Shown: one piece after another, positions 1 to 64,000 of the stretch
How the letters are laid out: each line of letters begins with the position of its first letter
How positions within the stretch are numbered: position 1 is the stretch's first letter
Source of the DNA: a virus
Virus record (IMG/VR): IMGVR_UViG_3300033145_001136
Span: 38,948-102,947 of that record
Length of the DNA stretch: 64,000 nt
Reading direction: 5' to 3' (one strand)
Notes under the pieces: generated by a model
The model's input: the letters and a program-made list of their open reading frames with translations, nothing else
Database searches by the model: none
Told to the model about the DNA's origin: nothing
Translations under genes and position numbers: made by a program

Positions 1-458
1 TTTTTAGATATAGTAAATACAGCACACTTACGTTTCTGTGTCTTAAATATTCCAAGCGATTTGGCATCAATTATTTCCGTAATCTTCGGAGTAGGCTTTG
101 CATCATCCTGTAATTCAACTTTGGCAATCGTTCTGGCTGCTAAAGATTTGTCATGTTTGGTTTCGTTTTGTGCTTGTTTAAACGAATTTGGCACAACACC
201 CTTAGCAATTTGTTTAAGTGTGTCAAGCATTAAATTATATTTAGATTTAAACTCCGCCCCTGATTTTGTACCAACATCTGGTATGCTAAGTCTTATTTGC
301 AACGTTAAATCTATTGCAGACCCTTCCTCGGAAACCTCGATTTTTTTAATAATATCAGATTTTTCCATTGCTGGCTTCAGTGCTTTTTTCGCTGTTTTCT
401 TTATTCCTTTCTTATTATCGCTTGGCAAATGTCTTGCCTTACCCCCTGAAATTGGCAT
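1..458 (-). CDS. Unknown protein, 3' end outside the window
   Basis: An open frame begins with ATG at 458 and runs off the left edge with no stop, giving at least 152 residues. The N-terminus is very Lys-rich (about residues 7-40), followed by a mixed charged and hydrophobic region with no motif I recognise. The start lies 3 bases beyond the stop of the glycosyltransferase gene, so it continues the same minus-strand operon. Function unknown. A basic N-terminus would fit nucleic-acid or structural binding, but that is only a guess. Confidence 0.7.
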   Translation of the reverse strand, partial: MPISGGKARHLPSDNKKGIKKTAKKALKPAMEKSDIIKKIEVSEEGSAIDLTLQIRLSIPDVGTKSGAEFKSKYNLMLDTLKQIAKGVVPNSFKQAQNETKHDKSLAARTIAKVELQDDAKPTPKITEIIDAKSLGIFKTQKRKCAVFTISK

Positions 459-460
459 TC

Positions 461-1393
461 TTATACCTCTCTATACATTATTTGGTTAAATATACTATGT
501 GGAGTTAGTTCATTCATACACACATATTCACTACAAGTATCCCACCTAGAAGTGTACTGACATGGCGCACAATCTAAGCTAACTCGCAAAATCTCTGCAT
601 TTGGTTCTAGTGGTCTATTTTTAACAAGTGATGTGGGCCCCCATATGAAAAAGGTTTTTATTCCCAATACTGATGCCATATGTCCTGGCCCACAATCATT
701 CGCTATAACATAGTCGCATTGTGACAGTACATGAGAAGTTTGAAACAAAGTATATTTTCCTATACGATTATGTATAACCGCAAAAGCATCCCCCTCTATG
801 GTGGCATTATAGGCATGGTAGTCGTCAAAATCCTCGTGTTCTCCCCCAATAATAATAACTTTGTGTCCATCGCGCTGCAATAGCTCTGCAAGTTCTGCAA
901 AATGGGGCCATTTCTTACGTCCCCACTGCCAATCTGAGCGACCACCAGGTATTAAGCCGACTATTTTCTTAAATGGTTCTTGTCCATCTTCATAATCGAA
1001 CGTTTCCCCACTATTCGATGTGAGTAGTGCCATGTTTCTTGGTGGCATTTCCCCTACATACCCCAACAATCTTACCGCATCTAGATTGGATTCTGTTTCA
1101 TGGATCTGTGTAACCCTATCTCTCGGTGCCCTTACTATGCGATCGTATTTGTATCCTTTTAATTCCTCATCAGCATGAAAAATGGATTGCACCACTAAGT
1201 CATACTGTGTATGTGATGGTTGCTCACCGGTTTTGTATGTATTATTACACAAACCGATCCATAATTCAGGAAATTCTGTGAGCACATCAATACTATTAGA
1301 TGGAGCAGGGAACACCATGTGTAGCGCAGCTACTGCTGGAGAAGCGTTAAGATTATTCCCTATGCCCGATACAGAATGGTATAATATCTTCAT
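461..1393 (-). CDS. Glycosyltransferase family 9 (heptosyltransferase-like)
   Basis: A 310-residue protein with the fold signature of ADP-heptose:LPS heptosyltransferases (GT9). The N-terminal half starts MKILYHSVSGIGN, matching the family's G-[IL]GD-like donor-site loop. The C-terminal half has GLIPGGRSDWQWGRKKWP, the family's Gx-GG/AxxxKxWP element, then VIIIGGEHE and the nucleotide-sugar site motif YVIANDCGPGHMASVLG. Known members transfer a sugar from an NDP-sugar onto lipopolysaccharide or related acceptors; the phage acceptor is unknown. With the two GT2-domain proteins at 23.5-28.4 kb it makes three glycosyltransferases in this window. A GGGA about 9 bases upstream supports the ATG at 1393. 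Confidence 0.82.
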   Translation of the reverse strand: MKILYHSVSGIGNNLNASPAVAALHMVFPAPSNSIDVLTEFPELWIGLCNNTYKTGEQPSHTQYDLVVQSIFHADEELKGYKYDRIVRAPRDRVTQIHETESNLDAVRLLGYVGEMPPRNMALLTSNSGETFDYEDGQEPFKKIVGLIPGGRSDWQWGRKKWPHFAELAELLQRDGHKVIIIGGEHEDFDDYHAYNATIEGDAFAVIHNRIGKYTLFQTSHVLSQCDYVIANDCGPGHMASVLGIKTFFIWGPTSLVKNRPLEPNAEILRVSLDCAPCQYTSRWDTCSEYVCMNELTPHSIFNQIMYREV

Positions 1394-1438
1394 ATTTAAG
1401 TATCCCAGAAAGCCAGAGGATTCCCCAGAAATGGCCCC

Positions 1439-1684
1439 TTACCAAATGTTGGGAGCTGGCCTACTAGCTTTCTCCTCTTCTTTCTCATCCTCTTCATCAA
1501 CGAGAGGCGTAACCTCATGGATATCCATAGAAACCGGCTCGTCCTCGAGAATTGGTTCGCTATCCTTAAGAATCTTTTTTGCCTCCGCAATCAATAGTGC
1601 AAATGCATTTTTACACGTCTTGAATGCCATCGGCGTATTCATTCCAGCCACTTTTTTCACAAATACTTCGAACTTGTCTTCCAT
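1439..1684 (-). CDS. Small acidic protein of unknown function
   Basis: 81 residues. The N-terminal half is Lys/Phe-rich and probably helical; the C-terminal half is strongly acidic (PLVDEEDEKEEEK), ending in a Pro-rich tail. Its ATG shares one base with the TAA of the Mre11-Rad50 gene (TAATG), so translation is probably coupled. Another frame in the same place (1396-1590) is a shadow. No family recognised. Confidence 0.7.
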   Translation of the reverse strand: MEDKFEVFVKKVAGMNTPMAFKTCKNAFALLIAEAKKILKDSEPILEDEPVSMDIHEVTPLVDEEDEKEEEKASRPAPNIW

Positions 1685-4600
1685 TAGTTTGCTCCCTTTT
1701 TATCTATGTAACTTACCTTGTGTCGCATATTAACAACAGTTACTCGATCGAACATGTGATGGTACTCTGCAATGTCACAGTGAGTAATCAAATAAATAAA
1801 AATACCATACATTTCTTTTAACATGTGTAGTAGACTTACCAACTGCATTCTATCATGTTCATCGAGATTTCCCACTCCCTCGTCCATAAATAATATCGGT
1901 AGCGTGATGGCCTTACGATTTATTAACATAATCGATAAAGCCAATCTTATAGATATATCGATCCATAGCCCCTCTCCACCCGAGAATTCCTCCAACATTC
2001 TCTCTACACCATTTACTGATGCGATAATCTTGAATGTGTCCATCCATTTTAAATTACCAGCTTCATCCTTAACCGTTTTCGCCTGCTCTCGTACCACAAT
2101 GGAAACCTGCTCATCTCTTCCAACATAATCCAGGAAACCATTTGCAATCGTTTCTACCGCAACTGACGCGTTTTCTATAATATAAGACTGTATTCCATCT
2201 GGCCCAAATACGCCATAAAGTTCTTGGAATATATCCCGAAGGTATTCGGCCTCTTCAATAGCTGTTCTATGCCCCTCGATATCTTCACGTGTCTTCTCGA
2301 TAGTTTCTAGTCGTCCTTCGATATGTCCCTGTTCACGCTCCGCATCCCGTCTGGCAGCCACATATGTGCTATGTTTGGACTTTGCCGCAACAAGCTTGTT
2401 CTCTATAGTATGAAGCTTGTCAGCAAATTCTTCCATCATTTGTGTTTCATCAGCCATAGTGTCAGCCAAAGCATCAACCTTGACACCAATCTCTGCTTCT
2501 TCTGCTTCTACCGTAGCAAGCGATTCCTCTATGTCTACTTTGCGCTCTCGTGCCTGTTGTACCGCTATCTCAGATTTCCCCTTATCTCTACGCCAATTTT
2601 CAATGTCTACCACTCTCTTATCAAATGCATTTGTTGCAAACTGAACTTCGCGTAATTGGGTTTCAACTTCGGAAAGTTTATCGATAACTGATTGGAGTTC
2701 AACCTCAATATCTCCTTTTGTTTGTTCAGCTTCAGTTAAAATCTTCTGTCTCCCTGTCAATAGTTCGGTAAATACACTGTCATCCAACCCCTCTCTACCA
2801 CAAGTTGGGCATTCTTCTTCTTGTGCTTTTTCGGTATCTCGTAATCTAGCCTGTGCCTTGCCGATATCATTTTCTATTGTTACTAATCGTTTATTTATAT
2901 TGGACCGTTCACCCAATAGGCCATCATGCATCACTGTTAATTCTTGCCCTGTAGCCTTTAGATCATCTATATTTTCTTCCTGTTTATGCTCAAGTTCTAA
3001 CCTAGCCAATGTACTGGTTGCAGAATCTATAGCCTCCTGCCATTCTTGTATTTCTTTGCTAACATCCTGCCGTCTAACATTAAATCCGGCAATATCACTT
3101 ATTAAACATTCCCGTGTACTTTGTAACTCGTTAAAATCAGCTATCTTAGTCTTTATCTCTTGCATATCCTTTTTAGTATCAAGTAAATCTGCTTCTACTT
3201 CTTCTACTTCTTTCTCCGCCATCTCCACTGCCAAGCCAGTGTCTCGTAATTTTAAAACCATTTCTGCAAGTTCTTTGCGCAAATCTTCCTCTACCTCTTG
3301 CCCAAGTAGTGTCTCAAGGGCCTCTAGCTGCCCCATACGTACCTTCAGCTTGTCATTTACAACATCGCGTTGTCCCTTAGCTATGCTTCGATATATGGGC
3401 CAAACATTAGCGTCCGGGAGCATGTTCATGAACTTCTCTTTAGCAACCGCATTCTCCAACCCCGAGAACCGATCGAATTCATTCTGCTCCAGCCATAGCG
3501 AATGCCTTATGGTATCCGCCGACATACCCAAATATTGTATTATTTCCTGCTCTGTCTCGTCTATTTTATGACAAGTGGTGATCTTACCCGATACAGTTAA
3601 CTTAGTAGATTTATCTCTCGTTCTACGTCGTTTGATTGTTGTCCCATCCATAAACACAATTTCAACCTGCATATAGTCTTGAAAATCCCTAATAAGATGA
3701 TCACCAGCAGGATATTTCCTTGTACCTGGCCCCGTCCCGAACAAACACCACATAATCGAACCAATGATGGTAGATTTACCAGAACCAATGCTTTTAGTCG
3801 GGTCACCATTTATCATTCCAACTATTAAGTTTACCATTGGCCTACCTTCATTTTCCTCAAAGGTAAGTCGTTGATTTTCACCATACGATCTATAATTACT
3901 GATGATTATTTCTACAATCGGGCTAACATCGCGAACATCGGAATATAGGGTGGGAACATCTCCATGTTTCCCATCTATAATTTCGTGTCCAAGCATAAGT
4001 ACATCATCCGATGCGCCCATATGAATATGATCCATATATGATACAAATGCGTCTGTTGGCGACTCCGTAGCACTAATATCTACATCCCGTACTTCTTTTG
4101 TCCCAAGCTTCTTGATCTTATAATCTAGCTTACGTGATTTCTTTTGTGCATCTCGTATTAACTGATGTAATTCCAAACTTCGACTTTCCTGCTCAGTACA
4201 ATCCAACGTTAAATATGTATCTGGCATCCCTTCCATTGTCTCTACAAAAATGCGCGCATCAACAAGCGTACCATCAAAACGAGTCGCAGGGTGTAGTTTC
4301 AACGACTCCGATCCGATTACACCATCATCTATCGTCACAAATCGCTTAGATTGATCCCATTCAGACTTATTTGATCGTATCAATGAACCCGTATACAAAA
4401 TTGGTAAATGATCATCAATCGTCTGTGGCGTATGAATGTCTCCCAGAACCACACCGATACAGCTCTTTTGTTGTGAATTTTTAATCGCTTTAGTTACACG
4501 CAATATGTCTTTTGCCGATAAATCTGCCTCATCAACCTTTCGTACTCCTGCAGGCACAGACGCCTCTTGTAATGGCGGGTTAGGGTGCGAAATTATGATG

Positions 4601-5085
4601 TATTTCCCACCTTCTGGTACGTGCTGTACCTGTTCCTTAAGCATGGATAACCATGCATCTGCATAGGTTGTATTCTCATACCTCTGCATAATATCTTTAG
4701 GAATGTGTGGAATAGCAACAACGTGATAATTATCGCCAGGAATAGTGTCAGGGAATGCGCACACATTAATACCGTTTACATCAAGTATTGCAAATTCAGT
4801 TACCGCATGTTCTAGATGATCTTTAAAATCGTGATTACCCGGGATAATCCAAATTTCCGAATACACCTCTCGCATATCCATCAGTTTCTTGTGCAAGGCT
4901 ATTTCTACCGACTTCGCTGGACGATATGATTGATATATGTCACCAGCTATAAATAAGCGCAGGCGTATATCACTACCTGCTGGCCTACGTTTTTTGCCAT
5001 ATTCGATGATCTGGTCTACTGCAGCAAGTTGGTCACCCAATTTTGCCGCCATAAAATGCCAGTCAGCAGTTATAACGTCAATCAT
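1684..5085 (-). CDS. Mre11-Rad50 (SbcD-SbcC) single-chain fusion nuclease/ATPase
   Basis: About 1133 residues carrying both halves of the Mre11-Rad50 recombination complex. Residues 1 to ~270 are a calcineurin-like phosphoesterase: TADWHF (DxH), FIAGDIY, IIPGNHD, IISHPN and GDIHTP supply the metal ligands. Residues ~395 onward are a Rad50/SbcC ATPase: Walker A IGSGKST near 433-438, long coiled coils, a zinc hook CPTC near 759-762, ABC signature FSGGE near 1034-1038, and Walker B LFMDEG near 1065-1070. In T4 these are two proteins (gp47, gp46) and in bacteria SbcD and SbcC. Expected role is end processing of double-strand breaks for recombination-dependent replication. The ATG at 5085 is chosen because AAGGAG lies just upstream. 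It overlaps dnaE by 8 bases. Confidence 0.9.
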   Translation of the reverse strand: MIDVITADWHFMAAKLGDQLAAVDQIIEYGKKRRPAGSDIRLRLFIAGDIYQSYRPAKSVEIALHKKLMDMREVYSEIWIIPGNHDFKDHLEHAVTEFAILDVNGINVCAFPDTIPGDNYHVVAIPHIPKDIMQRYENTTYADAWLSMLKEQVQHVPEGGKYIIISHPNPPLQEASVPAGVRKVDEADLSAKDILRVTKAIKNSQQKSCIGVVLGDIHTPQTIDDHLPILYTGSLIRSNKSEWDQSKRFVTIDDGVIGSESLKLHPATRFDGTLVDARIFVETMEGMPDTYLTLDCTEQESRSLELHQLIRDAQKKSRKLDYKIKKLGTKEVRDVDISATESPTDAFVSYMDHIHMGASDDVLMLGHEIIDGKHGDVPTLYSDVRDVSPIVEIIISNYRSYGENQRLTFEENEGRPMVNLIVGMINGDPTKSIGSGKSTIIGSIMWCLFGTGPGTRKYPAGDHLIRDFQDYMQVEIVFMDGTTIKRRRTRDKSTKLTVSGKITTCHKIDETEQEIIQYLGMSADTIRHSLWLEQNEFDRFSGLENAVAKEKFMNMLPDANVWPIYRSIAKGQRDVVNDKLKVRMGQLEALETLLGQEVEEDLRKELAEMVLKLRDTGLAVEMAEKEVEEVEADLLDTKKDMQEIKTKIADFNELQSTRECLISDIAGFNVRRQDVSKEIQEWQEAIDSATSTLARLELEHKQEENIDDLKATGQELTVMHDGLLGERSNINKRLVTIENDIGKAQARLRDTEKAQEEECPTCGREGLDDSVFTELLTGRQKILTEAEQTKGDIEVELQSVIDKLSEVETQLREVQFATNAFDKRVVDIENWRRDKGKSEIAVQQARERKVDIEESLATVEAEEAEIGVKVDALADTMADETQMMEEFADKLHTIENKLVAAKSKHSTYVAARRDAEREQGHIEGRLETIEKTREDIEGHRTAIEEAEYLRDIFQELYGVFGPDGIQSYIIENASVAVETIANGFLDYVGRDEQVSIVVREQAKTVKDEAGNLKWMDTFKIIASVNGVERMLEEFSGGEGLWIDISIRLALSIMLINRKAITLPILFMDEGVGNLDEHDRMQLVSLLHMLKEMYGIFIYLITHCDIAEYHHMFDRVTVVNMRHKVSYIDKKGAN

Positions 5086-8000
5086 AGCTCTCCTTCTTAT
5101 CGATAAGTGGTTTCCCGGCAAGCTCTGTACCATCCGTCAAGTCCCACGCTTCAAATCGGTCCCATGTAGAGAATGTTTTCGAACCTTTAAATTCCCCTAT
5201 TGTTCCTATTAGTAGGTATGGCTCCCCTGTTCTAAATTTTCCTGCGTATCTATCTTTTGTTTTTCCAAAGATTACTATTTCTAATGTATCCATGGAATCA
5301 CCGATATTAATACGCATACATGGGTTACCCTTTGCCGACACAAATTCGGTCGTTTTGTCCACAATACCCATGATCCCCACTGCCATGGCCAAATTTTGTT
5401 CCTCAATTTCGTGCATATCAATAATGTCCATGTCCTTTACTCTTATTATTTCTTCTGCGCGATCATCATATAGTGACAGTCTATCATCTTCCTTACCACA
5501 ATTTACCCCTAACATATCTACTTCGAATCGTAACAGTATCTCCGGTATGTATTCTGGCTCATCCTCATACTTCGAGAAAGCCTCCCCCATGTCCTCCCAC
5601 GCAAGTCCCCCTGTTCTGTATTTATCTTTTTTCGAATAATTAATGATTCTATCTAATACAGGTTGCGTTACTTTATCGGGCTTACCACTCTGTTGAATAA
5701 GTTCTTCCCTAAGTATTGAAAATAGTGTAATCGGCTTGCTCCTACCTCGCGGCAACCCACGGAAACACCCCGCTTTTAATAACGCCACTTTGACAGTCTT
5801 ATTACATAGTTTGGCCGAAATCCGTCGTGAAAAGTCTAGGAAATCTAGAAAATCTCCCCTGTCCTCGCGTTCTTCTATAATAGCGTTACAGGCTGCTTCC
5901 CCAACCCCCTTAATAGCGCGTAATCCAATAGTAACGCTATCTGCTTCAAATGTTGTATGTGCCTGTGCAGTATTAATTGCTGGCGGCAAAAGCTCACCCT
6001 GGTCTAGCGTTTTTATTAATCGTTTAATTTCCTTATAGGCCCGCAATTGTTCATCCGATTTACCTTCGTATGAATTTAGCTCTGCTACCATATATGCCAG
6101 TGGGTAGTGCGCCTTAAGATAGGCGGTGGCGTAAGTTATTAGAGAATATCCGACGGCATGGCTGAGATTCCAATTATAGGCGGCTGATGGCTTAATGTCT
6201 TCAAATACCTGTTTTGCCAATACCCCGTTTTTCCCCCTGGCTACAGCCCTCTTCAAGAAAATCTCTCCCTCTGCATCCATATCTGCTTTGACTTTTTTGC
6301 CAATAATTCTCCTTAAATTATCTGCCTCATCATCGGTATACCCAGCAATTACCTTGGCCGCTTCCATAATCTGCTCTTGGTATAACATAATCCCATATGT
6401 ATCTTTAAATATTTCTTCTAGCTCTGGGTGTATGTATTTGATCTTGGTTGAATCATGTCTACGTTCTATGTAATTGGCCGAAGCACCCGATTCTATCGCC
6501 CCCGTACGGTGTAGTGCATTTAAAGCCACAAGCAATTCAAATGTATCCGTATCCAATTGTTTTGCCATGTGTCTAAATCCAGGCGATGACAGTTGAAATA
6601 TATGCTTGGTCTCACCCGACTTAATCAAATCAAATGTTTTCTTGTCATCAAGTGGCATTCGCCACGGAGCACCAGTCGGCAAACCCCCGTATTGCTCAGC
6701 TATGATCCCCATTGCAGCATAGATTACGTCTATTGTGCGCAAGCCAAGCAAATCGAGCTTAACAAACCCCAAGTCCTCTATATCATGCATATCTACTTGC
6801 GTAACCTCGGTGGGATCTTTACTACTTGTTTTAGCCATCGAAACAAATTTGTCTAAATCTTCGTTAGTAATAACCACCGCAGCAGCATGCTTACCAAGTG
6901 ATTTTGGCGTCCCGGTTATTGCCTCGGCATACTCCACCCATCTAACTTTCGTTAATGGTTCGCGTCCTTGTACAAGCCGCCTATTTTCTGTCACCTCCTC
7001 TAAGAAAGTGACCTCTCGCTTTTCCATATCAGTAAGTACTGAATTGCCCTTGTCCCTCATTGATTGGATCGTTGTTCCCGGCTCTTCTGGAACTCGCTTG
7101 GTCATCTCGTTGGCATATGTAAATCCCAACTCATACCCCCGCGCTACCTCCTTAATCGCCAACTTTGCACCATAGGTATTGAATGTACCAATATGCGCCA
7201 CCATCGCACCTTTAAATAGCTCTTCTAAATACTTAAGGCATTTCCCTCTAACTTCACCCCCAACATCAATGTCAATGTCCGGGAGTGTTACTCTCGATTT
7301 GTTAAGAAATCTTTCAAACGAGAGTTTATATTCGATAGGGTCCACGACAGTAATATTGAGGAGGTACACAACAAGACTCCCCGAACAACTTCCCCGGCCA
7401 GGCCCAACAGGAATGTTGTTTTCACCTGCCCATTTGACGAAATCCCAGAACGTGAGGAAGTAGTCTGCGAATCCAAGCTCATTGATAACCCTCAATTCTT
7501 TCTCTAATCGCTCTCTGTATACATCCTGATCTTTAGTAGCGATATGATTAAATGTAATATCCCAGTTATCTTCACAAATCTTCCGCAAAAGATCCTGCGC
7601 TGTCAACCCAGTTGGCACCTTTGGGTATTGTGGCATATATTTACCCGGCACGCGCTCAACCTCATAGTCTTCTACCCTATCGGCAATATATGCAGTATTA
7701 GTTAGCCATTCCTCCGGTATATCTCCCTTCTCGAGTAGTTCATCAACAGTCTTCATCCAAAATTCATTATGTTCATACATCATTCGATTAGACTTGTCCG
7801 CCCAAATGTTTTTACCGGTCCGTACCGCCAACAAAAGATCCTGTCGCCAATAATCCTCTTCCGTCATATAGTGCACGTCATTAGTCAAAATAATCGGCAC
7901 ATTTTTTAATTCTGGCGTATTTAATACAAACTCTCTTATTACATCTTCCTCTGTTATGCCATGCTTCATAAGCTCTATAAATACGTTGTCCTCACCAAAA

Positions 8001-8512
8001 TACTCCTTATATATTGAAATTAACTCTATTGCCCTTGCCCCATCCCCATCAATGATAGCACGCGCAAATTCACCCTGTATACACCCCGTACCAATGGCTA
8101 TCCCTTCTCCATGCTCTGCCATTAACGCATGATCAATCCGTCCCTGCATCCTATAATATCCATCACGAAATCCAAGTGTACTCAGTTTCATCAGGTTGTG
8201 ATACCCAATCTTATTCATGGCCCACATAGTCAAATGCCACGAGAACCGCTCAAGTTTTCCATCCGGTCCCTTATGGTATGATTTCTTATCCTGCCCTCCG
8301 ACCGCTATATATGCCTCCATCCCGGCTATGGGTTTAATCTTTGCTTTCTCACACGCCCAAATAAAGGATGGCATCGCAAACATGTTGCCATGCTCGGTCA
8401 CACAACACGCCTGTGGGTCAAATTGTTTTGCAGCTTCTATATATTCTTCTCGCTTCGCGACACCATCAAGAAGGCTATATACACTATGGTTGTGTAGGTG
8501 TACGAATCTCAC
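5078..8512 (-). CDS. dnaE: DNA polymerase III alpha subunit (C-family replicative polymerase)
   Basis: About 1144 residues, near the usual DnaE length of ~1160. An N-terminal PHP domain starts with RFVHLHNHSVYSLLDG. The palm has VGPGRGSCSGSLVVYLL and the catalytic PDIDID near residues 411-416, with the third acidic residue in VKLDLLGL. YLKAHYPLAYM, a helix-hairpin-helix (LRAIKGVGEAA) and a C-terminal OB-fold (AVGIMGIVDKTTEF) follow in canonical order. It would copy the phage genome. The start is uncertain: GTG at 8512 sits 9 bases from GGAGG, while TTG at 8518 is only 3 bases away, so I prefer GTG. The gene begins inside the 3' end of the repeat-HTH gene. A phage-owned PolIII alpha is less common than family A or B enzymes. 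Confidence 0.95.
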   Translation of the reverse strand: MRFVHLHNHSVYSLLDGVAKREEYIEAAKQFDPQACCVTEHGNMFAMPSFIWACEKAKIKPIAGMEAYIAVGGQDKKSYHKGPDGKLERFSWHLTMWAMNKIGYHNLMKLSTLGFRDGYYRMQGRIDHALMAEHGEGIAIGTGCIQGEFARAIIDGDGARAIELISIYKEYFGEDNVFIELMKHGITEEDVIREFVLNTPELKNVPIILTNDVHYMTEEDYWRQDLLLAVRTGKNIWADKSNRMMYEHNEFWMKTVDELLEKGDIPEEWLTNTAYIADRVEDYEVERVPGKYMPQYPKVPTGLTAQDLLRKICEDNWDITFNHIATKDQDVYRERLEKELRVINELGFADYFLTFWDFVKWAGENNIPVGPGRGSCSGSLVVYLLNITVVDPIEYKLSFERFLNKSRVTLPDIDIDVGGEVRGKCLKYLEELFKGAMVAHIGTFNTYGAKLAIKEVARGYELGFTYANEMTKRVPEEPGTTIQSMRDKGNSVLTDMEKREVTFLEEVTENRRLVQGREPLTKVRWVEYAEAITGTPKSLGKHAAAVVITNEDLDKFVSMAKTSSKDPTEVTQVDMHDIEDLGFVKLDLLGLRTIDVIYAAMGIIAEQYGGLPTGAPWRMPLDDKKTFDLIKSGETKHIFQLSSPGFRHMAKQLDTDTFELLVALNALHRTGAIESGASANYIERRHDSTKIKYIHPELEEIFKDTYGIMLYQEQIMEAAKVIAGYTDDEADNLRRIIGKKVKADMDAEGEIFLKRAVARGKNGVLAKQVFEDIKPSAAYNWNLSHAVGYSLITYATAYLKAHYPLAYMVAELNSYEGKSDEQLRAYKEIKRLIKTLDQGELLPPAINTAQAHTTFEADSVTIGLRAIKGVGEAACNAIIEEREDRGDFLDFLDFSRRISAKLCNKTVKVALLKAGCFRGLPRGRSKPITLFSILREELIQQSGKPDKVTQPVLDRIINYSKKDKYRTGGLAWEDMGEAFSKYEDEPEYIPEILLRFEVDMLGVNCGKEDDRLSLYDDRAEEIIRVKDMDIIDMHEIEEQNLAMAVGIMGIVDKTTEFVSAKGNPCMRINIGDSMDTLEIVIFGKTKDRYAGKFRTGEPYLLIGTIGEFKGSKTFSTWDRFEAWDLTDGTELAGKPLIDKKESYD

Positions 8513-9053
8513 GCCCAAGGTCCTCCATTAAATTTTTATAGGCCTTTTCCGAAAAATAACCCAGGCGCGGATTTGCGCCTGGTCTAGATTCAGACGTATC
8601 AACTAGCCTTACCTTACCCCTAATCACCGGCTGCCTGCCATGTCGCTGAAGCACCCTGGTTATCGTATCTCCAGTTACATCGTGTTTTCTAGCCAATTGT
8701 GCTCGCGTAGCCCCAATTTTATATTCGTAACAAATATCCTGCTCTTCTCTTGGTGTAAATCTATACCAATAATATCCAGCCTTACCATCACTTGTTATAA
8801 TGGCCCGCATATATCCCTTGACCTTTGCCTTAGTTTTTCTTGGACATGTGCCATGACGTTTAAGCACCCTAGAGATTGTACTTACCGACACTTCGTGTTT
8901 TTTAGCTAGCTGTAATCTCGTAATCCCCATCTTGTGTTCACAGCAAATATTCAGCTCTTCATTTGGCGTAAACCTATACCAGTAGCTCCCAAGCCTCCCA
9001 TTTTCCAGAGTAAGGACCCGCATATATCCTCTTACTTTAGTTTTGCCAGCCAT
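8484..9053 (-). CDS. Tandem-repeat helix-turn-helix protein
   Basis: 189 residues containing one ~60-residue unit twice. Unit 1 runs from GYMRVLTLENGR to VSTISRVLKRHG, unit 2 from GYMRAIITSDGK to GDTITRVLQRHG. Each unit has a YWYRFTP strand followed by a helix-turn-helix of the recombinase or homing-endonuclease accessory type (QLAKKHEVS.STISRVL). Probably DNA-binding, perhaps a repressor of the adjacent replication genes, or the DNA-recognition part of a lost homing nuclease. ATG at 9053 overlaps the upstream stop by one base (TAATG). Its last ~30 bases overlap the start of dnaE, which could couple the two translationally. Confidence 0.75.
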   Translation of the reverse strand: MAGKTKVRGYMRVLTLENGRLGSYWYRFTPNEELNICCEHKMGITRLQLAKKHEVSVSTISRVLKRHGTCPRKTKAKVKGYMRAIITSDGKAGYYWYRFTPREEQDICYEYKIGATRAQLARKHDVTGDTITRVLQRHGRQPVIRGKVRLVDTSESRPGANPRLGYFSEKAYKNLMEDLGREIRTPTQP

Positions 9054-9403
9054 TAGTTGATATACCACATCCCTTCGGGACGCTGTTCGGCCCAAGCCAG
9101 TAACGTTGCTATTGCGATACCGACATTCCCAGGTGTGGGTATCCAATAATCATCTGTCATTGGGTTTGTGCCTAGTTTCATCACTGCAGCCCGTAATTCT
9201 GGGATTGTGTCTTCTGCAAACCGCTCATGAAGTCCCCCAAAACTGAAACCTATCAAATGTGTAACTTCTGCATAATTATACGTTACATTAAGCCATGTTT
9301 CTGTGTATCCGCCGTCTACTGTTGTACCGCCACCTTCATGATGCGGTACATCTGTATATAGCCGCGCTTCTACTGGATCTCTAAGCTCAATATCCCAACT
9401 CAT
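9053..9403 (-). CDS. Conserved phage protein of unknown function
   Basis: 116 residues beginning MSWDIELRDPVE, with GGTTVDGGYTETWLNVTYNYAE and a C-terminal NVGIAIATLLAWAEQRPEG. Proteins of this general pattern recur in phage genomes without a known role. The start has GGGAGG eight bases upstream. No catalytic motif or membrane segment is visible. Confidence 0.75.
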   Translation of the reverse strand: MSWDIELRDPVEARLYTDVPHHEGGGTTVDGGYTETWLNVTYNYAEVTHLIGFSFGGLHERFAEDTIPELRAAVMKLGTNPMTDDYWIPTPGNVGIAIATLLAWAEQRPEGMWYIN

Positions 9404-9431
9404 TCAAATACCTCCCAAGCTTGATGACCAT

Positions 9432-9713
9432 TTAGACAGAATTAATAATGATCTCCGTTCCTTCTAAGTTATTCGCCATATTGCGCAATCCATTAATTAA
9501 GCGTTGTTTTTCTGCTTCTATTTCAGCATTAAGCCTGCCTAAGTACTTTTTCGCCCCTAGGCACACACGACACTCATCAAATAACATATCGTTTCCGGTT
9601 AGTCCAGAATCGCGCCTCTTAGCATGCACCTGGAAACCTTCGGCCCCTCGTACATCATCGATAATTGTAGAATCTTTTGTTAGGCCGCAATCCACACATG
9701 TTTTTGTACTCAT
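9432..9713 (-). CDS. Small zinc-finger-like protein
   Basis: 93 residues with CVDCG at the N-terminus and CRVC near residue 51, the spacing of a two-knuckle zinc site. A helical Lys/Glu/Asn-rich C-terminal half follows. AGGGAAG precedes the ATG. It belongs to a run of Cys-pair proteins in this stretch (9.4-12.3 kb). Function unknown. Confidence 0.65.
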   Translation of the reverse strand: MSTKTCVDCGLTKDSTIIDDVRGAEGFQVHAKRRDSGLTGNDMLFDECRVCLGAKKYLGRLNAEIEAEKQRLINGLRNMANNLEGTEIIINSV

Positions 9714-9714
9714 T

Positions 9715-10038
9715 TTACTTCCCTTTCTTCATGTCAGTGAGTATTTTGGATATTTCTTTAAAAACTCCGTAATGAACTTTCCCACATTCCTGACATACCC
9801 ATCCCCCAGCTATAAATTCATGTAGTGTCGGGGCATGCTTATTAAGCGGAACCCTATTACAGTGGACACACGTAACGTGTTGCAGAATACCATCCAATAA
9901 ACTTCTCATTCGCTCTTGTACCCCCGGACATTGCTCCGCTATGGCTTCTTCAAGCTTATCAGCCATCTCGCGAAAATATTCGATGGCCTGCTCGCAAAGT
10001 TCTGCCGACATTCTTACAGTGTGATCTCCCTCAGGCAT
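9715..10038 (-). CDS. Zinc-ribbon protein of unknown function
   Basis: 107 residues. The N-terminal half is helical (AELCEQAIEYFREMADKLEE); the C-terminal half holds CVHC and CQEC, a likely zinc ribbon. The start has AAGGAGG ten bases upstream. It lies between the 35-residue membrane protein and the 93-residue CxxC protein in the same operon. No specific function can be assigned. Confidence 0.65.
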   Translation of the reverse strand: MPEGDHTVRMSAELCEQAIEYFREMADKLEEAIAEQCPGVQERMRSLLDGILQHVTCVHCNRVPLNKHAPTLHEFIAGGWVCQECGKVHYGVFKEISKILTDMKKGK

Positions 10039-10053
10039 TTTTGTTCATCCTCC

Positions 10054-10161
10054 TTACCAAACTTCTATTGATAATGTATCCATTTCTTTAATAATTTTCA
10101 CCACACCAAATGCTGTCAGTACCGCTATGCCCACAACAATTAACCACTTAAATATATTCAT
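10054..10161 (-). CDS. 35-residue single-pass membrane microprotein
   Basis: A short frame, MNIFKWLIVVGIAVLTAFG followed by a charged C-terminal tail. Residues ~5-22 form one hydrophobic membrane-spanning segment. Its ATG overlaps the TGA of the uracil-DNA glycosylase gene as ATGA, and it fills the gap exactly to the next gene's ribosome binding site. Those two facts are the case for it being real. Role unknown. Confidence 0.55.
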   Translation of the reverse strand: MNIFKWLIVVGIAVLTAFGVVKIIKEMDTLSIEVW

Positions 10162-10769
10162 TTTATCATCCCCGCTATTTTCATTGCAGCCAAATAATCT
10201 GGTGACACCAGACTAACCTTGTTTGTAATTTCTTCTATCGAACCACGCATCAAATATGATGGATGATACGTCGGCACTATTGGCACCCCATTAAACATGC
10301 GCCAAATGTTTTTCTCGTGAAAATCTTCTCGGAAGTCTCTTACAGAATGATTTTGTTGGGTAAGTGCGCGCATAGGCCATTTCCCCAAACCCATAATCAC
10401 TTTAGGAACAACAATTCGGACTGCCTCAGTCCAACAAAACCGACACGCTTCCTGCTCTGCTATTGTAGGATCTCGATTTTCTGGTGGACGACATATGAGC
10501 GTGTTCATTATAAAAACATTCTCTCGACCTACCCCTATCGCAGCCAGCAAGTCATCCAGAAATTTACCCGCCCTGCCAACGAATGGGCGACATTGCTCAA
10601 CTTCATGCTTACCGGCAGCTTCTCCCAATAAGAAAATTTTCGCATCAGATGATCCATCAGAAAAAGCTATTTGATCTGGTTCAGGACGATGTTGTTGCAG
10701 ACTACACCTCTCGCACCCCTGTGCTTCTCCGAGAAGATCCTCAAGTGTGAGAAGTGCTTCCTGTTTCAT
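10158..10769 (-). CDS. Uracil-DNA glycosylase, family 4 (Fe-S type)
   Basis: 203 residues from the ATG at 10769 (GGAG ten bases upstream; an upstream TTG would add an unsupported leader). Motifs of family 4 UDGs are present: LLGEAAGKHEVEQCRPFVGRAGK (family GEAPG...GRPFVG), NTLICRPPENRDP and the C-terminal YHPSYLMR. Cysteines in CERC near the N-terminus and around CRFC match [4Fe-4S] ligands. It removes uracil from DNA, so the phage DNA should be thymine-based. This fits the dUTPase 7 kb upstream. Confidence 0.9.
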   Translation of the reverse strand: MKQEALLTLEDLLGEAQGCERCSLQQHRPEPDQIAFSDGSSDAKIFLLGEAAGKHEVEQCRPFVGRAGKFLDDLLAAIGVGRENVFIMNTLICRPPENRDPTIAEQEACRFCWTEAVRIVVPKVIMGLGKWPMRALTQQNHSVRDFREDFHEKNIWRMFNGVPIVPTYHPSYLMRGSIEEITNKVSLVSPDYLAAMKIAGMIK

Positions 10770-10839
10770 TGTGATATGTCTCCGACATATATAGTTTGAG
10801 GTTGGTGGCAGAATGCTTTTCTGCCAAATCCATCGTAAA

Positions 10840-11208
10840 TCACCGCTCAACTAGTGCCCAACCTTTAATCGCCATAGCCGCATCAGCCACAGTTAATGCA
10901 TTAATTTCTAAATCGTGCATAATTAGTTTCTCAGGGTATTTCTCCGGTAGGCCATATTCTGGATTACAAATGTGTATTGTGTGCCCCGTTGATAAATGTA
11001 GTGTTATTACTCCATTCAGTGTATTATTAATGCTCGCTATTGGAGCTTCGTCAAATACTCCCATCTCCCAGGAACGAATTAATTTGCGATGCACACCATT
11101 GGCAAGGGTTGCAAGCGCAGCACTAGTGAGGATTAGTAGCACTCCTCGCCTTTCTTTACTACCTATGATCCAATCAAGTACCGATGCATAAAATCCAAGA
11201 TTAATCAA
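10840..11208 (-). CDS. Unknown protein
   Basis: About 122 residues if the TTG at 11208 is used. That codon has GGGAG six bases upstream and an 8-base overlap (TTGATTAA) with the previous gene, the arrangement repeated all over this window. Longer GTG/ATG starts would overlap the neighbour by up to 73 bases. The sequence has LITLHLSTGHTIHICNPEYGL-like beta segments and an Ala-rich helix, but no family I recognise. Confidence 0.6.
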   Translation of the reverse strand: MINLGFYASVLDWIIGSKERRGVLLILTSAALATLANGVHRKLIRSWEMGVFDEAPIASINNTLNGVITLHLSTGHTIHICNPEYGLPEKYPEKLIMHDLEINALTVADAAMAIKGWALVER

Positions 11209-11650
11209 CGAACTCTCCCTTTGCATTGGTTTTCCATCGATAATCACAGATAAGGCATCGCCAAAAAGCACCACCCATCTTTAACCCCGCAGCATGCCTA
11301 ATTTTACCTGATCCACAACCAGGTCGCTGGCAACGTGGGTCAAGAATCGGATTCGGGAACGGTGGGCGCGTTTTATGAACCTCATTGGCTTCGTCTACAC
11401 CCCCAGGGGCAGCAGACAAATCTGGCAAAGCTCCATCAGTAACAGGCTCCGGGTTCCCGTCAAGATTTGTTAGGGAGCTTACTTCAGCTTCTTGATTCGG
11501 CAGAGTATTGAGATCTACCTGTTCGTCGACGCCCTCTTCTCCTTGTTTCACTTTACATGCAAAACATAATTTAATATTCGGAGCAAATTTCGTCACCGTT
11601 AACGAAATCCCACAATCAGCACATTTAATTATCTTAGTCTCTTTAGCCAT
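11201..11650 (-). CDS. Zinc-ribbon protein with KFxPN module
   Basis: 149 residues. The N-terminal 30 residues carry CADCGISLTVTKFAPNIKLCFAC, a four-Cys ribbon with a KFxPN turn that also occurs twice in the next gene upstream. A Pro/Asp-rich linker is followed by a second Cys cluster (CQRPGCGSGKIRH ... WRCLICDYRWK) resembling a ribbon of nucleic-acid-binding proteins. The ATG at 11650 overlaps the preceding stop by 8 bases. Confidence 0.7.
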   Translation of the reverse strand: MAKETKIIKCADCGISLTVTKFAPNIKLCFACKVKQGEEGVDEQVDLNTLPNQEAEVSSLTNLDGNPEPVTDGALPDLSAAPGGVDEANEVHKTRPPFPNPILDPRCQRPGCGSGKIRHAAGLKMGGAFWRCLICDYRWKTNAKGEFVD

Positions 11651-12335
11651 CTGTCTCATCCAAGTTAAATAGTCCGCCAGCAATAATTAAGTCATCTAGA
11701 TCTATTCTTGCAGATGTGGGCATCTGTTTATAATATGCTTGTTCTTTATGTATAATATCTGTATCGTGATCATCAAACGCTACATGGAATCCATAAAAGA
11801 TGCCGAGCATAAATACCAACGATATTTGCACATCGGGATATTTTTTATACAATATCCCATTTTCAGTGATATCAAACCCTTTTTCACTAAGCAGATATAA
11901 ATAGATTTCACGCCTAGTAAAAACCTCTACCGATGCAATTTGTGTATCATCTAAAGCAAGTAAATCTTTTTTAATCTTATCTATTTTAAGTTGGATTAGC
12001 TCAGCAGTATTCCGTATAGACTTAGCAATATCCTCCGCCAATTCTGATTTATCGAGTTTGACTTTGGGAATAGCATTATCATCTGGTCTACGGGATTTGT
12101 CTCTATCGGGGACGCTTTTTACACGTTTCTTTTCTGGTTCGCACGCATTACAGTACTGAGTATTACTTGCATAGCGATGTATTTCGATCGATTCTCCACA
12201 CCCCACACACTCAACAGTCTTGGTAGCACTACTATCCGGCCCGGCGCAATCCGTACATTTTTGCTCATTCGGCGTAAACTTGCCAACTTCTATGTTTTTA
12301 CTACATGAAGAGCACTGAATAACTTTTGTACTCAT
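11643..12335 (-). CDS. Double zinc-ribbon protein
   Basis: 230 residues from ATG 12335 (GAGG eight bases upstream). Two tandem four-Cys modules open the protein, CSSC...KFTPNEQKCTDC and CVGC...RYASNTQYCNAC. A Lys-rich linker and a helical C-terminal domain ending in an acidic tail follow. The module is shared with the downstream 149-residue protein, so the pair probably arose by duplication. It follows the RNR gene after a 93-base gap in which I see no strong terminator. Function unknown. Confidence 0.7.
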   Translation of the reverse strand: MSTKVIQCSSCSKNIEVGKFTPNEQKCTDCAGPDSSATKTVECVGCGESIEIHRYASNTQYCNACEPEKKRVKSVPDRDKSRRPDDNAIPKVKLDKSELAEDIAKSIRNTAELIQLKIDKIKKDLLALDDTQIASVEVFTRREIYLYLLSEKGFDITENGILYKKYPDVQISLVFMLGIFYGFHVAFDDHDTDIIHKEQAYYKQMPTSARIDLDDLIIAGGLFNLDETDG

Positions 12336-12428
12336 GTTTAAATCCTCTGCTAAGACATACGCCCATCCACTCTGAGCGTTTATTGGCTTTGCAGAAATTT
12401 TAAATAAAGTATAGAATGATGCCATATA

Positions 12429-15400
12429 CTACGAGCAACCGGTACTCGTCCCACAATGTCTACATATGTAGCACGTTCCTTGCTTTTCCATTTCCATTCC
12501 ACAATCTGAACATATCTGCGTATCCTCCCATCCATCAACATTCTGTTCTAGCTCATTCACAGACATGTCCCCATTACCATTCGTTAAGTCCACGTCAAAC
12601 CATATGGCTAAACATTTAACAATATAGTCAACCAATGACTTAGCAATTGGGATGTCTTTATTCTTAGTAAATCCCGATGGCTCAAATCTGATGTTAGATA
12701 ATTTTCTGAGAGTGATATCTAATGGCACACCAAATTGTAGCCCTATTGACCACAATATACCAATTGTTTCCATTAATCCAGAAATTGTGGACCCCACTTT
12801 TGCCATTACAATAAAGATTTCTCCTGGCCTACCATCAGGGTATCTGCCTACCTTCAAATATCCTTTGTGATTTGCCACCACAAATTTATGTCGTATCATA
12901 TTATCTGATGTATCTGGTAATTTTTCTCTTGTTGGTTTAATCACACCTATCTTCGGTTCCATGTCTACATCCATTGCGTGCGGCACTGTCTTTATTGATT
13001 TTTTGCTTTCGACTGTCACTGGTTGTATCTTCTTACTCTGGTCTCGATATATAGCCAAGGATTTCAGCCCCAACTTCCATCCTTCCATATATAGGTTGTA
13101 AATGTCGTCCACTGTCGCAGTATTTGGTAAATTTACTGTGTTGTGGCTGATGATCCCATTTGCAGCATAGCTATGTGTCTCAGGCACAGACAAATCATAA
13201 ACAAGCTGTGCCTCTGACTGGCGTACGTCAACAACAGGAACGTAAATATACTCTACGATCTCCGGGTTAAACTCAAATTCAATACGAGTCGCCACGTCTA
13301 AAAACGTACTCATCCTAATCATCCTGGTCCTACTATCAAACATGTTTCTAAATTCTTGTGTCTTATGCAAAAACCTAATCTTATCCAACAACTCAAGACG
13401 AATATTGTGGAATGGGAACTTGTTTACATTTATCCCATTAGATAATTCCCGAGCACGGGTACGCTTATGTTCCTCAAACCAAGTTAAAAGTTTCCCGGCA
13501 TCCCTAGCCTGATGCCTAGACACATGTAATACCGGGTAGTTTACCTCTCTTACGACATTGTCAGTCATGTAGGTTTGTATCCCAAGATTTGTCCAAATCA
13601 TTTGAACATCACGTAAGAGTCCATCCCTCCTCTGACACAATCTAAGAGACGATCCGACATACGAATCTAGGTATAATCCAGAAAGGTAGGCTAAGCAAAC
13701 GCCTCTTGAAGAACCTAGTATAATAGAGGGGACACACTCTTTGGTAAACCCAATATGGTCTAAGAACTCAACAAGTCCCTTGGACCCAACTAATATACAG
13801 TGGACCCCAGTCCGTGCGTCCACCTTATCATAGGCCTGTAATCCAAACAAACTGGAGAACAGCTCCAAGGCCCTAGTACGAACCTCAGGGTTATTTTTCG
13901 TAATTCCGACCACGTAATTAGATCTGATAACATGCCCATCAGCCGTCAACATACCAAGAAATGTGGCAAGATCCTCCGTCATACGATCAGGAAAGATAAC
14001 CCCCTTGTGTTGAGTACCATATATAGAAGCCGGTACAAACTCAATTGTCTGATTACTCCCCCATACATCTTGGCCCAGGGAAACCGCTGCCATATCTCCA
14101 GGCTCAAGCTCATCAAGAGACTTCCAATAGAGGCTATCTTGCCCAGCAACCAAGATCTTGTGACCCCCAGTCCCAACGAGTCTGCGCCCATCGTTCAATG
14201 TAACAGCAACCGTCTCTCTAACTCCGTTATAATAAGTTTCCGCCGCTATGTTTAATCCCCCGCGCCCAGAGACTGGAAGATTAAGAGAATCAAACGAGTC
14301 CTCAACCATCTCCCCTCCGTAGATTTCCCCAATACGCTTCATACCATCCGCTGTATTGACGATTGTATCCCCCGAAACACATTTCGAAATACCACCGGAG
14401 AGATATGGTTGCACTGCCGCCATCATCTTAATGTGGCCCTCCGGAAATATTTGATTATCACCCAATGCCGTAGCAAAGATGGGGGCCTCATCCGGCAATA
14501 CCCAATTGGATATGTTATCACCCATAGTAAGCGCTTTCATAGTCTCACTGATCATAACATCGTCATATCCTAGATCGTCAAGAATATATGAGATGTCACG
14601 ATTAACCATACTTATAATCCCACCGCCTATTAATTTCTTTTTCTTTACTAGTGCAATATCCGGCTCAATGCCAGTAGTCTCACAGTCCATCATAAAAGAA
14701 ATTGTGCCTGCGGGCGCTAATACGGTTACTTGTGCATTGCGAAAGCCACCTATGTGCATGGGTAACATGTCATAATATGCGCTTAATTCCGACAATATTT
14801 CTGGGTCCACATATTTGCCATACTCAGGTACATTATGTTGGAAGGCACCTGCGTGTAACCCCATTACATTTGCGTATGATCGCTTGCACTGTTCATATGC
14901 TGGAAATGCGCCCAGTACCTTTGCCAACTCCATGGATTGCATTAGTGCATGTACGTGCATCGTCGCCGTTATTACCGCCGCTGTCGCGCGTGCTTCGGGC
15001 GAATCGTATGGCATCAATTTACGCATTAATAACGAACCGAGATTCGTATAGCCCAATCCAATTGGCCTATATTTCAAAGAATTATGTGCGATTTTGTCAG
15101 TAGGATATCCCGCGAGGTTAATAATGATATCCTGCGCGATTATCATAATCCGTACAGTATGTGCAAAATCATGCATTTCTAGCAATTTTTCCGGGTGCCA
15201 AAATTTCATTAGATTAAGTGAAGCCAGGTTACATGCAGAATCGTCTACAAAAGCGAACTCGGCACAATTATGTACCATATAGCCATTTGCATAGAAATGA
15301 TGAACATCGTCCACAACAAAATCATAAACATCTTCTTCTACACCAGTGTCAATAACTTCCTTTACTTTTATCTCCCATCTATCGTGCCCATAATTATCAA

Positions 15401-17396
15401 CAGGATGTGCCATTATTTTGGATAGCAGTTCAGCCTTATGCCTACTTAACATAAATGGGATCATATCCCTTGCAAGTCGTCTAAGACTGTCTCCATTTAT
15501 GATTAATTCCCAATATTTGTGGCTATTTTCAAACCCACCTTTTGGCCTTTTTCTATAGTATAGTTTACTTATAACATTCCTACCAAGTAGCGCAATATGT
15601 AAATCATTTAATAAATCAAATGATGCGGACCCAAACCTAATATTTACATCCTTCCCCACTCTAAAATTGCATGTACCGTCTGCGCTAAAATATCCCGCCA
15701 AAAACGCATAAAATTCGTCATTGGGTAGTCTCATTATCTCGGGACCAAGCCTCTTCGTTCTGGCCTTCCCAGAATATCCCAATCTCAAAAATCGCGCATG
15801 GTACGCCTTTCGTGCAACCCTTAGATTCCACGGTGGCTCACCCACACTACCACTACTTTGTTTAATGTCGTTGGTTGGCAACCCCTCTGTTTTTAAAAAT
15901 TTAACATATTGACCAAGCGCATATTTGTCGTCTTTACCGAAGCACATCCCGACCAGATAGCTTTTGAATAAGGGACTATTATGTTTTTTAGTTTGTGCCA
16001 CCCATCCATCGCCTAGAGCAAATCCATAGAATCTAAGAAAATCAATGGACTCCCCAGACCGCTCAGAATGTATCGTATCAACCAAGTTATGTGGTGATAG
16101 GTTATCAGATTCCATAAGGTTAGCAGCCTCAATCCATCCCCTATTTGTTTTTATTGGGTGATTGCCGGTCACCTTTATTACGCCGCCAATAGACGTTTTT
16201 ATATGGAATATTCGTTTGCGCCCAGTTTTGATCAACTTGGCTAATTTTGGCCCTTGTTCTGTAGTAAGCATAATCTCTGTGGAATCAAGTAACTCATCTA
16301 CTCGTACACATCCATCTGGCGTAAGAACCCACGTATCCCCAGTAACACAGGGGTTACAACTATTAATGCGCTCAATCTCTCGAACCGGGTTATATTCATT
16401 AATAGTTGTATCATATTGTATCCCAGGATCGCCACATTCCCATGCCGCCTCTGCCATTTGCCGCAATATATCTCTTGCCCGCACCATTTTCACTATCCAT
16501 GATGCATCTTGCTCTTTGCGCGACATCAAAGCCCATTCCCCGTCCGATATGGCAGCCTGCATAAACGCATCTGTTACACGTACCGAATGGTTAGCATTCT
16601 GGAAATATAGATTTTTGTATACCAGTCCTTCTAAATCACCGTCATGCCCCATTTCAATAAGATCATGTGCCTTGCGCTCTTCAAGCGGTTTGCACCAAAT
16701 AAATTCTTCTATATCAGGGTGATCTGCCTCTAAAATGCGCATACATGCGGCTTTTCTGCTCGTAGTCCCCGACTTTATTACACCCGCAAATGCGTCATAC
16801 CCTTTCATAAATGGGACCGGGCCAACAGCCAGACTTTTGTGTGAAATCATCTCATGGGATGATCGAATGGGTGATAGATTCGTCCCAGAACCCCCACCTT
16901 GCTTAAAAATCATTCCTTCTGTTTTTGCTAGCTCAAGGATAGACTCCATGGAATCTTCCACACTGTTGATAAAACACGCAGATAAAATTGACTTAGAATT
17001 GCTCTTTACACCAAGATTAAACCATACCGGACTATTAAAGGAGGCTCGTTGGTCTAGTAGGATATAGGTTAGTTCATCACGAAATGCAAAACTCTCTTGA
17101 TCGGTTGTGAAATAGCCATGTTTAACGCCACCTTGCACAATGGTATCCACTACCCGCTTTACCATCTGTGCCACAGAGATTTCTCGCTCTGGTGTATCTT
17201 GCGCACCACTGAAATATTTTTGTGCAACTATATTTACTGCGGTCTGCGACCAACTTTCTGGCACCCTTACATCGTCTTGCTCAAAAACGATTGTCCCATC
17301 TACTTTTGCAATCTCCGCCCGTACTTCTTTCCATGGGAATTGACTAACTACCGGTACATTTTCCTCCGTAAAGACACGCGTTACCTGCAGTCCCAT
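12429..17396 (-). CDS. nrdJ: Adenosylcobalamin-dependent (class II) ribonucleotide reductase with two inteins
   Basis: 1655 codons: 880 residues of reductase plus two in-frame inteins of 361 and 414 residues. The spliced protein has NPC-AEF (the family's radical-cysteine loop), SACNLASLNL, CETTGIEPDIALV, SGGISK-TVNLPN and the Cys-rich C-terminus CSDCGMEMEKQGTCYICRHCG typical of class II NrdJ. It converts ribonucleotides to deoxyribonucleotides using B12, without oxygen or a small subunit, feeding DNA synthesis. Intein 1 interrupts NPC|AEF and intein 2 interrupts ISK|TVN. The start has GAGGAG upstream and dUTPase ends 14 bases before it. Confidence 0.95.
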   Translation of the reverse strand: MGLQVTRVFTEENVPVVSQFPWKEVRAEIAKVDGTIVFEQDDVRVPESWSQTAVNIVAQKYFSGAQDTPEREISVAQMVKRVVDTIVQGGVKHGYFTTDQESFAFRDELTYILLDQRASFNSPVWFNLGVKSNSKSILSACFINSVEDSMESILELAKTEGMIFKQGGGSGTNLSPIRSSHEMISHKSLAVGPVPFMKGYDAFAGVIKSGTTSRKAACMRILEADHPDIEEFIWCKPLEERKAHDLIEMGHDGDLEGLVYKNLYFQNANHSVRVTDAFMQAAISDGEWALMSRKEQDASWIVKMVRARDILRQMAEAAWECGDPGIQYDTTINEYNPVREIERINSCNPCVTGDTWVLTPDGCVRVDELLDSTEIMLTTEQGPKLAKLIKTGRKRIFHIKTSIGGVIKVTGNHPIKTNRGWIEAANLMESDNLSPHNLVDTIHSERSGESIDFLRFYGFALGDGWVAQTKKHNSPLFKSYLVGMCFGKDDKYALGQYVKFLKTEGLPTNDIKQSSGSVGEPPWNLRVARKAYHARFLRLGYSGKARTKRLGPEIMRLPNDEFYAFLAGYFSADGTCNFRVGKDVNIRFGSASFDLLNDLHIALLGRNVISKLYYRKRPKGGFENSHKYWELIINGDSLRRLARDMIPFMLSRHKAELLSKIMAHPVDNYGHDRWEIKVKEVIDTGVEEDVYDFVVDDVHHFYANGYMVHNCAEFAFVDDSACNLASLNLMKFWHPEKLLEMHDFAHTVRIMIIAQDIIINLAGYPTDKIAHNSLKYRPIGLGYTNLGSLLMRKLMPYDSPEARATAAVITATMHVHALMQSMELAKVLGAFPAYEQCKRSYANVMGLHAGAFQHNVPEYGKYVDPEILSELSAYYDMLPMHIGGFRNAQVTVLAPAGTISFMMDCETTGIEPDIALVKKKKLIGGGIISMVNRDISYILDDLGYDDVMISETMKALTMGDNISNWVLPDEAPIFATALGDNQIFPEGHIKMMAAVQPYLSGGISKCVSGDTIVNTADGMKRIGEIYGGEMVEDSFDSLNLPVSGRGGLNIAAETYYNGVRETVAVTLNDGRRLVGTGGHKILVAGQDSLYWKSLDELEPGDMAAVSLGQDVWGSNQTIEFVPASIYGTQHKGVIFPDRMTEDLATFLGMLTADGHVIRSNYVVGITKNNPEVRTRALELFSSLFGLQAYDKVDARTGVHCILVGSKGLVEFLDHIGFTKECVPSIILGSSRGVCLAYLSGLYLDSYVGSSLRLCQRRDGLLRDVQMIWTNLGIQTYMTDNVVREVNYPVLHVSRHQARDAGKLLTWFEEHKRTRARELSNGINVNKFPFHNIRLELLDKIRFLHKTQEFRNMFDSRTRMIRMSTFLDVATRIEFEFNPEIVEYIYVPVVDVRQSEAQLVYDLSVPETHSYAANGIISHNTVNLPNTATVDDIYNLYMEGWKLGLKSLAIYRDQSKKIQPVTVESKKSIKTVPHAMDVDMEPKIGVIKPTREKLPDTSDNMIRHKFVVANHKGYLKVGRYPDGRPGEIFIVMAKVGSTISGLMETIGILWSIGLQFGVPLDITLRKLSNIRFEPSGFTKNKDIPIAKSLVDYIVKCLAIWFDVDLTNGNGDMSVNELEQNVDGWEDTQICSDCGMEMEKQGTCYICRHCGTSTGCS
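13140..14381 (-). mobile_element. Intein 2 in nrdJ with a diverged LAGLIDADG endonuclease
   Basis: Residues 1006-1419 of the precursor, 414 residues. Begins CVSGDTIVNTADG, has block B GTGGHKILV, and ends HSYAANGIISHN followed by Thr as the +1 residue. The first endonuclease motif is FLGMLTADGH. The second reads YLSGLYLDSYVG, without the usual Asp-Gly ending, so nuclease activity may be weakened or lost. Splicing residues (Cys1, block B His, final His-Asn, +1 Thr) are present. Confidence 0.92.
15267..16349 (-). mobile_element. Intein 1 in nrdJ with LAGLIDADG homing endonuclease
   Basis: Residues 350-710 of the precursor, 361 residues. The start block is CVTGDTWVLTPDG; block B holds TGNHPIKT; the end is HHFYANGYMVHN followed by Cys. 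Two LAGLIDADG motifs are visible, FYGFALGDGW and FLAGYFSADGT, so the homing endonuclease looks intact. The first extein residue (Cys711) is the nucleophile for splicing and, by family alignment, the thiyl-radical cysteine of the reductase, so the enzyme cannot be active before splicing. Confidence 0.93.
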
Positions 17397-17410
17397 AATA
17401 TAAAGCTCCT

Positions 17411-17935
17411 CTATTTGCCTGTACTACCAAATCCTTTATCACCACGATCTGTTTGTGGTAATGTATTAACAGCACGTACCTTTATCCCACGAACTCGACG
17501 CATCATTATTAGCTGAAACAGTCTGTCTCCATTACATATTTCTATGGCCTCATTTGTATGGTTGTGGAGATATGACATCAATTCGCCTGTGTAGCCTTCG
17601 TCAATGATCCCGGTCAAAACAGAAACCCCTCGCACACCAGTCGATGAACGACCAACAATTCTACCCCAGCAATTTCTAGGAAGTTTTATATGTACTCCTG
17701 TACTTACGTCGATTGTTCCACGTGGTGGGAGAATAATTCTACCTTCTGGAATCCAACATTTTAGATCTATTCCACAATCACCAGAATATTTAAATCCTAA
17801 TCCCCTGTGTGATTCTGGTAAGCCATAAGCATATTTGATTTTGAGACATACACCTGGAGCTCGAATAAGTAATCTTATGAGGAGTATACTATTCAGGCTC
17901 GTCAGGAAGTAAAGAACCAGCGTCAGCATATCCAT
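17411..17935 (-). CDS. dut: dUTPase (dUTP pyrophosphatase)
   Basis: All five trimeric dUTPase motifs are present in order: SGDCGIDL, GRSSTG, GIIDEGYTGEL, GDRLFQLI and the C-terminal RGDKGFGSTG arm. It hydrolyses dUTP to dUMP and PPi, keeping uracil out of DNA and supplying dTMP precursor. The conserved domain starts at LKIKYAYG, where no ATG/GTG/TTG is in frame. The nearest usable starts lie 40-60 bases inside the upstream gene, and ATG 17935, six bases from GGAG, is my choice. That adds an odd hydrophobic leader, so the true start may be a rare codon nearer 17880. Confidence 0.88.
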   Translation of the reverse strand: MDMLTLVLYFLTSLNSILLIRLLIRAPGVCLKIKYAYGLPESHRGLGFKYSGDCGIDLKCWIPEGRIILPPRGTIDVSTGVHIKLPRNCWGRIVGRSSTGVRGVSVLTGIIDEGYTGELMSYLHNHTNEAIEICNGDRLFQLIMMRRVRGIKVRAVNTLPQTDRGDKGFGSTGK

Positions 17936-18434
17936 CATCTGCTCCATTGCTATTAATCGATGTTGCGTCACGTAACTGAGAAACCAATTCATACAAATAT
18001 TCCGGCAGGGTATCTGCTGTCGCCTTTATATCGGCATATACATTTGCATATACAGAAACCGACCCGGGCACAACCAACGCGATATTGCTAATAATTTTGT
18101 GTTCAAAATTCTGTAGATATTCGGCACTCGATATCAATAACTCTATTGGCGTCCCAATAGATAACCTTGATGGATTAGTGAAATTGAGAATAACTATGTC
18201 TGCTTCCAATACCGCTGCTCTATTTATTTCTGCTATATAATTACTAACTTGCACACTTGTTGGTGGGCCATTTAATTTATATGGACGATCTGGTAAAAAG
18301 ATACAATATCCAACTCCCAATTTCTCACACACCACTTCAATGAGTTCCATTACCTCACCCTGTGATATACCAGCATGAATCTCTGGTGGGCAGTCAATCG
18401 GCCCACCAAGATAAAAATTAATTGCCATATCCAT
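17889..18434 (-). CDS. Nucleoside 2-deoxyribosyltransferase-like protein
   Basis: 181 residues. INFYLGGPIDCPP matches the N-terminal strand and glycine loop of the NDT family. INRAAVLEADIVILNFT followed by SIGTPIEL matches the family's D.ADvvianL ... S.GTafElG segment with its catalytic Glu. Family members swap the base on deoxyribonucleosides or hydrolyse deoxynucleotides. The placement between a kinase-like gene and dUTPase suggests deoxynucleotide salvage or pool editing. The C-terminal ~40 residues are low-complexity and acidic. GGAG lies nine bases from the ATG. Exact substrate unknown. Confidence 0.7.
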   Translation of the reverse strand: MDMAINFYLGGPIDCPPEIHAGISQGEVMELIEVVCEKLGVGYCIFLPDRPYKLNGPPTSVQVSNYIAEINRAAVLEADIVILNFTNPSRLSIGTPIELLISSAEYLQNFEHKIISNIALVVPGSVSVYANVYADIKATADTLPEYLYELVSQLRDATSINSNGADDGYADAGSLLPDEPE

Positions 18435-18436
18435 AA

Positions 18437-19081
18437 TTATGTTCTCCTATGGCGGAATTTCTTAAGTTGCGCAGTCATTTCTTGTCTAATCATGGTGGCG
18501 ATTGGCTGAATACCACCAGCCGATAGTTCTTGCTTCGTACTGTGTATAAATTTACAATATGGTAAGGTATCTTGGATCGTTAGATAAATTGTACCCGTAC
18601 CTGTAAATGTAGTAGCTGTAGGATACTCTTCCCGTATCGCCGCAATAGTCTCAACACATCTAGCAGTATCTGCAACAATACGCTTATTAACGCTGTCCGT
18701 GGTCATATCATATATGTCACGACCACGTGCAAGACATCGCTTAAGTAAAATTTCTCTCTGACATTGAAAATCAACGCACACATCGATTTCAATGTCATTG
18801 TCTTTTAAGAATTGGACCTGTTCTGCTGTACGTGGAAATCCATCCAAGATGATCATTTTATTACTGTTCTCTTCCATCATTCGTAACACAGTATTTCTTA
18901 TAATCTCCTCTGCTGGATGCAATTCCCCCTCTGCAAGTGCTGCATCTGCTTCGTCTGACTCAATGGTTCTAGCTATATCGCCAGAAGAAATATGTGCAAA
19001 TTCATCAGTCTGCTTAACAATTTCTCTAGCATATGACGACGTACCGCTTCCTGTCGGACCTACAAATGTAATAACGATCAT
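18437..19081 (-). CDS. Adenylate kinase-like nucleotide kinase with altered P-loop
   Basis: 214 residues with the adenylate-kinase plan: ITFVGPTGSGTSSYAREI near the start, HISSGDIAR (NMP-site strand), IILDGFPRT (NMP-binding DGFPR motif) and an arginine-rich LID segment (KRCLARGRDI). The Walker A loop is GPTGSGT-S where the family has GxPGxGK-G. The invariant Lys is Thr (codon ACG, one base from AAG). Lys normally holds the ATP beta/gamma phosphates, so activity is doubtful or altered. It sits between the ADA-like and NDT-like genes. Confidence 0.75.
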   Translation of the reverse strand: MIVITFVGPTGSGTSSYAREIVKQTDEFAHISSGDIARTIESDEADAALAEGELHPAEEIIRNTVLRMMEENSNKMIILDGFPRTAEQVQFLKDNDIEIDVCVDFQCQREILLKRCLARGRDIYDMTTDSVNKRIVADTARCVETIAAIREEYPTATTFTGTGTIYLTIQDTLPYCKFIHSTKQELSAGGIQPIATMIRQEMTAQLKKFRHRRT

Positions 19082-19083
19082 TG

Positions 19084-20151
19084 TTATTCCTCTCTTGGCA
19101 TCGAAACTTTATTTCCTGGTTGAGCTTCGTTAGGGATTTCACCCCTATAATCAAATGCATGAACAAACCCACCACGAATAATATTGAGCATTTCAAAGTC
19201 AGCAACAAAATCACTTATCATACAAAGTTCATTGGTAAGGTTTGTATTTGATATTGTTAAGTTGTCAGAATTTATTGTTACCGGGATTCCAAAATCTAAC
19301 ATATATCTAAGTGGAAACGCGTGCTTGTATTTTACCGATCCCGTGTGAAAAGATGAAGACGGGCATAATTCAATTGGCGCGCCATAATCTCGCAATAATC
19401 GCATAATTCCTTTGTCATCCACTGCTCTATAACAATGTCCCAATCGATCCGGTTCAAGAGCTTCCACTGCTTCACCAATCATGTATGCCGGACAATTTTC
19501 TCCTATGTGAAAAGTCGCCTTCATCCCGCATCCCCTAGCCATAGAAAAGGCTTCATGAAATAATTTAGGAGAAATCGCTTCGTATCCTGCAGCATCAAAC
19601 CCAACTACAAACTTATCCATTAATTGTGTTCTGTGACTAAATACCTCGTCAAGCATATGTGTGGCTACTTTGGGCCCTTCCTGTCGCATAGCGATAACAA
19701 TAGCTCTACCGGTGATGTCGTCAAACATATCCCCTACCATCGCTAATCCCTCACATACCGCATTTACTGTATCTGCGACACCAAGTCCACGTCGCATATG
19801 TAGAGTTGGCGCAAATCTCAATTCAAAATATGTAACATTATCTTTTTTTAGTTGTTGACCTATGTTTATTACGCTATCCCGCAATAAATCGTATGTCTGA
19901 GTTATCCACAGTGGATAAAAGAAACAATCCAAATATTCTAATAACGTATTAGCATTTGCCGCAGATAGTTTTGCTCGTAATCGTCCAACATCTTGTAATT
20001 CTGGTGGCAGTATAACTCCTTCACCCATGTGCTCCACTTCTTTAGACAAGTGCACCATAAATTCCGGCTCTATTGATCCATCCAAGTGCAAATGTAATTC
20101 TGCTTTTGGAATTTGCCGTATTGTTTTATACCACTTATGATAATCCCTCAT
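19084..20151 (-). CDS. Adenosine deaminase family protein
   Basis: 355 residues, normal ADA length. Zinc and catalytic residues are visible: H20 and H22 in AELHLHLDGS, H215 and E218 in FHIGE, H239 in LGHC, and D296 in TINSDNL. The second Asp of the vertebrate DD pair is Asn, as in many bacterial relatives. Expected reaction: (deoxy)adenosine to (deoxy)inosine, lowering the deoxyadenosine supply. Next to a PurZ-like pathway this could serve to exclude adenine from DNA, but that is inference. ATGA overlap with the primase-helicase gene upstream. Confidence 0.85.
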   Translation of the reverse strand: MRDYHKWYKTIRQIPKAELHLHLDGSIEPEFMVHLSKEVEHMGEGVILPPELQDVGRLRAKLSAANANTLLEYLDCFFYPLWITQTYDLLRDSVINIGQQLKKDNVTYFELRFAPTLHMRRGLGVADTVNAVCEGLAMVGDMFDDITGRAIVIAMRQEGPKVATHMLDEVFSHRTQLMDKFVVGFDAAGYEAISPKLFHEAFSMARGCGMKATFHIGENCPAYMIGEAVEALEPDRLGHCYRAVDDKGIMRLLRDYGAPIELCPSSSFHTGSVKYKHAFPLRYMLDFGIPVTINSDNLTISNTNLTNELCMISDFVADFEMLNIIRGGFVHAFDYRGEIPNEAQPGNKVSMPREE

Positions 20152-22916
20152 CCTCCCTCCTGACTACCTGGTATCATAGCGTCTATAATAAGTGGATCTG
20201 TCACTTCGTTTGTTATCTCGCTATCCGATGTCGATGTTTCCACAACAAGCGAATCTATCTCTTCAAATTGCAGAGTACCTGGCATGTCATATTCACCATT
20301 GTCGTATAACACCCGGAGTGTGTCCCCCATTTTCCCATATCTGTGCTTATCTATGGTAATTATAACATTGCCGAACTGCAAGCCTCGTTTTTTAACGATT
20401 GAATCTGGAATCTTCTTTAGTGCGATTTGTTTATCTGCATCTGCCCCCATCCCCTTTGCTCCAGCTAGTTTATATGTGGACTGTTTCATCGCATCTTGGT
20501 CATTTTCTGGTGGTTTTAACTGCTGTATCAATGTGATACTTATTTCACAATCTCGTTTCTCAGCCCTATTCTTTAAAATGGCTGTGGCTCGCTTTAGTAC
20601 CTCCCATCCCTGTGTGGTATCACGCAATCTCTCCGGGACCAATAACTGCATATAATCAATCCAGAAGTATTCGCAACCATTTTCATAGTATTCTTTATCT
20701 ATCAGCGACAACCACGATGTAATTGTCATCTCCCTTGGTCTTAAAATACGTAATTTGCCTTGTGCATATATATCTCGCACTGCCTTTACTTTGTCCATTT
20801 GTTCCACTGTTAATTGGCCAGACCTCAGTGGTGTTAGTGGAACGCCTGCGTGTTGTGCCCACATACGATATATTAGCTCTCTAGGAGGCATTTCTCCAGA
20901 GATAAACGACACCCCCACCTGTTCCTCTGCTGGGGCCAAAACCGCCATATTTTTACACACATCTACCGCAAAGGCTGTTTTGCCCACACCGAATGGGGCG
21001 GCCACATAAAATAATTGCCCCTTTTCAATCCCCTGTAATATGCGTGTTAATTTAGGCCAGTTTTCTCCCAAACTTACTCCAACTATGTCTTTACCCATAT
21101 GTTGTCGTTCTAACAATACCTCAAATGCCTCATCTGCCTGATCCAGTGGATTAGAACTTCCACTAAATCGATCTATCATACCAACATTAGTCATCTCAAG
21201 CTTGTGCTGTACCACTATATCTATAAGTTCTGTAGATAGATCTGTCGCTGCAGCAGTAAGCCGCTCTGATGATATTTTTGCTTTCCTCCTACTTGACAGA
21301 TCTATCAATTTCTCTATTGCAGACTCTATATCTACTTCATAATCATCTGCCAAACTGCGGACATAATCTGCAACCCCTGATTGTTCTATTCGATCAAAAT
21401 GTTCGCTAATAGCATCCTTAGCAATTGGAGATTCTGTGCGATATTTCTTTACTATTATGTTGAAAATTTCTATGTGCCTATTTAAATAAAAATCATCTTC
21501 TCGTAAATCAAGGATTGCTTTTGCTGCCGCTTTTTTGTCTATCATCATCGCAGTTATGACTTGTTTTTCTAGTCCAGTAGCCCGCAAATGTGCGTCGTCG
21601 CTTGTTACATTTTCCGATAACCAGTCCTTAATCAATAATGCCTCTATGTCGAGCTTTGTGGCAAGAAGGCCAATCGCGAGCTCTAGCTCCAGCCCACCGA
21701 AAACAGCTACTTGTTCACCAACTTTGGCCAAGAATTCTAATTTGTTCGTAATAGTTTCTATCGGTTCATCTGTTAGATATGCATCGATGAAAAATTCTAC
21801 CGGATGTGTCGCTGATTCAATAAGCCCCATAAATATGTCTGGGCCATTATCTTTAATAAAGCTGTCTGGATCGTCTTCCACCATGTGTGCAATCCGCACC
21901 AATGGTGGAAATGTCAATTTTCGCATAGACTCAACTAAATTAGCTGCCGACTCCAATCCTCCCTTATCACCATCTGGGCACCATATAAACTCCCTAACCT
22001 TTAATTTAGTCATTTCGTCCAAATGTTCTTGTCGTATACTTGTTCCTCGTAAGCCCACAACATTCTTAATCCCACGACTATGTGCCATCAGTACATCGTG
22101 CACTCCCTCCACACCAATAAGCTGATGTCCTGTTTTTAATAAGTTTCGCCTGGCAATATGTGACCCATATAAAAAGTTGTTATACTTTCGTAAAGGATGC
22201 TTGTTTGAGAATCCCTTGTATTTCCAATCGTCAACCCCTATGCGCGTTATTTGAAAATCAACAATGAAATCCCCGCTAATCCCTTGGGCCGTGGCGTAAT
22301 GTGGATACACCAATACTTCACGAAATCGCTCTGGTATGTTATCTTGTGTACTTCCTGGTATTACTAATTCTAGTTGTATGGCCTCATCATATGACACATC
22401 ATTATTCCGCAGGTGCTCCATTAGGCCTGCCTCGTTACTACACCAGCCAATACCAAAAGCATTTATTGTATCAAGGTCAATCCCCCGAACATCTATTAAA
22501 TGATTATATGCCGCTGCATTTTTTATTAGTTCGGCACTAAAATAATCACCCGCTAATTTCATAATTGTAAAATATCTAAACATCGCCAACTCTGCGGGCG
22601 TTGGCTCCCTATGGTATTTATCTACATCAATTGCAAATTCTGACGCCAAATGTTCTAGAGCTTCAACGTACGTCAATCCATGCATAAACTCTACCCAACT
22701 AATTATATCACCCTGTGCCTTACACCCAAAACAATAATATCCATTTGATTCGTGATATACTGTCAACGATGGAGTTTTCTTATCTTGATGAAATGGGCAC
22801 ATAAATTTTGTATATGACGAGGTCTCAAGACATGGGGCCAGGTCTTGTCCCATATACTCCACCAGCGGGATCGCGCTCTTTACAACATCTCTAAGTTGAT
22901 TTGTTTCAATAAGCAT
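20148..22916 (-). CDS. Fused DnaG-DnaB primase-helicase
   Basis: 922 residues. A CHC2 zinc finger lies at C40, H43, C62, C65. A TOPRIM primase core follows (IGVEGVHDVLM near 267-277 and CPDGDKGG near 313-320). Next is a helical segment like the DnaB N-terminal domain (near 450-510, with DDFYLNRHIEIFNIIV) and a RecA-type helicase: Walker A APFGVGKTA near 640-648 and FWIDYMQLLV near 751-760. It should prime and unwind at the phage fork. T7 gp4 has a similar order but lacks a DnaB N-domain. The ATG overlaps the previous stop (TAATG). Confidence 0.92.
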   Translation of the reverse strand: MLIETNQLRDVVKSAIPLVEYMGQDLAPCLETSSYTKFMCPFHQDKKTPSLTVYHESNGYYCFGCKAQGDIISWVEFMHGLTYVEALEHLASEFAIDVDKYHREPTPAELAMFRYFTIMKLAGDYFSAELIKNAAAYNHLIDVRGIDLDTINAFGIGWCSNEAGLMEHLRNNDVSYDEAIQLELVIPGSTQDNIPERFREVLVYPHYATAQGISGDFIVDFQITRIGVDDWKYKGFSNKHPLRKYNNFLYGSHIARRNLLKTGHQLIGVEGVHDVLMAHSRGIKNVVGLRGTSIRQEHLDEMTKLKVREFIWCPDGDKGGLESAANLVESMRKLTFPPLVRIAHMVEDDPDSFIKDNGPDIFMGLIESATHPVEFFIDAYLTDEPIETITNKLEFLAKVGEQVAVFGGLELELAIGLLATKLDIEALLIKDWLSENVTSDDAHLRATGLEKQVITAMMIDKKAAAKAILDLREDDFYLNRHIEIFNIIVKKYRTESPIAKDAISEHFDRIEQSGVADYVRSLADDYEVDIESAIEKLIDLSSRRKAKISSERLTAAATDLSTELIDIVVQHKLEMTNVGMIDRFSGSSNPLDQADEAFEVLLERQHMGKDIVGVSLGENWPKLTRILQGIEKGQLFYVAAPFGVGKTAFAVDVCKNMAVLAPAEEQVGVSFISGEMPPRELIYRMWAQHAGVPLTPLRSGQLTVEQMDKVKAVRDIYAQGKLRILRPREMTITSWLSLIDKEYYENGCEYFWIDYMQLLVPERLRDTTQGWEVLKRATAILKNRAEKRDCEISITLIQQLKPPENDQDAMKQSTYKLAGAKGMGADADKQIALKKIPDSIVKKRGLQFGNVIITIDKHRYGKMGDTLRVLYDNGEYDMPGTLQFEEIDSLVVETSTSDSEITNEVTDPLIIDAMIPGSQEGG

Positions 22917-23548
22917 TATATATCGCGCCTCAGTATTCTCAATTCATCTTTTTTGATTTTCCATTCATCCAGCTCGTCCTGTACTTGGTCCGGATCAAGT
23001 ATCAAAGTCTGCTCCTGCTTTATTTTCTTAACTGGCGCATCATAGATTTGTTGCATACGCCTGTCTTCAACTTTTTCTCGCTGTATAGCCCCATTTAGTA
23101 TGCTTCTCCAGTAACCATAGTGTCGTTTATCCATTGCGACTTTATCTAATGCCTCGAAAGAATCATTAAAGACTTCTTGAGGATGTGTTTGTGCAAGCTC
23201 AACCAAATCTTGTAATTGATCTCTAGAAATGTCCTGGGTAAGATATTCGGTTAGCCCTGAATATAGGTGTGTCGTACAAGCAGTCCACTTTGGGTCTGGG
23301 AATTGACGATAGTCAGGCCTCTTACCATATTTGTTTTTAAATATCTGATAATAATATTTATTAAAACTATGAAAAATTTTAGAGGTCTCTGATGCCCTAG
23401 GCGCAAATTCATCAACCACATTTAACATAGCCACCGGGTAGAAACTATAAGCCAGTTTCTCTACTTCTATGAGATCATATTCTGGCTGTTGATCTGGTAA
23501 AACCCATTCAAGCCACCTAGTCAGAACTCTCCTGGCCGGTGTGCTCAT
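22916..23548 (-). CDS. Unknown protein beside the primase-helicase
   Basis: About 210 residues if ATG 23548 is used; a TTG at 23605 would extend it by 19 residues. Mostly helical and charged, with a basic segment YYYQIFKNKYGKRPDYRQFPDPKW and a coiled-coil-like Glu/Gln/Lys-rich C-terminus. No family recognised. Its place directly ahead of the helicase, with overlap on both sides, makes a helicase loader or fork accessory worth considering, without motif support. Confidence 0.7.
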   Translation of the reverse strand: MSTPARRVLTRWLEWVLPDQQPEYDLIEVEKLAYSFYPVAMLNVVDEFAPRASETSKIFHSFNKYYYQIFKNKYGKRPDYRQFPDPKWTACTTHLYSGLTEYLTQDISRDQLQDLVELAQTHPQEVFNDSFEALDKVAMDKRHYGYWRSILNGAIQREKVEDRRMQQIYDAPVKKIKQEQTLILDPDQVQDELDEWKIKKDELRILRRDI

Positions 23549-26500
23549 CACTAAGGGAAGTGCTGCGATTCTCTCTGTGATCAAGTCGTCGTCGTGCTTC
23601 TGCAAGTCTTTTCTTCTCCTCGTCTGTTTCTATCAATTCTTCAAACTTGTTAAGCCATTCCCTAGCTGCAGCAAACTTATCTAACTGCTGAAAGGCCAGT
23701 AAACCAAGGTTCCACAATACGGCTTTATCGTCCTTGGTGATGGTATTATAGAACCGCTCATACCATTCGTATGCTTCCTGATTCATTTCTTGTCTATGAA
23801 GAAAAGAAGCATAATCTTTAATATTGAGCGCCACCATTTCTGGTTCTGGAATATCGGTCATCTCAGCCGCCCGCAAAAAGCATCTCTTAGCCTCTTCTAT
23901 TTCGTATCGCTCTTCATGGATGAGCCCAAGATTATGCCACTCTGTATAATCAATACGATCTTCCGGGAAAGCATAGATCTGTTCTAGCAAATGGTCCACC
24001 TTGAAATTCACTTTTTGTTTTGTGTGCATTAGCGCCATCATGACCATGTTAGTAATCGATGATTCTCCATCGCGTCTTTCGTAATCTATCTCTGCCTCTA
24101 TGGCCCTAAGAAGCAAGGCCTGTAAATCATCCCCACGCTTATGCATTTTTTTATATTCTTTAATCCGACCCTCTGCAATGGCATAATTCTTATCCGCAAT
24201 GTCTACCTTAAGCTGCAATACAACCGCATCAAATTCATCAGTACTATTGTCTATCACATCCTGAATCAATGCACGTACTTCATCAACCCTGCCACATAAT
24301 AGGGCCGCTTCTACATATCGTCTTCGCAACATAGGATCATCTATCACATCTTCAATTGCCCTACCTAACAACTCAAATGCTCTCTCTAAATTACCCTGTC
24401 GCACCATTAGTGTTGACAAATTCACAAGCACAAGTGAATCATTTGGTGCAATGGCATAGGCCGTTTCAAGGTGGTGCAGTGCTTTTTCAGCATTGTTGTG
24501 ATGGTCCATATAGTACGCCGCTAAGTTAAGGTGCGGTTCTATAGCATCTGGCTCAAGCTCTAGAGTTTGTTCATAGTAACCTCTGGCCTTTTCCCAATCC
24601 TCTCGATGCATGGCAATTAGTCCAAGGTTATTATATATTTGTGGCATATATGGTAATAGTTCTGCGGCTTTCAGAAACAATTTTTCTGCTTTAGTTGGAT
24701 TACTATCAATTACGATATTCGCCAATGCTAAATATGCATCGCCCAGCTTAGGATTAAGTTCTATGGTAGTTTCTAATGCAACTATTGCTTCTTGTACCCT
24801 ATCCTGACGTATTAGGGTAATCCCATAATTATACCATGCATCCGCATAGTCCGGCTTTAATGCGATTGCCTTTTCTAACTGTTCTTGTGCACTACTAACA
24901 TCATTTTTAAATTCCATATATTGTAGAGCTAATTCAAAACATGCCTTTGCATTTTCTGGATCTCCTTCTACCTTCTTTTGGCCAACTCTAATAGATTGGT
25001 CTCCCTTTCCTTTCATACGTTCTGTGTCACGAATCTTACCATAGTGATGTACCAACACATCTACTACTTGAAGAACACGCATCCCCATCTCAAGGGCATG
25101 CGGATCAATTAGTTCGTGATATGGGAACCTCCACATTAATCCTTTTTGTGCTGGATATAGCCGAGTCTTTGTGGAGACGGCATAACCAGGACATCCCTTT
25201 GTATAAAATTCTGAATACTTCGGATCTGTCGGGAGCCACCGAGCCGCACCGCGCCCACGATAATAATTTGCCGTCTGTATCTGATACACCGATTCGTGCT
25301 CTAACACACGCGCACAAAGATGTCGCAGTGCCTGCATATCCTCGTTTGATATCGTCTCGTCCGCATCAACACACAGATGCCAGTCTACCATATCATCTAT
25401 TAAGGATTGAGCATAATTTCTGGCCTTTGCAAAGTCTTCGTCAAAATCTTCCACCATATCCTTCTGCGTCACTATTAACTTATCTCCAATTTCCGGATCA
25501 TTTTTAAGCCTTAAAAGAATATCCATAGTCTTATCGGTAGACCCCGTATCCACAACTACCATTCTATGTAAATGTGGAATGTGTTGTCGTACAAGTTGCT
25601 CTACATACTCTTCTTCATCCTTTACAATGGCAGCAACCCCAAGCCTAAGCCCAGATATATCTGTTGGACCCATGACATCTATTGCTCTAACGCTTTTACC
25701 TACTATAGTCGATTTACCACTTGCGCTATCTATTTCAGCCGCTTTATCAATATATTTCTGCGCTTCGATCTCCCTGTCTTGCGACCGTAAATGTACTGCA
25801 TAGTTAATTAAGTTTGTTACATTAGTGTCATCTACTTCTATTGCCTTAATGAACCATTCGTCTGCAGCCGTAAAGTCTTCATCAGCATGATACGCAACCG
25901 CCATCGCACCATAATATGTCGGCTTCTCCGGATTTCGTTCAATCAGTTCCGTAAGTTCAGCTATTATATCTTTACCTCGTAAGTTACCAGCAACAATAAT
26001 TTTATATCGTAGGTCATCTAGTGGGACATGCGCATATGCACAATTGTAATATTGCACAGCCATCGGGCCATTTCCTGAGATCGCGTATAAGTCACCATAA
26101 TCCTCAAATGCTTTCTCTTTAGTAGCTTCGTCCACCTCATCAATATATACACCTTCTGGCGCTGCGCCAATAACATATGCATCGTGCGCATCTGCAAACG
26201 TGTTACCAATAACAACTCTACACCATACTACGCGCACACCAGAATCCTCTTCATCCATGTCAAATCCGACAGATCGCAAAATAAGGTTTTCTGTAGCATC
26301 TAATTTTTCTACTGTCTGTGAAACATATTCCGGGATATTGGCGTAATCTGGCCATGCCAGATTAACAATTGTAAACGCTTCTGGACCGAATCGCTGCAAC
26401 CCCATTTGCATCATTGATTTATATTGCAAACCAATTGACACATTCTCGGTCATAAACGACACACCCGCAATTCCTTTTATCCTTTGTAAATATTCAATAT

Positions 26501-26609
26501 ATTCCCTATTATACACCCCGATGAGGATTGTCCCCTTGAGTTTACGTATAAATGTTTCCGCCTCTGCTATTTCAAAATCTTTTGGTATTAATATAAGATA
26601 CATCGTCAT
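23517..26609 (-). CDS. Multidomain TPR-GT2-TPR glycosyltransferase
   Basis: 1030 residues. Residues 1-~200 are an unassigned domain. A short TPR block lies at ~225-295. A family 2 glycosyltransferase domain lies near 322-560 (LGVAAIVKDEEEYVEQL, VVVDTGSTDKTMDIL, and CVDADE as the metal-binding DxD). Then come about ten TPR repeats (YADAWYNYGITLIRQDRVQEAI, MPQIYNNLGLIAMHREDWEKA and similar). GT2 enzymes use NDP-sugars on proteins, lipids or nucleotides; TPR arrays hold protein partners. The target could be a phage or host protein, or modified DNA. Start shared with the upstream stop as ATGA. Confidence 0.85.
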   Translation of the reverse strand: MTMYLILIPKDFEIAEAETFIRKLKGTILIGVYNREYIEYLQRIKGIAGVSFMTENVSIGLQYKSMMQMGLQRFGPEAFTIVNLAWPDYANIPEYVSQTVEKLDATENLILRSVGFDMDEEDSGVRVVWCRVVIGNTFADAHDAYVIGAAPEGVYIDEVDEATKEKAFEDYGDLYAISGNGPMAVQYYNCAYAHVPLDDLRYKIIVAGNLRGKDIIAELTELIERNPEKPTYYGAMAVAYHADEDFTAADEWFIKAIEVDDTNVTNLINYAVHLRSQDREIEAQKYIDKAAEIDSASGKSTIVGKSVRAIDVMGPTDISGLRLGVAAIVKDEEEYVEQLVRQHIPHLHRMVVVDTGSTDKTMDILLRLKNDPEIGDKLIVTQKDMVEDFDEDFAKARNYAQSLIDDMVDWHLCVDADETISNEDMQALRHLCARVLEHESVYQIQTANYYRGRGAARWLPTDPKYSEFYTKGCPGYAVSTKTRLYPAQKGLMWRFPYHELIDPHALEMGMRVLQVVDVLVHHYGKIRDTERMKGKGDQSIRVGQKKVEGDPENAKACFELALQYMEFKNDVSSAQEQLEKAIALKPDYADAWYNYGITLIRQDRVQEAIVALETTIELNPKLGDAYLALANIVIDSNPTKAEKLFLKAAELLPYMPQIYNNLGLIAMHREDWEKARGYYEQTLELEPDAIEPHLNLAAYYMDHHNNAEKALHHLETAYAIAPNDSLVLVNLSTLMVRQGNLERAFELLGRAIEDVIDDPMLRRRYVEAALLCGRVDEVRALIQDVIDNSTDEFDAVVLQLKVDIADKNYAIAEGRIKEYKKMHKRGDDLQALLLRAIEAEIDYERRDGESSITNMVMMALMHTKQKVNFKVDHLLEQIYAFPEDRIDYTEWHNLGLIHEERYEIEEAKRCFLRAAEMTDIPEPEMVALNIKDYASFLHRQEMNQEAYEWYERFYNTITKDDKAVLWNLGLLAFQQLDKFAAAREWLNKFEELIETDEEKKRLAEARRRLDHRENRSTSLSDEHTGQESSD

Positions 26610-28351
26610 CGGTATTCACCCTTGCTAATTTTCGATTTCCAGTCTGTACCAAGTAAATAAGCTGCATCTTTAGTATACCACTGGTTCACTTGCTCAATAT
26701 CTGTGAATCCTCTATTCGCTTGTACCTGTTTCAAATAATCTAGATATTCGGTCGGTTCTAGACTATCTGGGTGTCTGGGGTCACCAAGATGCTCAACCCT
26801 CATTGACATTGGATCATAATATCCAACCAGCAACCCTGCTCTAGACATATCACGTTGATACGTAGTCCACCCACCAAGCTTGCCAGCTCCCTCTTCTGGC
26901 CCCAATAAGCCAAATCGTGCTAAAATAGCGGTTCTAGCGATATACGCGCACCCGCCCACATAAGGCTGTTGTAAAAATTTTACTATACCATAGTCTTTCA
27001 CCGTAAATTCCCCATATGCTTCATCCGGTATAAAGACTGTATCATCTTCTATGAAATGGAACCCCGCGATAACCCCAAATTCCTGAAAAGACGTATTATA
27101 TAAATCTATGGTTCGCCGTAAAAAGTCTTGGGGTACAATGGTATCTGAGTCCACTTTTGCAACAAATTCAGTTCTGGCTTCACGCCAAAATGTGTTTGTG
27201 ATCAAGTATAAATATTCCGATTCGTCAGACCTTATGAGATTAATCTTTATATCTCTACCCGAATCTTTTAACATCGTTTCCACTTTATTTTGTACATCAA
27301 ATTCATCTGTGGCATTATCCACTAATGTAATATTAAAATTTGGATAATCTAGGTCCAACACCGATTTAAACGACTTTTCAAAATATCGCTCTCTATTATA
27401 GGCCAGCATCAATAGTGACACAGCGGGGTCTGGATTAATCTCTGGCTGTACCTGCTCATTCAAAAATATCATAGGATGGTCTAGCTCAAGATGCCCAGAA
27501 GGCTGTGGCATCTTTGAATCACCAATTAACCCAGAATTTGGATCGACCAACCCTTCCCATTTTTCGATAAATTTCTGCTTATTTTCCTCCATTGTATTTC
27601 TGTGATCAATTTTATTTTCTCGGAACGTAGCAGATCCAAAGTGCCACATCCACACATTACCTATCGTACCCATCTGATATCCCGCTTCCAACATAGCGGC
27701 TGAGATATCGTTATCTTCAAAGTTCCCTATGGTATATCTTTCATCCCATCCTCCGATTCGATGAAACACATGCTTACGCATAATTAGGCAAAAACCAACC
27801 AATCGCGGCACCAATTTAAGCCCTTGATTATTAGCCAAAAACACCTTCGCTACTTCATCTACCTCTTCATCTGTATTAATTGAGTGTTGTGGCTTTACGT
27901 TTTGATAACCAGATACGTTGTTAGCCATTGGCCCTACCGCAGCTAATTTCTTTTTAATTATAAAATATCGCATCATAGAAGACAGCCATTTGGGCCCAAC
28001 AACAAGGTCATTATTCATAAAGCACAAAAATTGACCCTTTGCGTGTTCTGCCGCGTAGTTATTGCCACCAGAAAATCCCAAATTCTCGCCTGGGTCCAGT
28101 AATTTAATATCCTTACAATATAGTTTCGCCTCTCCATCTAATCTAGACATTTCAAAATGTATATATAATTCTTTTAGATATTCCTCTGTTTCATCTGTAG
28201 AACCATTATTAACGAGCACCAACTCATACGGATAACAAGTGTTTTTTAAGATCGATGAGACGCACCGTCTTGTGTGATCTACAGCATTATAACAAAGCAC
28301 AATGATGCTTACCATGCTTTGCTGTTTCGTTTTTTTATATTTCTTCGCCAT
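26606..28351 (-). CDS. Tandem two-domain family 2 glycosyltransferase
   Basis: 581 residues with two GT2 domains. The first has VSIIVLCYNAVDHTRRCV, LVNNGSTDET and FMNNDL (the DxD position). The second (from ~300) has VSLLMLAYNRERYFEKSF, ITLVDNATDE and AKVDSDTIVPQDFL. A Lys-rich N-terminus precedes them. Probably adds two sugars or polymerises a short glycan. Coupled by ATGA to the TPR-GT2 gene, so the two likely act together. GAGGAA precedes the ATG. The acceptor is unknown. Confidence 0.85.
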   Translation of the reverse strand: MAKKYKKTKQQSMVSIIVLCYNAVDHTRRCVSSILKNTCYPYELVLVNNGSTDETEEYLKELYIHFEMSRLDGEAKLYCKDIKLLDPGENLGFSGGNNYAAEHAKGQFLCFMNNDLVVGPKWLSSMMRYFIIKKKLAAVGPMANNVSGYQNVKPQHSINTDEEVDEVAKVFLANNQGLKLVPRLVGFCLIMRKHVFHRIGGWDERYTIGNFEDNDISAAMLEAGYQMGTIGNVWMWHFGSATFRENKIDHRNTMEENKQKFIEKWEGLVDPNSGLIGDSKMPQPSGHLELDHPMIFLNEQVQPEINPDPAVSLLMLAYNRERYFEKSFKSVLDLDYPNFNITLVDNATDEFDVQNKVETMLKDSGRDIKINLIRSDESEYLYLITNTFWREARTEFVAKVDSDTIVPQDFLRRTIDLYNTSFQEFGVIAGFHFIEDDTVFIPDEAYGEFTVKDYGIVKFLQQPYVGGCAYIARTAILARFGLLGPEEGAGKLGGWTTYQRDMSRAGLLVGYYDPMSMRVEHLGDPRHPDSLEPTEYLDYLKQVQANRGFTDIEQVNQWYTKDAAYLLGTDWKSKISKGEYR

Positions 28352-28362
28352 TTGCCATTCCT

Positions 28363-29784
28363 CTAAGATAATAGGCCGAATTTTTCATATCGCCGTTTTC
28401 TTTCTCTAGCATGTTTATCAAGGTATTTTACCCCATCGCAAAGGTCATATACCACTGGCTGCTTACTGTCATCTGCCCAGTCCCTCCTCAACACTCGACC
28501 TACAGGCTGGATGGCGTCACGACCACCCGCAGCCAGAATTAGTACCGCTGCTTTAGGAGCATCAAACCCTCGGTGAACCAGGGTCGAGATTAAAACCGGT
28601 ATATCACCATTACGGTATCTCTTAATAATGTCTGTCCTATCGTGTGTCTTACTACACGCAAATTCCGCTTGAACCCCATATCCTCTAATTTGGCGCGTGA
28701 TTTCTTTCCCATGCTCAATCTGCTTAACACAAATCAGCACTATGTTCCCACTATCTACCTCGTTAACTACCATATCAGCAATCATGGCATTTCTACTTGA
28801 ATTATTTACCACCTGTGTTGAATAAATTTCATTATACGCAGTTAATTTATTTTCCCCAACTGCCCCCCATTCTTTCTTAAAATCCGCCTCCGGAACCTCG
28901 ATAAACTTGAATTCGGGTTTCAAGATTAACCCAGATTCAAATGCCATTTTATATCCAACATCATATATAATTGGGCCGATCGCGGCCTCCATCATTAGAT
29001 CTCTTTTGTCAAGCCTGTATGGGGTTGCGGTTGCCCCGAATACATGATCGGATTTCTTAAAATGTGATAGCAGATCAAATATTGAATTGGCGGGCACTAT
29101 ATGACACTCGTCAACCATTACTACTTCTGTATCCTCGATAAAAGCCAAAATCTCTCGTTTATATTCTATGTTGCCCTTAATCACACGTCCCTCATATTTA
29201 AGATCCAATGCAGCACACAAACTCTGATCTGAGCAAACCGTAATGTCTTGAATATCAAAATCCCTGCCAGATATCTCACCTATCGGTACTCCTAGGCATT
29301 CTCGCAGGGTTTCTCGAGCCTGATCTATAAGAATTAATTCATCACAAATAAAACACGTTTTACGTTGAAGTTCCGCAATCATGTTAGCCATAATTAACGT
29401 CTTGCCTGTGCCAGTTGGTAACGAAATCAATCCACGCATAGATTGAACTGCAGTATCAACACAACCACGTTGAAAATCTACAAGGGTCAAGCCCCCAACA
29501 TAGGATAAGTCTAGGCTCGGGTCTGAATATGTAGATTCGTCTTCTAGCTCATATTCTAAAGGCCATAGTTCTTTTATGATTTTCGGCAATAAGCCAATCC
29601 GGAATTTTAATCTTTTTTTAGTTAATAATCGTGTATATCCATCCCACCTGCCACTTTTATATAGTCTAGAAAATTGAAATCCATCCTGTCTAAAACTACA
29701 GCTTTTATATAATTTCCTAGCAATCTGCTCCTCAATGCCACCCATGATTTGCCCATGTGTGTTATTTATCTTAATTGTTATCAT
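28363..29784 (-). CDS. UvsW-like superfamily 2 DNA helicase
   Basis: 473 residues. An N-terminal DNA-binding-like segment (SRLYKSGRWDGYTRLL) resembles T4 UvsW. Helicase motifs are LPTGTGKT (122-129), VDECH (DECH 225-228), FGATATPYR, and C-terminal STLVHRGFDAPKA and QPVGRVLRR. Family role: branch migration and unwinding of recombination intermediates and R-loops. It is the first gene after the long RNA-like intergenic stretch, and I see no good ribosome binding site before its ATG. That is unusual in this window and may mean that a start signal lies in the upstream RNA. Confidence 0.9.
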   Translation of the reverse strand: MITIKINNTHGQIMGGIEEQIARKLYKSCSFRQDGFQFSRLYKSGRWDGYTRLLTKKRLKFRIGLLPKIIKELWPLEYELEDESTYSDPSLDLSYVGGLTLVDFQRGCVDTAVQSMRGLISLPTGTGKTLIMANMIAELQRKTCFICDELILIDQARETLRECLGVPIGEISGRDFDIQDITVCSDQSLCAALDLKYEGRVIKGNIEYKREILAFIEDTEVVMVDECHIVPANSIFDLLSHFKKSDHVFGATATPYRLDKRDLMMEAAIGPIIYDVGYKMAFESGLILKPEFKFIEVPEADFKKEWGAVGENKLTAYNEIYSTQVVNNSSRNAMIADMVVNEVDSGNIVLICVKQIEHGKEITRQIRGYGVQAEFACSKTHDRTDIIKRYRNGDIPVLISTLVHRGFDAPKAAVLILAAGGRDAIQPVGRVLRRDWADDSKQPVVYDLCDGVKYLDKHARERKRRYEKFGLLS

Positions 29785-29949
29785 GTTTTAGTATTGTTAT
29801 GTTTTGGATGGACTATAAAAATATAAAAAGAAGGGTCTCGATATTGAATCTCTCTAGCAATTTTCCTATCTACCCAAAATCGGGCCAGTTCCCAAGCTAA
29901 GTGTCAAGATGACTATCGGTTCGAAAGATAGATTTACAAAATTACCATA

Positions 29950-30512
29950 TAAATAGAGGGGCAAGGAGTTTCCTCCTTGCCCCTCTTACTACCTCCGCCA
30001 CTCTACCAGTATGGTAGATCGTATGTAAAATAAGTGGGAACGGAGTGGGATTGGGGAGTACCCACAAGTTCAGCGCCACGATCCATCCCTAGTAGGATTA
30101 ACGCCAAACTGCCTCCGGTTGGGCTATCGATAATCCCGGGTAGCGTAAAGCCCCTCTCAGGTTTAACGATGCTGCCGATGGGTTGCTCCAGTCCACCGAC
30201 GTGAGGCCGCTAAGCCTCTTCTTTGAAGGATCACCTTACCGGCTCGTAGAACACCAGTTAGGCCTCGGGCCAGATGCCTCTAGACAAAGGCCTGTTGTTC
30301 AGTCATCCGTTCCCAACAGTCAAAGAACAATGGGGATAAGCTTGCTTGGAGGGCAATTAGGAAGTGGTTTGCCTGGTGGTGCGGAACCAGACGATCCCTG
30401 CCTATCCCCAAAATCACATACCACAAAAAGCACATCGTCTTGCATATTCCATCTATTGGCACTAGAAGCAGTGCCGAAAAATTATCCACACTAAGCGTTT
30501 CTACTTAGTATC
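29950..30512 (-). ncRNA. Candidate large structured non-coding RNA
   Basis: A gap of about 810 bases without a credible gene; roughly 560 of them look like folded RNA. It is GC-rich against its neighbours (30181-30240 counts 34 G/C of 60). Many local helices are visible. Examples are GGCACT/AGTGCC at 30458-30475; a GGGGATA/TATCCCC pair closing the segment near 30331-30410 with an inner CTGGT/ACCAG stem; GAGGC/GCCTC near 30200; ACTAAG/CTTAGT at 30490-30509; TCTACC/GGTAGA at 30002-30018. On the minus strand it ends in a 14-pair helix with a GAAA tetraloop. I could not match it to tmRNA, RNase P, a group I intron or tRNA. The size and phage context resemble large ornate phage RNAs of the GOLLD/ROOL kind, but identity is unproven. 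Confidence 0.6.
29955..29986 (-). terminator. Long GAAA-tetraloop hairpin at the 3' end of the RNA candidate
   Basis: Thirteen to fourteen perfect pairs (AGAGGGGCAAGGAG with CTCCTTGCCCCTCT) closed, when read on the minus strand, by a GAAA tetraloop. This very stable loop supports minus-strand RNA. It is followed by ATTTATAT rather than a clean T-run, so it may end or protect the RNA rather than act as a textbook intrinsic terminator. Confidence 0.55.
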
Positions 30513-30596
30513 TATCTACAAAAAATGTGTTCCTTATTAATTACGCAAGTATCAATAACTAGTTTTAGAGTAGCATTATTGCCGATAAATTTTTTA

Positions 30597-30989
30597 TTAA
30601 GATTGTTCTATAGGTACCCAACCCATATCTCGTTCATCCCGAGATAGTGTGATATATCTATTTAACGTCTGATGTAATGTGGCGACCGTCTGATATTCAC
30701 GGTATATGTATTCTGCTTTTGCTTTCGCATCTTCGTATTCATCAGTCTGCTTGTTTACCCGAAATATCCTTGCCGATATTGCGCACTCTCCCCACAATGA
30801 TGACAAGAGACTTAGAAGATTATATGTATCACCATACATACGAACAATTTCATCCAAATTATTCTTAATCCAATCTAGACTATTCGGCGCATCACCTATT
30901 AATAATTTTTCTTGTTCTATGAATGGGACTAAGGTATCACTAGCTGAAATACTAAGGATGTTCACTGTTGTTACATTATATTGTCTCAT
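30597..30989 (-). CDS. Unknown helical protein
   Basis: 130 residues, mainly helical (IGDAPNSLDWIKNNLDEIVRMYG, KAKAEYIYREYQTVATL). No motif recognised. ATGA overlap with the nuclease-like gene upstream; its stop borders the AT-rich leader of the RNA candidate, where a promoter for that RNA could lie. Confidence 0.65.
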   Translation of the reverse strand: MRQYNVTTVNILSISASDTLVPFIEQEKLLIGDAPNSLDWIKNNLDEIVRMYGDTYNLLSLLSSLWGECAISARIFRVNKQTDEYEDAKAKAEYIYREYQTVATLHQTLNRYITLSRDERDMGWVPIEQS

Positions 30990-31645
30990 ATCTTCTCATT
31001 AATTATGATGTTTGCTGCTTCTACGATTTCTTTGAACACACCGATTTTCATAATGGCAAACGCATCCATGTCCGAATCATACCGTCTGCGTAAGTGCGTG
31101 ATTCGCCCGTTCCTAACCATTCGCTCCCAATCGAGTCTAAATCCATTAGTGGGGGATCTGTCATCTCTTGAGCGTGTTGTTCTATCCACTTCATAATGGT
31201 CTGTCGAATAAGCTTCTGTACCTCTTCCCATTTGCTGTAAAAGACATAAGCTATCTGCATCAATGGCCACAAGTGTATTGTCACGTAGGTCGTACTTACG
31301 GCTGTAGGCAACAAAATGGAATCTGATCGACAATCTTTCTGCATCGCCTCTTGCCTCAAGCAACCACCCGTATTCAAACTTTGGGAAGGGATGCGGAGTT
31401 CTTGGCCCAAGAGATCGGCCAAGCTTGGTTTTTCGCTCACCATCACGTTGTTTACATTCTCCTAATAGATTTCCGGGTATTCGTACCGTTGTGCCCATCA
31501 CCTCAGTGGTAATTACATGCACCACATCACCAAGCATACCTTCTCGAGCCTCAGAATGCCCATGTGAGCCAGACCCGATTTGCCGTTCTAGTCCGAGCTG
31601 CTTAGCGACCCATCGTTCCATCCCCTTCCAGGCTGTAGATGCCAT
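30986..31645 (-). CDS. Putative PD-(D/E)XK nuclease (resolvase-like)
   Basis: 219 residues. The N-terminus WKGMERWVAKQLGLERQIGSGSHGHSEAREGMLGDVVH followed ~30 residues later by GECKQRDG gives an E...D...ExK arrangement as in archaeal Hjc-type Holliday-junction resolvases and related nucleases: Glu11, Asp in GDV, Glu and Lys in ECK. It overlaps the recA stop (TAATG), which suits a recombination role. The C-terminal half is unassigned. Family-level call only. Confidence 0.55.
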   Translation of the reverse strand: MASTAWKGMERWVAKQLGLERQIGSGSHGHSEAREGMLGDVVHVITTEVMGTTVRIPGNLLGECKQRDGERKTKLGRSLGPRTPHPFPKFEYGWLLEARGDAERLSIRFHFVAYSRKYDLRDNTLVAIDADSLCLLQQMGRGTEAYSTDHYEVDRTTRSRDDRSPTNGFRLDWERMVRNGRITHLRRRYDSDMDAFAIMKIGVFKEIVEAANIIINEKI

Positions 31646-32748
31646 TATTCCTCAGGTTCCTCCTCGGACACACTAGCCGGGCCACCCTGCAGAACAAGTT
31701 TCATCTTATTTAGGGTTTCTTGTCTGATGGTCTCTATAACATCTGGGTCTAAAGCTTCCTTAAACTTTACAACCCCATTGGCCCTAATATCACCGTAGCT
31801 GAGATATGAACTATCCGTCTTAATTACGGCCAGATGTCGTGCTGTCTTTACAAGATCATCGATCACATCCACACCAGTACCAAAATCCACGTGGAATTCA
31901 ATAGGTTCACTCTTCGCTGCCGTTTTATTTTTCTCAATTAATAATCGTATATCAACGGCTACTTCTTTTTCAATGGCCTTGCTGTCCTCATCTATAAAAT
32001 ATTTGGCCCAATATTGCTTAATACGCTTAACTCGAAACACGTATGTTCCATAAAACGATGGTGCGGTTCCACCCGAAGCTTGTTCCGACGGACCAAACAT
32101 AACCATTGGTTTCTGTCGACTCTGCGCTACTAAATTAAGGTAGCAACCTGGTTGTCGCTGGATTTCCGCGTTTGTGACTTGCAATTGTGCAGAAGTTAGT
32201 TGAGCCAATGCTGCTTTCTTTGCGGCTTGATCAACTGTTTTTGATTTCATAATCTGTGCTGGCACCAAAGCCGTGATAGAATCCTTCATAATATAAATAA
32301 TTTCGCCCGATCGAATTAGCTGATTTGTTATGTCAAACCATTCCTCGCCAGTAAGTGGACGCCCATCTAATTCCTTAATCCCGGACGTTAGATCCCTGCC
32401 AGATATCCATAATAGGTTTGGATCGTTTGGATCTACGCCGCACGCCCGCATAAAGTCTTCGTCCAGTGCTCCCTCCACATCTAATATGGCACATTTTTTA
32501 CCTATAAAATCCTCATATTGTCGGCGCTGTAATTCTTGGATCCTGGCTATCGTACATAACCCCAACATTGTTTTACCCGTGCCTTGATCACCCCACGTAA
32601 GCCCCATGCGCCCACCAACAAACCCACCAGTCCCAAGGGCCAAATCCAATGATAAAATCCCTGTTGGTATTATTAGCCGACCCTGCCTATGTTCAAACAT
32701 ACCTGGATATTGTCTCGATAAAATCGCTTCTAATGATTTATCTGCCAT
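31645..32748 (-). CDS. recA: RecA-type recombinase
   Basis: 367 residues. Walker A GDQGTGKT at 53-60; CAILDVEGALDEDFMRACGVDP matches the RecA dEnALdp..a..lGvd segment; YIMKDSITALVP is Walker B; and LNLVAQSRQKP...GGTAPSFYGTYVFRVKRI covers loop L2 and the core. The C-terminus is acidic as in RecA. It forms filaments on ssDNA and pairs homologous strands. Neighbours are a nuclease-like gene and the ssDNA-binding candidate, a recombination cluster. Confidence 0.92.
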   Translation of the reverse strand: MADKSLEAILSRQYPGMFEHRQGRLIIPTGILSLDLALGTGGFVGGRMGLTWGDQGTGKTMLGLCTIARIQELQRRQYEDFIGKKCAILDVEGALDEDFMRACGVDPNDPNLLWISGRDLTSGIKELDGRPLTGEEWFDITNQLIRSGEIIYIMKDSITALVPAQIMKSKTVDQAAKKAALAQLTSAQLQVTNAEIQRQPGCYLNLVAQSRQKPMVMFGPSEQASGGTAPSFYGTYVFRVKRIKQYWAKYFIDEDSKAIEKEVAVDIRLLIEKNKTAAKSEPIEFHVDFGTGVDVIDDLVKTARHLAVIKTDSSYLSYGDIRANGVVKFKEALDPDVIETIRQETLNKMKLVLQGGPASVSEEEPEE

Positions 32749-32753
32749 ATCAC

Positions 32754-33050
32754 CTATCCCACATAGTGTATTGGGTTGCCTGGATGCGACTCAAGGTCAG
32801 GATCACAATTTTGATCATACATGCCATTTACTAGGGCGGCATCATACCAGAATGCCACCCTATTAAACAGTGCCTCACCCCATGTCTTAACCCCATGATC
32901 AAACATCCATTCAAGATAGTGTGCTAATTCAGCATCATCTGCCATATCTGATAATCGCTTGCCATTTACTCTTTTATGATATATAATTGCATCTATCTCA
33001 CCCACTGGCTCCCAATTATCGGACTGTCCTTTGACAGATTCCCACCCCAT
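32754..33050 (-). CDS. Unknown small protein
   Basis: 98 residues from ATG 33050, which overlaps the previous stop as TAATG. Contains GEIDAIIYHKRVNGKRLSDM and VKTWGEALFNRVAFWYDAAL. No family recognised. Its position between the ssDNA-binding candidate and recA suggests a recombination accessory, without direct evidence. Confidence 0.65.
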   Translation of the reverse strand: MGWESVKGQSDNWEPVGEIDAIIYHKRVNGKRLSDMADDAELAHYLEWMFDHGVKTWGEALFNRVAFWYDAALVNGMYDQNCDPDLESHPGNPIHYVG

Positions 33051-34432
33051 TAGCCACAAATCTTCGTATGCAGATCAATAATGGCATCATCTGTCCACGC
33101 ATTATAATTATAGACAGCATCGCCATCAATCTTGTGTTTAGCCGCTATCTCCTCGAGAATATCCGCAACCTCGGCAGCTTTGTCATCTGACATGGTACTT
33201 ACCTTCTCTCCAACCTCATTAATCATTGTATCGCAATCAATGATGCCAGTGCCATTTTCTTCTGCTTCAGGGGTACTCGGAGTTGCGGCTTCCAACGTAG
33301 CCCCAAGTGTCTTATCTGCTTCGCAGGCATCCCAGATCACTTTTGCTGCAGCCTTAGCCGCCAACGCCTCTGGACTTCCCTTCACATTGTTGTAAGTCCA
33401 TTTCATTCGGCCAATACCTTTGAGCGCAATGACCTCACCAAGCGTCAACCCCTTAACATCTTTACCACCTACTGGATAAATCGTAGCCAATGCGTCCTGT
33501 AACGACATTGATGGGATTGCATCTTTGGCTTCCCTAGCTGCCTTAGCTTTTGCAAAAATATCAACACCAGCCCCAGATGAAGTGGATTCTTCGGGTTTCG
33601 ACTCCTCCGCCGTCTCCTCCGGAACGGAAGATTTATCCACGACTTCTGTCACAGCAGGAGTACTGGCTTCAGGGGCAACTTTATCTGCGTTTTGCATATC
33701 GGGTGGTAAAGCCACACCAACACCAGCCACAATTGCCTTTTGTTCCTTACCAGTGATTTCACCACGCACATATTTGTGCACATAATCATGACTCTGTGGT
33801 AATTCTGCTTTTAATGCTAAAGCAAACAGCCCTTCTACGAATTCCCCAATTTCCATGCCATCGACATCTGCATCCATCACTGACCAATCGAATTCGGTCT
33901 CACCTTCTGCAAATGCACTATATTTTGTTCCGCGTCGACGTTCCATCCCCTTCTGTACCTTTTTCGTCACAATTATGTCTTGCTTGCCAAGGGACCCACG
34001 CTTCTCTTTAATCTCGTGAAGATCCTTGTAAAGCATATTACCACCCTTCAAAAATTCGACTTTCCCGGTGGTATGATTCCAAACAGGGAGCACGTGGACC
34101 ACAGTTCTTGCAAAATGAAGTGGCTGACCTTCCTTCGGTCCAGAATTGTAATATTTATCATCCTTTGCAAGCTGATCCCACATCGGATCTTCCATACCAT
34201 TCAAACCAGCATAATCGACCCCACGCTCATAATCTGGATTTGCTAAAAATGTACGGAATTGTCGCAGAATATTCTTCTTTCCTTCACCATCCACAGTAAA
34301 CACTTCCGGCACCCTATACATCCACATACTAAGTGGTTCATCACTAAGAATGCGAACTGTGTAATCTTTGTTATCATCAAATGCCACATATGGGGTACTC
34401 GATCCCTCACCTAGTACAGTTGGCCAACTCAT
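33050..34432 (-). CDS. Putative single-stranded DNA-binding protein with ExoX-C-like domain
   Basis: 460 residues from ATG 34432 (GGAGG seven bases upstream). The N-terminal half opens with YTVRILSDEPLSMWMYRVPEVF, the pattern of large gp32-like phage proteins. A long acidic Glu/Ser/Pro linker (near 275-310) separates a second domain, IYPVGGKDVKGLTLGEVIALKGIGRMKW, like the small domain at the end of ExoX-type and other phage proteins. The C-terminus is acidic. It sits just before recA. The ssDNA-binding call rests on pattern and context. The only other SSB-like sequence here is a broken copy at 41 kb. Confidence 0.5.
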   Translation of the reverse strand: MSWPTVLGEGSSTPYVAFDDNKDYTVRILSDEPLSMWMYRVPEVFTVDGEGKKNILRQFRTFLANPDYERGVDYAGLNGMEDPMWDQLAKDDKYYNSGPKEGQPLHFARTVVHVLPVWNHTTGKVEFLKGGNMLYKDLHEIKEKRGSLGKQDIIVTKKVQKGMERRRGTKYSAFAEGETEFDWSVMDADVDGMEIGEFVEGLFALALKAELPQSHDYVHKYVRGEITGKEQKAIVAGVGVALPPDMQNADKVAPEASTPAVTEVVDKSSVPEETAEESKPEESTSSGAGVDIFAKAKAAREAKDAIPSMSLQDALATIYPVGGKDVKGLTLGEVIALKGIGRMKWTYNNVKGSPEALAAKAAAKVIWDACEADKTLGATLEAATPSTPEAEENGTGIIDCDTMINEVGEKVSTMSDDKAAEVADILEEIAAKHKIDGDAVYNYNAWTDDAIIDLHTKICG

Positions 34433-34623
34433 TCCATTCCTCCTGTTTCCGTAATATTCGCCCAAAGATCTATTCTGATCCGCTTTTGCAGTTCTTTGGC
34501 TTCTTCTATCAATTCCTCTGGATCATCTGTGGATACCTCATGCTCTACCCACATACTAAAATCTTCTGATTGATAATTCCCTCTATTTATCTTTGCGCTT
34601 GCAGATGCACCGATCTTACCCAT
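34429..34623 (-). CDS. Small conserved phage protein
   Basis: 64 residues, MGKIGASASAKINRGNYQSED then a strand-rich core and an acidic helix. ATG 34623 overlaps the purZ-like stop by 8 bases (ATGGGTAA) with AGGGGA upstream. Short proteins with an N-terminal KIN.GNYES-like stretch are frequent near phage SSB/recombination genes; the role is not known to me. Confidence 0.65.
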   Translation of the reverse strand: MGKIGASASAKINRGNYQSEDFSMWVEHEVSTDDPEELIEEAKELQKRIRIDLWANITETGGME

Positions 34624-35701
34624 TAAAAATTCCCCTATCAATAAAGTGATCGTAAAACGGCCCTGTACCGACCCATCCAACCACACATTCGGGATACCGT
34701 GCTTCTATATCCTCGATAAATGATTGGACCTCAATCGTCAAGGCATCCCATTCCTGTATGCTATAATTGGCCCAATCAATATAATCTACAAAATTAAGAC
34801 ATATGGCCTGCGGCCTATTTATAGCCATAGCTTTGTCCATGTCTTCAATTGACCATGTAAATATGCGCCTAATCTTTTTAGTTACGGTCGTTTTCTCACT
34901 TAATGATTCAGGAGAGCCAGACATTTTTGTGATTTGCTTCCATGTTAGTTCTTTCCCACCTGTAGGCCCCGAATTTCCACCGACTCGAATCGGAAACGTT
35001 CTAGCAACCCCAAACACATTTCTCGCCACCCTTGGAGAAAGCCCCGCCTCCATTAACCAATTAGATGCGTTCGTGTCTCTGGAAGTACAGAATGGCCACC
35101 ACTGGGTATGATGTAGACTTAGTCCCATGCCCTGCGTCCCCTCCAACAAAATAGGCTTGTTATCATCAACCGCCTGGTTTAAAAAGGCTTCAGTATCTAT
35201 TAAATATGGCTCAAGCCAATCACAATCTTTGGCAAATTTTAGATCTTGTCTACGCCATACCTTATCAGACAATGCCGCACCACATCCCTCACGCGTACTA
35301 CCAATACGATCAGACATGTCTTGATCTTTATCGCCCTTAGCATGTTCTGCATTGATGTGTTTTTGTTCGATAATCATTGCATAGTGATCAATCCATAATC
35401 TATCTTCTACAGGCGTATTGGCCTCTGTAAGCCAATCAATCTCTTTGGAAAGCTGTGATTCAATAATCATAGCGGCTCGCCCAATAACCAACTCGCTTGT
35501 TGTTGCTTCCATCGCACCACATGGGATTGTTTGAAAAGCATGTTGTTGTGATCGATCTGGCGTCCACACCTTATGTCCAGCATTTGGGGCACCGGTTCTA
35601 ACGTGGATCGCATAATTCTTCGCAATCCTCTCAACCAGTCTACCCTTCCCCTCAGAACCATATTGTAATCCAACTACTATGTCTACACACTGATTGGGCA
35701 T
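34616..35701 (-). CDS. purZ: PurZ-type (2-amino)adenylosuccinate synthetase
   Basis: 361 residues (PurA is ~430) from ATG 35701 with GAGGGAG seven bases upstream. Adenylosuccinate synthetase motifs: VVGLQYGSEGKGRLV (P-loop), GAPNAGHKV (catalytic His), GSTREGCGAAL (IMP/GMP phosphate loop), LLEGTQGMGLSL and GLSPR. The catalytic Asp of PurA (GDEGKG) is Ser16 here (GSEGKG). From what I know of the family, Asp to Ser marks phage PurZ, which joins Asp to dGMP rather than IMP, starting synthesis of 2-aminoadenine nucleotide. The adjacent purB would complete that step. Alternative: a diverged PurA. Family certain, substrate inferred. Confidence 0.82.
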   Translation of the reverse strand: MPNQCVDIVVGLQYGSEGKGRLVERIAKNYAIHVRTGAPNAGHKVWTPDRSQQHAFQTIPCGAMEATTSELVIGRAAMIIESQLSKEIDWLTEANTPVEDRLWIDHYAMIIEQKHINAEHAKGDKDQDMSDRIGSTREGCGAALSDKVWRRQDLKFAKDCDWLEPYLIDTEAFLNQAVDDNKPILLEGTQGMGLSLHHTQWWPFCTSRDTNASNWLMEAGLSPRVARNVFGVARTFPIRVGGNSGPTGGKELTWKQITKMSGSPESLSEKTTVTKKIRRIFTWSIEDMDKAMAINRPQAICLNFVDYIDWANYSIQEWDALTIEVQSFIEDIEARYPECVVGWVGTGPFYDHFIDRGIFNG

Positions 35702-35782
35702 TATAATACTCCCTCGCAAAGTCCAGCTATTTATGTTCGCTGAGAAAATATTGGTCGAAAATATGTCAGGAAGAAATTTTTA

Positions 35783-37183
35783 TTATTTCAACACCTCTAA
35801 AATTGCGGCTTCATCCCTGAACAACGCAGTATATTCCACCATATATTCCCGCATTTCCGCAACAAATTCGTTCAAATCTAACCCCTGCGTAGCAAATCTT
35901 TCGCGCAAATATGCTGAATCCACCATTGCAAGCCATAACCCGCCACACTTTTCTATATCAAGTGGAAAATCATTTTTTATAAATTCATAAACTTCTTCTC
36001 TACCAAACCCACGCTTAGTTAATAGATTCAGCATATAATATGACCAATGCCCTGCTTGTATGTGATATGTCTCTATATTATCTTGTATCCGCTCAGTATC
36101 GACGTCTATCGTTTTTATTACTTTGGTCATGCTTGTTAGCATATGTAGTATTGTATGATATGAATCTTCTATTATTACTCTTTCTGTAGACGAATGTGAA
36201 ATATCTCTCTCGTGCCAAAGCTGCGTATTATCGAGTGTGACCATTGTGTATGATTTCATTAGTCGATGCATACCACATATTCTTTCACACGTAATTGGAT
36301 TCTTTTTATGTGGCATGGCTGACGACCCAGATGATGCTGATGGCCTTGCCTCTAATATCTCTGCTACCTCTGTGCGATGTAGGTGCCTAATTTCCATCGC
36401 TAGTTGCGCCAATATAGAAGACAGACCTGCCAGCATTGTTGATCTGCCATATTGTATCATTCTTGGCAATATTTGATCGGTTGCTTGCCACACTTCAAAG
36501 GGATAGTGTATAGACACATCATATTTTCTCCCTAGGGCTAATTTCATAAATGTGTCTTTTGCTTGTTTTTCCATGTCTCTTGTAATAAACTCATGGCAAC
36601 CCATTGGGCCACTAGCCTTAAAATAAAATTCTTGACCGTCAAACGCACCAGCGATTTTCTTAAGTAGATAATAGTATTTAAACAATTTGTGTGTTAATGT
36701 AATATATGCTCCATGGACACCATGTGTACGTCCCGACATTGGCTGACCAGCATATTGTATTATTTTATTCTCCAATATATGTATTAAATTATCTAATTCG
36801 CAAGCAACCACCCACGTCGAGTACGCCGATTGTATTTCTTGTACAGAATCAACCACATCAGATGATGTGGCCCCCCAATGTAACAAATTTCTTATATGAT
36901 CAGGTAGTTTGCCCATTAGCGCCAAATCGAGTACATTTATAAATGCCATGACATCGTGCTCAGTACGCTGTTCCTCTATGTGAATTCGTTCCACTAATTT
37001 ATTAGTATAGTCTGAATTATCTAAAAGCCCATGGCATAATCCAATTATAGCGTGCTCATTTATGTGGTCGTCTGATTTTGTAATAGTAGCCAACATAGCC
37101 ATTTCGTATGTGGTAGCTAACTCCCATTTTATTTGGTCGCCCCATATTGTTTCTATCCTCGAATCCATGTATCTATCAATCAT
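35783..37183 (-). CDS. purB: Adenylosuccinate lyase
   Basis: 466 residues from ATG 37183. Signature SGSSAMPHKKNPI near 285-297, GRTHGVHGAY with the catalytic His near 154, and HWGATSSDVVDS near 102-113 are all intact. It cleaves succinyl-purine nucleotides with release of fumarate. Next to a PurZ-like synthetase the likely substrate is the succino-2-aminodeoxyadenylate made there, giving dZMP. Known Z phages are thought to borrow the host lyase, so a phage copy is notable. ATG overlaps the nitroreductase stop by 8 bases. An 81-base AT-rich gap separates it from the purZ-like gene. Confidence 0.92.
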   Translation of the reverse strand: MIDRYMDSRIETIWGDQIKWELATTYEMAMLATITKSDDHINEHAIIGLCHGLLDNSDYTNKLVERIHIEEQRTEHDVMAFINVLDLALMGKLPDHIRNLLHWGATSSDVVDSVQEIQSAYSTWVVACELDNLIHILENKIIQYAGQPMSGRTHGVHGAYITLTHKLFKYYYLLKKIAGAFDGQEFYFKASGPMGCHEFITRDMEKQAKDTFMKLALGRKYDVSIHYPFEVWQATDQILPRMIQYGRSTMLAGLSSILAQLAMEIRHLHRTEVAEILEARPSASSGSSAMPHKKNPITCERICGMHRLMKSYTMVTLDNTQLWHERDISHSSTERVIIEDSYHTILHMLTSMTKVIKTIDVDTERIQDNIETYHIQAGHWSYYMLNLLTKRGFGREEVYEFIKNDFPLDIEKCGGLWLAMVDSAYLRERFATQGLDLNEFVAEMREYMVEYTALFRDEAAILEVLK

Positions 37184-37709
37184 TGTCACCCTCCAAGACA
37201 TAGAATACCACATCCGATGGTGGTAGAAGTAATGCTTTAGCCGGATTTTCATCCGGATACCCAACTGGAATTATACTTATTGGTCGCAACCAAGTTGGTA
37301 ATCCAAGTATACCTTCCACCTGAATTTCATCGAATGCCCCAATCCAACACGCTCCTAATCCCATATCGTGGATTGCTAGTAACCCATTCTGTATTGCTGC
37401 CGCCGCATCAAGAAGCGCATAAAGAGAACTACCACGTACGCCATACTTTGCCGCACTACGCTGCAAATCGGCGCACACAACTATCACTAATGGTGCGTCT
37501 CCTATGAACATCTGTTTAAGGCTGGCCTCTGCCAGCTCTCTTTGTATGCGTTTGTTAGTTACAAAAACAAATCTACGACTTTGTAAATTCCCCGCACTAG
37601 GGGCAATCATCATAGCCTCTAAAATTTGTTCAACGTCTTCATCAGCGATTGGATTATTTGTGAATTTCCTAATACTTCTACGCGAATTTGCCAGTTCGAT
37701 AAAGCTCAT
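37176..37709 (-). CDS. Nitroreductase-family flavoprotein
   Basis: 177 residues, the compact size of FMN-dependent nitroreductases. NSRRSIRKFTNNPI holds the Arg-rich FMN phosphate site, and APSAGNLQSRRFVFV, LYALLDAAAAIQNGLLAIHDMGLGACWIG and IIPVGYPDE match the family in order. Such enzymes reduce flavins, nitro compounds or quinones with NAD(P)H; BluB, which makes the B12 lower ligand, is a distant relative, but I see no BluB-specific evidence. The substrate is unknown. GGGGTG precedes the ATG, which overlaps the previous stop. Confidence 0.82.
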   Translation of the reverse strand: MSFIELANSRRSIRKFTNNPIADEDVEQILEAMMIAPSAGNLQSRRFVFVTNKRIQRELAEASLKQMFIGDAPLVIVVCADLQRSAAKYGVRGSSLYALLDAAAAIQNGLLAIHDMGLGACWIGAFDEIQVEGILGLPTWLRPISIIPVGYPDENPAKALLLPPSDVVFYVLEGDND

Positions 37710-37876
37710 TTAGTTTCACCCCTTACGTAAATATCGATATAGCATTTTTTACACAACTGTCCAACACCCTCTATATAAAAATTGCGACTTTTGATGTGTG
37801 TTGATGGGTGGTGTGGTGTGTCAGCACCACAACTAACACATTTATCGCGTTCTGGTCCCTCTTGTGTTTCGTTCAC
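37706..37876 (-). CDS. Small zinc-ribbon protein
   Basis: 56 residues from GTG 37876 (GAGGAG five bases upstream, GTGA overlap with the upstream stop). Four cysteines as CVSCGADTPHHP...GQLCKKC form a probable zinc ribbon. A longer upstream reading would overlap the neighbour by 150 bases and is not supported. Function unknown. Confidence 0.65.
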   Translation of the reverse strand: MNETQEGPERDKCVSCGADTPHHPSTHIKSRNFYIEGVGQLCKKCYIDIYVRGETK

Positions 37877-38436
37877 TTTGGCTCCTCTATACCTACAATA
37901 ATTGAGCGACTGAGTATCGTTTTGATGCACTCTATAGCAGGAAATGATCCGAATGTATTGATTGCTTCCTGTATCTCTCTCTGTTCTTTCTCCATGCTGG
38001 CGCACCTGGCTTGCCACTTGTGCCATTCATTAACAGCCTCATCCTTTTCTTCTTCGGTAAGGATAAGTTTACTCCGCAATTCCGTACACTTGGCTGACAG
38101 TAATTCTTGTCGGTCAATGGCATCAAGAAACTCCCAGTCAGCCTGCTCACCAGACAAGCCATGCTTCTCCATTAGGTCGATGATTGCCCCTGCGAGCTTA
38201 TTGCGCTCTCTCGCCCCACTGAATCGTGCTTCTCGTACATCGTCTTGTAGTCCCTCCACCTGCTCACCGAGTGTGGAAGCTTTGGAGAGTGCCAATTCTG
38301 CGAGTTCAGAATCCACGATCATCCAGTTGCCCGTTGCTTCATCGAGATAGTGCCACGCCTTTGTCGGTGATTTCCTAAATCTGACGGCATGGTATCCATC
38401 GGTTTTCACTTCTATCTCCTGTTCTCTATCACTCAT
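37873..38436 (-). CDS. Coiled-coil protein of unknown function
   Basis: 187 residues. The N-terminal ~45 residues look like a small beta domain (YHAVRFRKSPTKAWHYLDEATGNW); the rest is heptad-rich. The coil shares STLGEQVEGLQDDV and KWQARCASMEKE with ITALGEQVEELDEML and KLQARCANTERV of the 267-residue protein at 46.4 kb, so the two are related by segment duplication. Function unknown. Confidence 0.65.
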   Translation of the reverse strand: MSDREQEIEVKTDGYHAVRFRKSPTKAWHYLDEATGNWMIVDSELAELALSKASTLGEQVEGLQDDVREARFSGARERNKLAGAIIDLMEKHGLSGEQADWEFLDAIDRQELLSAKCTELRSKLILTEEEKDEAVNEWHKWQARCASMEKEQREIQEAINTFGSFPAIECIKTILSRSIIVGIEEPK

Positions 38437-38446
38437 GGCTCACCCC

Positions 38447-38638
38447 TTATCCTGTCGGCTCGACCGGCTCGACGAATGTTGTGTGGTAATCCTCGTATTT
38501 CTTCAGGGTCAGCAGCTTGCTCTGAAGTTCAGTCAGCGAGATCGTGACCCTTCTGAAATCAGGCCCGACGCCGGTGTGTACCAGTGCGCCATAATTACCT
38601 ATCACGACAGTCAACCTTCTCGGCTTTCTCTCACTCAT
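38447..38638 (-). CDS. Small unknown protein
   Basis: 63 residues from ATG 38638, which forms an ATGA overlap with the repeat protein upstream. RRLTVVIGNYGALVHTGVGPDFRRVTISLTELQSKLLTL suggests a compact alpha/beta fold. No family recognised. Confidence 0.6.
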   Translation of the reverse strand: MSERKPRRLTVVIGNYGALVHTGVGPDFRRVTISLTELQSKLLTLKKYEDYHTTFVEPVEPTG

Positions 38639-39204
38639 GGCTTCATCCTCGGCGGCTTCGGGTAGTGCTTGCGTACGATGTCGGCACATCTTGCCAGCCA
38701 CTCCTTGCGCTTGTCGGCGGCATCGGCGGCATAGACGGCATCGGCGGCAGCATTGGCAGCATCGGCGGCATAGACGGCATCGGCGGCATAGACGGCGGCA
38801 TCGGCGGCATAGACGGCGACATAGGCGGCGGCATCGGCGACATAGACGGCGGCATCGGCGGCATAGACGGCGACATAGGCGGCATCGGCGGCATAGACGG
38901 CGACACGTACTTCATCCAGCGTAGCCTCGCCGGTTACCCACTTCTCTGCTACCTGAACGGCCTTCTTGTTTTCTTTCGGCATCCACTTCCATGCTGTCCT
39001 TGCACACTCACAGGCAGCAGATACCAGCACCTTGCGGCTCTTGCTCTCGGGCTTACCGCATACAGCACCTGCCAGCCAGAGCATCCAGTCGCCTCGTTTG
39101 CACTCTTGCCATGCTTCTGCCAAGGTTTTGTAATCTCTCGCCCATTCAACGGCTTCTGAGCAGGCGTGAAGTTTCTCCAGTTTACTACTCCAGTGGTCAC
39201 TCAT
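38635..39204 (-). CDS. YAADA-repeat protein
   Basis: 189 residues. The N-terminal ~95 residues are a helical domain with conserved Trp and Cys (WLAGAVCG, VSAACECARTAW, EKWVTGEATLDEVR). Residues ~100-167 are a low-complexity tract built from AVYAADA/AYVA units, encoded by the GC-rich DNA repeat at 38.71-38.91 kb. A basic tail follows (KRKEWLARCADIVRKHYP). Ala-rich tails of this kind are seen in some phage proteins and may vary in copy number between strains. Function unknown. Confidence 0.7.
   Translation of the reverse strand: MSDHWSSKLEKLHACSEAVEWARDYKTLAEAWQECKRGDWMLWLAGAVCGKPESKSRKVLVSAACECARTAWKWMPKENKKAVQVAEKWVTGEATLDEVRVAVYAADAAYVAVYAADAAVYVADAAAYVAVYAADAAVYAADAVYAADAANAAADAVYAADAADKRKEWLARCADIVRKHYPKPPRMKP
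38713..38905. repeat. GC-rich coding tandem repeat (GGCGGCATAGACGGC-type units)
   Basis: About 190 bases made of imperfect 9-15 base units such as ggcggcatcggcggcatagacggc, in multiples of three so that the minus-strand frame stays open. The composition is far above the surrounding DNA. Likely to expand and contract by slippage. Not CRISPR: no unique spacers. Confidence 0.9.
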
Positions 39205-39916
39205 GGCTACCTCCTGAGTCGTGGGCGGTGAGAAACAGCTTGGCCTTCGTTAGCCATTCCAGCCATTCACCGAAGTCGCCTTGCGGTCCGAGTTCTTCCC
39301 ATGTTGCCACTTCGCCGTTTAGGTGCAATCCATCGACTCCATGCGATTCAGCAATCAGGTCATCCATGCCTTCGATGCAATCACGTATGACCGCATCCTT
39401 GCGAGCGATGGTCTGGGCCTGTGAGTCAATGTGGGAGAGGAGGATGCGACAATAAGCCACCCATTGTCTTTCTGCTCCACTGAGAGATTTCTGCCATGAG
39501 GGGGTTTCTGCACGTTCGACATACTCCCGTATCTCCTCCACTCGGCCAGGCTCCTCAGCAGGGGCGGCGAGTGGTCCGTTATTCAGCGCTTCGTCGATTT
39601 TCACACGGTCAACATGAATACCGAGTAATACCTTTTCGCGTCCATCGTGTTCAGGCCCCCAAATTAGCATCCCATTGATAAAGATGCTGATTTCATTGTA
39701 TTCCAATACATCGATCCAGACTTTCTCTTGCTCCGCAGGACTATCGGGAGCAGGGGCGGGGGGCACTTGATTCCATGCCGCCACTTCTTCCGGGGTATTG
39801 CATGACGGACAACCTGGATCGACACAGTCCATAGAGTCAGGTGAATCATTGGTTTTACATGAACAATTACCGAGATATCTTTTCCCACAATCTTCACACC
39901 ATTTCCAATCAGTCAT
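39197..39916 (-). CDS. Modular protein with Cys-rich N-terminus and PAPAPDSP linker
   Basis: 239 residues. The N-terminus WCEDCGKRYLGNCSC plus CVDPGCPSC is a probable zinc module of the kind that trims to phage Lar-like or restriction-alleviation ribbons (not proven). A linker QVPPAPAPDSPAEQEKVW follows, then EEPGRVEEIREYVE and a helical C-terminal part. The linker and the EEPxRVEEIR segment recur in the protein at 46.4-47.2 kb. Its stop overlaps the next ATG by 8 bases. Confidence 0.65.
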   Translation of the reverse strand: MTDWKWCEDCGKRYLGNCSCKTNDSPDSMDCVDPGCPSCNTPEEVAAWNQVPPAPAPDSPAEQEKVWIDVLEYNEISIFINGMLIWGPEHDGREKVLLGIHVDRVKIDEALNNGPLAAPAEEPGRVEEIREYVERAETPSWQKSLSGAERQWVAYCRILLSHIDSQAQTIARKDAVIRDCIEGMDDLIAESHGVDGLHLNGEVATWEELGPQGDFGEWLEWLTKAKLFLTAHDSGGSHE

Positions 39917-40227
39917 TGGTCTACCTCCCGCTCAACAGGTAAGCTCCGATGGGGCATATCGGGTCCACCACCGTTCGTTACTTTCCGCCAGCCAGACCCG
40001 TCCTCGTTGTCGATGTAGAACGGTTCCTGTTCTGGATATCTGTCGCTCCATACCTTGACGGCCTCGCGCTCGGTTCCTTCGAGTCCGTTATGCCAGTAGG
40101 TAGATACCTCGCATGGACCAACAATCACTCTGACGCGGGTCGCCTCGCACGGCTCGTAGTTCCAGCAGGTTCGCAGCCCATCAACCGACTTTAGCGGAGT
40201 CAACGGCTTCATAGGGCGTAGGTTCAT
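39913..40227 (-). CDS. Unknown protein
   Basis: 104 residues from ATG 40227 (GAGGAGGG upstream). Contains CWNYEPCEATRVRVIVGPCEVSTYW and EREAVKVWSDRYPEQEP, a short beta-rich fold plausible for a Lar-type or nucleic-acid-binding ribbon but not assignable. ATGA overlap with its downstream gene. Confidence 0.6.
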   Translation of the reverse strand: MNLRPMKPLTPLKSVDGLRTCWNYEPCEATRVRVIVGPCEVSTYWHNGLEGTEREAVKVWSDRYPEQEPFYIDNEDGSGWRKVTNGGGPDMPHRSLPVEREVDQ

Positions 40228-40236
40228 CACCCCTCC

Positions 40237-40584
40237 TCAATTCCAAAGGTGAAAGTACCACTCGGCAAGCAGGTGGAGCCCCCTGTCAACCTCAACATAC
40301 TCGTCCTCTGTGAGTATATCGCCATCCCCTTCCATAATAGACAATTCAAAGGCTCTTATCATCTGTTCGATAATCTCTACCCATTTTTCTTGTGTAATGT
40401 CGAATGGATGACCACCAGTAAATTCTTTGAAGTGGCGCAGTCGCGGCAAAAGCCACTTTGCCTGCGCATAGAACAGGCACCATGTGTCGGCATAATCGAA
40501 TCCGTGTCGTAGTTGAAACATCTTTCGTCCGATCCATCGCCTAAATAATCTCGGCCAATGTTTGGCTTTATACCTAAGACTCAC
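40237..40584 (-). CDS. Unknown protein
   Basis: 115 residues with a basic N-terminus (LRYKAKHWPRLFRRWIGRK), an aromatic core and an acidic segment (EGDGDILTEDEYVEVDR). GTG start at 40584 overlaps the previous stop as GTGA. No family recognised. Confidence 0.6.
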   Translation of the reverse strand: MSLRYKAKHWPRLFRRWIGRKMFQLRHGFDYADTWCLFYAQAKWLLPRLRHFKEFTGGHPFDITQEKWVEIIEQMIRAFELSIMEGDGDILTEDEYVEVDRGLHLLAEWYFHLWN

Positions 40585-40835
40585 TTCTCTCCTCCTCCCG
40601 GTGCGGCTGGCTGTTTGGGCTCCATAGTAAGCACGGTTGTATCACCGGAATTGCTGGTTTTGTTCGCTCCACCGATTATTGTTAATGCTCGGAAGAACGC
40701 ATCGCTGAGTCTATTCAGGTTACTCAATGCCTCATGTTGGGTGGCTCCTTCAGCGATACAGCCTGGGTACTCCTGGTAGTAAGCAGCATATTCTTCGGCT
40801 TCGGAGCCAACAATAATAATAGTTAAATTGTACAT
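40581..40835 (-). CDS. HicB-like protein
   Basis: 84 residues from ATG 40835 (GGAGGAG six bases upstream). MYNLTIIIVGSEAEEYAAYYQEYPGCIAEGATQHEALSNL matches the RNase H-like fold of HicB antitoxins, with the family's PGC...G.T..EAL pattern. No HicA-like toxin is adjacent and there is no C-terminal DNA-binding domain, so it may be an orphan antitoxin or counter-toxin carried by the phage. The C-terminal tail is Pro/Gly-rich. Confidence 0.65.
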   Translation of the reverse strand: MYNLTIIIVGSEAEEYAAYYQEYPGCIAEGATQHEALSNLNRLSDAFFRALTIIGGANKTSNSGDTTVLTMEPKQPAAPGGGEK

Positions 40836-40836
40836 C

Positions 40837-41208
40837 CTACTCTCCTCCTCTGTTCTCGGTGACTGGCTCATGGCTGGCGTACCATTCGGCCTTACCTTCT
40901 CGCTCAAGTTCCTCCATAATAGACCACGTGGGGTCTTCATGGCCATACCCAACCTCCATACGCTCCTCTTCTTTAAGACCATCAAGAGGTAATTCTTCCT
41001 GATCAGGTCTCTTCTCCAATACCTGAATACGATCTGCCCTGATCTCTATCTGTGTACGCTTCTCGCCCGTCTCTGTCTCCCATTCACTGCTGACCAGCCT
41101 GCCCATTACAAATACAAGTGAGCCTTTAGCAGTGCTTTCATACACTCTCTCAGCTAAACCTTCCCATGCAACTACATCGATAAAGCACGTCTCTGTCTTC
41201 CAGTCATC
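40837..41208 (-). pseudogene. ssb: ssb remnant lacking its N-terminus
   Basis: The frame from 41208 to the TAG at 40837 encodes the second half of a bacterial SSB: CFIDVVAWEGLAERVYEST, KGSLVFVMGRLVSSEWETETG, EIRADRIQVLEKR and an acidic tail. About the first 45 residues of the OB-fold are missing and there is no start codon until a GTG at 41145, inside the fold. The piece is in the same frame as the 177-residue gene before it and is separated only by that gene's TGA. Either a fusion-deletion remnant or, less likely, a readthrough extension. Confidence 0.7.
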
Positions 41209-41742
41209 TCATTCTCCACTCGTGAGTCTGTAAATGATCTCCATTTTCTCATCTGGTTGTAACCCAGCAACTTTTATAGCGTCTATCATCTTGGCGGTAT
41301 CAACAGTCTCACTATTACCAGTGTATAAAAATTTGGCTTTATCCGCCCTATCTTTCATTAGTTTAATTACCGCCTTTTTAGTGATCATAACATCGCCTTC
41401 ATATTTTTCTATGCCGGTCTCCATAGCGGATATCAAATACTCAAATGCGTCTTTCCATGAGCTAGATGTATTTTTCTTTGTTGTAAGATACAATGCCCGT
41501 CCATCTTCTGCTTCTAATACGATAGATGTACCAAGTAATTTCAAAAGCGTAGTCGCCTGCTCGTTACGTAATTTTTCTTCTGTTTTTGCTTTTTCATTGG
41601 CCTGGATTCTAGCATCATTGTGCTTAAACCAATCGCCTACACGCGCTAACACAAACTCATGATCGCTATCCCTAAGCATTTCTTCACTATCAAGTAATTC
41701 TTGCTCATCATCTGGAAACAGCATCTCTGCTTTATATTTCAT
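41209..41742 (-). CDS. Unknown protein directly fused in frame to the ssb remnant
   Basis: 177 residues, largely helical, with an acidic N-terminus and a central AKTEEKLRNEQATTLLKLLGTSIVLE segment and DRADKAKFLYTGNSETVDTAKMID near the end. No family recognised. ATGA overlap with the gene before it. It ends in TGA immediately followed, in the same frame, by SSB-like coding sequence. Confidence 0.65.
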   Translation of the reverse strand: MKYKAEMLFPDDEQELLDSEEMLRDSDHEFVLARVGDWFKHNDARIQANEKAKTEEKLRNEQATTLLKLLGTSIVLEAEDGRALYLTTKKNTSSSWKDAFEYLISAMETGIEKYEGDVMITKKAVIKLMKDRADKAKFLYTGNSETVDTAKMIDAIKVAGLQPDEKMEIIYRLTSGE

Positions 41743-41975
41743 TCCTCGTCTTCTCTCTTGTCTTTGATTAATATTCGATTATAAACCCTACGATGTTCCG
41801 CCTGACACGCTCTACATCTGCTAATCTTTGATTGATCTTGAACCCGAATTCGTCTATATGGCACATGTCCATGCGCAAACTGTATTTCACCTTCTTCATC
41901 TAGATACCCAAAACAAGAAATATCTATCGTTATCACCATAGTATATCTATCATAATCCTCTATCATATTTATCAT
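41739..41975 (-). CDS. CxxC/GH paralogue family, copy 1
   Basis: 78 residues from ATG 41975 (ATGA overlap). The core ISCFGYLDEEGEIQFAHGHVPYRRI followed by ISRCRACQAEHRRVY matches four other small proteins of this window (43.2, 43.7, 45.1 and 50.0 kb). The pattern is Cys-x-GY-acidic-G-(F/Y)A-x-GH ... R ... RCxAC. His and Cys placement suggests one bound zinc. Function unknown. Confidence 0.7.
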   Translation of the reverse strand: MINMIEDYDRYTMVITIDISCFGYLDEEGEIQFAHGHVPYRRIRVQDQSKISRCRACQAEHRRVYNRILIKDKREDEE

Positions 41976-42277
41976 AATGACATACAGGCTAATAGAATAC
42001 CCGCCTCCATTAGCAATATGCATTTAGTAATTATCGGGTGATCTATTGGAAAGTAGAATATTTCAAGCAATGATCCAACTATGAGTGATTTCCGTAATTT
42101 CACATCTTCGCGTACATCTATAATAATATTCTTGAGATTACTGGCATACTCGGCATCTGCACTCTGCATTGCTGCTTCATATGCCACTTCGCAAATTAAT
42201 TCCAAGTCTTCTTTATTTACTACAGCCCTACGTTCCGGACGACTAATGACCCCTTCTCTTCCATCTGTATTATACAT
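41972..42277 (-). CDS. Unknown protein with hydrophobic C-terminus
   Basis: 101 residues from ATG 42277. Helical N-terminal part (LELICEVAYEAAMQSADAEYASNL); the last ~35 residues are hydrophobic (SLLEIFYFPIDHPIITKCILLMEAGILLACM), possibly a membrane segment. No family recognised. Confidence 0.6.
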   Translation of the reverse strand: MYNTDGREGVISRPERRAVVNKEDLELICEVAYEAAMQSADAEYASNLKNIIIDVREDVKLRKSLIVGSLLEIFYFPIDHPIITKCILLMEAGILLACMSL

Positions 42278-42288
42278 GTTGTTATCCT

Positions 42289-42471
42289 TTATGGAAGTGT
42301 GCCAAGTAGCCATTTCTCAATTACCAATTCCCGTTCGACACTCTGTAAACTACGGCCAATTAGCGCTTCCACTAAATCGGCTAATTGTGGATGTGGTCCA
42401 TCTGGTGTTGTCTCTAATGTGACAGCCTTTATAAATTGGACTGCCTCATCAATGTTTGTCGGTTTTCGCAT
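42289..42471 (-). CDS. Small unknown protein
   Basis: 60 residues from ATG 42471, overlapping the GroES-like stop by one base (TAATG). A helical protein with TTPDGPHPQLADLVEALIG. No family recognised. Confidence 0.6.
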   Translation of the reverse strand: MRKPTNIDEAVQFIKAVTLETTPDGPHPQLADLVEALIGRSLQSVERELVIEKWLLGTLP

Positions 42472-42806
42472 TAGGCCTGGCATATGATATCTACCTCCTC
42501 ATCCGTTACGTGAAGCGCAATATCCATTTCGTGTACAAACATTTCCATATCGTCTTGCTCAATACGATCCAATTTACTACCGCCAACAAATGGGTCTATC
42601 AATACTCGCATACCCTTCTTTATTTCTGGGTCCAACACCCCAACTCCAACTGCCAGAACTCTTGCAGTCCATCGTCTATGAAAGGCTATTGCTGAATCTG
42701 GGGCTATAAGCCCATGTGGTAGTGGTGGAGCTTTTTCCCTCCGAACAACCACTCTGCGACCCAATGGTTTGGCTCTTTCAAAATCTACTGGCTCAAGCTC
42801 CGCCAT
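42471..42806 (-). CDS. GroES-like co-chaperonin
   Basis: 111 residues. KPLGRRVVVRREKAPPLPHGLIAPD, RVLAVGVGVLDPEIKKGMRVLIDPFVGG and a C-terminal FVHEMDIALHV strand follow the Cpn10 pattern (kPlgdRVvVk...gtG...G....vk.GD.Vly......E.d.....vi). It would cap GroEL, as T4 gp31 does for head protein folding. The mobile-loop region (HGLIAPDSAIAFHRRW) lacks the usual GGI(V/M)L sequence, so GroEL binding may differ. GGAGGATC precedes the ATG. Confidence 0.7.
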   Translation of the reverse strand: MAELEPVDFERAKPLGRRVVVRREKAPPLPHGLIAPDSAIAFHRRWTARVLAVGVGVLDPEIKKGMRVLIDPFVGGSKLDRIEQDDMEMFVHEMDIALHVTDEEVDIICQA

Positions 42807-43116
42807 ATTGATCCTCCGTCTTTGGTATTGCGTTTACCTTCTCCTCCAAATATATCCCCAGCTTTGCAAACTCTTTTCCTGCATTATGTATTATTGGTGC
42901 TTGATTGTTCTCCTCTGAAAGCATACCCGTTAACCACTCAAGTTGGTCAGAAATTGCTTTATTTATGTTGTCCAATCCATTTGTAAGGTCTGTGTCGATT
43001 ACTTCAATTTCCGCAAGCCTATTTTGAATGAGGATCAGTGTACCAAGACTATAACGTATCCATGTCGAAACAACTCGTTCCATGTCTTCAATTGAAAACA
43101 CATTTAAGTCTGACAT
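42793..43116 (-). CDS. Unknown helical protein
   Basis: 107 residues from ATG 43116 with TTGGAGGTGG upstream. Helical throughout (EDMERVVSTWIRYSLGTLILIQNRLAEIE). No family recognised. It follows the 19-base inverted repeat and overlaps the GroES-like gene by 14 bases. Confidence 0.6.
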   Translation of the reverse strand: MSDLNVFSIEDMERVVSTWIRYSLGTLILIQNRLAEIEVIDTDLTNGLDNINKAISDQLEWLTGMLSEENNQAPIIHNAGKEFAKLGIYLEEKVNAIPKTEDQYGGA

Positions 43117-43135
43117 CGCCCACCTCCAACATGAT

Positions 43136-43185
43136 TGTGGGCATAGTGTGCCATTACTGTTTAGATATGGCACACTATGCCCACA
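43136..43185. promoter_or_regulatory. Perfect 19-base inverted repeat in an intergenic gap
   Basis: Arms at 43136-43154 and 43167-43185 (TGTGGGCATAGTGTGCCAT and its complement) around a 12-base loop, between the CxxC paralogue (stop 43216) and the next gene (start 43116). No T-run follows in the minus direction, so it is not a standard intrinsic terminator. It could be an mRNA stability or processing hairpin, or a protein-binding operator. Confidence 0.8.
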
Positions 43186-43215
43186 AATGCGATCAAGCGT
43201 ATGTATATTAACCTA

Positions 43216-43584
43216 CTACTTGGTACCCATTTTAGCCAACTCAGCTTTCGATGTTTTAACAACGGCTTCGAGATTGCTCTTCTGCTCTTTCGTGAGATCG
43301 TCTCCCATATCCTTGAGAGTCTTTTCAGCGTTCGTTGTCTGCTCTTTGAGACGCTTAACAGTCTGTGCCTTGCGCCTATTGGCACCCCTACTACGATGCT
43401 GTATTTTCGCATGCATTTTCTGACATGCTTCACATCGCGTAACAGATGGGTTAGGCACGGCAAGAAGCCTAATATCCTCATGGCCCTCAGCAAATTGCTT
43501 TTTACCATTTTCATCGATGTATCCTTCACACCTAATCGGGATGGTGCCCGTTTTTGTGATTTTGGTTGCTGTTGATTCCGCCAC
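43216..43584 (-). CDS. CxxC/GH paralogue family, copy 2
   Basis: 122 residues from GTG 43584 (GGAGG nine bases upstream). Core IPIRCEGYIDENGKKQFAEGHEDIRLL then VTRCEACQKMHAKI is the clearest form of the family. A Lys-rich coiled C-terminal half (KQTVKRLKEQTTNAEKTL-like heptads) is added. Likely zinc-binding; function unknown. An overlapping frame at 43161-43631 is a shadow. Confidence 0.72.
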   Translation of the reverse strand: MAESTATKITKTGTIPIRCEGYIDENGKKQFAEGHEDIRLLAVPNPSVTRCEACQKMHAKIQHRSRGANRRKAQTVKRLKEQTTNAEKTLKDMGDDLTKEQKSNLEAVVKTSKAELAKMGTK

Positions 43585-43703
43585 TGGTAATAACCTCCGT
43601 GGTAAAGTATTGTGTCTATGAACAACGGCACGAGTGCCGCCCTATCTACTTCTAGTATTGGCTGATGTGAATATGCCGTAAAAAGAATTGGTGTTCGTTC
43701 TAT

Positions 43704-44060
43704 CTAAAATGGTGACATCTTGATGATTTTTGGCTGTATTCCTAGTTTAATTCGCTTTATTGCTTCATCAAACTCTGTCTTAGGTATGTTTTCTTTATGT
43801 TCCATTATTAATGCACTTGCGCGGTCTTGTGCCTCACGAGTCAACAGAAATCGCACCAGAGGGAATTGTTTAAGTGCATCGCGCTTTTTCTTACAATATT
43901 CTTTATGACATTTCGAACACACATGCCTTGCTCGATCTATAGATTGTCTGGGGACCATTAATCTACCCATACAATCTTCGGCATATGTTACATTATTTGT
44001 AATTGGGTCAATGTAGCCATCACACCTAACTTCTAATTTGGCTTCGACCTCTTCATACAC
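43704..44060 (-). CDS. CxxC/GH paralogue family, copy 3
   Basis: 118 residues from GTG 44060 (AAAGGAGG upstream). EVRCDGYIDPITNNVTYAEDCMGRLMV then HVCSKCHKEYCKKKRD; the GH pair is replaced by DC, so the metal site may be four-Cys. The C-terminal half is helical and basic. The 119 bases between this gene and copy 2 hold a short CGGCA/TGCCG hairpin near 43627-43640 and no gene. Confidence 0.68.
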   Translation of the reverse strand: MYEEVEAKLEVRCDGYIDPITNNVTYAEDCMGRLMVPRQSIDRARHVCSKCHKEYCKKKRDALKQFPLVRFLLTREAQDRASALIMEHKENIPKTEFDEAIKRIKLGIQPKIIKMSPF

Positions 44061-44072
44061 CTTGCTCCTCCT

Positions 44073-45122
44073 TTATGTGACAACTACCCTATCCAATGCT
44101 CGCGTAACTTCTGCCATTCTGTCCTGTAATGCTAATTCATCTGTGTATTGTTTAATCTTATCTCGCAAAATACGTAACCTAATACTTACATTGTTTTCTG
44201 ACGTATTCCAGTACTCCGCAATCTTCGCTATTTTGTTTTGACATTGATCGTATTGTATTGCCCCTTGACACAACATTCCGCATTGTTCACACATATTCTT
44301 ATCTTCACCCAACAAGAGATTTAATAGCCCTTCGTCCCTTGTTCCTTTCTTTAGTTTCTCTTGTCTAAATTTCTTTATTAAAAGTTCTGCAGATATTGGG
44401 TCCAATATCATGTCTGATATTTCTGTGCGCATAACTTCTACAATATGTGTTAAATCTGTAACGAGCCCTCCGTCCTCAGTCCTAGTTACAGTATCATTAA
44501 CTGAAAATTCTGATAATTCATCCATCCCCGCTGTTATTAATCTTGGATATGTCTCAACATCTATACCGCCACAATTTGGACACATCCATACGGTATTACC
44601 AGTTAGCTCATCATCCGCTGGAGTTTTTAAGTATGATTTAGTTGACAATGATTCGGGAAACGGTGTATCATTAATAACCGTTTTTCTCTGCTGTAACAAT
44701 TTAGATCGCACATTAAGCCCACATCTATAATCACAGGTGTGGCAGTGTTGCATTATTTCTTTGGCAAACCTTTTGCGCCTTTGTTCCATTATATGCCATG
44801 TCCCCGCTTTAATAATAATAAATCGGAGTGGCATTGGCGTTGGTTTGATTTTAGAAAGGTGTTTAGCAACGCCTTCCCAAAACCATGCTTCAATTTCTGT
44901 ATCTTGAATAACCGATCCCCACCTAAAATTCATCCGTTTCCATCTACGAATACAGGGATCTATATATTCGCGCATTACCCTATCATCAAACAACAATTCA
45001 ACAAAATCGTTCTCGCATCGCTGTCTTTTACCTTCATTATTCCGATAGGCAGATGCACTTCGTAACAATTCTGTACCTTGCCTATTGAGTCTGTAGAACC
45101 ATTCTGCATGGTTACGCGGCAT
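44073..45122 (-). CDS. Putative sigma-like transcription factor with zinc inserts
   Basis: 349 residues. The middle has PMPLRFIIIKAGTWHIMEQRRKRFAKEI, similar to the sigma region 2 helix (fl..v.....d..R...R). The C-terminus KIAEYWNTSENNVSIRLRILRDKIKQY resembles a region 4 helix-turn-helix. Between them lie Cys pairs (CHTCDYRC, CPNCGG, CEQCGMLC) that look like zinc knuckles, uncommon in sigma factors. If right, it would direct host RNA polymerase to late or middle promoters. GGAGG precedes the ATG. Alternative: another DNA-binding regulator. Confidence 0.45.
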   Translation of the reverse strand: MPRNHAEWFYRLNRQGTELLRSASAYRNNEGKRQRCENDFVELLFDDRVMREYIDPCIRRWKRMNFRWGSVIQDTEIEAWFWEGVAKHLSKIKPTPMPLRFIIIKAGTWHIMEQRRKRFAKEIMQHCHTCDYRCGLNVRSKLLQQRKTVINDTPFPESLSTKSYLKTPADDELTGNTVWMCPNCGGIDVETYPRLITAGMDELSEFSVNDTVTRTEDGGLVTDLTHIVEVMRTEISDMILDPISAELLIKKFRQEKLKKGTRDEGLLNLLLGEDKNMCEQCGMLCQGAIQYDQCQNKIAKIAEYWNTSENNVSIRLRILRDKIKQYTDELALQDRMAEVTRALDRVVVT

Positions 45123-45143
45123 TTAAATTCCTCCAAAATCAGC

Positions 45144-45440
45144 CTAAAAATCCGCCATGAATGTTGTAATTGTTCTTTTGTCTGTGCCCATAGCATATGG
45201 AGATAATTCTTCACACCTTTTTAATAGTTTTTGAATTTCTGGTGATTTATTTAAAGATGAATCCGCAACTCGTCGTTGTTGTCTGAGTCTGCGATATAAT
45301 TTTTGGCAGGCTTCACATCGTATAATTTGTGTTTTATTAAAGGGTTTAACCAACCGAATTGGAATATGCCCCTGCGCATATTTAATCGACCCATCTTCTA
45401 ATTCCACCCCACTACACCTAATTGGTATTGTGTTCTCCAT
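45144..45440 (-). CDS. CxxC/GH paralogue family, copy 4
   Basis: 98 residues from ATG 45440 (GGGGGCG upstream). IPIRCSGVELEDGSIKYAQGHIPIRLV then IIRCEACQKLYRRLRQQRR carries the full family pattern. The C-terminal part is helical. Lies just downstream of the sigma-like gene's ribosome binding site region. Function unknown. Confidence 0.7.
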   Translation of the reverse strand: MENTIPIRCSGVELEDGSIKYAQGHIPIRLVKPFNKTQIIRCEACQKLYRRLRQQRRVADSSLNKSPEIQKLLKRCEELSPYAMGTDKRTITTFMADF

Positions 45441-45708
45441 TAATCGCCCCCTCACTATTTAATTTTATGCAGTCTTGCACATTTTTTGTATCCATGTCAC
45501 AAATATTAAATTCTATGTCCACCCATATACCATCCTGTAAAACCTTGGTTGTAATTCTGCCATCTTCGCGAAGTTTGAATGAACCAGCGGGCTTAAGTGG
45601 ACGAAGGAAATCAGCAATGCGGATAATAGATGGGTCTAATACCTCTTCATTAGTCTTGCGAACGATAACACCTTTAGCGGTGTATTTGTATCTAACAGCA
45701 TGTTGCAT
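45418..45708 (-). CDS. Unknown protein
   Basis: 96 residues from ATG 45708, which has AGGAG seven bases upstream. A GTG at 45831 overlapping the previous stop would add 41 residues and is an alternative. RYKYTAKGVIVRKTNEEVLDPSIIRIADFLRPLKP and a strand-rich centre; no family recognised. It overlaps copy 4 by 23 bases. If the short form is right, 45709-45827 is untranslated and I see nothing else in it. Confidence 0.6.
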   Translation of the reverse strand: MQHAVRYKYTAKGVIVRKTNEEVLDPSIIRIADFLRPLKPAGSFKLREDGRITTKVLQDGIWVDIEFNICDMDTKNVQDCIKLNSEGAINGEHNTN

Positions 45709-45827
45709 GAGCTGTCTCCTATGAAGAATCGCACCCGACAGCACATCGAGTAAATATATGTGGATATTGTCCCAATGCACCCCTGTAAAAAATGTGCCAG
45801 AACACCTTTTAGCAATGCTGAATCGGT

Positions 45828-46424
45828 TCACTGGCTAAACCTCGCTATCGCAGCAACACGGCTATAATACCCATTGGTTGGATCATTGCCACGTCGTATG
45901 GCTAAATCAACAGAGCCTGGTCCCCTATTGTAGGCTGTGGCCGCAAGCCTGTAGTCTCCATTGTATCGATCTAATAGCATACGAAAATAATTGCACCCTA
46001 TCATAATATTTGTATCTATTTCCCACAATTCTCCCTCTGTGATGTCTGATATAATGTCTTGAGCCGCTATTAATTTAACTTGCATTATACCAACTTCTTT
46101 ATTCCTTCCTTGCTTCCATTGATAAAAATTTGATTCATGTTTGCCCAATGCTAACATGAAGTCTAGATCAAGATTAAATGCTCGTGACCACCGCGAAATT
46201 GATTCATAAGCTTGGCCTGGGGCATTAAATTTAATCGACTTATTAACAATTTGTAATAGCGATGAAATTGTTAATATTTGTTCTGTAACCAAAATTTGTT
46301 GTTCGTTAATTATATTCTGTAATTGGTGATTAATTTTCTGGGTGTGATTTAATATTAGCGATAAGCCTAGTATCAATACCACATTCCCTATTAATAATAT
46401 ACGTTTATATTTATATTTCTTCAT
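45828..46424 (-). CDS. Membrane-anchored lytic transglycosylase
   Basis: 198 residues from ATG 46424 (GGAGGTGGAG upstream). A Lys-rich N-terminus and a hydrophobic stretch (ILLIGNVVLILGLSLIL, ~8-26) form a signal anchor. The C-terminal domain is SLT-type: FMLALGKHESNFYQW with the catalytic Glu, VGIMQVKL, and AATAYNRGPGSVD. It cleaves peptidoglycan glycan strands; standing alone among accessory genes it may act at entry or lysis, or remodel the infected envelope. GT start overlaps the downstream gene's alternative start. Confidence 0.85.
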   Translation of the reverse strand: MKKYKYKRILLIGNVVLILGLSLILNHTQKINHQLQNIINEQQILVTEQILTISSLLQIVNKSIKFNAPGQAYESISRWSRAFNLDLDFMLALGKHESNFYQWKQGRNKEVGIMQVKLIAAQDIISDITEGELWEIDTNIMIGCNYFRMLLDRYNGDYRLAATAYNRGPGSVDLAIRRGNDPTNGYYSRVAAIARFSQ

Positions 46425-47214
46425 TCTCCACCTCCTCTGTACCTGCAAGGGCTGAGATATAATCCCCGACCGCATTACTGAGTTTCTGTTCCTGCTTCTC
46501 TGCGTGGTAGTCGTGTGTCTCTGCCGCATGTTCACGCTTCCAGACATCCCACTCGATCGCCGTCTCTACCACTCTCTCCGTGTTGGCGCATCTGGCCTGG
46601 AGTTTCTTAGAGTGGGCCGCTTCCAATGTCAGCATTTCATCTAATTCCTCCACCTGCTCACCGAGTGCGGTGATCTTGGAGAGGAGATCGCCAATAGCAA
46701 CATCTGACGGTCCGAGATAATTACTACTATTTCCATTCTTTGCCCCCTCTTCAGCGATTCTAACGTCACTCTCATAACGCTTCCGTATCTCCTCCACTCG
46801 GTCAGGCTCCTCAGGGGCGGGATAATGCCTTTCGTTGACTATCTTGGTGTGTTGCTCTGCCGCCTCAAGTTCACCCTCAAGCCTCTGAATCTTTGTCTCG
46901 TGGTGCAGAAACCAGTCAAGACAATCAGAGGCGTCATCTTCGGTCAGGCGGTTGCGACCATCGTTCAGGATATCCGTCATTTTCTGGCGCCATTCCATCC
47001 GCTCCTCCACTCTAGATGGCTCCACGGCAGGGGCATCTGGGATGACAGGTCTGCCTGTTACTGATTCACTGAAGCAATCAATACAGTAGTCCATCAGTCG
47101 CTGGTGGTCGTAGTCGAGAGTCCGGTCATGCTTCAGGCATCGCCCGTCTCTCCATTTCGGTACTTGCTCTCCCTCAGGACTATCGGGAGCAGGGGCGGGG
47201 GATTTATTGGTCAT
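46411..47214 (-). CDS. Coiled-coil protein with PAPAPDSP leader
   Basis: 267 residues from ATG 47214, overlapping the previous stop by 11 bases. N-terminus NKSPAPAPDSPEGEQVPKW, then a Cys/His segment (CLKHDRTLDYDHQRLMDYCIDC) that may bind zinc, EEPDRVEEIRKRYES, and a long coil. Segments are shared with the proteins at 39.2 kb (linker and EEPxRVEEIR) and 37.9 kb (LGEQVE coil). Function unknown. Confidence 0.65.
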   Translation of the reverse strand: MTNKSPAPAPDSPEGEQVPKWRDGRCLKHDRTLDYDHQRLMDYCIDCFSESVTGRPVIPDAPAVEPSRVEERMEWRQKMTDILNDGRNRLTEDDASDCLDWFLHHETKIQRLEGELEAAEQHTKIVNERHYPAPEEPDRVEEIRKRYESDVRIAEEGAKNGNSSNYLGPSDVAIGDLLSKITALGEQVEELDEMLTLEAAHSKKLQARCANTERVVETAIEWDVWKREHAAETHDYHAEKQEQKLSNAVGDYISALAGTEEVENEEI

Positions 47215-47812
47215 CAGTTTGCTCTTTTCGTGGTGCATCAAGTATCAAGGTTCGTGCGTCCCGTAGGTGTCGGGTGATGTCTTTAATTCTGGTATTTGCG
47301 AGATATCGAGTATCACTCTCGATCACCTTGATTGCTCTGGGTATCTTCCGTATCTCATCGGCCAGCCCTTGAATCAAATGCTTCCGATCTTTGGCCTTGT
47401 CTTCGATTACTCGGTCAGGCTCCACAGTAGGGGCGTGGGCTTCACAGCAGTGCTCACAGTAATATTCCGGTGTCTCACCGCTTCGTTCAAGGTCCAAGTA
47501 GACGATACCGCCGCACTTTGAGCAATTTCCTACTGGCTCCTGTTCAACCGGTGGTGGAGGGGCTAATAAGTAATATGCACACTCACCATTATTGTCTGTG
47601 TGCTTCCCCTTTGAGCATATAAGATCTAAATGGCAACATGTTTTACACTTCTCTCCTCCTTCCGGTGTGGCTATTGGCCTTACGTCTTTCCACCAATCAA
47701 TTTCTGATGCACTCCCGAAACAGCAGACTCCGCATAGTCCGGTATCGCTGACGGTTGGAGTCTGTTCACAAACCTGACATGACACTTTCCAGTTTACGTA
47801 GATATCTGCCAT
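47204..47812 (-). CDS. Multi-zinc-ribbon protein
   Basis: 202 residues from ATG 47812. Repeated Cys pairs: CQVCEQ, CGVCC, CKTCC, CSKCGG and CEHCC, with a Pro-rich linker (APPPPVEQEP) in the middle and a basic helical C-terminus. Probably binds several zinc ions and nucleic acid or protein. The DNA here and in the 37.9-40.9 kb block looks GC-richer than its neighbours. Confidence 0.65.
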   Translation of the reverse strand: MADIYVNWKVSCQVCEQTPTVSDTGLCGVCCFGSASEIDWWKDVRPIATPEGGEKCKTCCHLDLICSKGKHTDNNGECAYYLLAPPPPVEQEPVGNCSKCGGIVYLDLERSGETPEYYCEHCCEAHAPTVEPDRVIEDKAKDRKHLIQGLADEIRKIPRAIKVIESDTRYLANTRIKDITRHLRDARTLILDAPRKEQTDDQ

Positions 47813-47813
47813 C

Positions 47814-48017
47814 TCATTCCCATTCCGGTGCTGGAGTAGTGGGTGGGCCAATTGAATATCTGTCGCTCTTTGCAATCTCTATCATTCGGTGAGCCTTTGC
47901 TCCTTTTGTGTGTGCCGATGTAATCCACAGCAAGTCCTTATTTCTCATTCCATCCACAGCCTTGAGCGCAAGTTCGACGCGCCGTAAAACTTCCTCGGTT
48001 TTTAATGGCTGAGCCAT
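47814..48017 (-). CDS. Small unknown protein
   Basis: 67 residues, helical (LKTEEVLRRVELALKAVDGMR) with a Pro-rich tail. GGAGTAGG precedes the ATG and the next gene starts 2 bases after its stop. No family recognised. Confidence 0.6.
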   Translation of the reverse strand: MAQPLKTEEVLRRVELALKAVDGMRNKDLLWITSAHTKGAKAHRMIEIAKSDRYSIGPPTTPAPEWE

Positions 48018-48018
48018 C

Positions 48019-48393
48019 CTACTCCTCCTTGCGTAGAGCGGTGCGGGCGATAGTCTTGGCCTCTTCGAGATATTTCCGATAGTAGAGTGGTCTTATTTTA
48101 AGTATCTTTCGCAGCGCATCGGCGTAGCAGTCACGCTCAATCTTGAGTCTATCGTGATACTTCGCAAATATTCGAAGTCTATCAGCAATGTTCAGGTTTG
48201 CTTTCTTTATTTTATCACGCTCAGTGGTTAGGTCGAGAAAGGCGCACATGGCAACCTCATCGGCTACTTCAATTTCATTCCCATTGAGGTCGTATGTCAT
48301 CCATTCATCACTATCATTTTTCCAGTACGGCCAATTAGATATAAATAGCTGCCCCTTGCGATGTCTCCCCTGCTTCGCTTGCTGATCAGTCAT
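48019..48393 (-). CDS. Unknown protein
   Basis: 124 residues. N-terminal WMTYDLNGNEIEVADEV suggests a small beta unit; the rest is a basic helix-rich region. Eight-base overlap (ATGACTGA) with the basic 64-residue gene upstream. No family recognised. Confidence 0.6.
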   Translation of the reverse strand: MTDQQAKQGRHRKGQLFISNWPYWKNDSDEWMTYDLNGNEIEVADEVAMCAFLDLTTERDKIKKANLNIADRLRIFAKYHDRLKIERDCYADALRKILKIRPLYYRKYLEEAKTIARTALRKEE

Positions 48394-48580
48394 TATTATT
48401 ATTCCTACTCATTAGTTTTGCGTGCCGATCTCTGCGACGAGCCTGCATCTTTTCAATGCGTCGCCTATTTCTGGCTTTCTTTTTCTGTTTGTTTGAAACC
48501 CATCGCATTTCAGCCGTGTATCTTTGATTACATGGCTTCCGCTTGTTTCTACCGTGTTTCGCATTTCCATCCTTACCCAT
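48386..48580 (-). CDS. Very basic small protein
   Basis: 64 residues, more than a third Arg/Lys (NKQKKKARNRRRIEKMQARRRDRH), ending in an Asn run. Likely binds nucleic acid non-specifically. A similar basic microprotein lies at 55.3 kb. The ATG has no good ribosome binding site; expression may be coupled to the upstream gene, whose stop overlaps it. Confidence 0.55.
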   Translation of the reverse strand: MGKDGNAKHGRNKRKPCNQRYTAEMRWVSNKQKKKARNRRRIEKMQARRRDRHAKLMSRNNNND

Positions 48581-48864
48581 TATTCGCCACCTTTGTTATT
48601 TGTTGTTTTATCTAATTCACTTATAATTATTTTTGCTCTCTCTTCTAATTCAGTTATTAATGACTCGCCTGTAAGCCATGTGGTTAATCTAAACCCGACC
48701 CCAAGTATTATAAATACGAATTCCCATTCTCCTCTTCGATGATACTTTGTGTATTCAAACCCAATGTGACAAAAATCAAAATTCAACCAATTATAACGAC
48801 TAATTAGTGGCCACTCCATCCATTGGAAATACCAATCAATAGCCAATCGTCTCTCACGTCGCAT
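48580..48864 (-). CDS. Putative membrane-associated protein
   Basis: 94 residues rich in Trp/Phe/Tyr, with one hydrophobic stretch (EFVFIILGVGFRLTTWL) near the middle that could span or lie along a membrane. AGAAGGG precedes the ATG. Function unknown. Confidence 0.6.
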   Translation of the reverse strand: MRRERRLAIDWYFQWMEWPLISRYNWLNFDFCHIGFEYTKYHRRGEWEFVFIILGVGFRLTTWLTGESLITELEERAKIIISELDKTTNNKGGE

Positions 48865-48889
48865 TCTTTTTACCCTTCTTTTTCACTCT

Positions 48890-49030
48890 CTACCTCCGCT
48901 GTTCCCGGTGACTTTCCCCGTATTTATGTTTAGCTGCACATCCCCATTTCATTACGTTCGATGACAATGGATCATCAAATTTTACTGAAATCGTCAACCG
49001 CAACAGCCAAATAGCCCCAACGATCTCCAT
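48890..49030 (-). CDS. 46-residue putative microprotein
   Basis: Frame MEIVGAIWLLRLTISVKF followed by a charged tail ending HREQRR. It fills the gap between two genes with a 2-base spacer on one side and 25 on the other, which is the main support. No clear ribosome binding site. Without it, 48865-49032 would be empty. Confidence 0.4.
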   Translation of the reverse strand: MEIVGAIWLLRLTISVKFDDPLSSNVMKWGCAAKHKYGESHREQRR

Positions 49031-49032
49031 TA

Positions 49033-49497
49033 TTATTCGTAGCTCCATGTTGTAAGTAGGCCTATAATATTATCTACTTCCCAATCGTCGCCAAATCTAC
49101 GCACTATCTGATTCGCAACGATTTTGTTAACAATTGGCACATATTTTATTGGTAATAATGTTTCTATGTCTTTGTTTGTGATTAAATTAATGTGTGTTCC
49201 TTTGTGTGGTATAATTGTGTGGAATGGAACTTTTTGAGGTTTAATTACTTCCCTGTCTACAACCCGTAAGTAATTGCAGAATGCCTGGGTAGCTCGACCA
49301 AGTGCCTTGATTCTGCCAATACGCTTCACAAATTGATCGCTTATGCTACATCTGGAAACACCAAGTGAAACAACAATACGGGGTGGCTCACCATAATCTA
49401 AGAATAATTTCGTTCCGATCGCGATCGTGTACCTCACCCCGGCCTCGCCTTTTAGGTGCGAAAACCTGGTTGAATCGAACGGGAGATAAGATTGCAT
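49033..49497 (-). CDS. Unknown protein
   Basis: 154 residues from ATG 49497 (AAAGG nine bases upstream; two earlier ATGs are possible). RYTIAIGTKLFLDYGEPPRIVVSLGVSRC and VPFHTIIPHKGTHINLITN are strand-rich; there is a helical basic middle. No family recognised. The 142 bases before it (49498-49639) hold a short GGCAGT/ACTGCC hairpin near 49580-49594 and a spurious overlapping frame only. Confidence 0.6.
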   Translation of the reverse strand: MQSYLPFDSTRFSHLKGEAGVRYTIAIGTKLFLDYGEPPRIVVSLGVSRCSISDQFVKRIGRIKALGRATQAFCNYLRVVDREVIKPQKVPFHTIIPHKGTHINLITNKDIETLLPIKYVPIVNKIVANQIVRRFGDDWEVDNIIGLLTTWSYE

Positions 49498-49639
49498 TAT
49501 TTTCATCCTTTCGCGCATACGCGCGCGTGTTTTTACTATGTTCTCTATCTTCTATTTCCTTTTGTATTGGAAAAAGAACTCCCATTCGGCAGTTTCACTG
49601 CCTCAGGCAGTATCGAGAGTAATTAATATGCAACAAAAA

Positions 49640-49945
49640 TTACACCCCGTTCTCTTGTTGTGATTCTCGGCCAAGTTTGGACCAAGCCATATCATACACC
49701 CAGTCCATGTCGTACTCGTCTCGTACCTGTTCGCTAGCTGGGACCCTTACAATGAGGCCAAATTCTTCCGCCTTGTCTTGGAAACAACCACTATCGATAT
49801 TATACCCTTCCCACACTTGTTCACAACACCATTCAACCATTGCACGTAAAATTATGACCTCCCGAATTAATTTATCTTGCAGATAATAACCACTATTCTC
49901 ATATTCTGTCAATACTGCGTCGGGGAGCCAGCGTTCTTTACTCAT
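49640..49945 (-). CDS. Unknown acidic protein
   Basis: 101 residues, Glu/Asp/Trp-rich (VEWCCEQVWEGYNIDSGCF). Start supported by GGAGG-like GGGAGGAAAAC upstream. No family recognised. Confidence 0.6.
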   Translation of the reverse strand: MSKERWLPDAVLTEYENSGYYLQDKLIREVIILRAMVEWCCEQVWEGYNIDSGCFQDKAEEFGLIVRVPASEQVRDEYDMDWVYDMAWSKLGRESQQENGV

Positions 49946-49957
49946 TGTTTTCCTCCC

Positions 49958-50263
49958 TTAGGGAATTATTGAATTTAGGTACACACATTCATCCTCGGTA
50001 AATAATTCTGGATGCGTTAACGCTCGTGTAGCACGTACACGTATTTCTTCAAGTATGTCAATACGTAAATGATCAGGATCTAGTGTACCACCGTGCATTG
50101 CCAAAATGCGTTCTTCTGCTTCACATGCGTAACATAATTTTATTCTTTGTTGATCTTTTTTAACAACAAGTCTAATTAATGTATGTCCTTTTGCATAGCG
50201 TTGTTTGCCATGATATCTATATCCAATACACTTAATTGGGTATATTATTGGTGATTCGGTCAT
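49958..50263 (-). CDS. CxxC/GH paralogue family, copy 5
   Basis: 101 residues. IYPIKCIGYRYHGKQRYAKGHTLIRLV then IKLCYACEAEERI fits the family seen at 41.7, 43.2, 43.7 and 45.1 kb. The C-terminal part is helical and acidic. It lies between the MoxR-VWA module and unknown genes, so the family is dispersed rather than one tandem array. Confidence 0.68.
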   Translation of the reverse strand: MTESPIIYPIKCIGYRYHGKQRYAKGHTLIRLVVKKDQQRIKLCYACEAEERILAMHGGTLDPDHLRIDILEEIRVRATRALTHPELFTEDECVYLNSIIP

Positions 50264-50273
50264 GTCTGCCCCC

Positions 50274-52106
50274 TTAATCTTCGTGTGTAAACCAAATTCC
50301 CGGCATACGTTTGAAGATTACTAGCGGATTTGTCTTTGGTATTTCCGGTGTAACTATCCACAATCGTTTCTCATCGCCAAGATCGGACCCTTTCATAATC
50401 GTTTCTGCTGTACGAGCTATCTCCTGTGTCTCATTTACATAGTGTGGATCAATCACAATCCCGCCCCGTAGGTGTCGTAATAACCACACATGTGCCGCTA
50501 CGGAGAAAAGATCTTCGTGCACTGACAGATTGTATAGCATTCCGGTATGTGGTATACGCTCTTCTTCATATGGTACTTGTTTGGTAAAGTCTAGTATTGG
50601 TCGTAACTTACCATCTTTTAATTTATGTGGATAAAACACAATTTTCACAGGCGAATCTGTTTGTATTTGTGATGTGCCCTGAAATGCACGATATCTAGTA
50701 AAGATCTTTTTCATTACTGGGGCTATAGCGTCGTAATATTGTTCTATATGCGGTGCGATTCGTTTAAGCAAATCACCTTTTGTACCAGATACCGCCTCAT
50801 GTAATCCCCTGGCTATACTCTTGAGTTTTGGTTTATCGACACATTCATTTAGCGATGTCTTACTAAAAAACATTGCCCGGAAATGCTTTCGCACATATTG
50901 TGTTTCATGCATATTAAGTAGGTCTGATGGTGACAGCGTACACGAATACTTGGCTTTATCCGCGAACATGGAAATCTTTAAATCTTCCCATTGTGTCTCA
51001 ATTAGGCCCATAACAGACATAAGTGGTGCAACAAATACCCTTGTATCACTCGCTGCAACGTGTTCATTAAGAAAATACCGGAGCTGATCGTCCGATTTGT
51101 ATTCATTTGCGGGTTTACCAAGCGCAATCCTGGTGCGTGTTTCGCTAACTCGTTTAACCAGGATGGGTGAAGCCATGTTGCGACCACTTATTTGTATCTG
51201 ATCTCCTTTTTCCTCGCTTACCCACCTAAGAAGGTGGCCAGAATCTGATATGTCTTTATGTTTTGGTAATCCTTGCAGTGCGACTAATGATTTAAATACA
51301 ATCGGTCCATCGGGCAATGGAATCGGTGGTTGTATTTGATTATTAATACGATCAGTATTAAGTGTCCATTTAAATTCATTATGGATTTCTTCTTGTGTGA
51401 ATTGTAAAATTGGCAAATCACCTATGGCATATAATATAACCATAGAGGGCCATCTTGCATAAATTTCCTCTACTGGAATTAATGTATTGAGTGGATATTT
51501 TACCCAATCATCCCACTTTAACATTTTGATGCTAGGAGCAATCTCCTGCATCATAGTCCTGCGCTCAATGAATTTTGGGACCGCCTTTTCAAATATCGAT
51601 GCCACTAGTGGGGCTGTCCACACTCGTTGTAGTCGATATTTAAGCAGGTCCCACACGTGCTCTGCTTTTAGTTTATCCGGATCAAATAGAAGTACTTTAT
51701 CAAACATGGCCGTGAGTGAGTCTATGTTATGTAATCTAGATGATATGTGTGTAGAATACATATTACGCACATATTTTAGTGCATCTATGTCTTTTTCGGT
51801 AAGCGTGTTATACTCGTAACGCCTACTGCTACTTGCGATCTCTTTTAATATAATCCCCAAATGTGAGAATATTGATTGGTCACTGGAAAAACCCCTTTCG
51901 CCCTGAATTAGATATTTGTCATCGTTTTCCTGCGTATCTAGTTCTCCTGGTGGTAAATCTTCAAACAGAGCAATTATCTTATCAAAGATAATGTGATCCA
52001 TCCCTATCTCTGGGAATGTTATTATTGGCTTAAACAATGCGGGATGTTTAGTCCCATCTGCCATTTCCAGAGGTTTATAATCTATGCAGACTGTTCTGTA
52101 CTTCAT
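50274..52106 (-). CDS. Unknown third component of the MoxR-VWA module
   Basis: 610 residues with no motif I can name. Mixed alpha/beta, with RLRGGIVIDPHYVNETQEIARTAET and LWIVTPEIPKTNP near the C-terminus. It starts 12 bases after the MoxR-like ATPase stop with GGAGGAG upstream, so the three genes form a unit. In related cellular systems the third gene supplies a client or effector, and that is the working idea here. Confidence 0.7.
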   Translation of the reverse strand: MKYRTVCIDYKPLEMADGTKHPALFKPIITFPEIGMDHIIFDKIIALFEDLPPGELDTQENDDKYLIQGERGFSSDQSIFSHLGIILKEIASSSRRYEYNTLTEKDIDALKYVRNMYSTHISSRLHNIDSLTAMFDKVLLFDPDKLKAEHVWDLLKYRLQRVWTAPLVASIFEKAVPKFIERRTMMQEIAPSIKMLKWDDWVKYPLNTLIPVEEIYARWPSMVILYAIGDLPILQFTQEEIHNEFKWTLNTDRINNQIQPPIPLPDGPIVFKSLVALQGLPKHKDISDSGHLLRWVSEEKGDQIQISGRNMASPILVKRVSETRTRIALGKPANEYKSDDQLRYFLNEHVAASDTRVFVAPLMSVMGLIETQWEDLKISMFADKAKYSCTLSPSDLLNMHETQYVRKHFRAMFFSKTSLNECVDKPKLKSIARGLHEAVSGTKGDLLKRIAPHIEQYYDAIAPVMKKIFTRYRAFQGTSQIQTDSPVKIVFYPHKLKDGKLRPILDFTKQVPYEEERIPHTGMLYNLSVHEDLFSVAAHVWLLRHLRGGIVIDPHYVNETQEIARTAETIMKGSDLGDEKRLWIVTPEIPKTNPLVIFKRMPGIWFTHED

Positions 52107-52117
52107 CTTCTCCTCCT

Positions 52118-53581
52118 TTACGCGCTAATTACCTTTCGCACATGAGCCAGCTCTGCACTAACTTTCTCATGTAGCTTCTTGAACCCCTCTTCAGATTTGT
52201 CAGTGTGACCATTTATGATATGATATGCCGCCACCAACTCGAACTCATTTTTAACCAATTTAATAATTGATTCGGCAATTGGTTGGCGATTTAGCTCTTC
52301 CATTTCCAATGAAAACCAAGTATCTGTTGGCAAATCTACCGCAATGGCATTTTCCACTGTTTTTAGTAACTCTGGTGGAATTGTTCCGGGTTTCTCAACT
52401 TCACATTTCATGGCAAACAAGGCAAATGGACCGATGTAGTCAGTCTTAGCTAATCTATTCCAAGCCCGAGATTTTATCATGTCCGTTAATTTATCTGAAT
52501 AATTAATGAGAATATCGAGTTTCCTGGTTGGGCTAGATGTGGTAAACAATTCATAGATTTTGTTTATCATGTCTAGGTCTGACCCCTGTTGAAAAACATC
52601 AGACAACGTATTAATTACCCCCTCAGCTTTGTCTATCATTTCTTCAGCATTTTCTTCGGCATTTAACCCAATAGGCAAAGAACTCTTCACAACGTATGTA
52701 ACGATGTCACCAATCGAATTGGGTGTTTCACCCCACATCGTGTCCCTGGCTTGTTCAATCGCAATACCTGCTAGAATATTGCGGAATATAAATCCCAATC
52801 TACGTCCGTCAAGCTTTACCTCATTCCTGGTTTCTGATTTTAATAAGTCAGCCAATTTACTAACGAAATCCATTATTATCTCGTGATCGTCTGATTTTGC
52901 AAGAAACAATTCGGTTGCAGTTCGCATCAAAGGTGGCAATGCCTCACGAGCTTCTTCAAGTCCACCATTAGATACACGATGCGCCCATTCTTCTTTTTGC
53001 TCCTCATTAAGCCAGAATTTTACTGCAGGCGCGTCATCAAAGTCTACATTTTGTAGCACTCGCAATCGGTCCTTTTCTTCCATTTCCATTACATCGGGTG
53101 GGAAAATGAAAGAGGCGAATCTACCGATAAATGCCTCATCTAACTGCTGTGCACCAATATATGTAACGGGGTTCATGGCTCCCCAAACCCATCTTACATC
53201 GGTTTGAAATCCCATAACTCGCCGTGACCTGATTACCTCTAGCCATTTATTCTGCATCGCCGGTTTGGCACGTCCAACCTCATCAATGAAAACAAAATCT
53301 TTATCCCAGATTGTCTGCGGTGACGGTAGATATTTAATTATGCCTTTCTTATACTCTTCTGCATCTGGGAATCCAATCACATCCTCAAATTGTGCCTTCG
53401 ATGCGTCGTACGCAATATGTGGCACATCAAGTGCCATTGCCATTTTTATTGCAACTGCGGTTTTGGCCGTACCGTGTTGAGCTAACATCAACAGAGGATC
53501 ACCAGTGAGAAGTGAATATAACATCACATTCTCGTCGTTACGGTGCCATCCGAAAATATTAAGTGCTTCCAAAAATTTCAC
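52118..53581 (-). CDS. MoxR-family AAA+ ATPase
   Basis: 487 residues from GTG 53581 (GGGAGG five bases upstream). Walker A LAQHGTAKTAVA (MoxR form of GxPGTAKT), Walker B DFVFIDEVGRA, sensor-like VWGAMNP and the arginine-finger region EAFIGRFASFIFPPD. MoxR ATPases act as chaperones that remodel or load metal into partners, normally with a VWA-domain protein. The next gene upstream is exactly that. Role in a phage unknown: assembly, host remodelling or defence/counter-defence. Confidence 0.85.
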   Translation of the reverse strand: MKFLEALNIFGWHRNDENVMLYSLLTGDPLLMLAQHGTAKTAVAIKMAMALDVPHIAYDASKAQFEDVIGFPDAEEYKKGIIKYLPSPQTIWDKDFVFIDEVGRAKPAMQNKWLEVIRSRRVMGFQTDVRWVWGAMNPVTYIGAQQLDEAFIGRFASFIFPPDVMEMEEKDRLRVLQNVDFDDAPAVKFWLNEEQKEEWAHRVSNGGLEEAREALPPLMRTATELFLAKSDDHEIIMDFVSKLADLLKSETRNEVKLDGRRLGFIFRNILAGIAIEQARDTMWGETPNSIGDIVTYVVKSSLPIGLNAEENAEEMIDKAEGVINTLSDVFQQGSDLDMINKIYELFTTSSPTRKLDILINYSDKLTDMIKSRAWNRLAKTDYIGPFALFAMKCEVEKPGTIPPELLKTVENAIAVDLPTDTWFSLEMEELNRQPIAESIIKLVKNEFELVAAYHIINGHTDKSEEGFKKLHEKVSAELAHVRKVISA

Positions 53582-53593
53582 ATTATCCTCCCT

Positions 53594-54907
53594 TTAGGCA
53601 AATTTGTAAGTGTCCACAGCATCTTCAATGGCCATGCTTGGTCCCCATCTATTTAACACGTGGTCTTCTTTTCTGGATTCTGTGTACATAATTGTGAGCA
53701 TTTCTAATCCAAGTGTATCCAGCGCATTCTGGTTATCGGATGTCATCGATGCCCAACCATCTGTAAATACCACACATTTTTTGTATCCATTTTCAAGTAT
53801 TGATCCCGCCACGCAATCAAAATCAGTGCCACCTGTGGTACGTACTTTTGTTAAGTCTCGCACATTGGCTTCTACTACTTGATTGCTAAACCAGTATACA
53901 GCACTAAGTTGGGATTTGGCCCTGTTTAATATTGCGATAATGTCTGGTAAATGTGCGGTCACTGACCCAGATGCATCGATATATACCGCCGTACCATACT
54001 GCTCCTCAAAATCCACAACCTCTTCTCGATTATGAAATATCCACACCTGGTGTAAATTTATTAAATTAATGAGATCTCTACTTGATGGATCAAGCATCAG
54101 TGGTGAAGCCTGTCTTTCTAACTCTTCTGTGGGAGCAAGGTATTTGCTCAAGACCGCAGATGTTGCATATTGTGCCAATAATTGTCGTTTAAGTGCTAGG
54201 TTAGAATTGATCATGTTAACCAATTCATCAACAAGGTGTTCGGCAAACCCCGCCTGTGAATTATCCTGCATGTTACGTTTTAATTCTCGCAGGAATCGCT
54301 CAGCCATCTCGCGATCAAAACCAGTTAAGTCACCAACTACTTTACCGTCACCATGATTCCCAAGCAACAATACTCGTGAAATTATCTGGTGCGGGATGAG
54401 TGTTTTCATTACATTGATGATTTCAAGGGTGGTTAACCTATTATCTACTGCCCCACCCCAAATGGCTCGATAAAGTTTTGATACTATCGAACCACGATAC
54501 TGCGATCCTGGGCGTAGTAGCATATTCGGGATTTTGTTTCCGTTGTATAGTTTTGTGAACCATTCACCATTACCACTAGCATCGGGCCAAAGATTAGTAA
54601 TCATGGAATTACACACTGCATCAACCGCAATGTGTTCAATACTATCTGGTAACACGTCATGGATAAAATGGTTAAGTGCTAAATGAAGAAATTCGTGCGT
54701 CACTAAGCAGAATAGGTCTTGATCGGTTTCTATGTTCTCCCGTATGAATTTTGGATCATATTCCATCCACCCATCTTTGCACATACACATTGTAGGGTAT
54801 GCCATGTTCTTGTTTTCACGTACACCTCTAATCATATTCACAGCAAATGAATCAATTCCAAACGCAGGACTAAGTACCTGCCTTACTCGCAACAGGGTTA
54901 TGTCCAT
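53594..54907 (-). CDS. VWA-domain protein with HExxH metallopeptidase-like domain
   Basis: 437 residues from ATG 54907 (GGGG...A-rich site upstream). The N-terminal domain has LVTHEFLHLALNH (HExxH at 71-75 plus a third His), like the putative metallopeptidase domain that precedes VWA in the DUF2201 family. The C-terminal domain has YIDASGSV (MIDAS DxSxS at 311-315) and VFTDGWASM. It pairs with the MoxR ATPase downstream. Probably metal-dependent; whether it is a protease is unknown. Confidence 0.82.
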   Translation of the reverse strand: MDITLLRVRQVLSPAFGIDSFAVNMIRGVRENKNMAYPTMCMCKDGWMEYDPKFIRENIETDQDLFCLVTHEFLHLALNHFIHDVLPDSIEHIAVDAVCNSMITNLWPDASGNGEWFTKLYNGNKIPNMLLRPGSQYRGSIVSKLYRAIWGGAVDNRLTTLEIINVMKTLIPHQIISRVLLLGNHGDGKVVGDLTGFDREMAERFLRELKRNMQDNSQAGFAEHLVDELVNMINSNLALKRQLLAQYATSAVLSKYLAPTEELERQASPLMLDPSSRDLINLINLHQVWIFHNREEVVDFEEQYGTAVYIDASGSVTAHLPDIIAILNRAKSQLSAVYWFSNQVVEANVRDLTKVRTTGGTDFDCVAGSILENGYKKCVVFTDGWASMTSDNQNALDTLGLEMLTIMYTESRKEDHVLNRWGPSMAIEDAVDTYKFA

Positions 54908-55091
54908 TATTTCTTTCCCCTTGGTAAAGGGCAATATGTGACATACAATAAGATCATGCCGAATGCTACGTAGTGAATCTGTACATGTGAAGTAAGTCCC
55001 CTTAAGCGTGGACGCGGCTCTGCCTACTGGGAGTCTATTGGCCTATGGCCGGGTAAGTCTAAAATACGAGATTTGTGTTTTAGATTGCTAC
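54908..55091 (-). other. 184-base gap ahead of the MoxR-VWA module
   Basis: No gene seen. It holds a TCTAAAA/TTTTAGA inverted repeat (near 55057-55083), a GGCC-TAT-GGCC element, and a GC-rich stretch near 54995-55045. It is the widest gene-free stretch in the right half and a reasonable place for the promoter or leader of the three-gene module. I could not fold it into a tRNA. Confidence 0.4.
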
Positions 55092-55319
55092 TCAAAAATA
55101 GTCTAAGATATCTAATGCATAGTTGGTTATCGCGGTAAAATTGGGTTCCTCTTTAATTAACATCTCTTTTATGCCTTCAACATCTTGTGCATTAATCATG
55201 GTAGATAGCTCAAGACATTTTATGTTTGCTTCAACACTAGTGGCATACCGAAAACACAGTACTAACCCATCAAGCATAGTTAAAATAAATATTTTGCTAG
55301 TAATCAATTTCATCTGCAT
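55092..55319 (-). CDS. Small unknown protein
   Basis: 75 residues; a hydrophobic N-terminal third (LITSKIFILTMLDGLVLCF) could be a signal or membrane segment. No clear ribosome binding site; ATG 55319 or 55313 lies inside the upstream gene's end. No family recognised. Confidence 0.5.
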   Translation of the reverse strand: MQMKLITSKIFILTMLDGLVLCFRYATSVEANIKCLELSTMINAQDVEGIKEMLIKEEPNFTAITNYALDILDYF

Positions 55320-55497
55320 TTCTGTGTTTGTGCTTTCGTGTATATCTAGATTTGTCTCTATGTACCTTGGTTGGCATATGTCTAGATCGATATTTAGGAT
55401 ATCTAGCAGATTTCCTATATACTATTTCCTCATGTCGTCGATTTTTTCGTCCCATTGTTCTATGTTTAGTAACGACGATAGGTAAGACGTGGAGCAT
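55297..55497 (-). CDS. Very basic small protein
   Basis: 66 residues, or 52 from the internal ATG at 55455 (MGRKNRRHEEIVYRKSARYPKYR...). Lys/Arg/His-rich, resembling the 64-residue basic protein at 48.4 kb in character. Probably nucleic-acid-binding. The start is uncertain, with no strong ribosome binding site for either. Confidence 0.5.
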   Translation of the reverse strand: MLHVLPIVVTKHRTMGRKNRRHEEIVYRKSARYPKYRSRHMPTKVHRDKSRYTRKHKHRNADEIDY

Positions 55498-55509
55498 TAC
55501 CTATTATGT

Positions 55510-55662
55510 TTACTTGTCATCTATTGCTTTAGCATAAAAGCCTATAGATAAAAGTATGCTAAATGTTATTAATATGATGCGTAACCACATAGGATCTGGT
55601 GCAACCATAGCAATCCATGCAGCTATTACTAGTGTAGTCAGCGAACCAATAACGTAACGCAT
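55510..55662 (-). CDS. 50-residue membrane protein
   Basis: From ATG 55662 (AAGGAG seven bases upstream): MRYVIGSLTTLVIAAWIAMV and WLRIILITFSILLSIGFYA give two membrane helices with a short Pro/Asp loop, a small hairpin protein. Function unknown; a holin-like role is possible only by size. Confidence 0.65.
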   Translation of the reverse strand: MRYVIGSLTTLVIAAWIAMVAPDPMWLRIILITFSILLSIGFYAKAIDDK

Positions 55663-55678
55663 GTTTGTTCTCCTTAAA

Positions 55679-56188
55679 CTAAGTGCGCAGTTCAATCCTT
55701 CTGTCAACCTCGGCATATAGTTGGCATAATACCGGAAAACAATATTGTGGACTAACGTGATAGCTACGTTGCGCTCTGGTCTTCCGCACCAGGTAATCTA
55801 TTGCAGTTTCCAAATGGATATCACTCATGCTCACAATTGGTGTGCATTTACCGGACGCCTCAACCCATATTCCGCACATATTTTTCCAACTACGCCACTC
55901 GTCATATGCCTGTGTTCCACGTGGTGGCCTTGGTGGTTCATAATGGGGCGAAATGGCCCTACAAGGAGACTGTGGTGACATCTCCATCATATCACCAATT
56001 GTGTCATTCGCGAGAGCCAGGTCACCTTTTAATTGTTCAATTTGGCTCTTAAGTTCGCGTCGATTTGCTTGTATGTTGTCGATATAGTCGAGGACTATGT
56101 CGGCTTCCGACCTAGCTAATGTAACCCATGGCGTTGTTTCCCTGTTCCGTCTTAAATACCTTATGATTCTATCACTATGCTCACACAT
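55679..56188 (-). CDS. Unknown protein
   Basis: 169 residues. A coiled N-terminal half (DYIDNIQANRRELKSQIEQLKGDL), a Pro-rich hinge (PHYEPPRPPRGTQAYDEW) and a C-terminal alpha/beta part. No family recognised. Confidence 0.6.
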   Translation of the reverse strand: MCEHSDRIIRYLRRNRETTPWVTLARSEADIVLDYIDNIQANRRELKSQIEQLKGDLALANDTIGDMMEMSPQSPCRAISPHYEPPRPPRGTQAYDEWRSWKNMCGIWVEASGKCTPIVSMSDIHLETAIDYLVRKTRAQRSYHVSPQYCFPVLCQLYAEVDRRIELRT

Positions 56189-56207
56189 AGTATTCCTCCA
56201 GTAGTTA

Positions 56208-56672
56208 TTACTTGTCTTGATCGTGTAACCAAATTAATGCCGCACGACATATGGCGAGTCTCCACGCCTTATCTCTTTTTGGATGATCCCCTAGACGACG
56301 CGGCGATGCTGACCCAAAGGCTTCTTGGAAAATGGCCCCACATTCGAATCCGATCGTATTATCCCCATCTTTTACTTCACGCATACCTAGCGTAAGGAAC
56401 AATTTGTATGTTTCGCACATATGATTAATTAACCACAAGGTTGCGTCCGAATCCCATACAAATCGCGGAATTATGCGCTTAAATGCATTTCTGGCATCAA
56501 GCACCTGCATATCCGGTGGTTGCCAGTCCCCGCGCTCAGGTGGAATAATTTTTTCATCAATCCAAACTACATCACCTTGTTCTACATTGGCAAGCCCCAA
56601 TGCCTCAGTTAGTGACTTTATGAGAAGTATCTCTTCCTCATATACTAAAATTTGCAGATCAAGTTCCGACAT
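56208..56672 (-). CDS. Unknown protein
   Basis: 154 residues, helical, with a C-terminal HPKRDKAWRLAICRAALIWLHDQDK. The pattern 'ERGDWQPP...' through '...ALIWLHDQ' recalls small phage proteins of unknown role. Overlaps its upstream neighbour by 14 bases. Confidence 0.6.
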   Translation of the reverse strand: MSELDLQILVYEEEILLIKSLTEALGLANVEQGDVVWIDEKIIPPERGDWQPPDMQVLDARNAFKRIIPRFVWDSDATLWLINHMCETYKLFLTLGMREVKDGDNTIGFECGAIFQEAFGSASPRRLGDHPKRDKAWRLAICRAALIWLHDQDK

Positions 56673-57051
56673 CTTCTTCTTCCTCCTCTACTTTTCCTAT
56701 GCCCCACACTGTTTTAATTAATTCGACATTTTCGAATGATCCAAATTCTGCATCTATCGCTTCATATATTTTATCAATGAAATAATTCTCGTGTGGGAAC
56801 GGACCTGCATCATACATCTGCATTGTTTCTTCTAGTTCAGATAAGATTTGGCCACACGCATTCAGTAACACTATTTTCCATAAATACTGCGCACGTTCCT
56901 GATCTAGAATACGCCAATCAGCGGATTCACATATCTTATTAGCAAACTTGGTTATTTGTCGCAAATCAATTTGTAATACATGGTCTAATCCCTGTATTAC
57001 ATCTTCTCTACATCGCGACACTTCTGTTTGTTGCATAAAAAGATCGTCCAT
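56659..57051 (-). CDS. Unknown acidic protein
   Basis: 130 residues, helical, ending in a run of Glu (VEEEEEDVGT). GGAGAAAGC precedes the ATG. No family recognised. Confidence 0.6.
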   Translation of the reverse strand: MDDLFMQQTEVSRCREDVIQGLDHVLQIDLRQITKFANKICESADWRILDQERAQYLWKIVLLNACGQILSELEETMQMYDAGPFPHENYFIDKIYEAIDAEFGSFENVELIKTVWGIGKVEEEEEDVGT

Positions 57052-57059
57052 GCTTTCTC

Positions 57060-57437
57060 CTATAATGTATAAATTATTGCAAACACAATCCGCACATCAG
57101 CAGTTATGATGTTAGCTGTGATTGGTTTCCAATATTCAACCGGCAGCCCGGCGTAGCTTTCTTCCGCATCGAAGTTATCATCCACTGCTACACAAATCTC
57201 CCACTTTGGGGTTTCACAATCCTCACACTCGGTTATTTTAAACCATCCACTAGAACCGTGTGGATTTCGTTTCGCACCATCGTACCAAGAATCATGTAGT
57301 ATAAACTCGTATTTATGTGTATCATTTGGGTCTGTGTGAATTATTATTGCTATGCTACATGCTATCTCTGCGTATTGAACTAGTTGTGCTATTAAATCGG
57401 ATACTTGAGCATCAAAACTAGTATCTTTATTATCCAT
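57060..57437 (-). CDS. Unknown protein
   Basis: 125 residues; a strand-rich centre (HKYEFILHDSWYDGAKRNPHG, GWFKITECEDCETPKWEICVAVDD) with one CxxC. No family recognised. It directly follows the ligase gene. Confidence 0.6.
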   Translation of the reverse strand: MDNKDTSFDAQVSDLIAQLVQYAEIACSIAIIIHTDPNDTHKYEFILHDSWYDGAKRNPHGSSGWFKITECEDCETPKWEICVAVDDNFDAEESYAGLPVEYWKPITANIITADVRIVFAIIYTL

Positions 57438-57449
57438 TATGTCCTCGTT

Positions 57450-58811
57450 CTAGCTCTTGTCCCCCCGCAATTTTAAAAATGTTGCAAATCGCAAAGCCCC
57501 ATCTGGCGAGAAATCTGATGTCAGGCTCCAAGGTTGAAACTTGACCTCTGCCCATTTGCCAATCAGTTGCCCATTGTTATGCAACTCAAGGAGTTCCGCT
57601 CTCTGTTTATCAGTAAAACTTGGTATATTCGATGTATATCCTCCAATAGTGTTAACAACAAGGGCACCGATCGTGTGCTCAAATTTCTTCCCTGGTTCAC
57701 CATACTCCATATCTACGATCTCAAAATCGCTTGTGTCGAACCATTTATATTTAAGCCAATTGTATGATCGTTTCCATTCGTACAAAGATCTATGCTTCTT
57801 TAAGACCAATCCCTCAAATCCAGCTTGTATGGCATCGTCGTGTGCCTTAAGCATAGATTCGATAAAGGCCTCGTAGCCACTATTGTCAAGGGTGGTCCCC
57901 TCGACTACTTCTATATTACGCTTTTCACTCGGGATGGGACATGCTTCATAATGAGTCGCGAAATTGAACAACATCTGCTTACGCGCTTCATATACCAAGC
58001 CGCAATCCTGTGCATCCCAGTCCTTTCTCGGAACAATATCGAAGAGGTAGAAGATGATCTCTTCGGGGTTCGAATCTTTGGTTGATTTAACCGCATGTAT
58101 TGATCCGGAGATATCTTTTGAGAAAATTTCTCCGTCCAGTACCCACCCAGGACCAAAGTAACTAGCCAAATGGTCAACCACCAGGTGCATATTTTGACCT
58201 ATGTCCAACCCATTACGGGAAAGTACCTCCCATTGTACTCCACCGCTTCCATCATCATCAAGAAATATTACACCTCGTAGGCCATCAAGTTTTGGCTCAG
58301 CATCCCATTTCAAATCACCAACTCGTTTTCTCGGTTTTTCTTTTTCTATGAGTTTAAGAGACTTGCATATCATTACTTCAAATGAAGGAAGGAAGCTTTT
58401 CCCATATACTGCCTTAATTGTGCCTGTCCCCATTCCCGCTCTGAGATCTTTGTTAAGTATGCGACCAAACCACATCTGTTCCCATGGGTCAGCCATTGAG
58501 GACAGCATATTACACATTTCTACCCTTGCCGCATCGCCGGTTACTTCCCGTTGTGTCAGTCTATCAAGCAAAACAAAGAAATCGACGATTATGTCGTCTG
58601 CGACTGGGCCACCTGGGGTAGTAGGCAATGTTGTATCTGCGTATTGGTGGTATCGCTTGAATGGATCGAACGTATACAGAAGCATGTTGCGCAAGAATAC
58701 ATCATGCTCTGGGCTACGTTGTGACAATTCCTTAAGTAGCGCTATTTTTTCATTTTTTTTGGTTGTATTCGCTACCGCATCTAGTGTCTCGAATACATCG
58801 CGTACTATCAC
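57450..58811 (-). CDS. ATP-dependent DNA ligase
   Basis: 453 residues from GTG 58811 (AAGGAGG six bases upstream). An N-terminal helical domain, then DAEPKLDGLRG with the adenylated Lys174 (motif I KxDGxR), VLDGEIF (motif III), FEGLVLKK (motif IV) and LKYKWF (motif V, KxK form), followed by an OB-fold. It seals nicks in phage DNA during replication and repair. It is 50 kb from the polymerase, so the replication genes are split across the window. Confidence 0.92.
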   Translation of the reverse strand: MIVRDVFETLDAVANTTKKNEKIALLKELSQRSPEHDVFLRNMLLYTFDPFKRYHQYADTTLPTTPGGPVADDIIVDFFVLLDRLTQREVTGDAARVEMCNMLSSMADPWEQMWFGRILNKDLRAGMGTGTIKAVYGKSFLPSFEVMICKSLKLIEKEKPRKRVGDLKWDAEPKLDGLRGVIFLDDDGSGGVQWEVLSRNGLDIGQNMHLVVDHLASYFGPGWVLDGEIFSKDISGSIHAVKSTKDSNPEEIIFYLFDIVPRKDWDAQDCGLVYEARKQMLFNFATHYEACPIPSEKRNIEVVEGTTLDNSGYEAFIESMLKAHDDAIQAGFEGLVLKKHRSLYEWKRSYNWLKYKWFDTSDFEIVDMEYGEPGKKFEHTIGALVVNTIGGYTSNIPSFTDKQRAELLELHNNGQLIGKWAEVKFQPWSLTSDFSPDGALRFATFLKLRGDKS

Positions 58812-58827
58812 ACTGTTCCTCCTTGTG

Positions 58828-59208
58828 TTATCCTTTAATCCACGTAAATAAGGCTACCATCAACTCCATAACGGTTGCCTCTTCCGTAAACTTACTTTCT
58901 GTGATATTATTAACCATTGTGTGATGCCACATTTTGCCATAGTGATCACGTGGCAATCCGTCAGGACCATTATCGCCCCATTCCTCCACAAACGCATCAT
59001 CCCTAACCCATTCGTTAGCATAATCAAGAATCTCGTCCTCTCCCACGAGAACCTCGTTGCCATCACAAAATCTTAACGATATTCTCGGCGGGTCTGCGTC
59101 AATGTCCGCTGTTGCCCCGCCGTCACAATATGTCATCATTATACAGAGGAAATCGAGTGCCTTCTCAAGGTCTGTGAACTTAATTTGTTGCATTTCTTCT
59201 AACGTCAT
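58828..59208 (-). CDS. Unknown acidic protein
   Basis: 126 residues, Asp/Glu-rich, with FLCIMMTYCDGGATADIDADPPRI and HYGKMWHHTMVNN. GGAGGAG precedes the ATG. No family recognised. Confidence 0.6.
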   Translation of the reverse strand: MTLEEMQQIKFTDLEKALDFLCIMMTYCDGGATADIDADPPRISLRFCDGNEVLVGEDEILDYANEWVRDDAFVEEWGDNGPDGLPRDHYGKMWHHTMVNNITESKFTEEATVMELMVALFTWIKG

Positions 59209-59679
59209 TTACTCCTCCTCTATTGGTTCAAGGTTTCCACCTGATCGGGTGTACACACCACCACCATCAATAAATGATTTTCCGCACTCACATTTCACAA
59301 AATCATGTTGAGACATCGATTGTATTGTGTCGTTACAGTGTGTACATCGCATCTTTGGACCTGGGCCAAGCTCACGTACTATTATGAATGCCGCGTCACT
59401 AGTCTCATCCATAAAAGTGTTACTGCCACTTGGCACAAATCCAGTTGTAAAATCTAATAATTCGAAATCTCTCTCACCAGCCTGAAAATCGGCAAGTGAT
59501 GCCACAAATTCACTATTGAGCATTATCATAGGGATTGCCACACCGCCATATGTTGCAAAGACATTGTTATGATATCGTCCCCATGATAACCCACACATAC
59601 AAGAACATGGTGACATATGCGGTGCTCTTTCACGTAATCGCGTTATGTCCCCGCACGCTGGGCAGTAAATTAATTTCAC
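59209..59679 (-). CDS. Zinc-ribbon protein
   Basis: 156 residues from GTG 59679 (GTGA overlap). CPACG and CMCG near the start and CTHC with CECG near the end form two ribbon halves around a strand-rich centre. The ending EPIEEE is acidic. Function unknown. Confidence 0.65.
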   Translation of the reverse strand: MKLIYCPACGDITRLRERAPHMSPCSCMCGLSWGRYHNNVFATYGGVAIPMIMLNSEFVASLADFQAGERDFELLDFTTGFVPSGSNTFMDETSDAAFIIVRELGPGPKMRCTHCNDTIQSMSQHDFVKCECGKSFIDGGGVYTRSGGNLEPIEEE

Positions 59680-59849
59680 AGATAATCTTCTTTCCAATCT
59701 ATGACATATTCAAGTGGGATAGTAAATGTCTTACCATCCATTGTTGGTATATCAATAGTCTGCTCTGGAAGATACCCGACAGCGTATCGTAATTCATCCA
59801 TTTCTTCCCACGTCATAGGAGGCGGGATAGAAAGTATAATCCTGTTCAT
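59676..59849 (-). CDS. Small unknown protein
   Basis: 57 residues from ATG 59849 with GGGGAGGGAG just upstream. SIPPPMTWEEMDELRYAVGYLPEQ then a strand hairpin. No family recognised. Its start overlaps the upstream gene by 56 bases in another frame. Confidence 0.6.
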   Translation of the reverse strand: MNRIILSIPPPMTWEEMDELRYAVGYLPEQTIDIPTMDGKTFTIPLEYVIDWKEDYL

Positions 59850-60021
59850 CTCCCTCCCCTTCTCCCTCATCATATTCCTCCGGGACTATGACCATTGGGC
59901 CACCAGTGATCTCTCCTGTAACAGGATTAATCGGCACTACTACTATTGGTTGAACAGCATCCTCAGTAACTTCGGGTTCGACTGGCACATCTTCTTGTTT
60001 TTCTTCGTCAGGTGTAACCAT
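59794..60021 (-). CDS. Acidic proline-rich protein
   Basis: 75 residues with a strong site (GGAGGATAAT) before the ATG. Very acidic: many Glu/Asp and Val-Pro repeats (VPVEPEVTEDAVQPIVVVPINPVTG). Probably disordered. The last 18 codons overlap the next gene, an unusually long overlap for this window. Confidence 0.6.
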   Translation of the reverse strand: MVTPDEEKQEDVPVEPEVTEDAVQPIVVVPINPVTGEITGGPMVIVPEEYDEGEGEGDEQDYTFYPASYDVGRNG

Positions 60022-60023
60022 TA

Positions 60024-60191
60024 TTATCCTCCAAGAGTTTTATGACCCGGACGCCCAGGGCCATATCCGTATAACCATTTACAATCACACACACAACATG
60101 CCTCTATAAGTACCCCACGACTATTTGTATAAATCGTAACGCCCTCGGGGTGTTTACATTTTGGTTTTCTTTTGATGTTACCATATTTCAT
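60024..60191 (-). CDS. 55-residue Cys-rich protein
   Basis: MKYGNIKRKPKCKHPEGVTI...EACCVCDCKWLYGYGPGRPGH with GGAG seven bases before the ATG and its stop two bases from the next start. Cys/His pairs (CKH and CCVCDC) suggest zinc binding. Shorter than most gene callers accept, but signals and spacing support it. Confidence 0.65.
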   Translation of the reverse strand: MKYGNIKRKPKCKHPEGVTIYTNSRGVLIEACCVCDCKWLYGYGPGRPGHKTLGG

Positions 60192-60211
60192 GTTGTTTCT
60201 CCAAACGAATA

Positions 60212-60276
60212 GGGTGGTGGATTGGCTATCGGGTACGTGAAGCTTGCCAACGTCATGGGTTGACTATCCACCACCC
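60212..60276. promoter_or_regulatory. Nested inverted repeat
   Basis: An 11-base perfect outer pair (GGGTGGTGGAT with ATCCACCACCC at 60212-60222 and 60266-60276) encloses an inner TTGGC/GCCAA pair (60222-60226 and 60246-60250). It fills the 96-base gap between two small genes. No T-run follows on either strand. A regulatory or processing structure is more likely than a terminator. Confidence 0.55.
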
Positions 60277-60287
60277 CGTAGTTTAGT

Positions 60288-60491
60288 TTATTCGATTTCG
60301 TCTACCTTCTTGTTGACATTCAATCCCAAAATAACCCCTGGCACGCCGGGAATTTTCTGCGACCCGCCAGTAGATGCTATTTTGTGTGTTTTTCCAGATT
60401 TACTGAATCCAAACTTCTTACTCATATCAACTGTGATCGTCAAAACATCCTTATCTACTTCGATGTGTACATTTTCACCCATATCAGGCAT
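60288..60491 (-). CDS. Small phage protein of unknown function
   Basis: 67 residues; VHIEVDKDVLTITVDMSKKFG then a Gly/Lys loop (KSGKTHKIASTGGSQKIPG) and hydrophobic strand. Strand-rich like small phage regulators of unknown role. ATG overlaps the previous stop by 8 bases. Confidence 0.65.
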   Translation of the reverse strand: MPDMGENVHIEVDKDVLTITVDMSKKFGFSKSGKTHKIASTGGSQKIPGVPGVILGLNVNKKVDEIE

Positions 60492-60774
60492 CGTGCTCTC
60501 CTTGTTTTAGTTGATCAATTAAATTGTACGTTTCACGCCACGACCAATCCATAGACAATCGTGCAACTATCCACATACCTGGGCCAATTGCACACCAGCT
60601 TATTAACCCGTACAGCGATACCTCCCACTCTCCTATTATTGCCGCCCAGATTGTTACAATACACCCAAGAATCAATGTAAGCATCCCCATTATTCCTAAT
60701 ATCATAGCCCAAAATCTAACAGAACTCATTAGCCATAGTTGAATGGTTGTTAATTTTCGTTCGAATTTATGCAT
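60484..60774 (-). CDS. Membrane protein with two or more helices
   Basis: 96 residues from ATG 60774 (8-base overlap). Hydrophobic segments FWAMILGIMGMLTLILGCIVTIWAAII (~20-45) and SLYGLISWCAIGPGMWIVA (~53-72), flanked by charged ends. Function unknown. Confidence 0.65.
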   Translation of the reverse strand: MHKFERKLTTIQLWLMSSVRFWAMILGIMGMLTLILGCIVTIWAAIIGEWEVSLYGLISWCAIGPGMWIVARLSMDWSWRETYNLIDQLKQGEHDA

Positions 60775-61000
60775 CGTCTTCTCCACGAAGGTCGATTACT
60801 TCATCATAGATCATGGCAACCACTATGTCCGTGCTTTTTGATAATTCAGATGCTTTTAGTACATTTTCGGTAGCCCCTCTAGAGGTCGGGCTATTAGTAC
60901 TTAGCATAATCTTTGCTCGCTCTGACACTTCTTCATAAGTGTGGTCTGGCATCTCGTGAACACTAAAACTATGGTCACTTAGTAGAAGCACTCTTTTCAT
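60767..61000 (-). CDS. Unknown protein
   Basis: 77 residues with a clear GGAGG site. MKRVLLLSDHSFSVHEMPDHTYEEVSERAK and ENVLKASELSKSTDIVVAMIYDE; a small alpha/beta fold. No family recognised. Confidence 0.6.
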   Translation of the reverse strand: MKRVLLLSDHSFSVHEMPDHTYEEVSERAKIMLSTNSPTSRGATENVLKASELSKSTDIVVAMIYDEVIDLRGEDDA

Positions 61001-61229
61001 GTTTATCCTCCGTTATCCATGAGATCCATTGATCATTAACACCGATATTACCATGTATATCGGGTGATGACATTAATTTTCCACGATCTTCCATGTGTAC
61101 GCTAAAATCCCCCTTGCAATCTAATTTAACACGTAATTGCCCAGAATCAAGTTGTAAAAGAATCATACACTCCTGCGCGGATTCAATAGTGTGTTTTTCT
61201 AAATCCGTAATCACTATACATTCGATCAT
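60975..61229 (-). CDS. Unknown protein
   Basis: 84 residues; strand-rich (IECIVITDLEKHTIES, QLRVKLDCKGDFSVHME). Its 3' end carries the ribosome binding site of the next gene and overlaps it by 26 bases. Start has TAGGGTAGG upstream. No family recognised. Confidence 0.6.
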   Translation of the reverse strand: MIECIVITDLEKHTIESAQECMILLQLDSGQLRVKLDCKGDFSVHMEDRGKLMSSPDIHGNIGVNDQWISWITEDKHEKSASTK

Positions 61230-61243
61230 TGACCTACCCTACA

Positions 61244-61354
61244 TTAATCCCATATGGCTAATTTATCAAAATAGTATCCACTCCACGTAAAGCCATTATT
61301 GGCACGGGGAAAGCCGACGAAAAACTTATAATATAATCGTTGTTGATCATTCAT
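61244..61354 (-). CDS. 36-residue aromatic-rich microprotein
   Basis: MNDQQRLYYKFFVGFPRANN then GFTWSGYYFDKLAIWD. Its ATG overlaps the upstream stop by exactly 8 bases (ATGAATGA), the arrangement found at ten other junctions here, and it fills the gap to the next gene. More than a quarter of residues are Phe/Tyr/Trp. Function unknown. Confidence 0.6.
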   Translation of the reverse strand: MNDQQRLYYKFFVGFPRANNGFTWSGYYFDKLAIWD

Positions 61355-61721
61355 CTTCCTTTATTATTTTTTCAAACGTGTCCCATATCTTTTTAGGTAT
61401 CTTATGTCCAAGTTTCGCATGCATTTTTAAATGAATCCAGGCCCCTTTTACATCGTCACCCACACAAACGTGATCATTTTTGGTCTTGCCAGCACCAGCA
61501 TCTCTGCATTTAATACACCAAAATGTATGATCGGAATTTATTCTGAAGCATATGTCTGAATATCGTCCGAATCCACACAACAATCCCATAGCCTGCGCAC
61601 GAATTCGAAATTCAAGATCCTTCGTTGTTCGACGTCTAGTAGAATGTATTGGAACCGTCCGTACGTTATGGTCTATCCCCGTCCAACTACCTTTTTGAGG
61701 GTGGCGTATCTTATTATTCAT
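61347..61721 (-). CDS. Cys/His-rich protein of unknown function
   Basis: 124 residues with a basic N-terminus, CGFGRYSDICFRINSDHTFWCIKC in the middle (possible zinc ribbon) and a C-terminal LHLKMHAKLGHKIPKKIWDTFEK-like basic helix. Eight-base overlap at both ends. No family recognised. Confidence 0.6.
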   Translation of the reverse strand: MNNKIRHPQKGSWTGIDHNVRTVPIHSTRRRTTKDLEFRIRAQAMGLLCGFGRYSDICFRINSDHTFWCIKCRDAGAGKTKNDHVCVGDDVKGAWIHLKMHAKLGHKIPKKIWDTFEKIIKEDE

Positions 61722-62064
61722 CGCGCATTAATAAATATTGAATCGAGTCAAGTGTAATTTCGGGTAATCCGATTATCAAGCGTTTAGTTGATGCCGCATA
61801 TGCTATTTCATATGCAGAGATTCTGGCCATTAGTTGATTGGTTTGATCCATAATGGCCGAATTTAATTTACGCGCTACGAGTTGACGAGCATCTTGTAGA
61901 GCAAGCAATTCTTTCTCAGCCTGTTTTACTAATGAATACGCTTCTTCAAGCTTGTCTCGTAAGATTGTCTCGTCTGGGCTTAAATTATTTACCATGAATG
62001 CTACATCGTCCGCCTCATGCGCTTCTTTATCTAGCGCAATCGCTTTTTCTTCCCAGTTAATCAT
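61714..62064 (-). CDS. Coiled-coil protein
   Basis: 116 residues, heptad-rich (KLEEAYSLVKQAEKELLALQDARQLVARKLNSAIMDQTNQLMARI) with a short hydrophobic C-terminus. One-base overlap with the previous stop (TAATG). Function unknown. Confidence 0.6.
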   Translation of the reverse strand: MINWEEKAIALDKEAHEADDVAFMVNNLSPDETILRDKLEEAYSLVKQAEKELLALQDARQLVARKLNSAIMDQTNQLMARISAYEIAYAASTKRLIIGLPEITLDSIQYLLMRDE

Positions 62065-62528
62065 TATCGTTTCTCCTCGACGTATATCATCGTACCTAGT
62101 GCAATGGCCAAATCGGTAGCTATCCTAGCCTTTTCTTTTGGTCCCACATTATCATCCTGTAGGGCTTCTAAGATGTCTTTGTCAGCTAGTTCTGTGGCCT
62201 CCTCCATAGTTAATCGCAAATCTTCGCAGTCGGCAAACAAGCCATTCATGCAAAGCATGCCTTTGTCATCTACGTACACATCATGGTGTGCCCAAGTAAT
62301 TTTGAACCACATTACAGCCTGTGCGTATAGTGCAACTATCATATTACTCTTCTCCATTTCTGCGATTTGTCGTTTCTTGAGATAAAGATAATCTTCGACT
62401 TCTTCTCGGGTCACCAGATAGCTTTTAGCAGTGTCTTCAAGCATCCCTTCAAGCATCTTGACCACTGCCTTTTCGTCTTCCAGCTTTCCTGGTACTTCGC
62501 CTCTGCCATGTTGGAATGGAGACATCAT
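62064..62528 (-). CDS. Unknown protein
   Basis: 154 residues from ATG 62528 (AAGGAGGAAGC upstream, ATGA overlap). N-terminal Gly-rich SPFQHGRGEVPGK, then helices (KMLEGMLEDTAKSYLVTREEVEDYLYLKKRQIAEME). I considered a MazG-type pyrophosphohydrolase because of the EEATELADKDILEAL helix, but the ExxE...ExxD set is not complete. No assignment. Confidence 0.6.
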   Translation of the reverse strand: MMSPFQHGRGEVPGKLEDEKAVVKMLEGMLEDTAKSYLVTREEVEDYLYLKKRQIAEMEKSNMIVALYAQAVMWFKITWAHHDVYVDDKGMLCMNGLFADCEDLRLTMEEATELADKDILEALQDDNVGPKEKARIATDLAIALGTMIYVEEKR

Positions 62529-62818
62529 GCTTCCTCCTTTGTCCTTTCGGCCAGCCACTCTGACAGCCTTCGTCCATCCGCTTTGGTTATTAGGATGCTA
62601 TGAAGCCAATGATCCTTTTTACGAAGCATTCTCCATGCTTGCGTAAATCGTTCCCTGAATGGTGCATCGTCACGTAGTGTTACAAACCACTCGAGCCAGA
62701 ATTGAGGATGCTTGTTATCGCGCTCATATTCAAAGTAGGTGATAAGTGCGAGTTCGCATTGCGCCGCGCATGAACATCCGATTATGCACTGGTCGCGCCC
62801 ATCGTGAGTGTCTGACAC
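62525..62818 (-). CDS. Unknown protein
   Basis: 97 residues from GTG 62818 (AGGAGAAT upstream). Cys-rich N-terminus (CIIGCSCAAQCE) and Trp-rich middle (FWLEWFVTLRDDAPFRERFTQAW). No family recognised. Confidence 0.6.
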   Translation of the reverse strand: MSDTHDGRDQCIIGCSCAAQCELALITYFEYERDNKHPQFWLEWFVTLRDDAPFRERFTQAWRMLRKKDHWLHSILITKADGRRLSEWLAERTKEEA

Positions 62819-62819
62819 T

Positions 62820-63287
62820 TTATTCTCCTAGTTTATGTTTTCTTTGATATTCACTCCATAAATCGTTTATCCTACACCACGATTCTGTACAAGCTATGTC
62901 ATCATGACCCCTTCCGGGTACCATTTCGCATTCAGCCCGCATTAAATCCATAGTCTCTTCGGCGTCTTTAAGCGTATTTTTAAGGTCTTTGTTCTCTTGC
63001 CTAATCTCATCAAGTCTCTCCATGCCGAGTTCCGATGCTTCTCGGATATAATCCTCTCCATTAGGGCATTCGGCAATATATCCGAGTATTTGCAAATAGT
63101 TTTGCTCTTGCATTTCGGCAATGCGCTCAATCTGCCTGCAGTGCTGACAAGTGATCGGACCTCGCTCAGGCATGAATCCGTCATCAAGTTTTATACCAAG
63201 CTCAATCTTACCTACTACGGGCGGACTTGGCGGTGGATCAGGTCGTTGCGTATTTTCTGGTCGATGTCTTGGTGCGTTAGTAGTCAT
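62820..63287 (-). CDS. Coiled-coil protein with CxxC
   Basis: 155 residues. Pro-rich N-terminus (RPDPPPSPPVVGKIELG), CQHCRQIERIAEMQEQN and a coil (RLDEIRQENKDLKNTLKDAEETM); the C-terminus has CTESWCRIND. Similar in build to the coil proteins at 37.9 and 46.4 kb. Function unknown. Confidence 0.6.
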   Translation of the reverse strand: MTTNAPRHRPENTQRPDPPPSPPVVGKIELGIKLDDGFMPERGPITCQHCRQIERIAEMQEQNYLQILGYIAECPNGEDYIREASELGMERLDEIRQENKDLKNTLKDAEETMDLMRAECEMVPGRGHDDIACTESWCRINDLWSEYQRKHKLGE

Positions 63288-63290
63288 TTA

Positions 63291-63389
63291 TTACTCCTCT
63301 CTTATTACATTTTCGGCCCAACACCACAACCAATGTGGAACATAGTGGTGTACTGCGTAAATGAGTAACCACCACTTAAATCGTTTCAT
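63291..63389 (-). CDS. 32-residue Trp/His-rich microprotein
   Basis: MKRFKWWLLIYAVHHYVPHW then LWCWAENVIREE. AGGAGAGATAAC precedes the ATG, a good ribosome binding site, and the stop lies three bases before the next start. The first half is amphipathic and could insert into membrane. Function unknown. Confidence 0.6.
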   Translation of the reverse strand: MKRFKWWLLIYAVHHYVPHWLWCWAENVIREE

Positions 63390-63400
63390 TGTTATCTCTC

Positions 63401-63658
63401 CTAGAAATGTTCTGATTTTGCGAGTTCCATCTCATTACGAATCCCCTCACACACGGTCCGGATTCTTTCAAGCCCAGCCGCAAATGATGCTGACCGTGGA
63501 GCACTTGTCAGGTGCCCATGCACATTATCTATCACAGTAAACACCTCTTCAAGAATAGCCATTTGGTCTTCGGGTTTGATGTTGCCCCATTCATTGAAAG
63601 CCCACTCAAGTACATCATCTATGTCCATGTGTTCATCGTCGTTTAGATGGTCCATCAT
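63401..63658 (-). CDS. Unknown helical protein
   Basis: 85 residues from ATG 63658 (AGGTGA five bases upstream; GTG 63667 is the alternative). Acidic N-terminus (NDDEHMDIDDVLEWAFNEWG) then helices. No family recognised. Confidence 0.58.
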   Translation of the reverse strand: MMDHLNDDEHMDIDDVLEWAFNEWGNIKPEDQMAILEEVFTVIDNVHGHLTSAPRSASFAAGLERIRTVCEGIRNEMELAKSEHF

Positions 63659-63866
63659 ATTCTTCACCTAATCCTTCCACCTTTATGGCGTGTTCTGCGA
63701 ACTCCTTAACTTCTGTCGCTAGCTTTGCAGTTTGCCCAAGCCAATAATTTTGATTTTGTCTGGACGAGTTGTGATAATCAGCAAGTTTATCACCCAATGC
63801 CCTAATAGCGTGTGTTAACTCGAACAGTTTCGCTATCTGTAGTACTGTTAGTCGGTTTTTATTCAT
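63633..63866 (-). CDS. Unknown helical protein
   Basis: 77 residues; LTVLQIAKLFELTHAIRALGDKLADYH then TAKLATEVKEFAEHAIKVEG. ATG 63866 overlaps the partial upstream gene's TGA (TGATG). No family recognised. Confidence 0.58.
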   Translation of the reverse strand: MNKNRLTVLQIAKLFELTHAIRALGDKLADYHNSSRQNQNYWLGQTAKLATEVKEFAEHAIKVEGLGEEYDGPSKRR

Positions 63867-64000
63867 CAATATGCCCTTTTATACATCATGTCCATTAGTT
63901 GCGATGCATCATCGGAATGTCCCTGTATGATCATCTCATTGAAAACACATAGCGCTACGTATGCACACTTAAGTGGGTCAGCTACTCGAGCTATCCGATC
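63866..64000 (-). CDS. Unknown protein, 5' part outside the window
   Basis: The last 44 codons of a gene entering from the right edge and stopping at TGA 63866-63868. Contains PLKCAYVALCVFNEMIIQG and HSDDASQLMDMMYKRAY. Helical; no family recognisable from this piece. Confidence 0.6.
   Translation of the reverse strand, partial: DRIARVADPLKCAYVALCVFNEMIIQGHSDDASQLMDMMYKRAY

Follow-up and report, generated by a model that had tools for sequence, protein, structure and literature searches.

An uncultivated phage with a PurZ-type synthetase, its own PurB and a family C replicase: a candidate 2-aminoadenine genome

An uncultivated phage with a genome of more than 100 kb very likely encodes a PurZ-type synthetase together with a Z-phage toolkit, and 2-aminoadenine (Z) probably replaces much of the A in its DNA. 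The genes, their motifs, the fold, the tree position, the accessory genes and the synteny are shown here; the enzyme activities, including formation of dSMP from dGMP, the order of the steps and the presence of Z in DNA are inferred, and Z remains unproven. We analyzed a 64,000-nt stretch (the window), bases 38948-102947 of the 102,947-bp IMG/VR virus record IMGVR_UViG_3300033145_001136, and examined the remainder of the record as two further stretches. Nearly all genes lie on the minus strand, and a search of the window for tRNA genes gave none. The phage has no known host and is not in culture. The main features are collected in Table 1.

Table 1. Genes of the window relevant to Z synthesis and replication (window positions).
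Feature	Position	Strand	Remarks
Family C DNA polymerase III alpha (replicase)	5078..8518	-	
Class II ribonucleotide reductase with inteins	12429..17396	-	Candidate dGTP supply
DutZ-like dUTPase-fold enzyme	17411..17947	-	dATP/dGTP diphosphohydrolase candidate; start codon uncertain
DmtZ-like NDT-superfamily enzyme	17889..18434	-	dAMP hydrolase / Z transferase candidate; profile, residues, fold
Adenylate-kinase-like NMP kinase	18437..19081	-	Candidate dZMP kinase; cassette place as in vB_BpsS-140, G002, G007
Adenosine-deaminase-family enzyme	19084..20151	-	Possible (d)A-pool depletion; substrate unknown
DnaG-DnaB type primase-helicase	20148..22916	-	Syntenic module
UvsW-like helicase	28363..29784	-	Syntenic module
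RecA recombinase	31645..32748	-	Syntenic module
ssDNA-binding protein	33050..34465	-	Adjoins PurZ
PurZ-type succinoaminodeoxyadenylate synthetase	34616..35701	-	361 aa, Ser16; donor-site Asp306 predicts GTP; motifs, profile, tree, fold
PurB adenylosuccinate lyase	35783..37183	-	466 aa; motifs intact; predicted dSMP to dZMP

The synthetase open reading frame spans 34616-35719; the probable true start is the ATG at 35701, preceded by GGAG. Residues 13-20 read QYGSEGKG, with Ser16 occupying the site of PurA Asp13, and the motifs are all present: NAGH with the catalytic His43, STREG (phosphate), EGTQG, TSRD, PIRV, and the KTTVTKKIRR loop. The protein matches the NCBIfam models for archaeal-type PurA (5.5e-72) and PurZ (9.8e-66), scoring under the cut-off of the latter (221.9 against 300 bits) and also under the curated NCBIfam PurA cut-off. 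Its sequence matches PDB entry 5k7x (1e-46), phiVC8 PurZ (4e-36), and PurZ0 (5e-36), and homology to the PurA superfamily is well past chance. An AlphaFold model (pLDDT 91) shows a confident PurA/PurZ fold. Because it matches archaeal PurA, phiVC8 PurZ (29% identity in the fold match), and PurZ0 in the PDB, the fold cannot separate the three types.

In published structures of S-2L PurZ the base pocket comprises G22, S23, N49, A50, T132, Q190, and V241, and a loop insertion draws V241 toward the sugar C2' (PMC8342488). Each residue of the dGMP pocket has its equivalent in the window enzyme (G15, S16, N40, A41, T136, Q190, and V240). The insertion that forms the 2'-deoxy loop is also present as PIRVGGNSG, where PurA proteins read PTRVG--AG or similar. 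Ser16, NAGH, this insertion, and the TTVT loop are all consistent with PurZ. In canonical PurA neither the Ser nor the insertion occurs, and the Thr of the loop is missing as well. At the nucleotide-donor site the window enzyme carries Asp306 (LNFVDY), as do PurA and PurZ0, in place of the Gln of S-2L and the Asn of phiVC8 that make an ATP-type adenine contact. Asp306 hints, from sequence alone, that the donor may be GTP. PurZ0 uses GTP.

In a tree of 42 sequences, built with the catalytic column omitted, the window enzyme falls inside the Ser clade (support 100/100) on the side of S-2L and phiVC8 (96/95), but outside both PurZ proper and PurZ0, on a deep separate branch. A quick tree of 80 rows agrees on this region but supports it less strongly. 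Approximately unbiased (AU) tests reject its grouping with PurA (p=0.025) and with the main cellular Ser/Gly clade, which reads NSGH (p=0.01); placements within PurZ proper (0.049) and PurZ0 (0.056) are borderline.

PurB lies directly upstream on the same strand, its 3' end 81 bases ahead of the PurZ ATG. Its own ATG at 37183 follows a clear GGAGGG, so that Shine-Dalgarno-like sequences precede both genes. The protein matches TIGR00928 (2.4e-70) and retains the active-site motifs TSSD, RTHG, GSSAMPHKKNP, and WHERDISHSS; in a PurB phylogeny it forms a long branch with unresolved placement. An earlier note on this DNA had described a 361-residue PurA homologue with Ser16 (GSEGKG) and the other motifs kept, directly preceded in an operon by an intact adenylosuccinate lyase; coordinates, motifs, and profiles bear out the first claim, and motifs, spacing, and strand the second. 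The note had added that the lyase step is usually credited to the host and that this phage encodes both steps. This holds here, but the combination is not new: PurB and PurZ occur together in the GenBank phages Ghobes, Sapo, Archimedes, Frizzle, Hiyaa, Keanu, Spocter, and Galactica (synthetase confirmed for several), and a PurB-family lyase is found in seven of 48 PurZ-type IMG/VR records (6/47 besides the window phage), which rules out uniqueness. We found no paper on phage PurB in Z phages in the open-access literature searched, which excludes most subscription journals. A nitroreductase-family gene (37176-37709) lies directly upstream of PurB and overlaps its start by a few bases. A further open reading frame at 38635-39204 encodes a low-complexity Ala/Asp/Val/Tyr repeat (AADAVYAADA) and is locally GC-rich.

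A second group of genes would shape the nucleotide pools. In PurZ0 phages dutZ is found in 98/98 genomes and dmtZ in 85/98, often fused (PMC12884076). In the window a DmtZ-like gene overlaps the dUTPase-like gene in the same order. The DmtZ-like protein had no match to PDB sequences, Pfam, or PHROGs in first searches, and its recognition needed profile and fold comparison. A profile seeded with the DmtZ proteins of Ghobes and Hiyaa detected it at 6e-8 while it was not yet part of the profile, and nothing else in the genome matched. Its Y8, D14, P48, N71, G94, and E98 correspond to DmtZ Y6, D12, P57, N77, G99, and E103, all six functional residues. The structural matches of its model (pLDDT 75) are nucleoside deoxyribosyltransferases (NDT) and DNPH1. 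We found no close IMG/VR relatives of the gene. It is a DmtZ candidate by sequence and fold; dAMP hydrolysis and transfer to the Z base are inferred.

The best 25 matches of the DutZ-like protein among 1130 phage records all belong to Microbacterium, Micrococcus, or Arthrobacter phages, the host groups of PurZ0 phages; PurZ was seen in Goodman, Wayne, Olihed, Jera, and IndiRoo, and the others were not checked singly. In a dUTPase tree nine ordinary dUTPases cluster by themselves (97/91). The window protein lies outside this clade, on a long branch with a weak node (72/83), nearest the Z-phage dUTPases, among them those of the PurZ carriers Goodman and Wayne and of Parvaparticeps. Parvaparticeps, labelled ordinary but on the Z side of this tree, has a PurA/PurZ-type synthetase gene. 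Membership in DutZ is likely, given the caveat of the long branch, and the activity is inferred. The DmtZ-like and DutZ-like genes together provide independent support for Z-DNA.

Adenosine deaminase is found in one of the 48 PurZ-type IMG/VR records, that of the window phage. The second Asp of the usual TDD/SDD motif is Asn in this protein (NSDN). The protein is also similar to the ADA portion of CARF-ADA proteins. The ribonucleotide reductase (RNR) gene apparently carries two intein/LAGLIDADG insertions. A uracil-DNA glycosylase (UDG) superfamily gene (10158-10850) accompanies the dUTPase-fold gene in the same phage.

No PF00476 match, and hence no DpoZ or other family A polymerase, was found anywhere in the record, which encodes a Pol III alpha instead. 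Among the 48 PurZ-type IMG/VR records the family A cut-off is reached in 26, and four have Pol III; little weight can be put on absences, since many of the records are incomplete. The window phage shares the order PurZ-RecA-(UvsW)-primase-ADK-DUT-DnaE with three divergent phages, vB_BpsS-140 (cultured), G002, and G007, whose PurZ proteins are about 33-39% identical to that of the window. The window phage has further genes in this module: ADA and the DmtZ-like gene within it, RNR and UDG ahead of DnaE, and PurB ahead of PurZ. In the literature searched, Z-DNA is replicated only by family A DpoZ or the S-2L PrimPol; in S-2L, a PrimPol without selectivity combined with removal of dATP is enough for A to be replaced completely (PMC8065100). 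No paper on Pol III in Z phages was found in the open-access literature searched, most subscription journals lying outside it.

The cultured member, Bacillus phage vB_BpsS-140 (MH884512), is deposited as DSM 29700, and its genome was sequenced by PacBio (PMC6375668). Like the window phage, it has a Ser PurZ-type enzyme, RecA, UvsW, primase, ADK, DUT, and DnaE in the same order and no reported family A polymerase; unlike it, it has a donor-site Asn, a 55 kb genome, and no PurB in the stretch scanned. In a digest published in 2019 its DNA was the only genome in the study left uncut by DraI, while EcoRI cut all (PMC6483233). The sequence contains 21 DraI sites (27 expected) and 24 EcoRI sites. 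The DraI resistance could reflect Z in TTTAAA, but it is only suggestive and concerns the relative's DNA, not that of the window phage.

With the ATP-type PurZ of phiVC8 and S-2L, which is accompanied by DatZ and in S-2L also by MazZ, it shares the catalytic-site Ser, the pocket, the 2'-deoxy loop, and the supported clade, but it differs in its deep separate branch and donor Asp. DatZ, MazZ, and PrimPol were not found in the record with simple small profiles, which a distant homologue could escape. The PurZ0 phages Ghobes, Wayne, and Hiyaa combine PurZ0 with DutZ, DmtZ, and DpoZ-1. They resemble the window phage in the DmtZ-DutZ pair in the same order, the donor Asp, and, in Ghobes and Hiyaa, a phage PurB; the window phage departs from them in a PurZ that the tree places outside the PurZ0 clade (borderline by the AU test), Pol III for DpoZ, the extra ADK, ADA, and RNR, and its larger genome. 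A different pairing is seen at about 31 IMG/VR phage PurB loci (L022-L056), where PurA is close by, in some (e.g. L035, L040) adjoining the lyase as in the window. These synthetases lack PurZ pocket features, including PIRVGGNSG, and keep the canonical Asp wherever that residue is covered. We regard these loci as encoding a pair of phage enzymes for AMP synthesis, an inferred activity, and as separate from PurZ.

Ser or Gly also occupies the catalytic site in 71 of the best 80 cellular relatives (L140-L219), some of which branch near the phage enzymes (L140). Because the function of these relatives is unknown, Ser does not prove Z-DNA, and their existence rules it out as a phage-only mark. The claim of the earlier note that Asp-to-Ser is the mark of phage PurZ thus held only in part. 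The note had named a position inside host PurA, together with an IMP-type pocket, as a refutation. This was examined and is not seen: the enzyme groups with PurZ and has a PurZ-type pocket and 2'-deoxy loop. The note's suggestion that the phage may carry Z gains support from the tree, the pocket, and the DmtZ-like and DutZ-like genes, with Z in the DNA itself unshown. The note had missed the more unusual feature, the use of a family C polymerase where DpoZ would be expected. In bacteria and archaea, 38/71 of the cellular Ser/Gly genes are flanked on one side by the gene of an RNase H-like (RNaseH_2)/DUF429/kinase protein and on the other by that of a Dcd-like protein, after which a deoxynucleoside kinase (dNK) gene often comes (e.g. 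L207:315-3532, L170:4719-7114). The full set of these partners is present in no viral PurZ locus examined, and no paper on the operon was found in the literature searched. Its function is unknown; a 2-aminoadenine-type or other modified-nucleotide pathway is conceivable.

Two regions outside the window drew attention by eye. One stretch (L003, bases 4874-19174) holds a single 4766-aa open reading frame with a metallo-beta-lactamase-like N-terminus. In the other (L004, bases 9153-11251; record 29153-31251), genes similar to phosphonopyruvate decarboxylase halves and to a PEP mutase/nucleotidyltransferase lie in a glycan-like gene cluster, and phage-made phosphonate decoration is a possibility.

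In the pathway that we propose, the phage would depend mostly on enzymes of its own for dZTP and would replicate a genome with Z in place of A. The class II RNR would supply deoxynucleotides, and the DutZ-like enzyme would convert dGTP to dGMP and dATP to dAMP. PurZ would then join dGMP and Asp into dSMP, driven by GTP, and phage PurB would release fumarate from dSMP to leave dZMP, which would be phosphorylated to dZTP by the ADK-like kinase together with host NDK. The DmtZ-like enzyme, perhaps with ADA, would remove dAMP or dA and may salvage the Z base. Pol III would insert dZTP either from a pool depleted of dATP, following the logic of the S-2L PrimPol, or through selectivity of its own. 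Several points count against Z: the missed NCBIfam cut-offs, the lack of a DatZ- or MazZ-like match to simple profiles, the lack of DpoZ, and the fact that a dUTPase beside RNR is common in ordinary phages.

The main alternative, which we consider unlikely, is that Z is made but replaces A only partly, with a Pol III that lacks DpoZ-type selection or DatZ accepting both dATP and dZTP. The absence of DpoZ from the record and of a DatZ match favors this view, as does the digestion of vB_BpsS-140 by EcoRI but not DraI, which is expected if protection is partial or depends on the site. Against it, the DutZ-like, DmtZ-like, and ADA genes would deplete dATP and dAMP, and S-2L achieves full replacement with a non-selective polymerase. 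Less likely still is a Ser/Gly-type PurA paralogue serving another, unknown nucleotide pathway in a phage with ordinary A. The prevalence of Ser or Gly among cellular relatives, and the position of L140 and others near the phage enzymes, speak for it; rejection of the grouping with the main cellular clade, viral PurZ loci at which the cellular operon partners are never complete, and the DmtZ/DutZ-type genes that the phage genome has instead speak against it. An ordinary PurA/PurB pair boosting AMP, as in the many viral contigs where PurA lies close to PurB, is all but excluded by the residues and the AU test, since those PurA keep Asp without PIRVGGNSG and grouping of the window enzyme with PurA is rejected.

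Substantial replacement of A by Z thus remains the preferred reading. Its distance from known Z systems is moderate: the chemistry is the same, and the synthetase lineage, pool enzymes, and polymerase are newly combined. The phage joins Pol III, a polymerase type not described for Z phages in the literature searched, to a near-complete Z gene set. In that literature the steps after PurZ are credited to the host. On balance, and by a narrow margin, we favor a bolder reading, a third class of Z phages in which Pol III alpha replicates Z-DNA, built on the PurZ-RecA-primase-ADK-DUT-DnaE module and including vB_BpsS-140; the window phage, with a synthetase and lyase of its own as well as a kinase, an RNR, and enzymes that shape the pools, would be the most self-sufficient member known. 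This can be tested now in the deposited relative, whose DraI resistance is on record and unexplained. If the reading is correct, the reported match of PurZ type with pool-enzyme type would break, and a Z phage that uses Pol III and encodes a lyase and a candidate kinase would show that a Z genome can be copied by the replicase family that dominates in bacteria.
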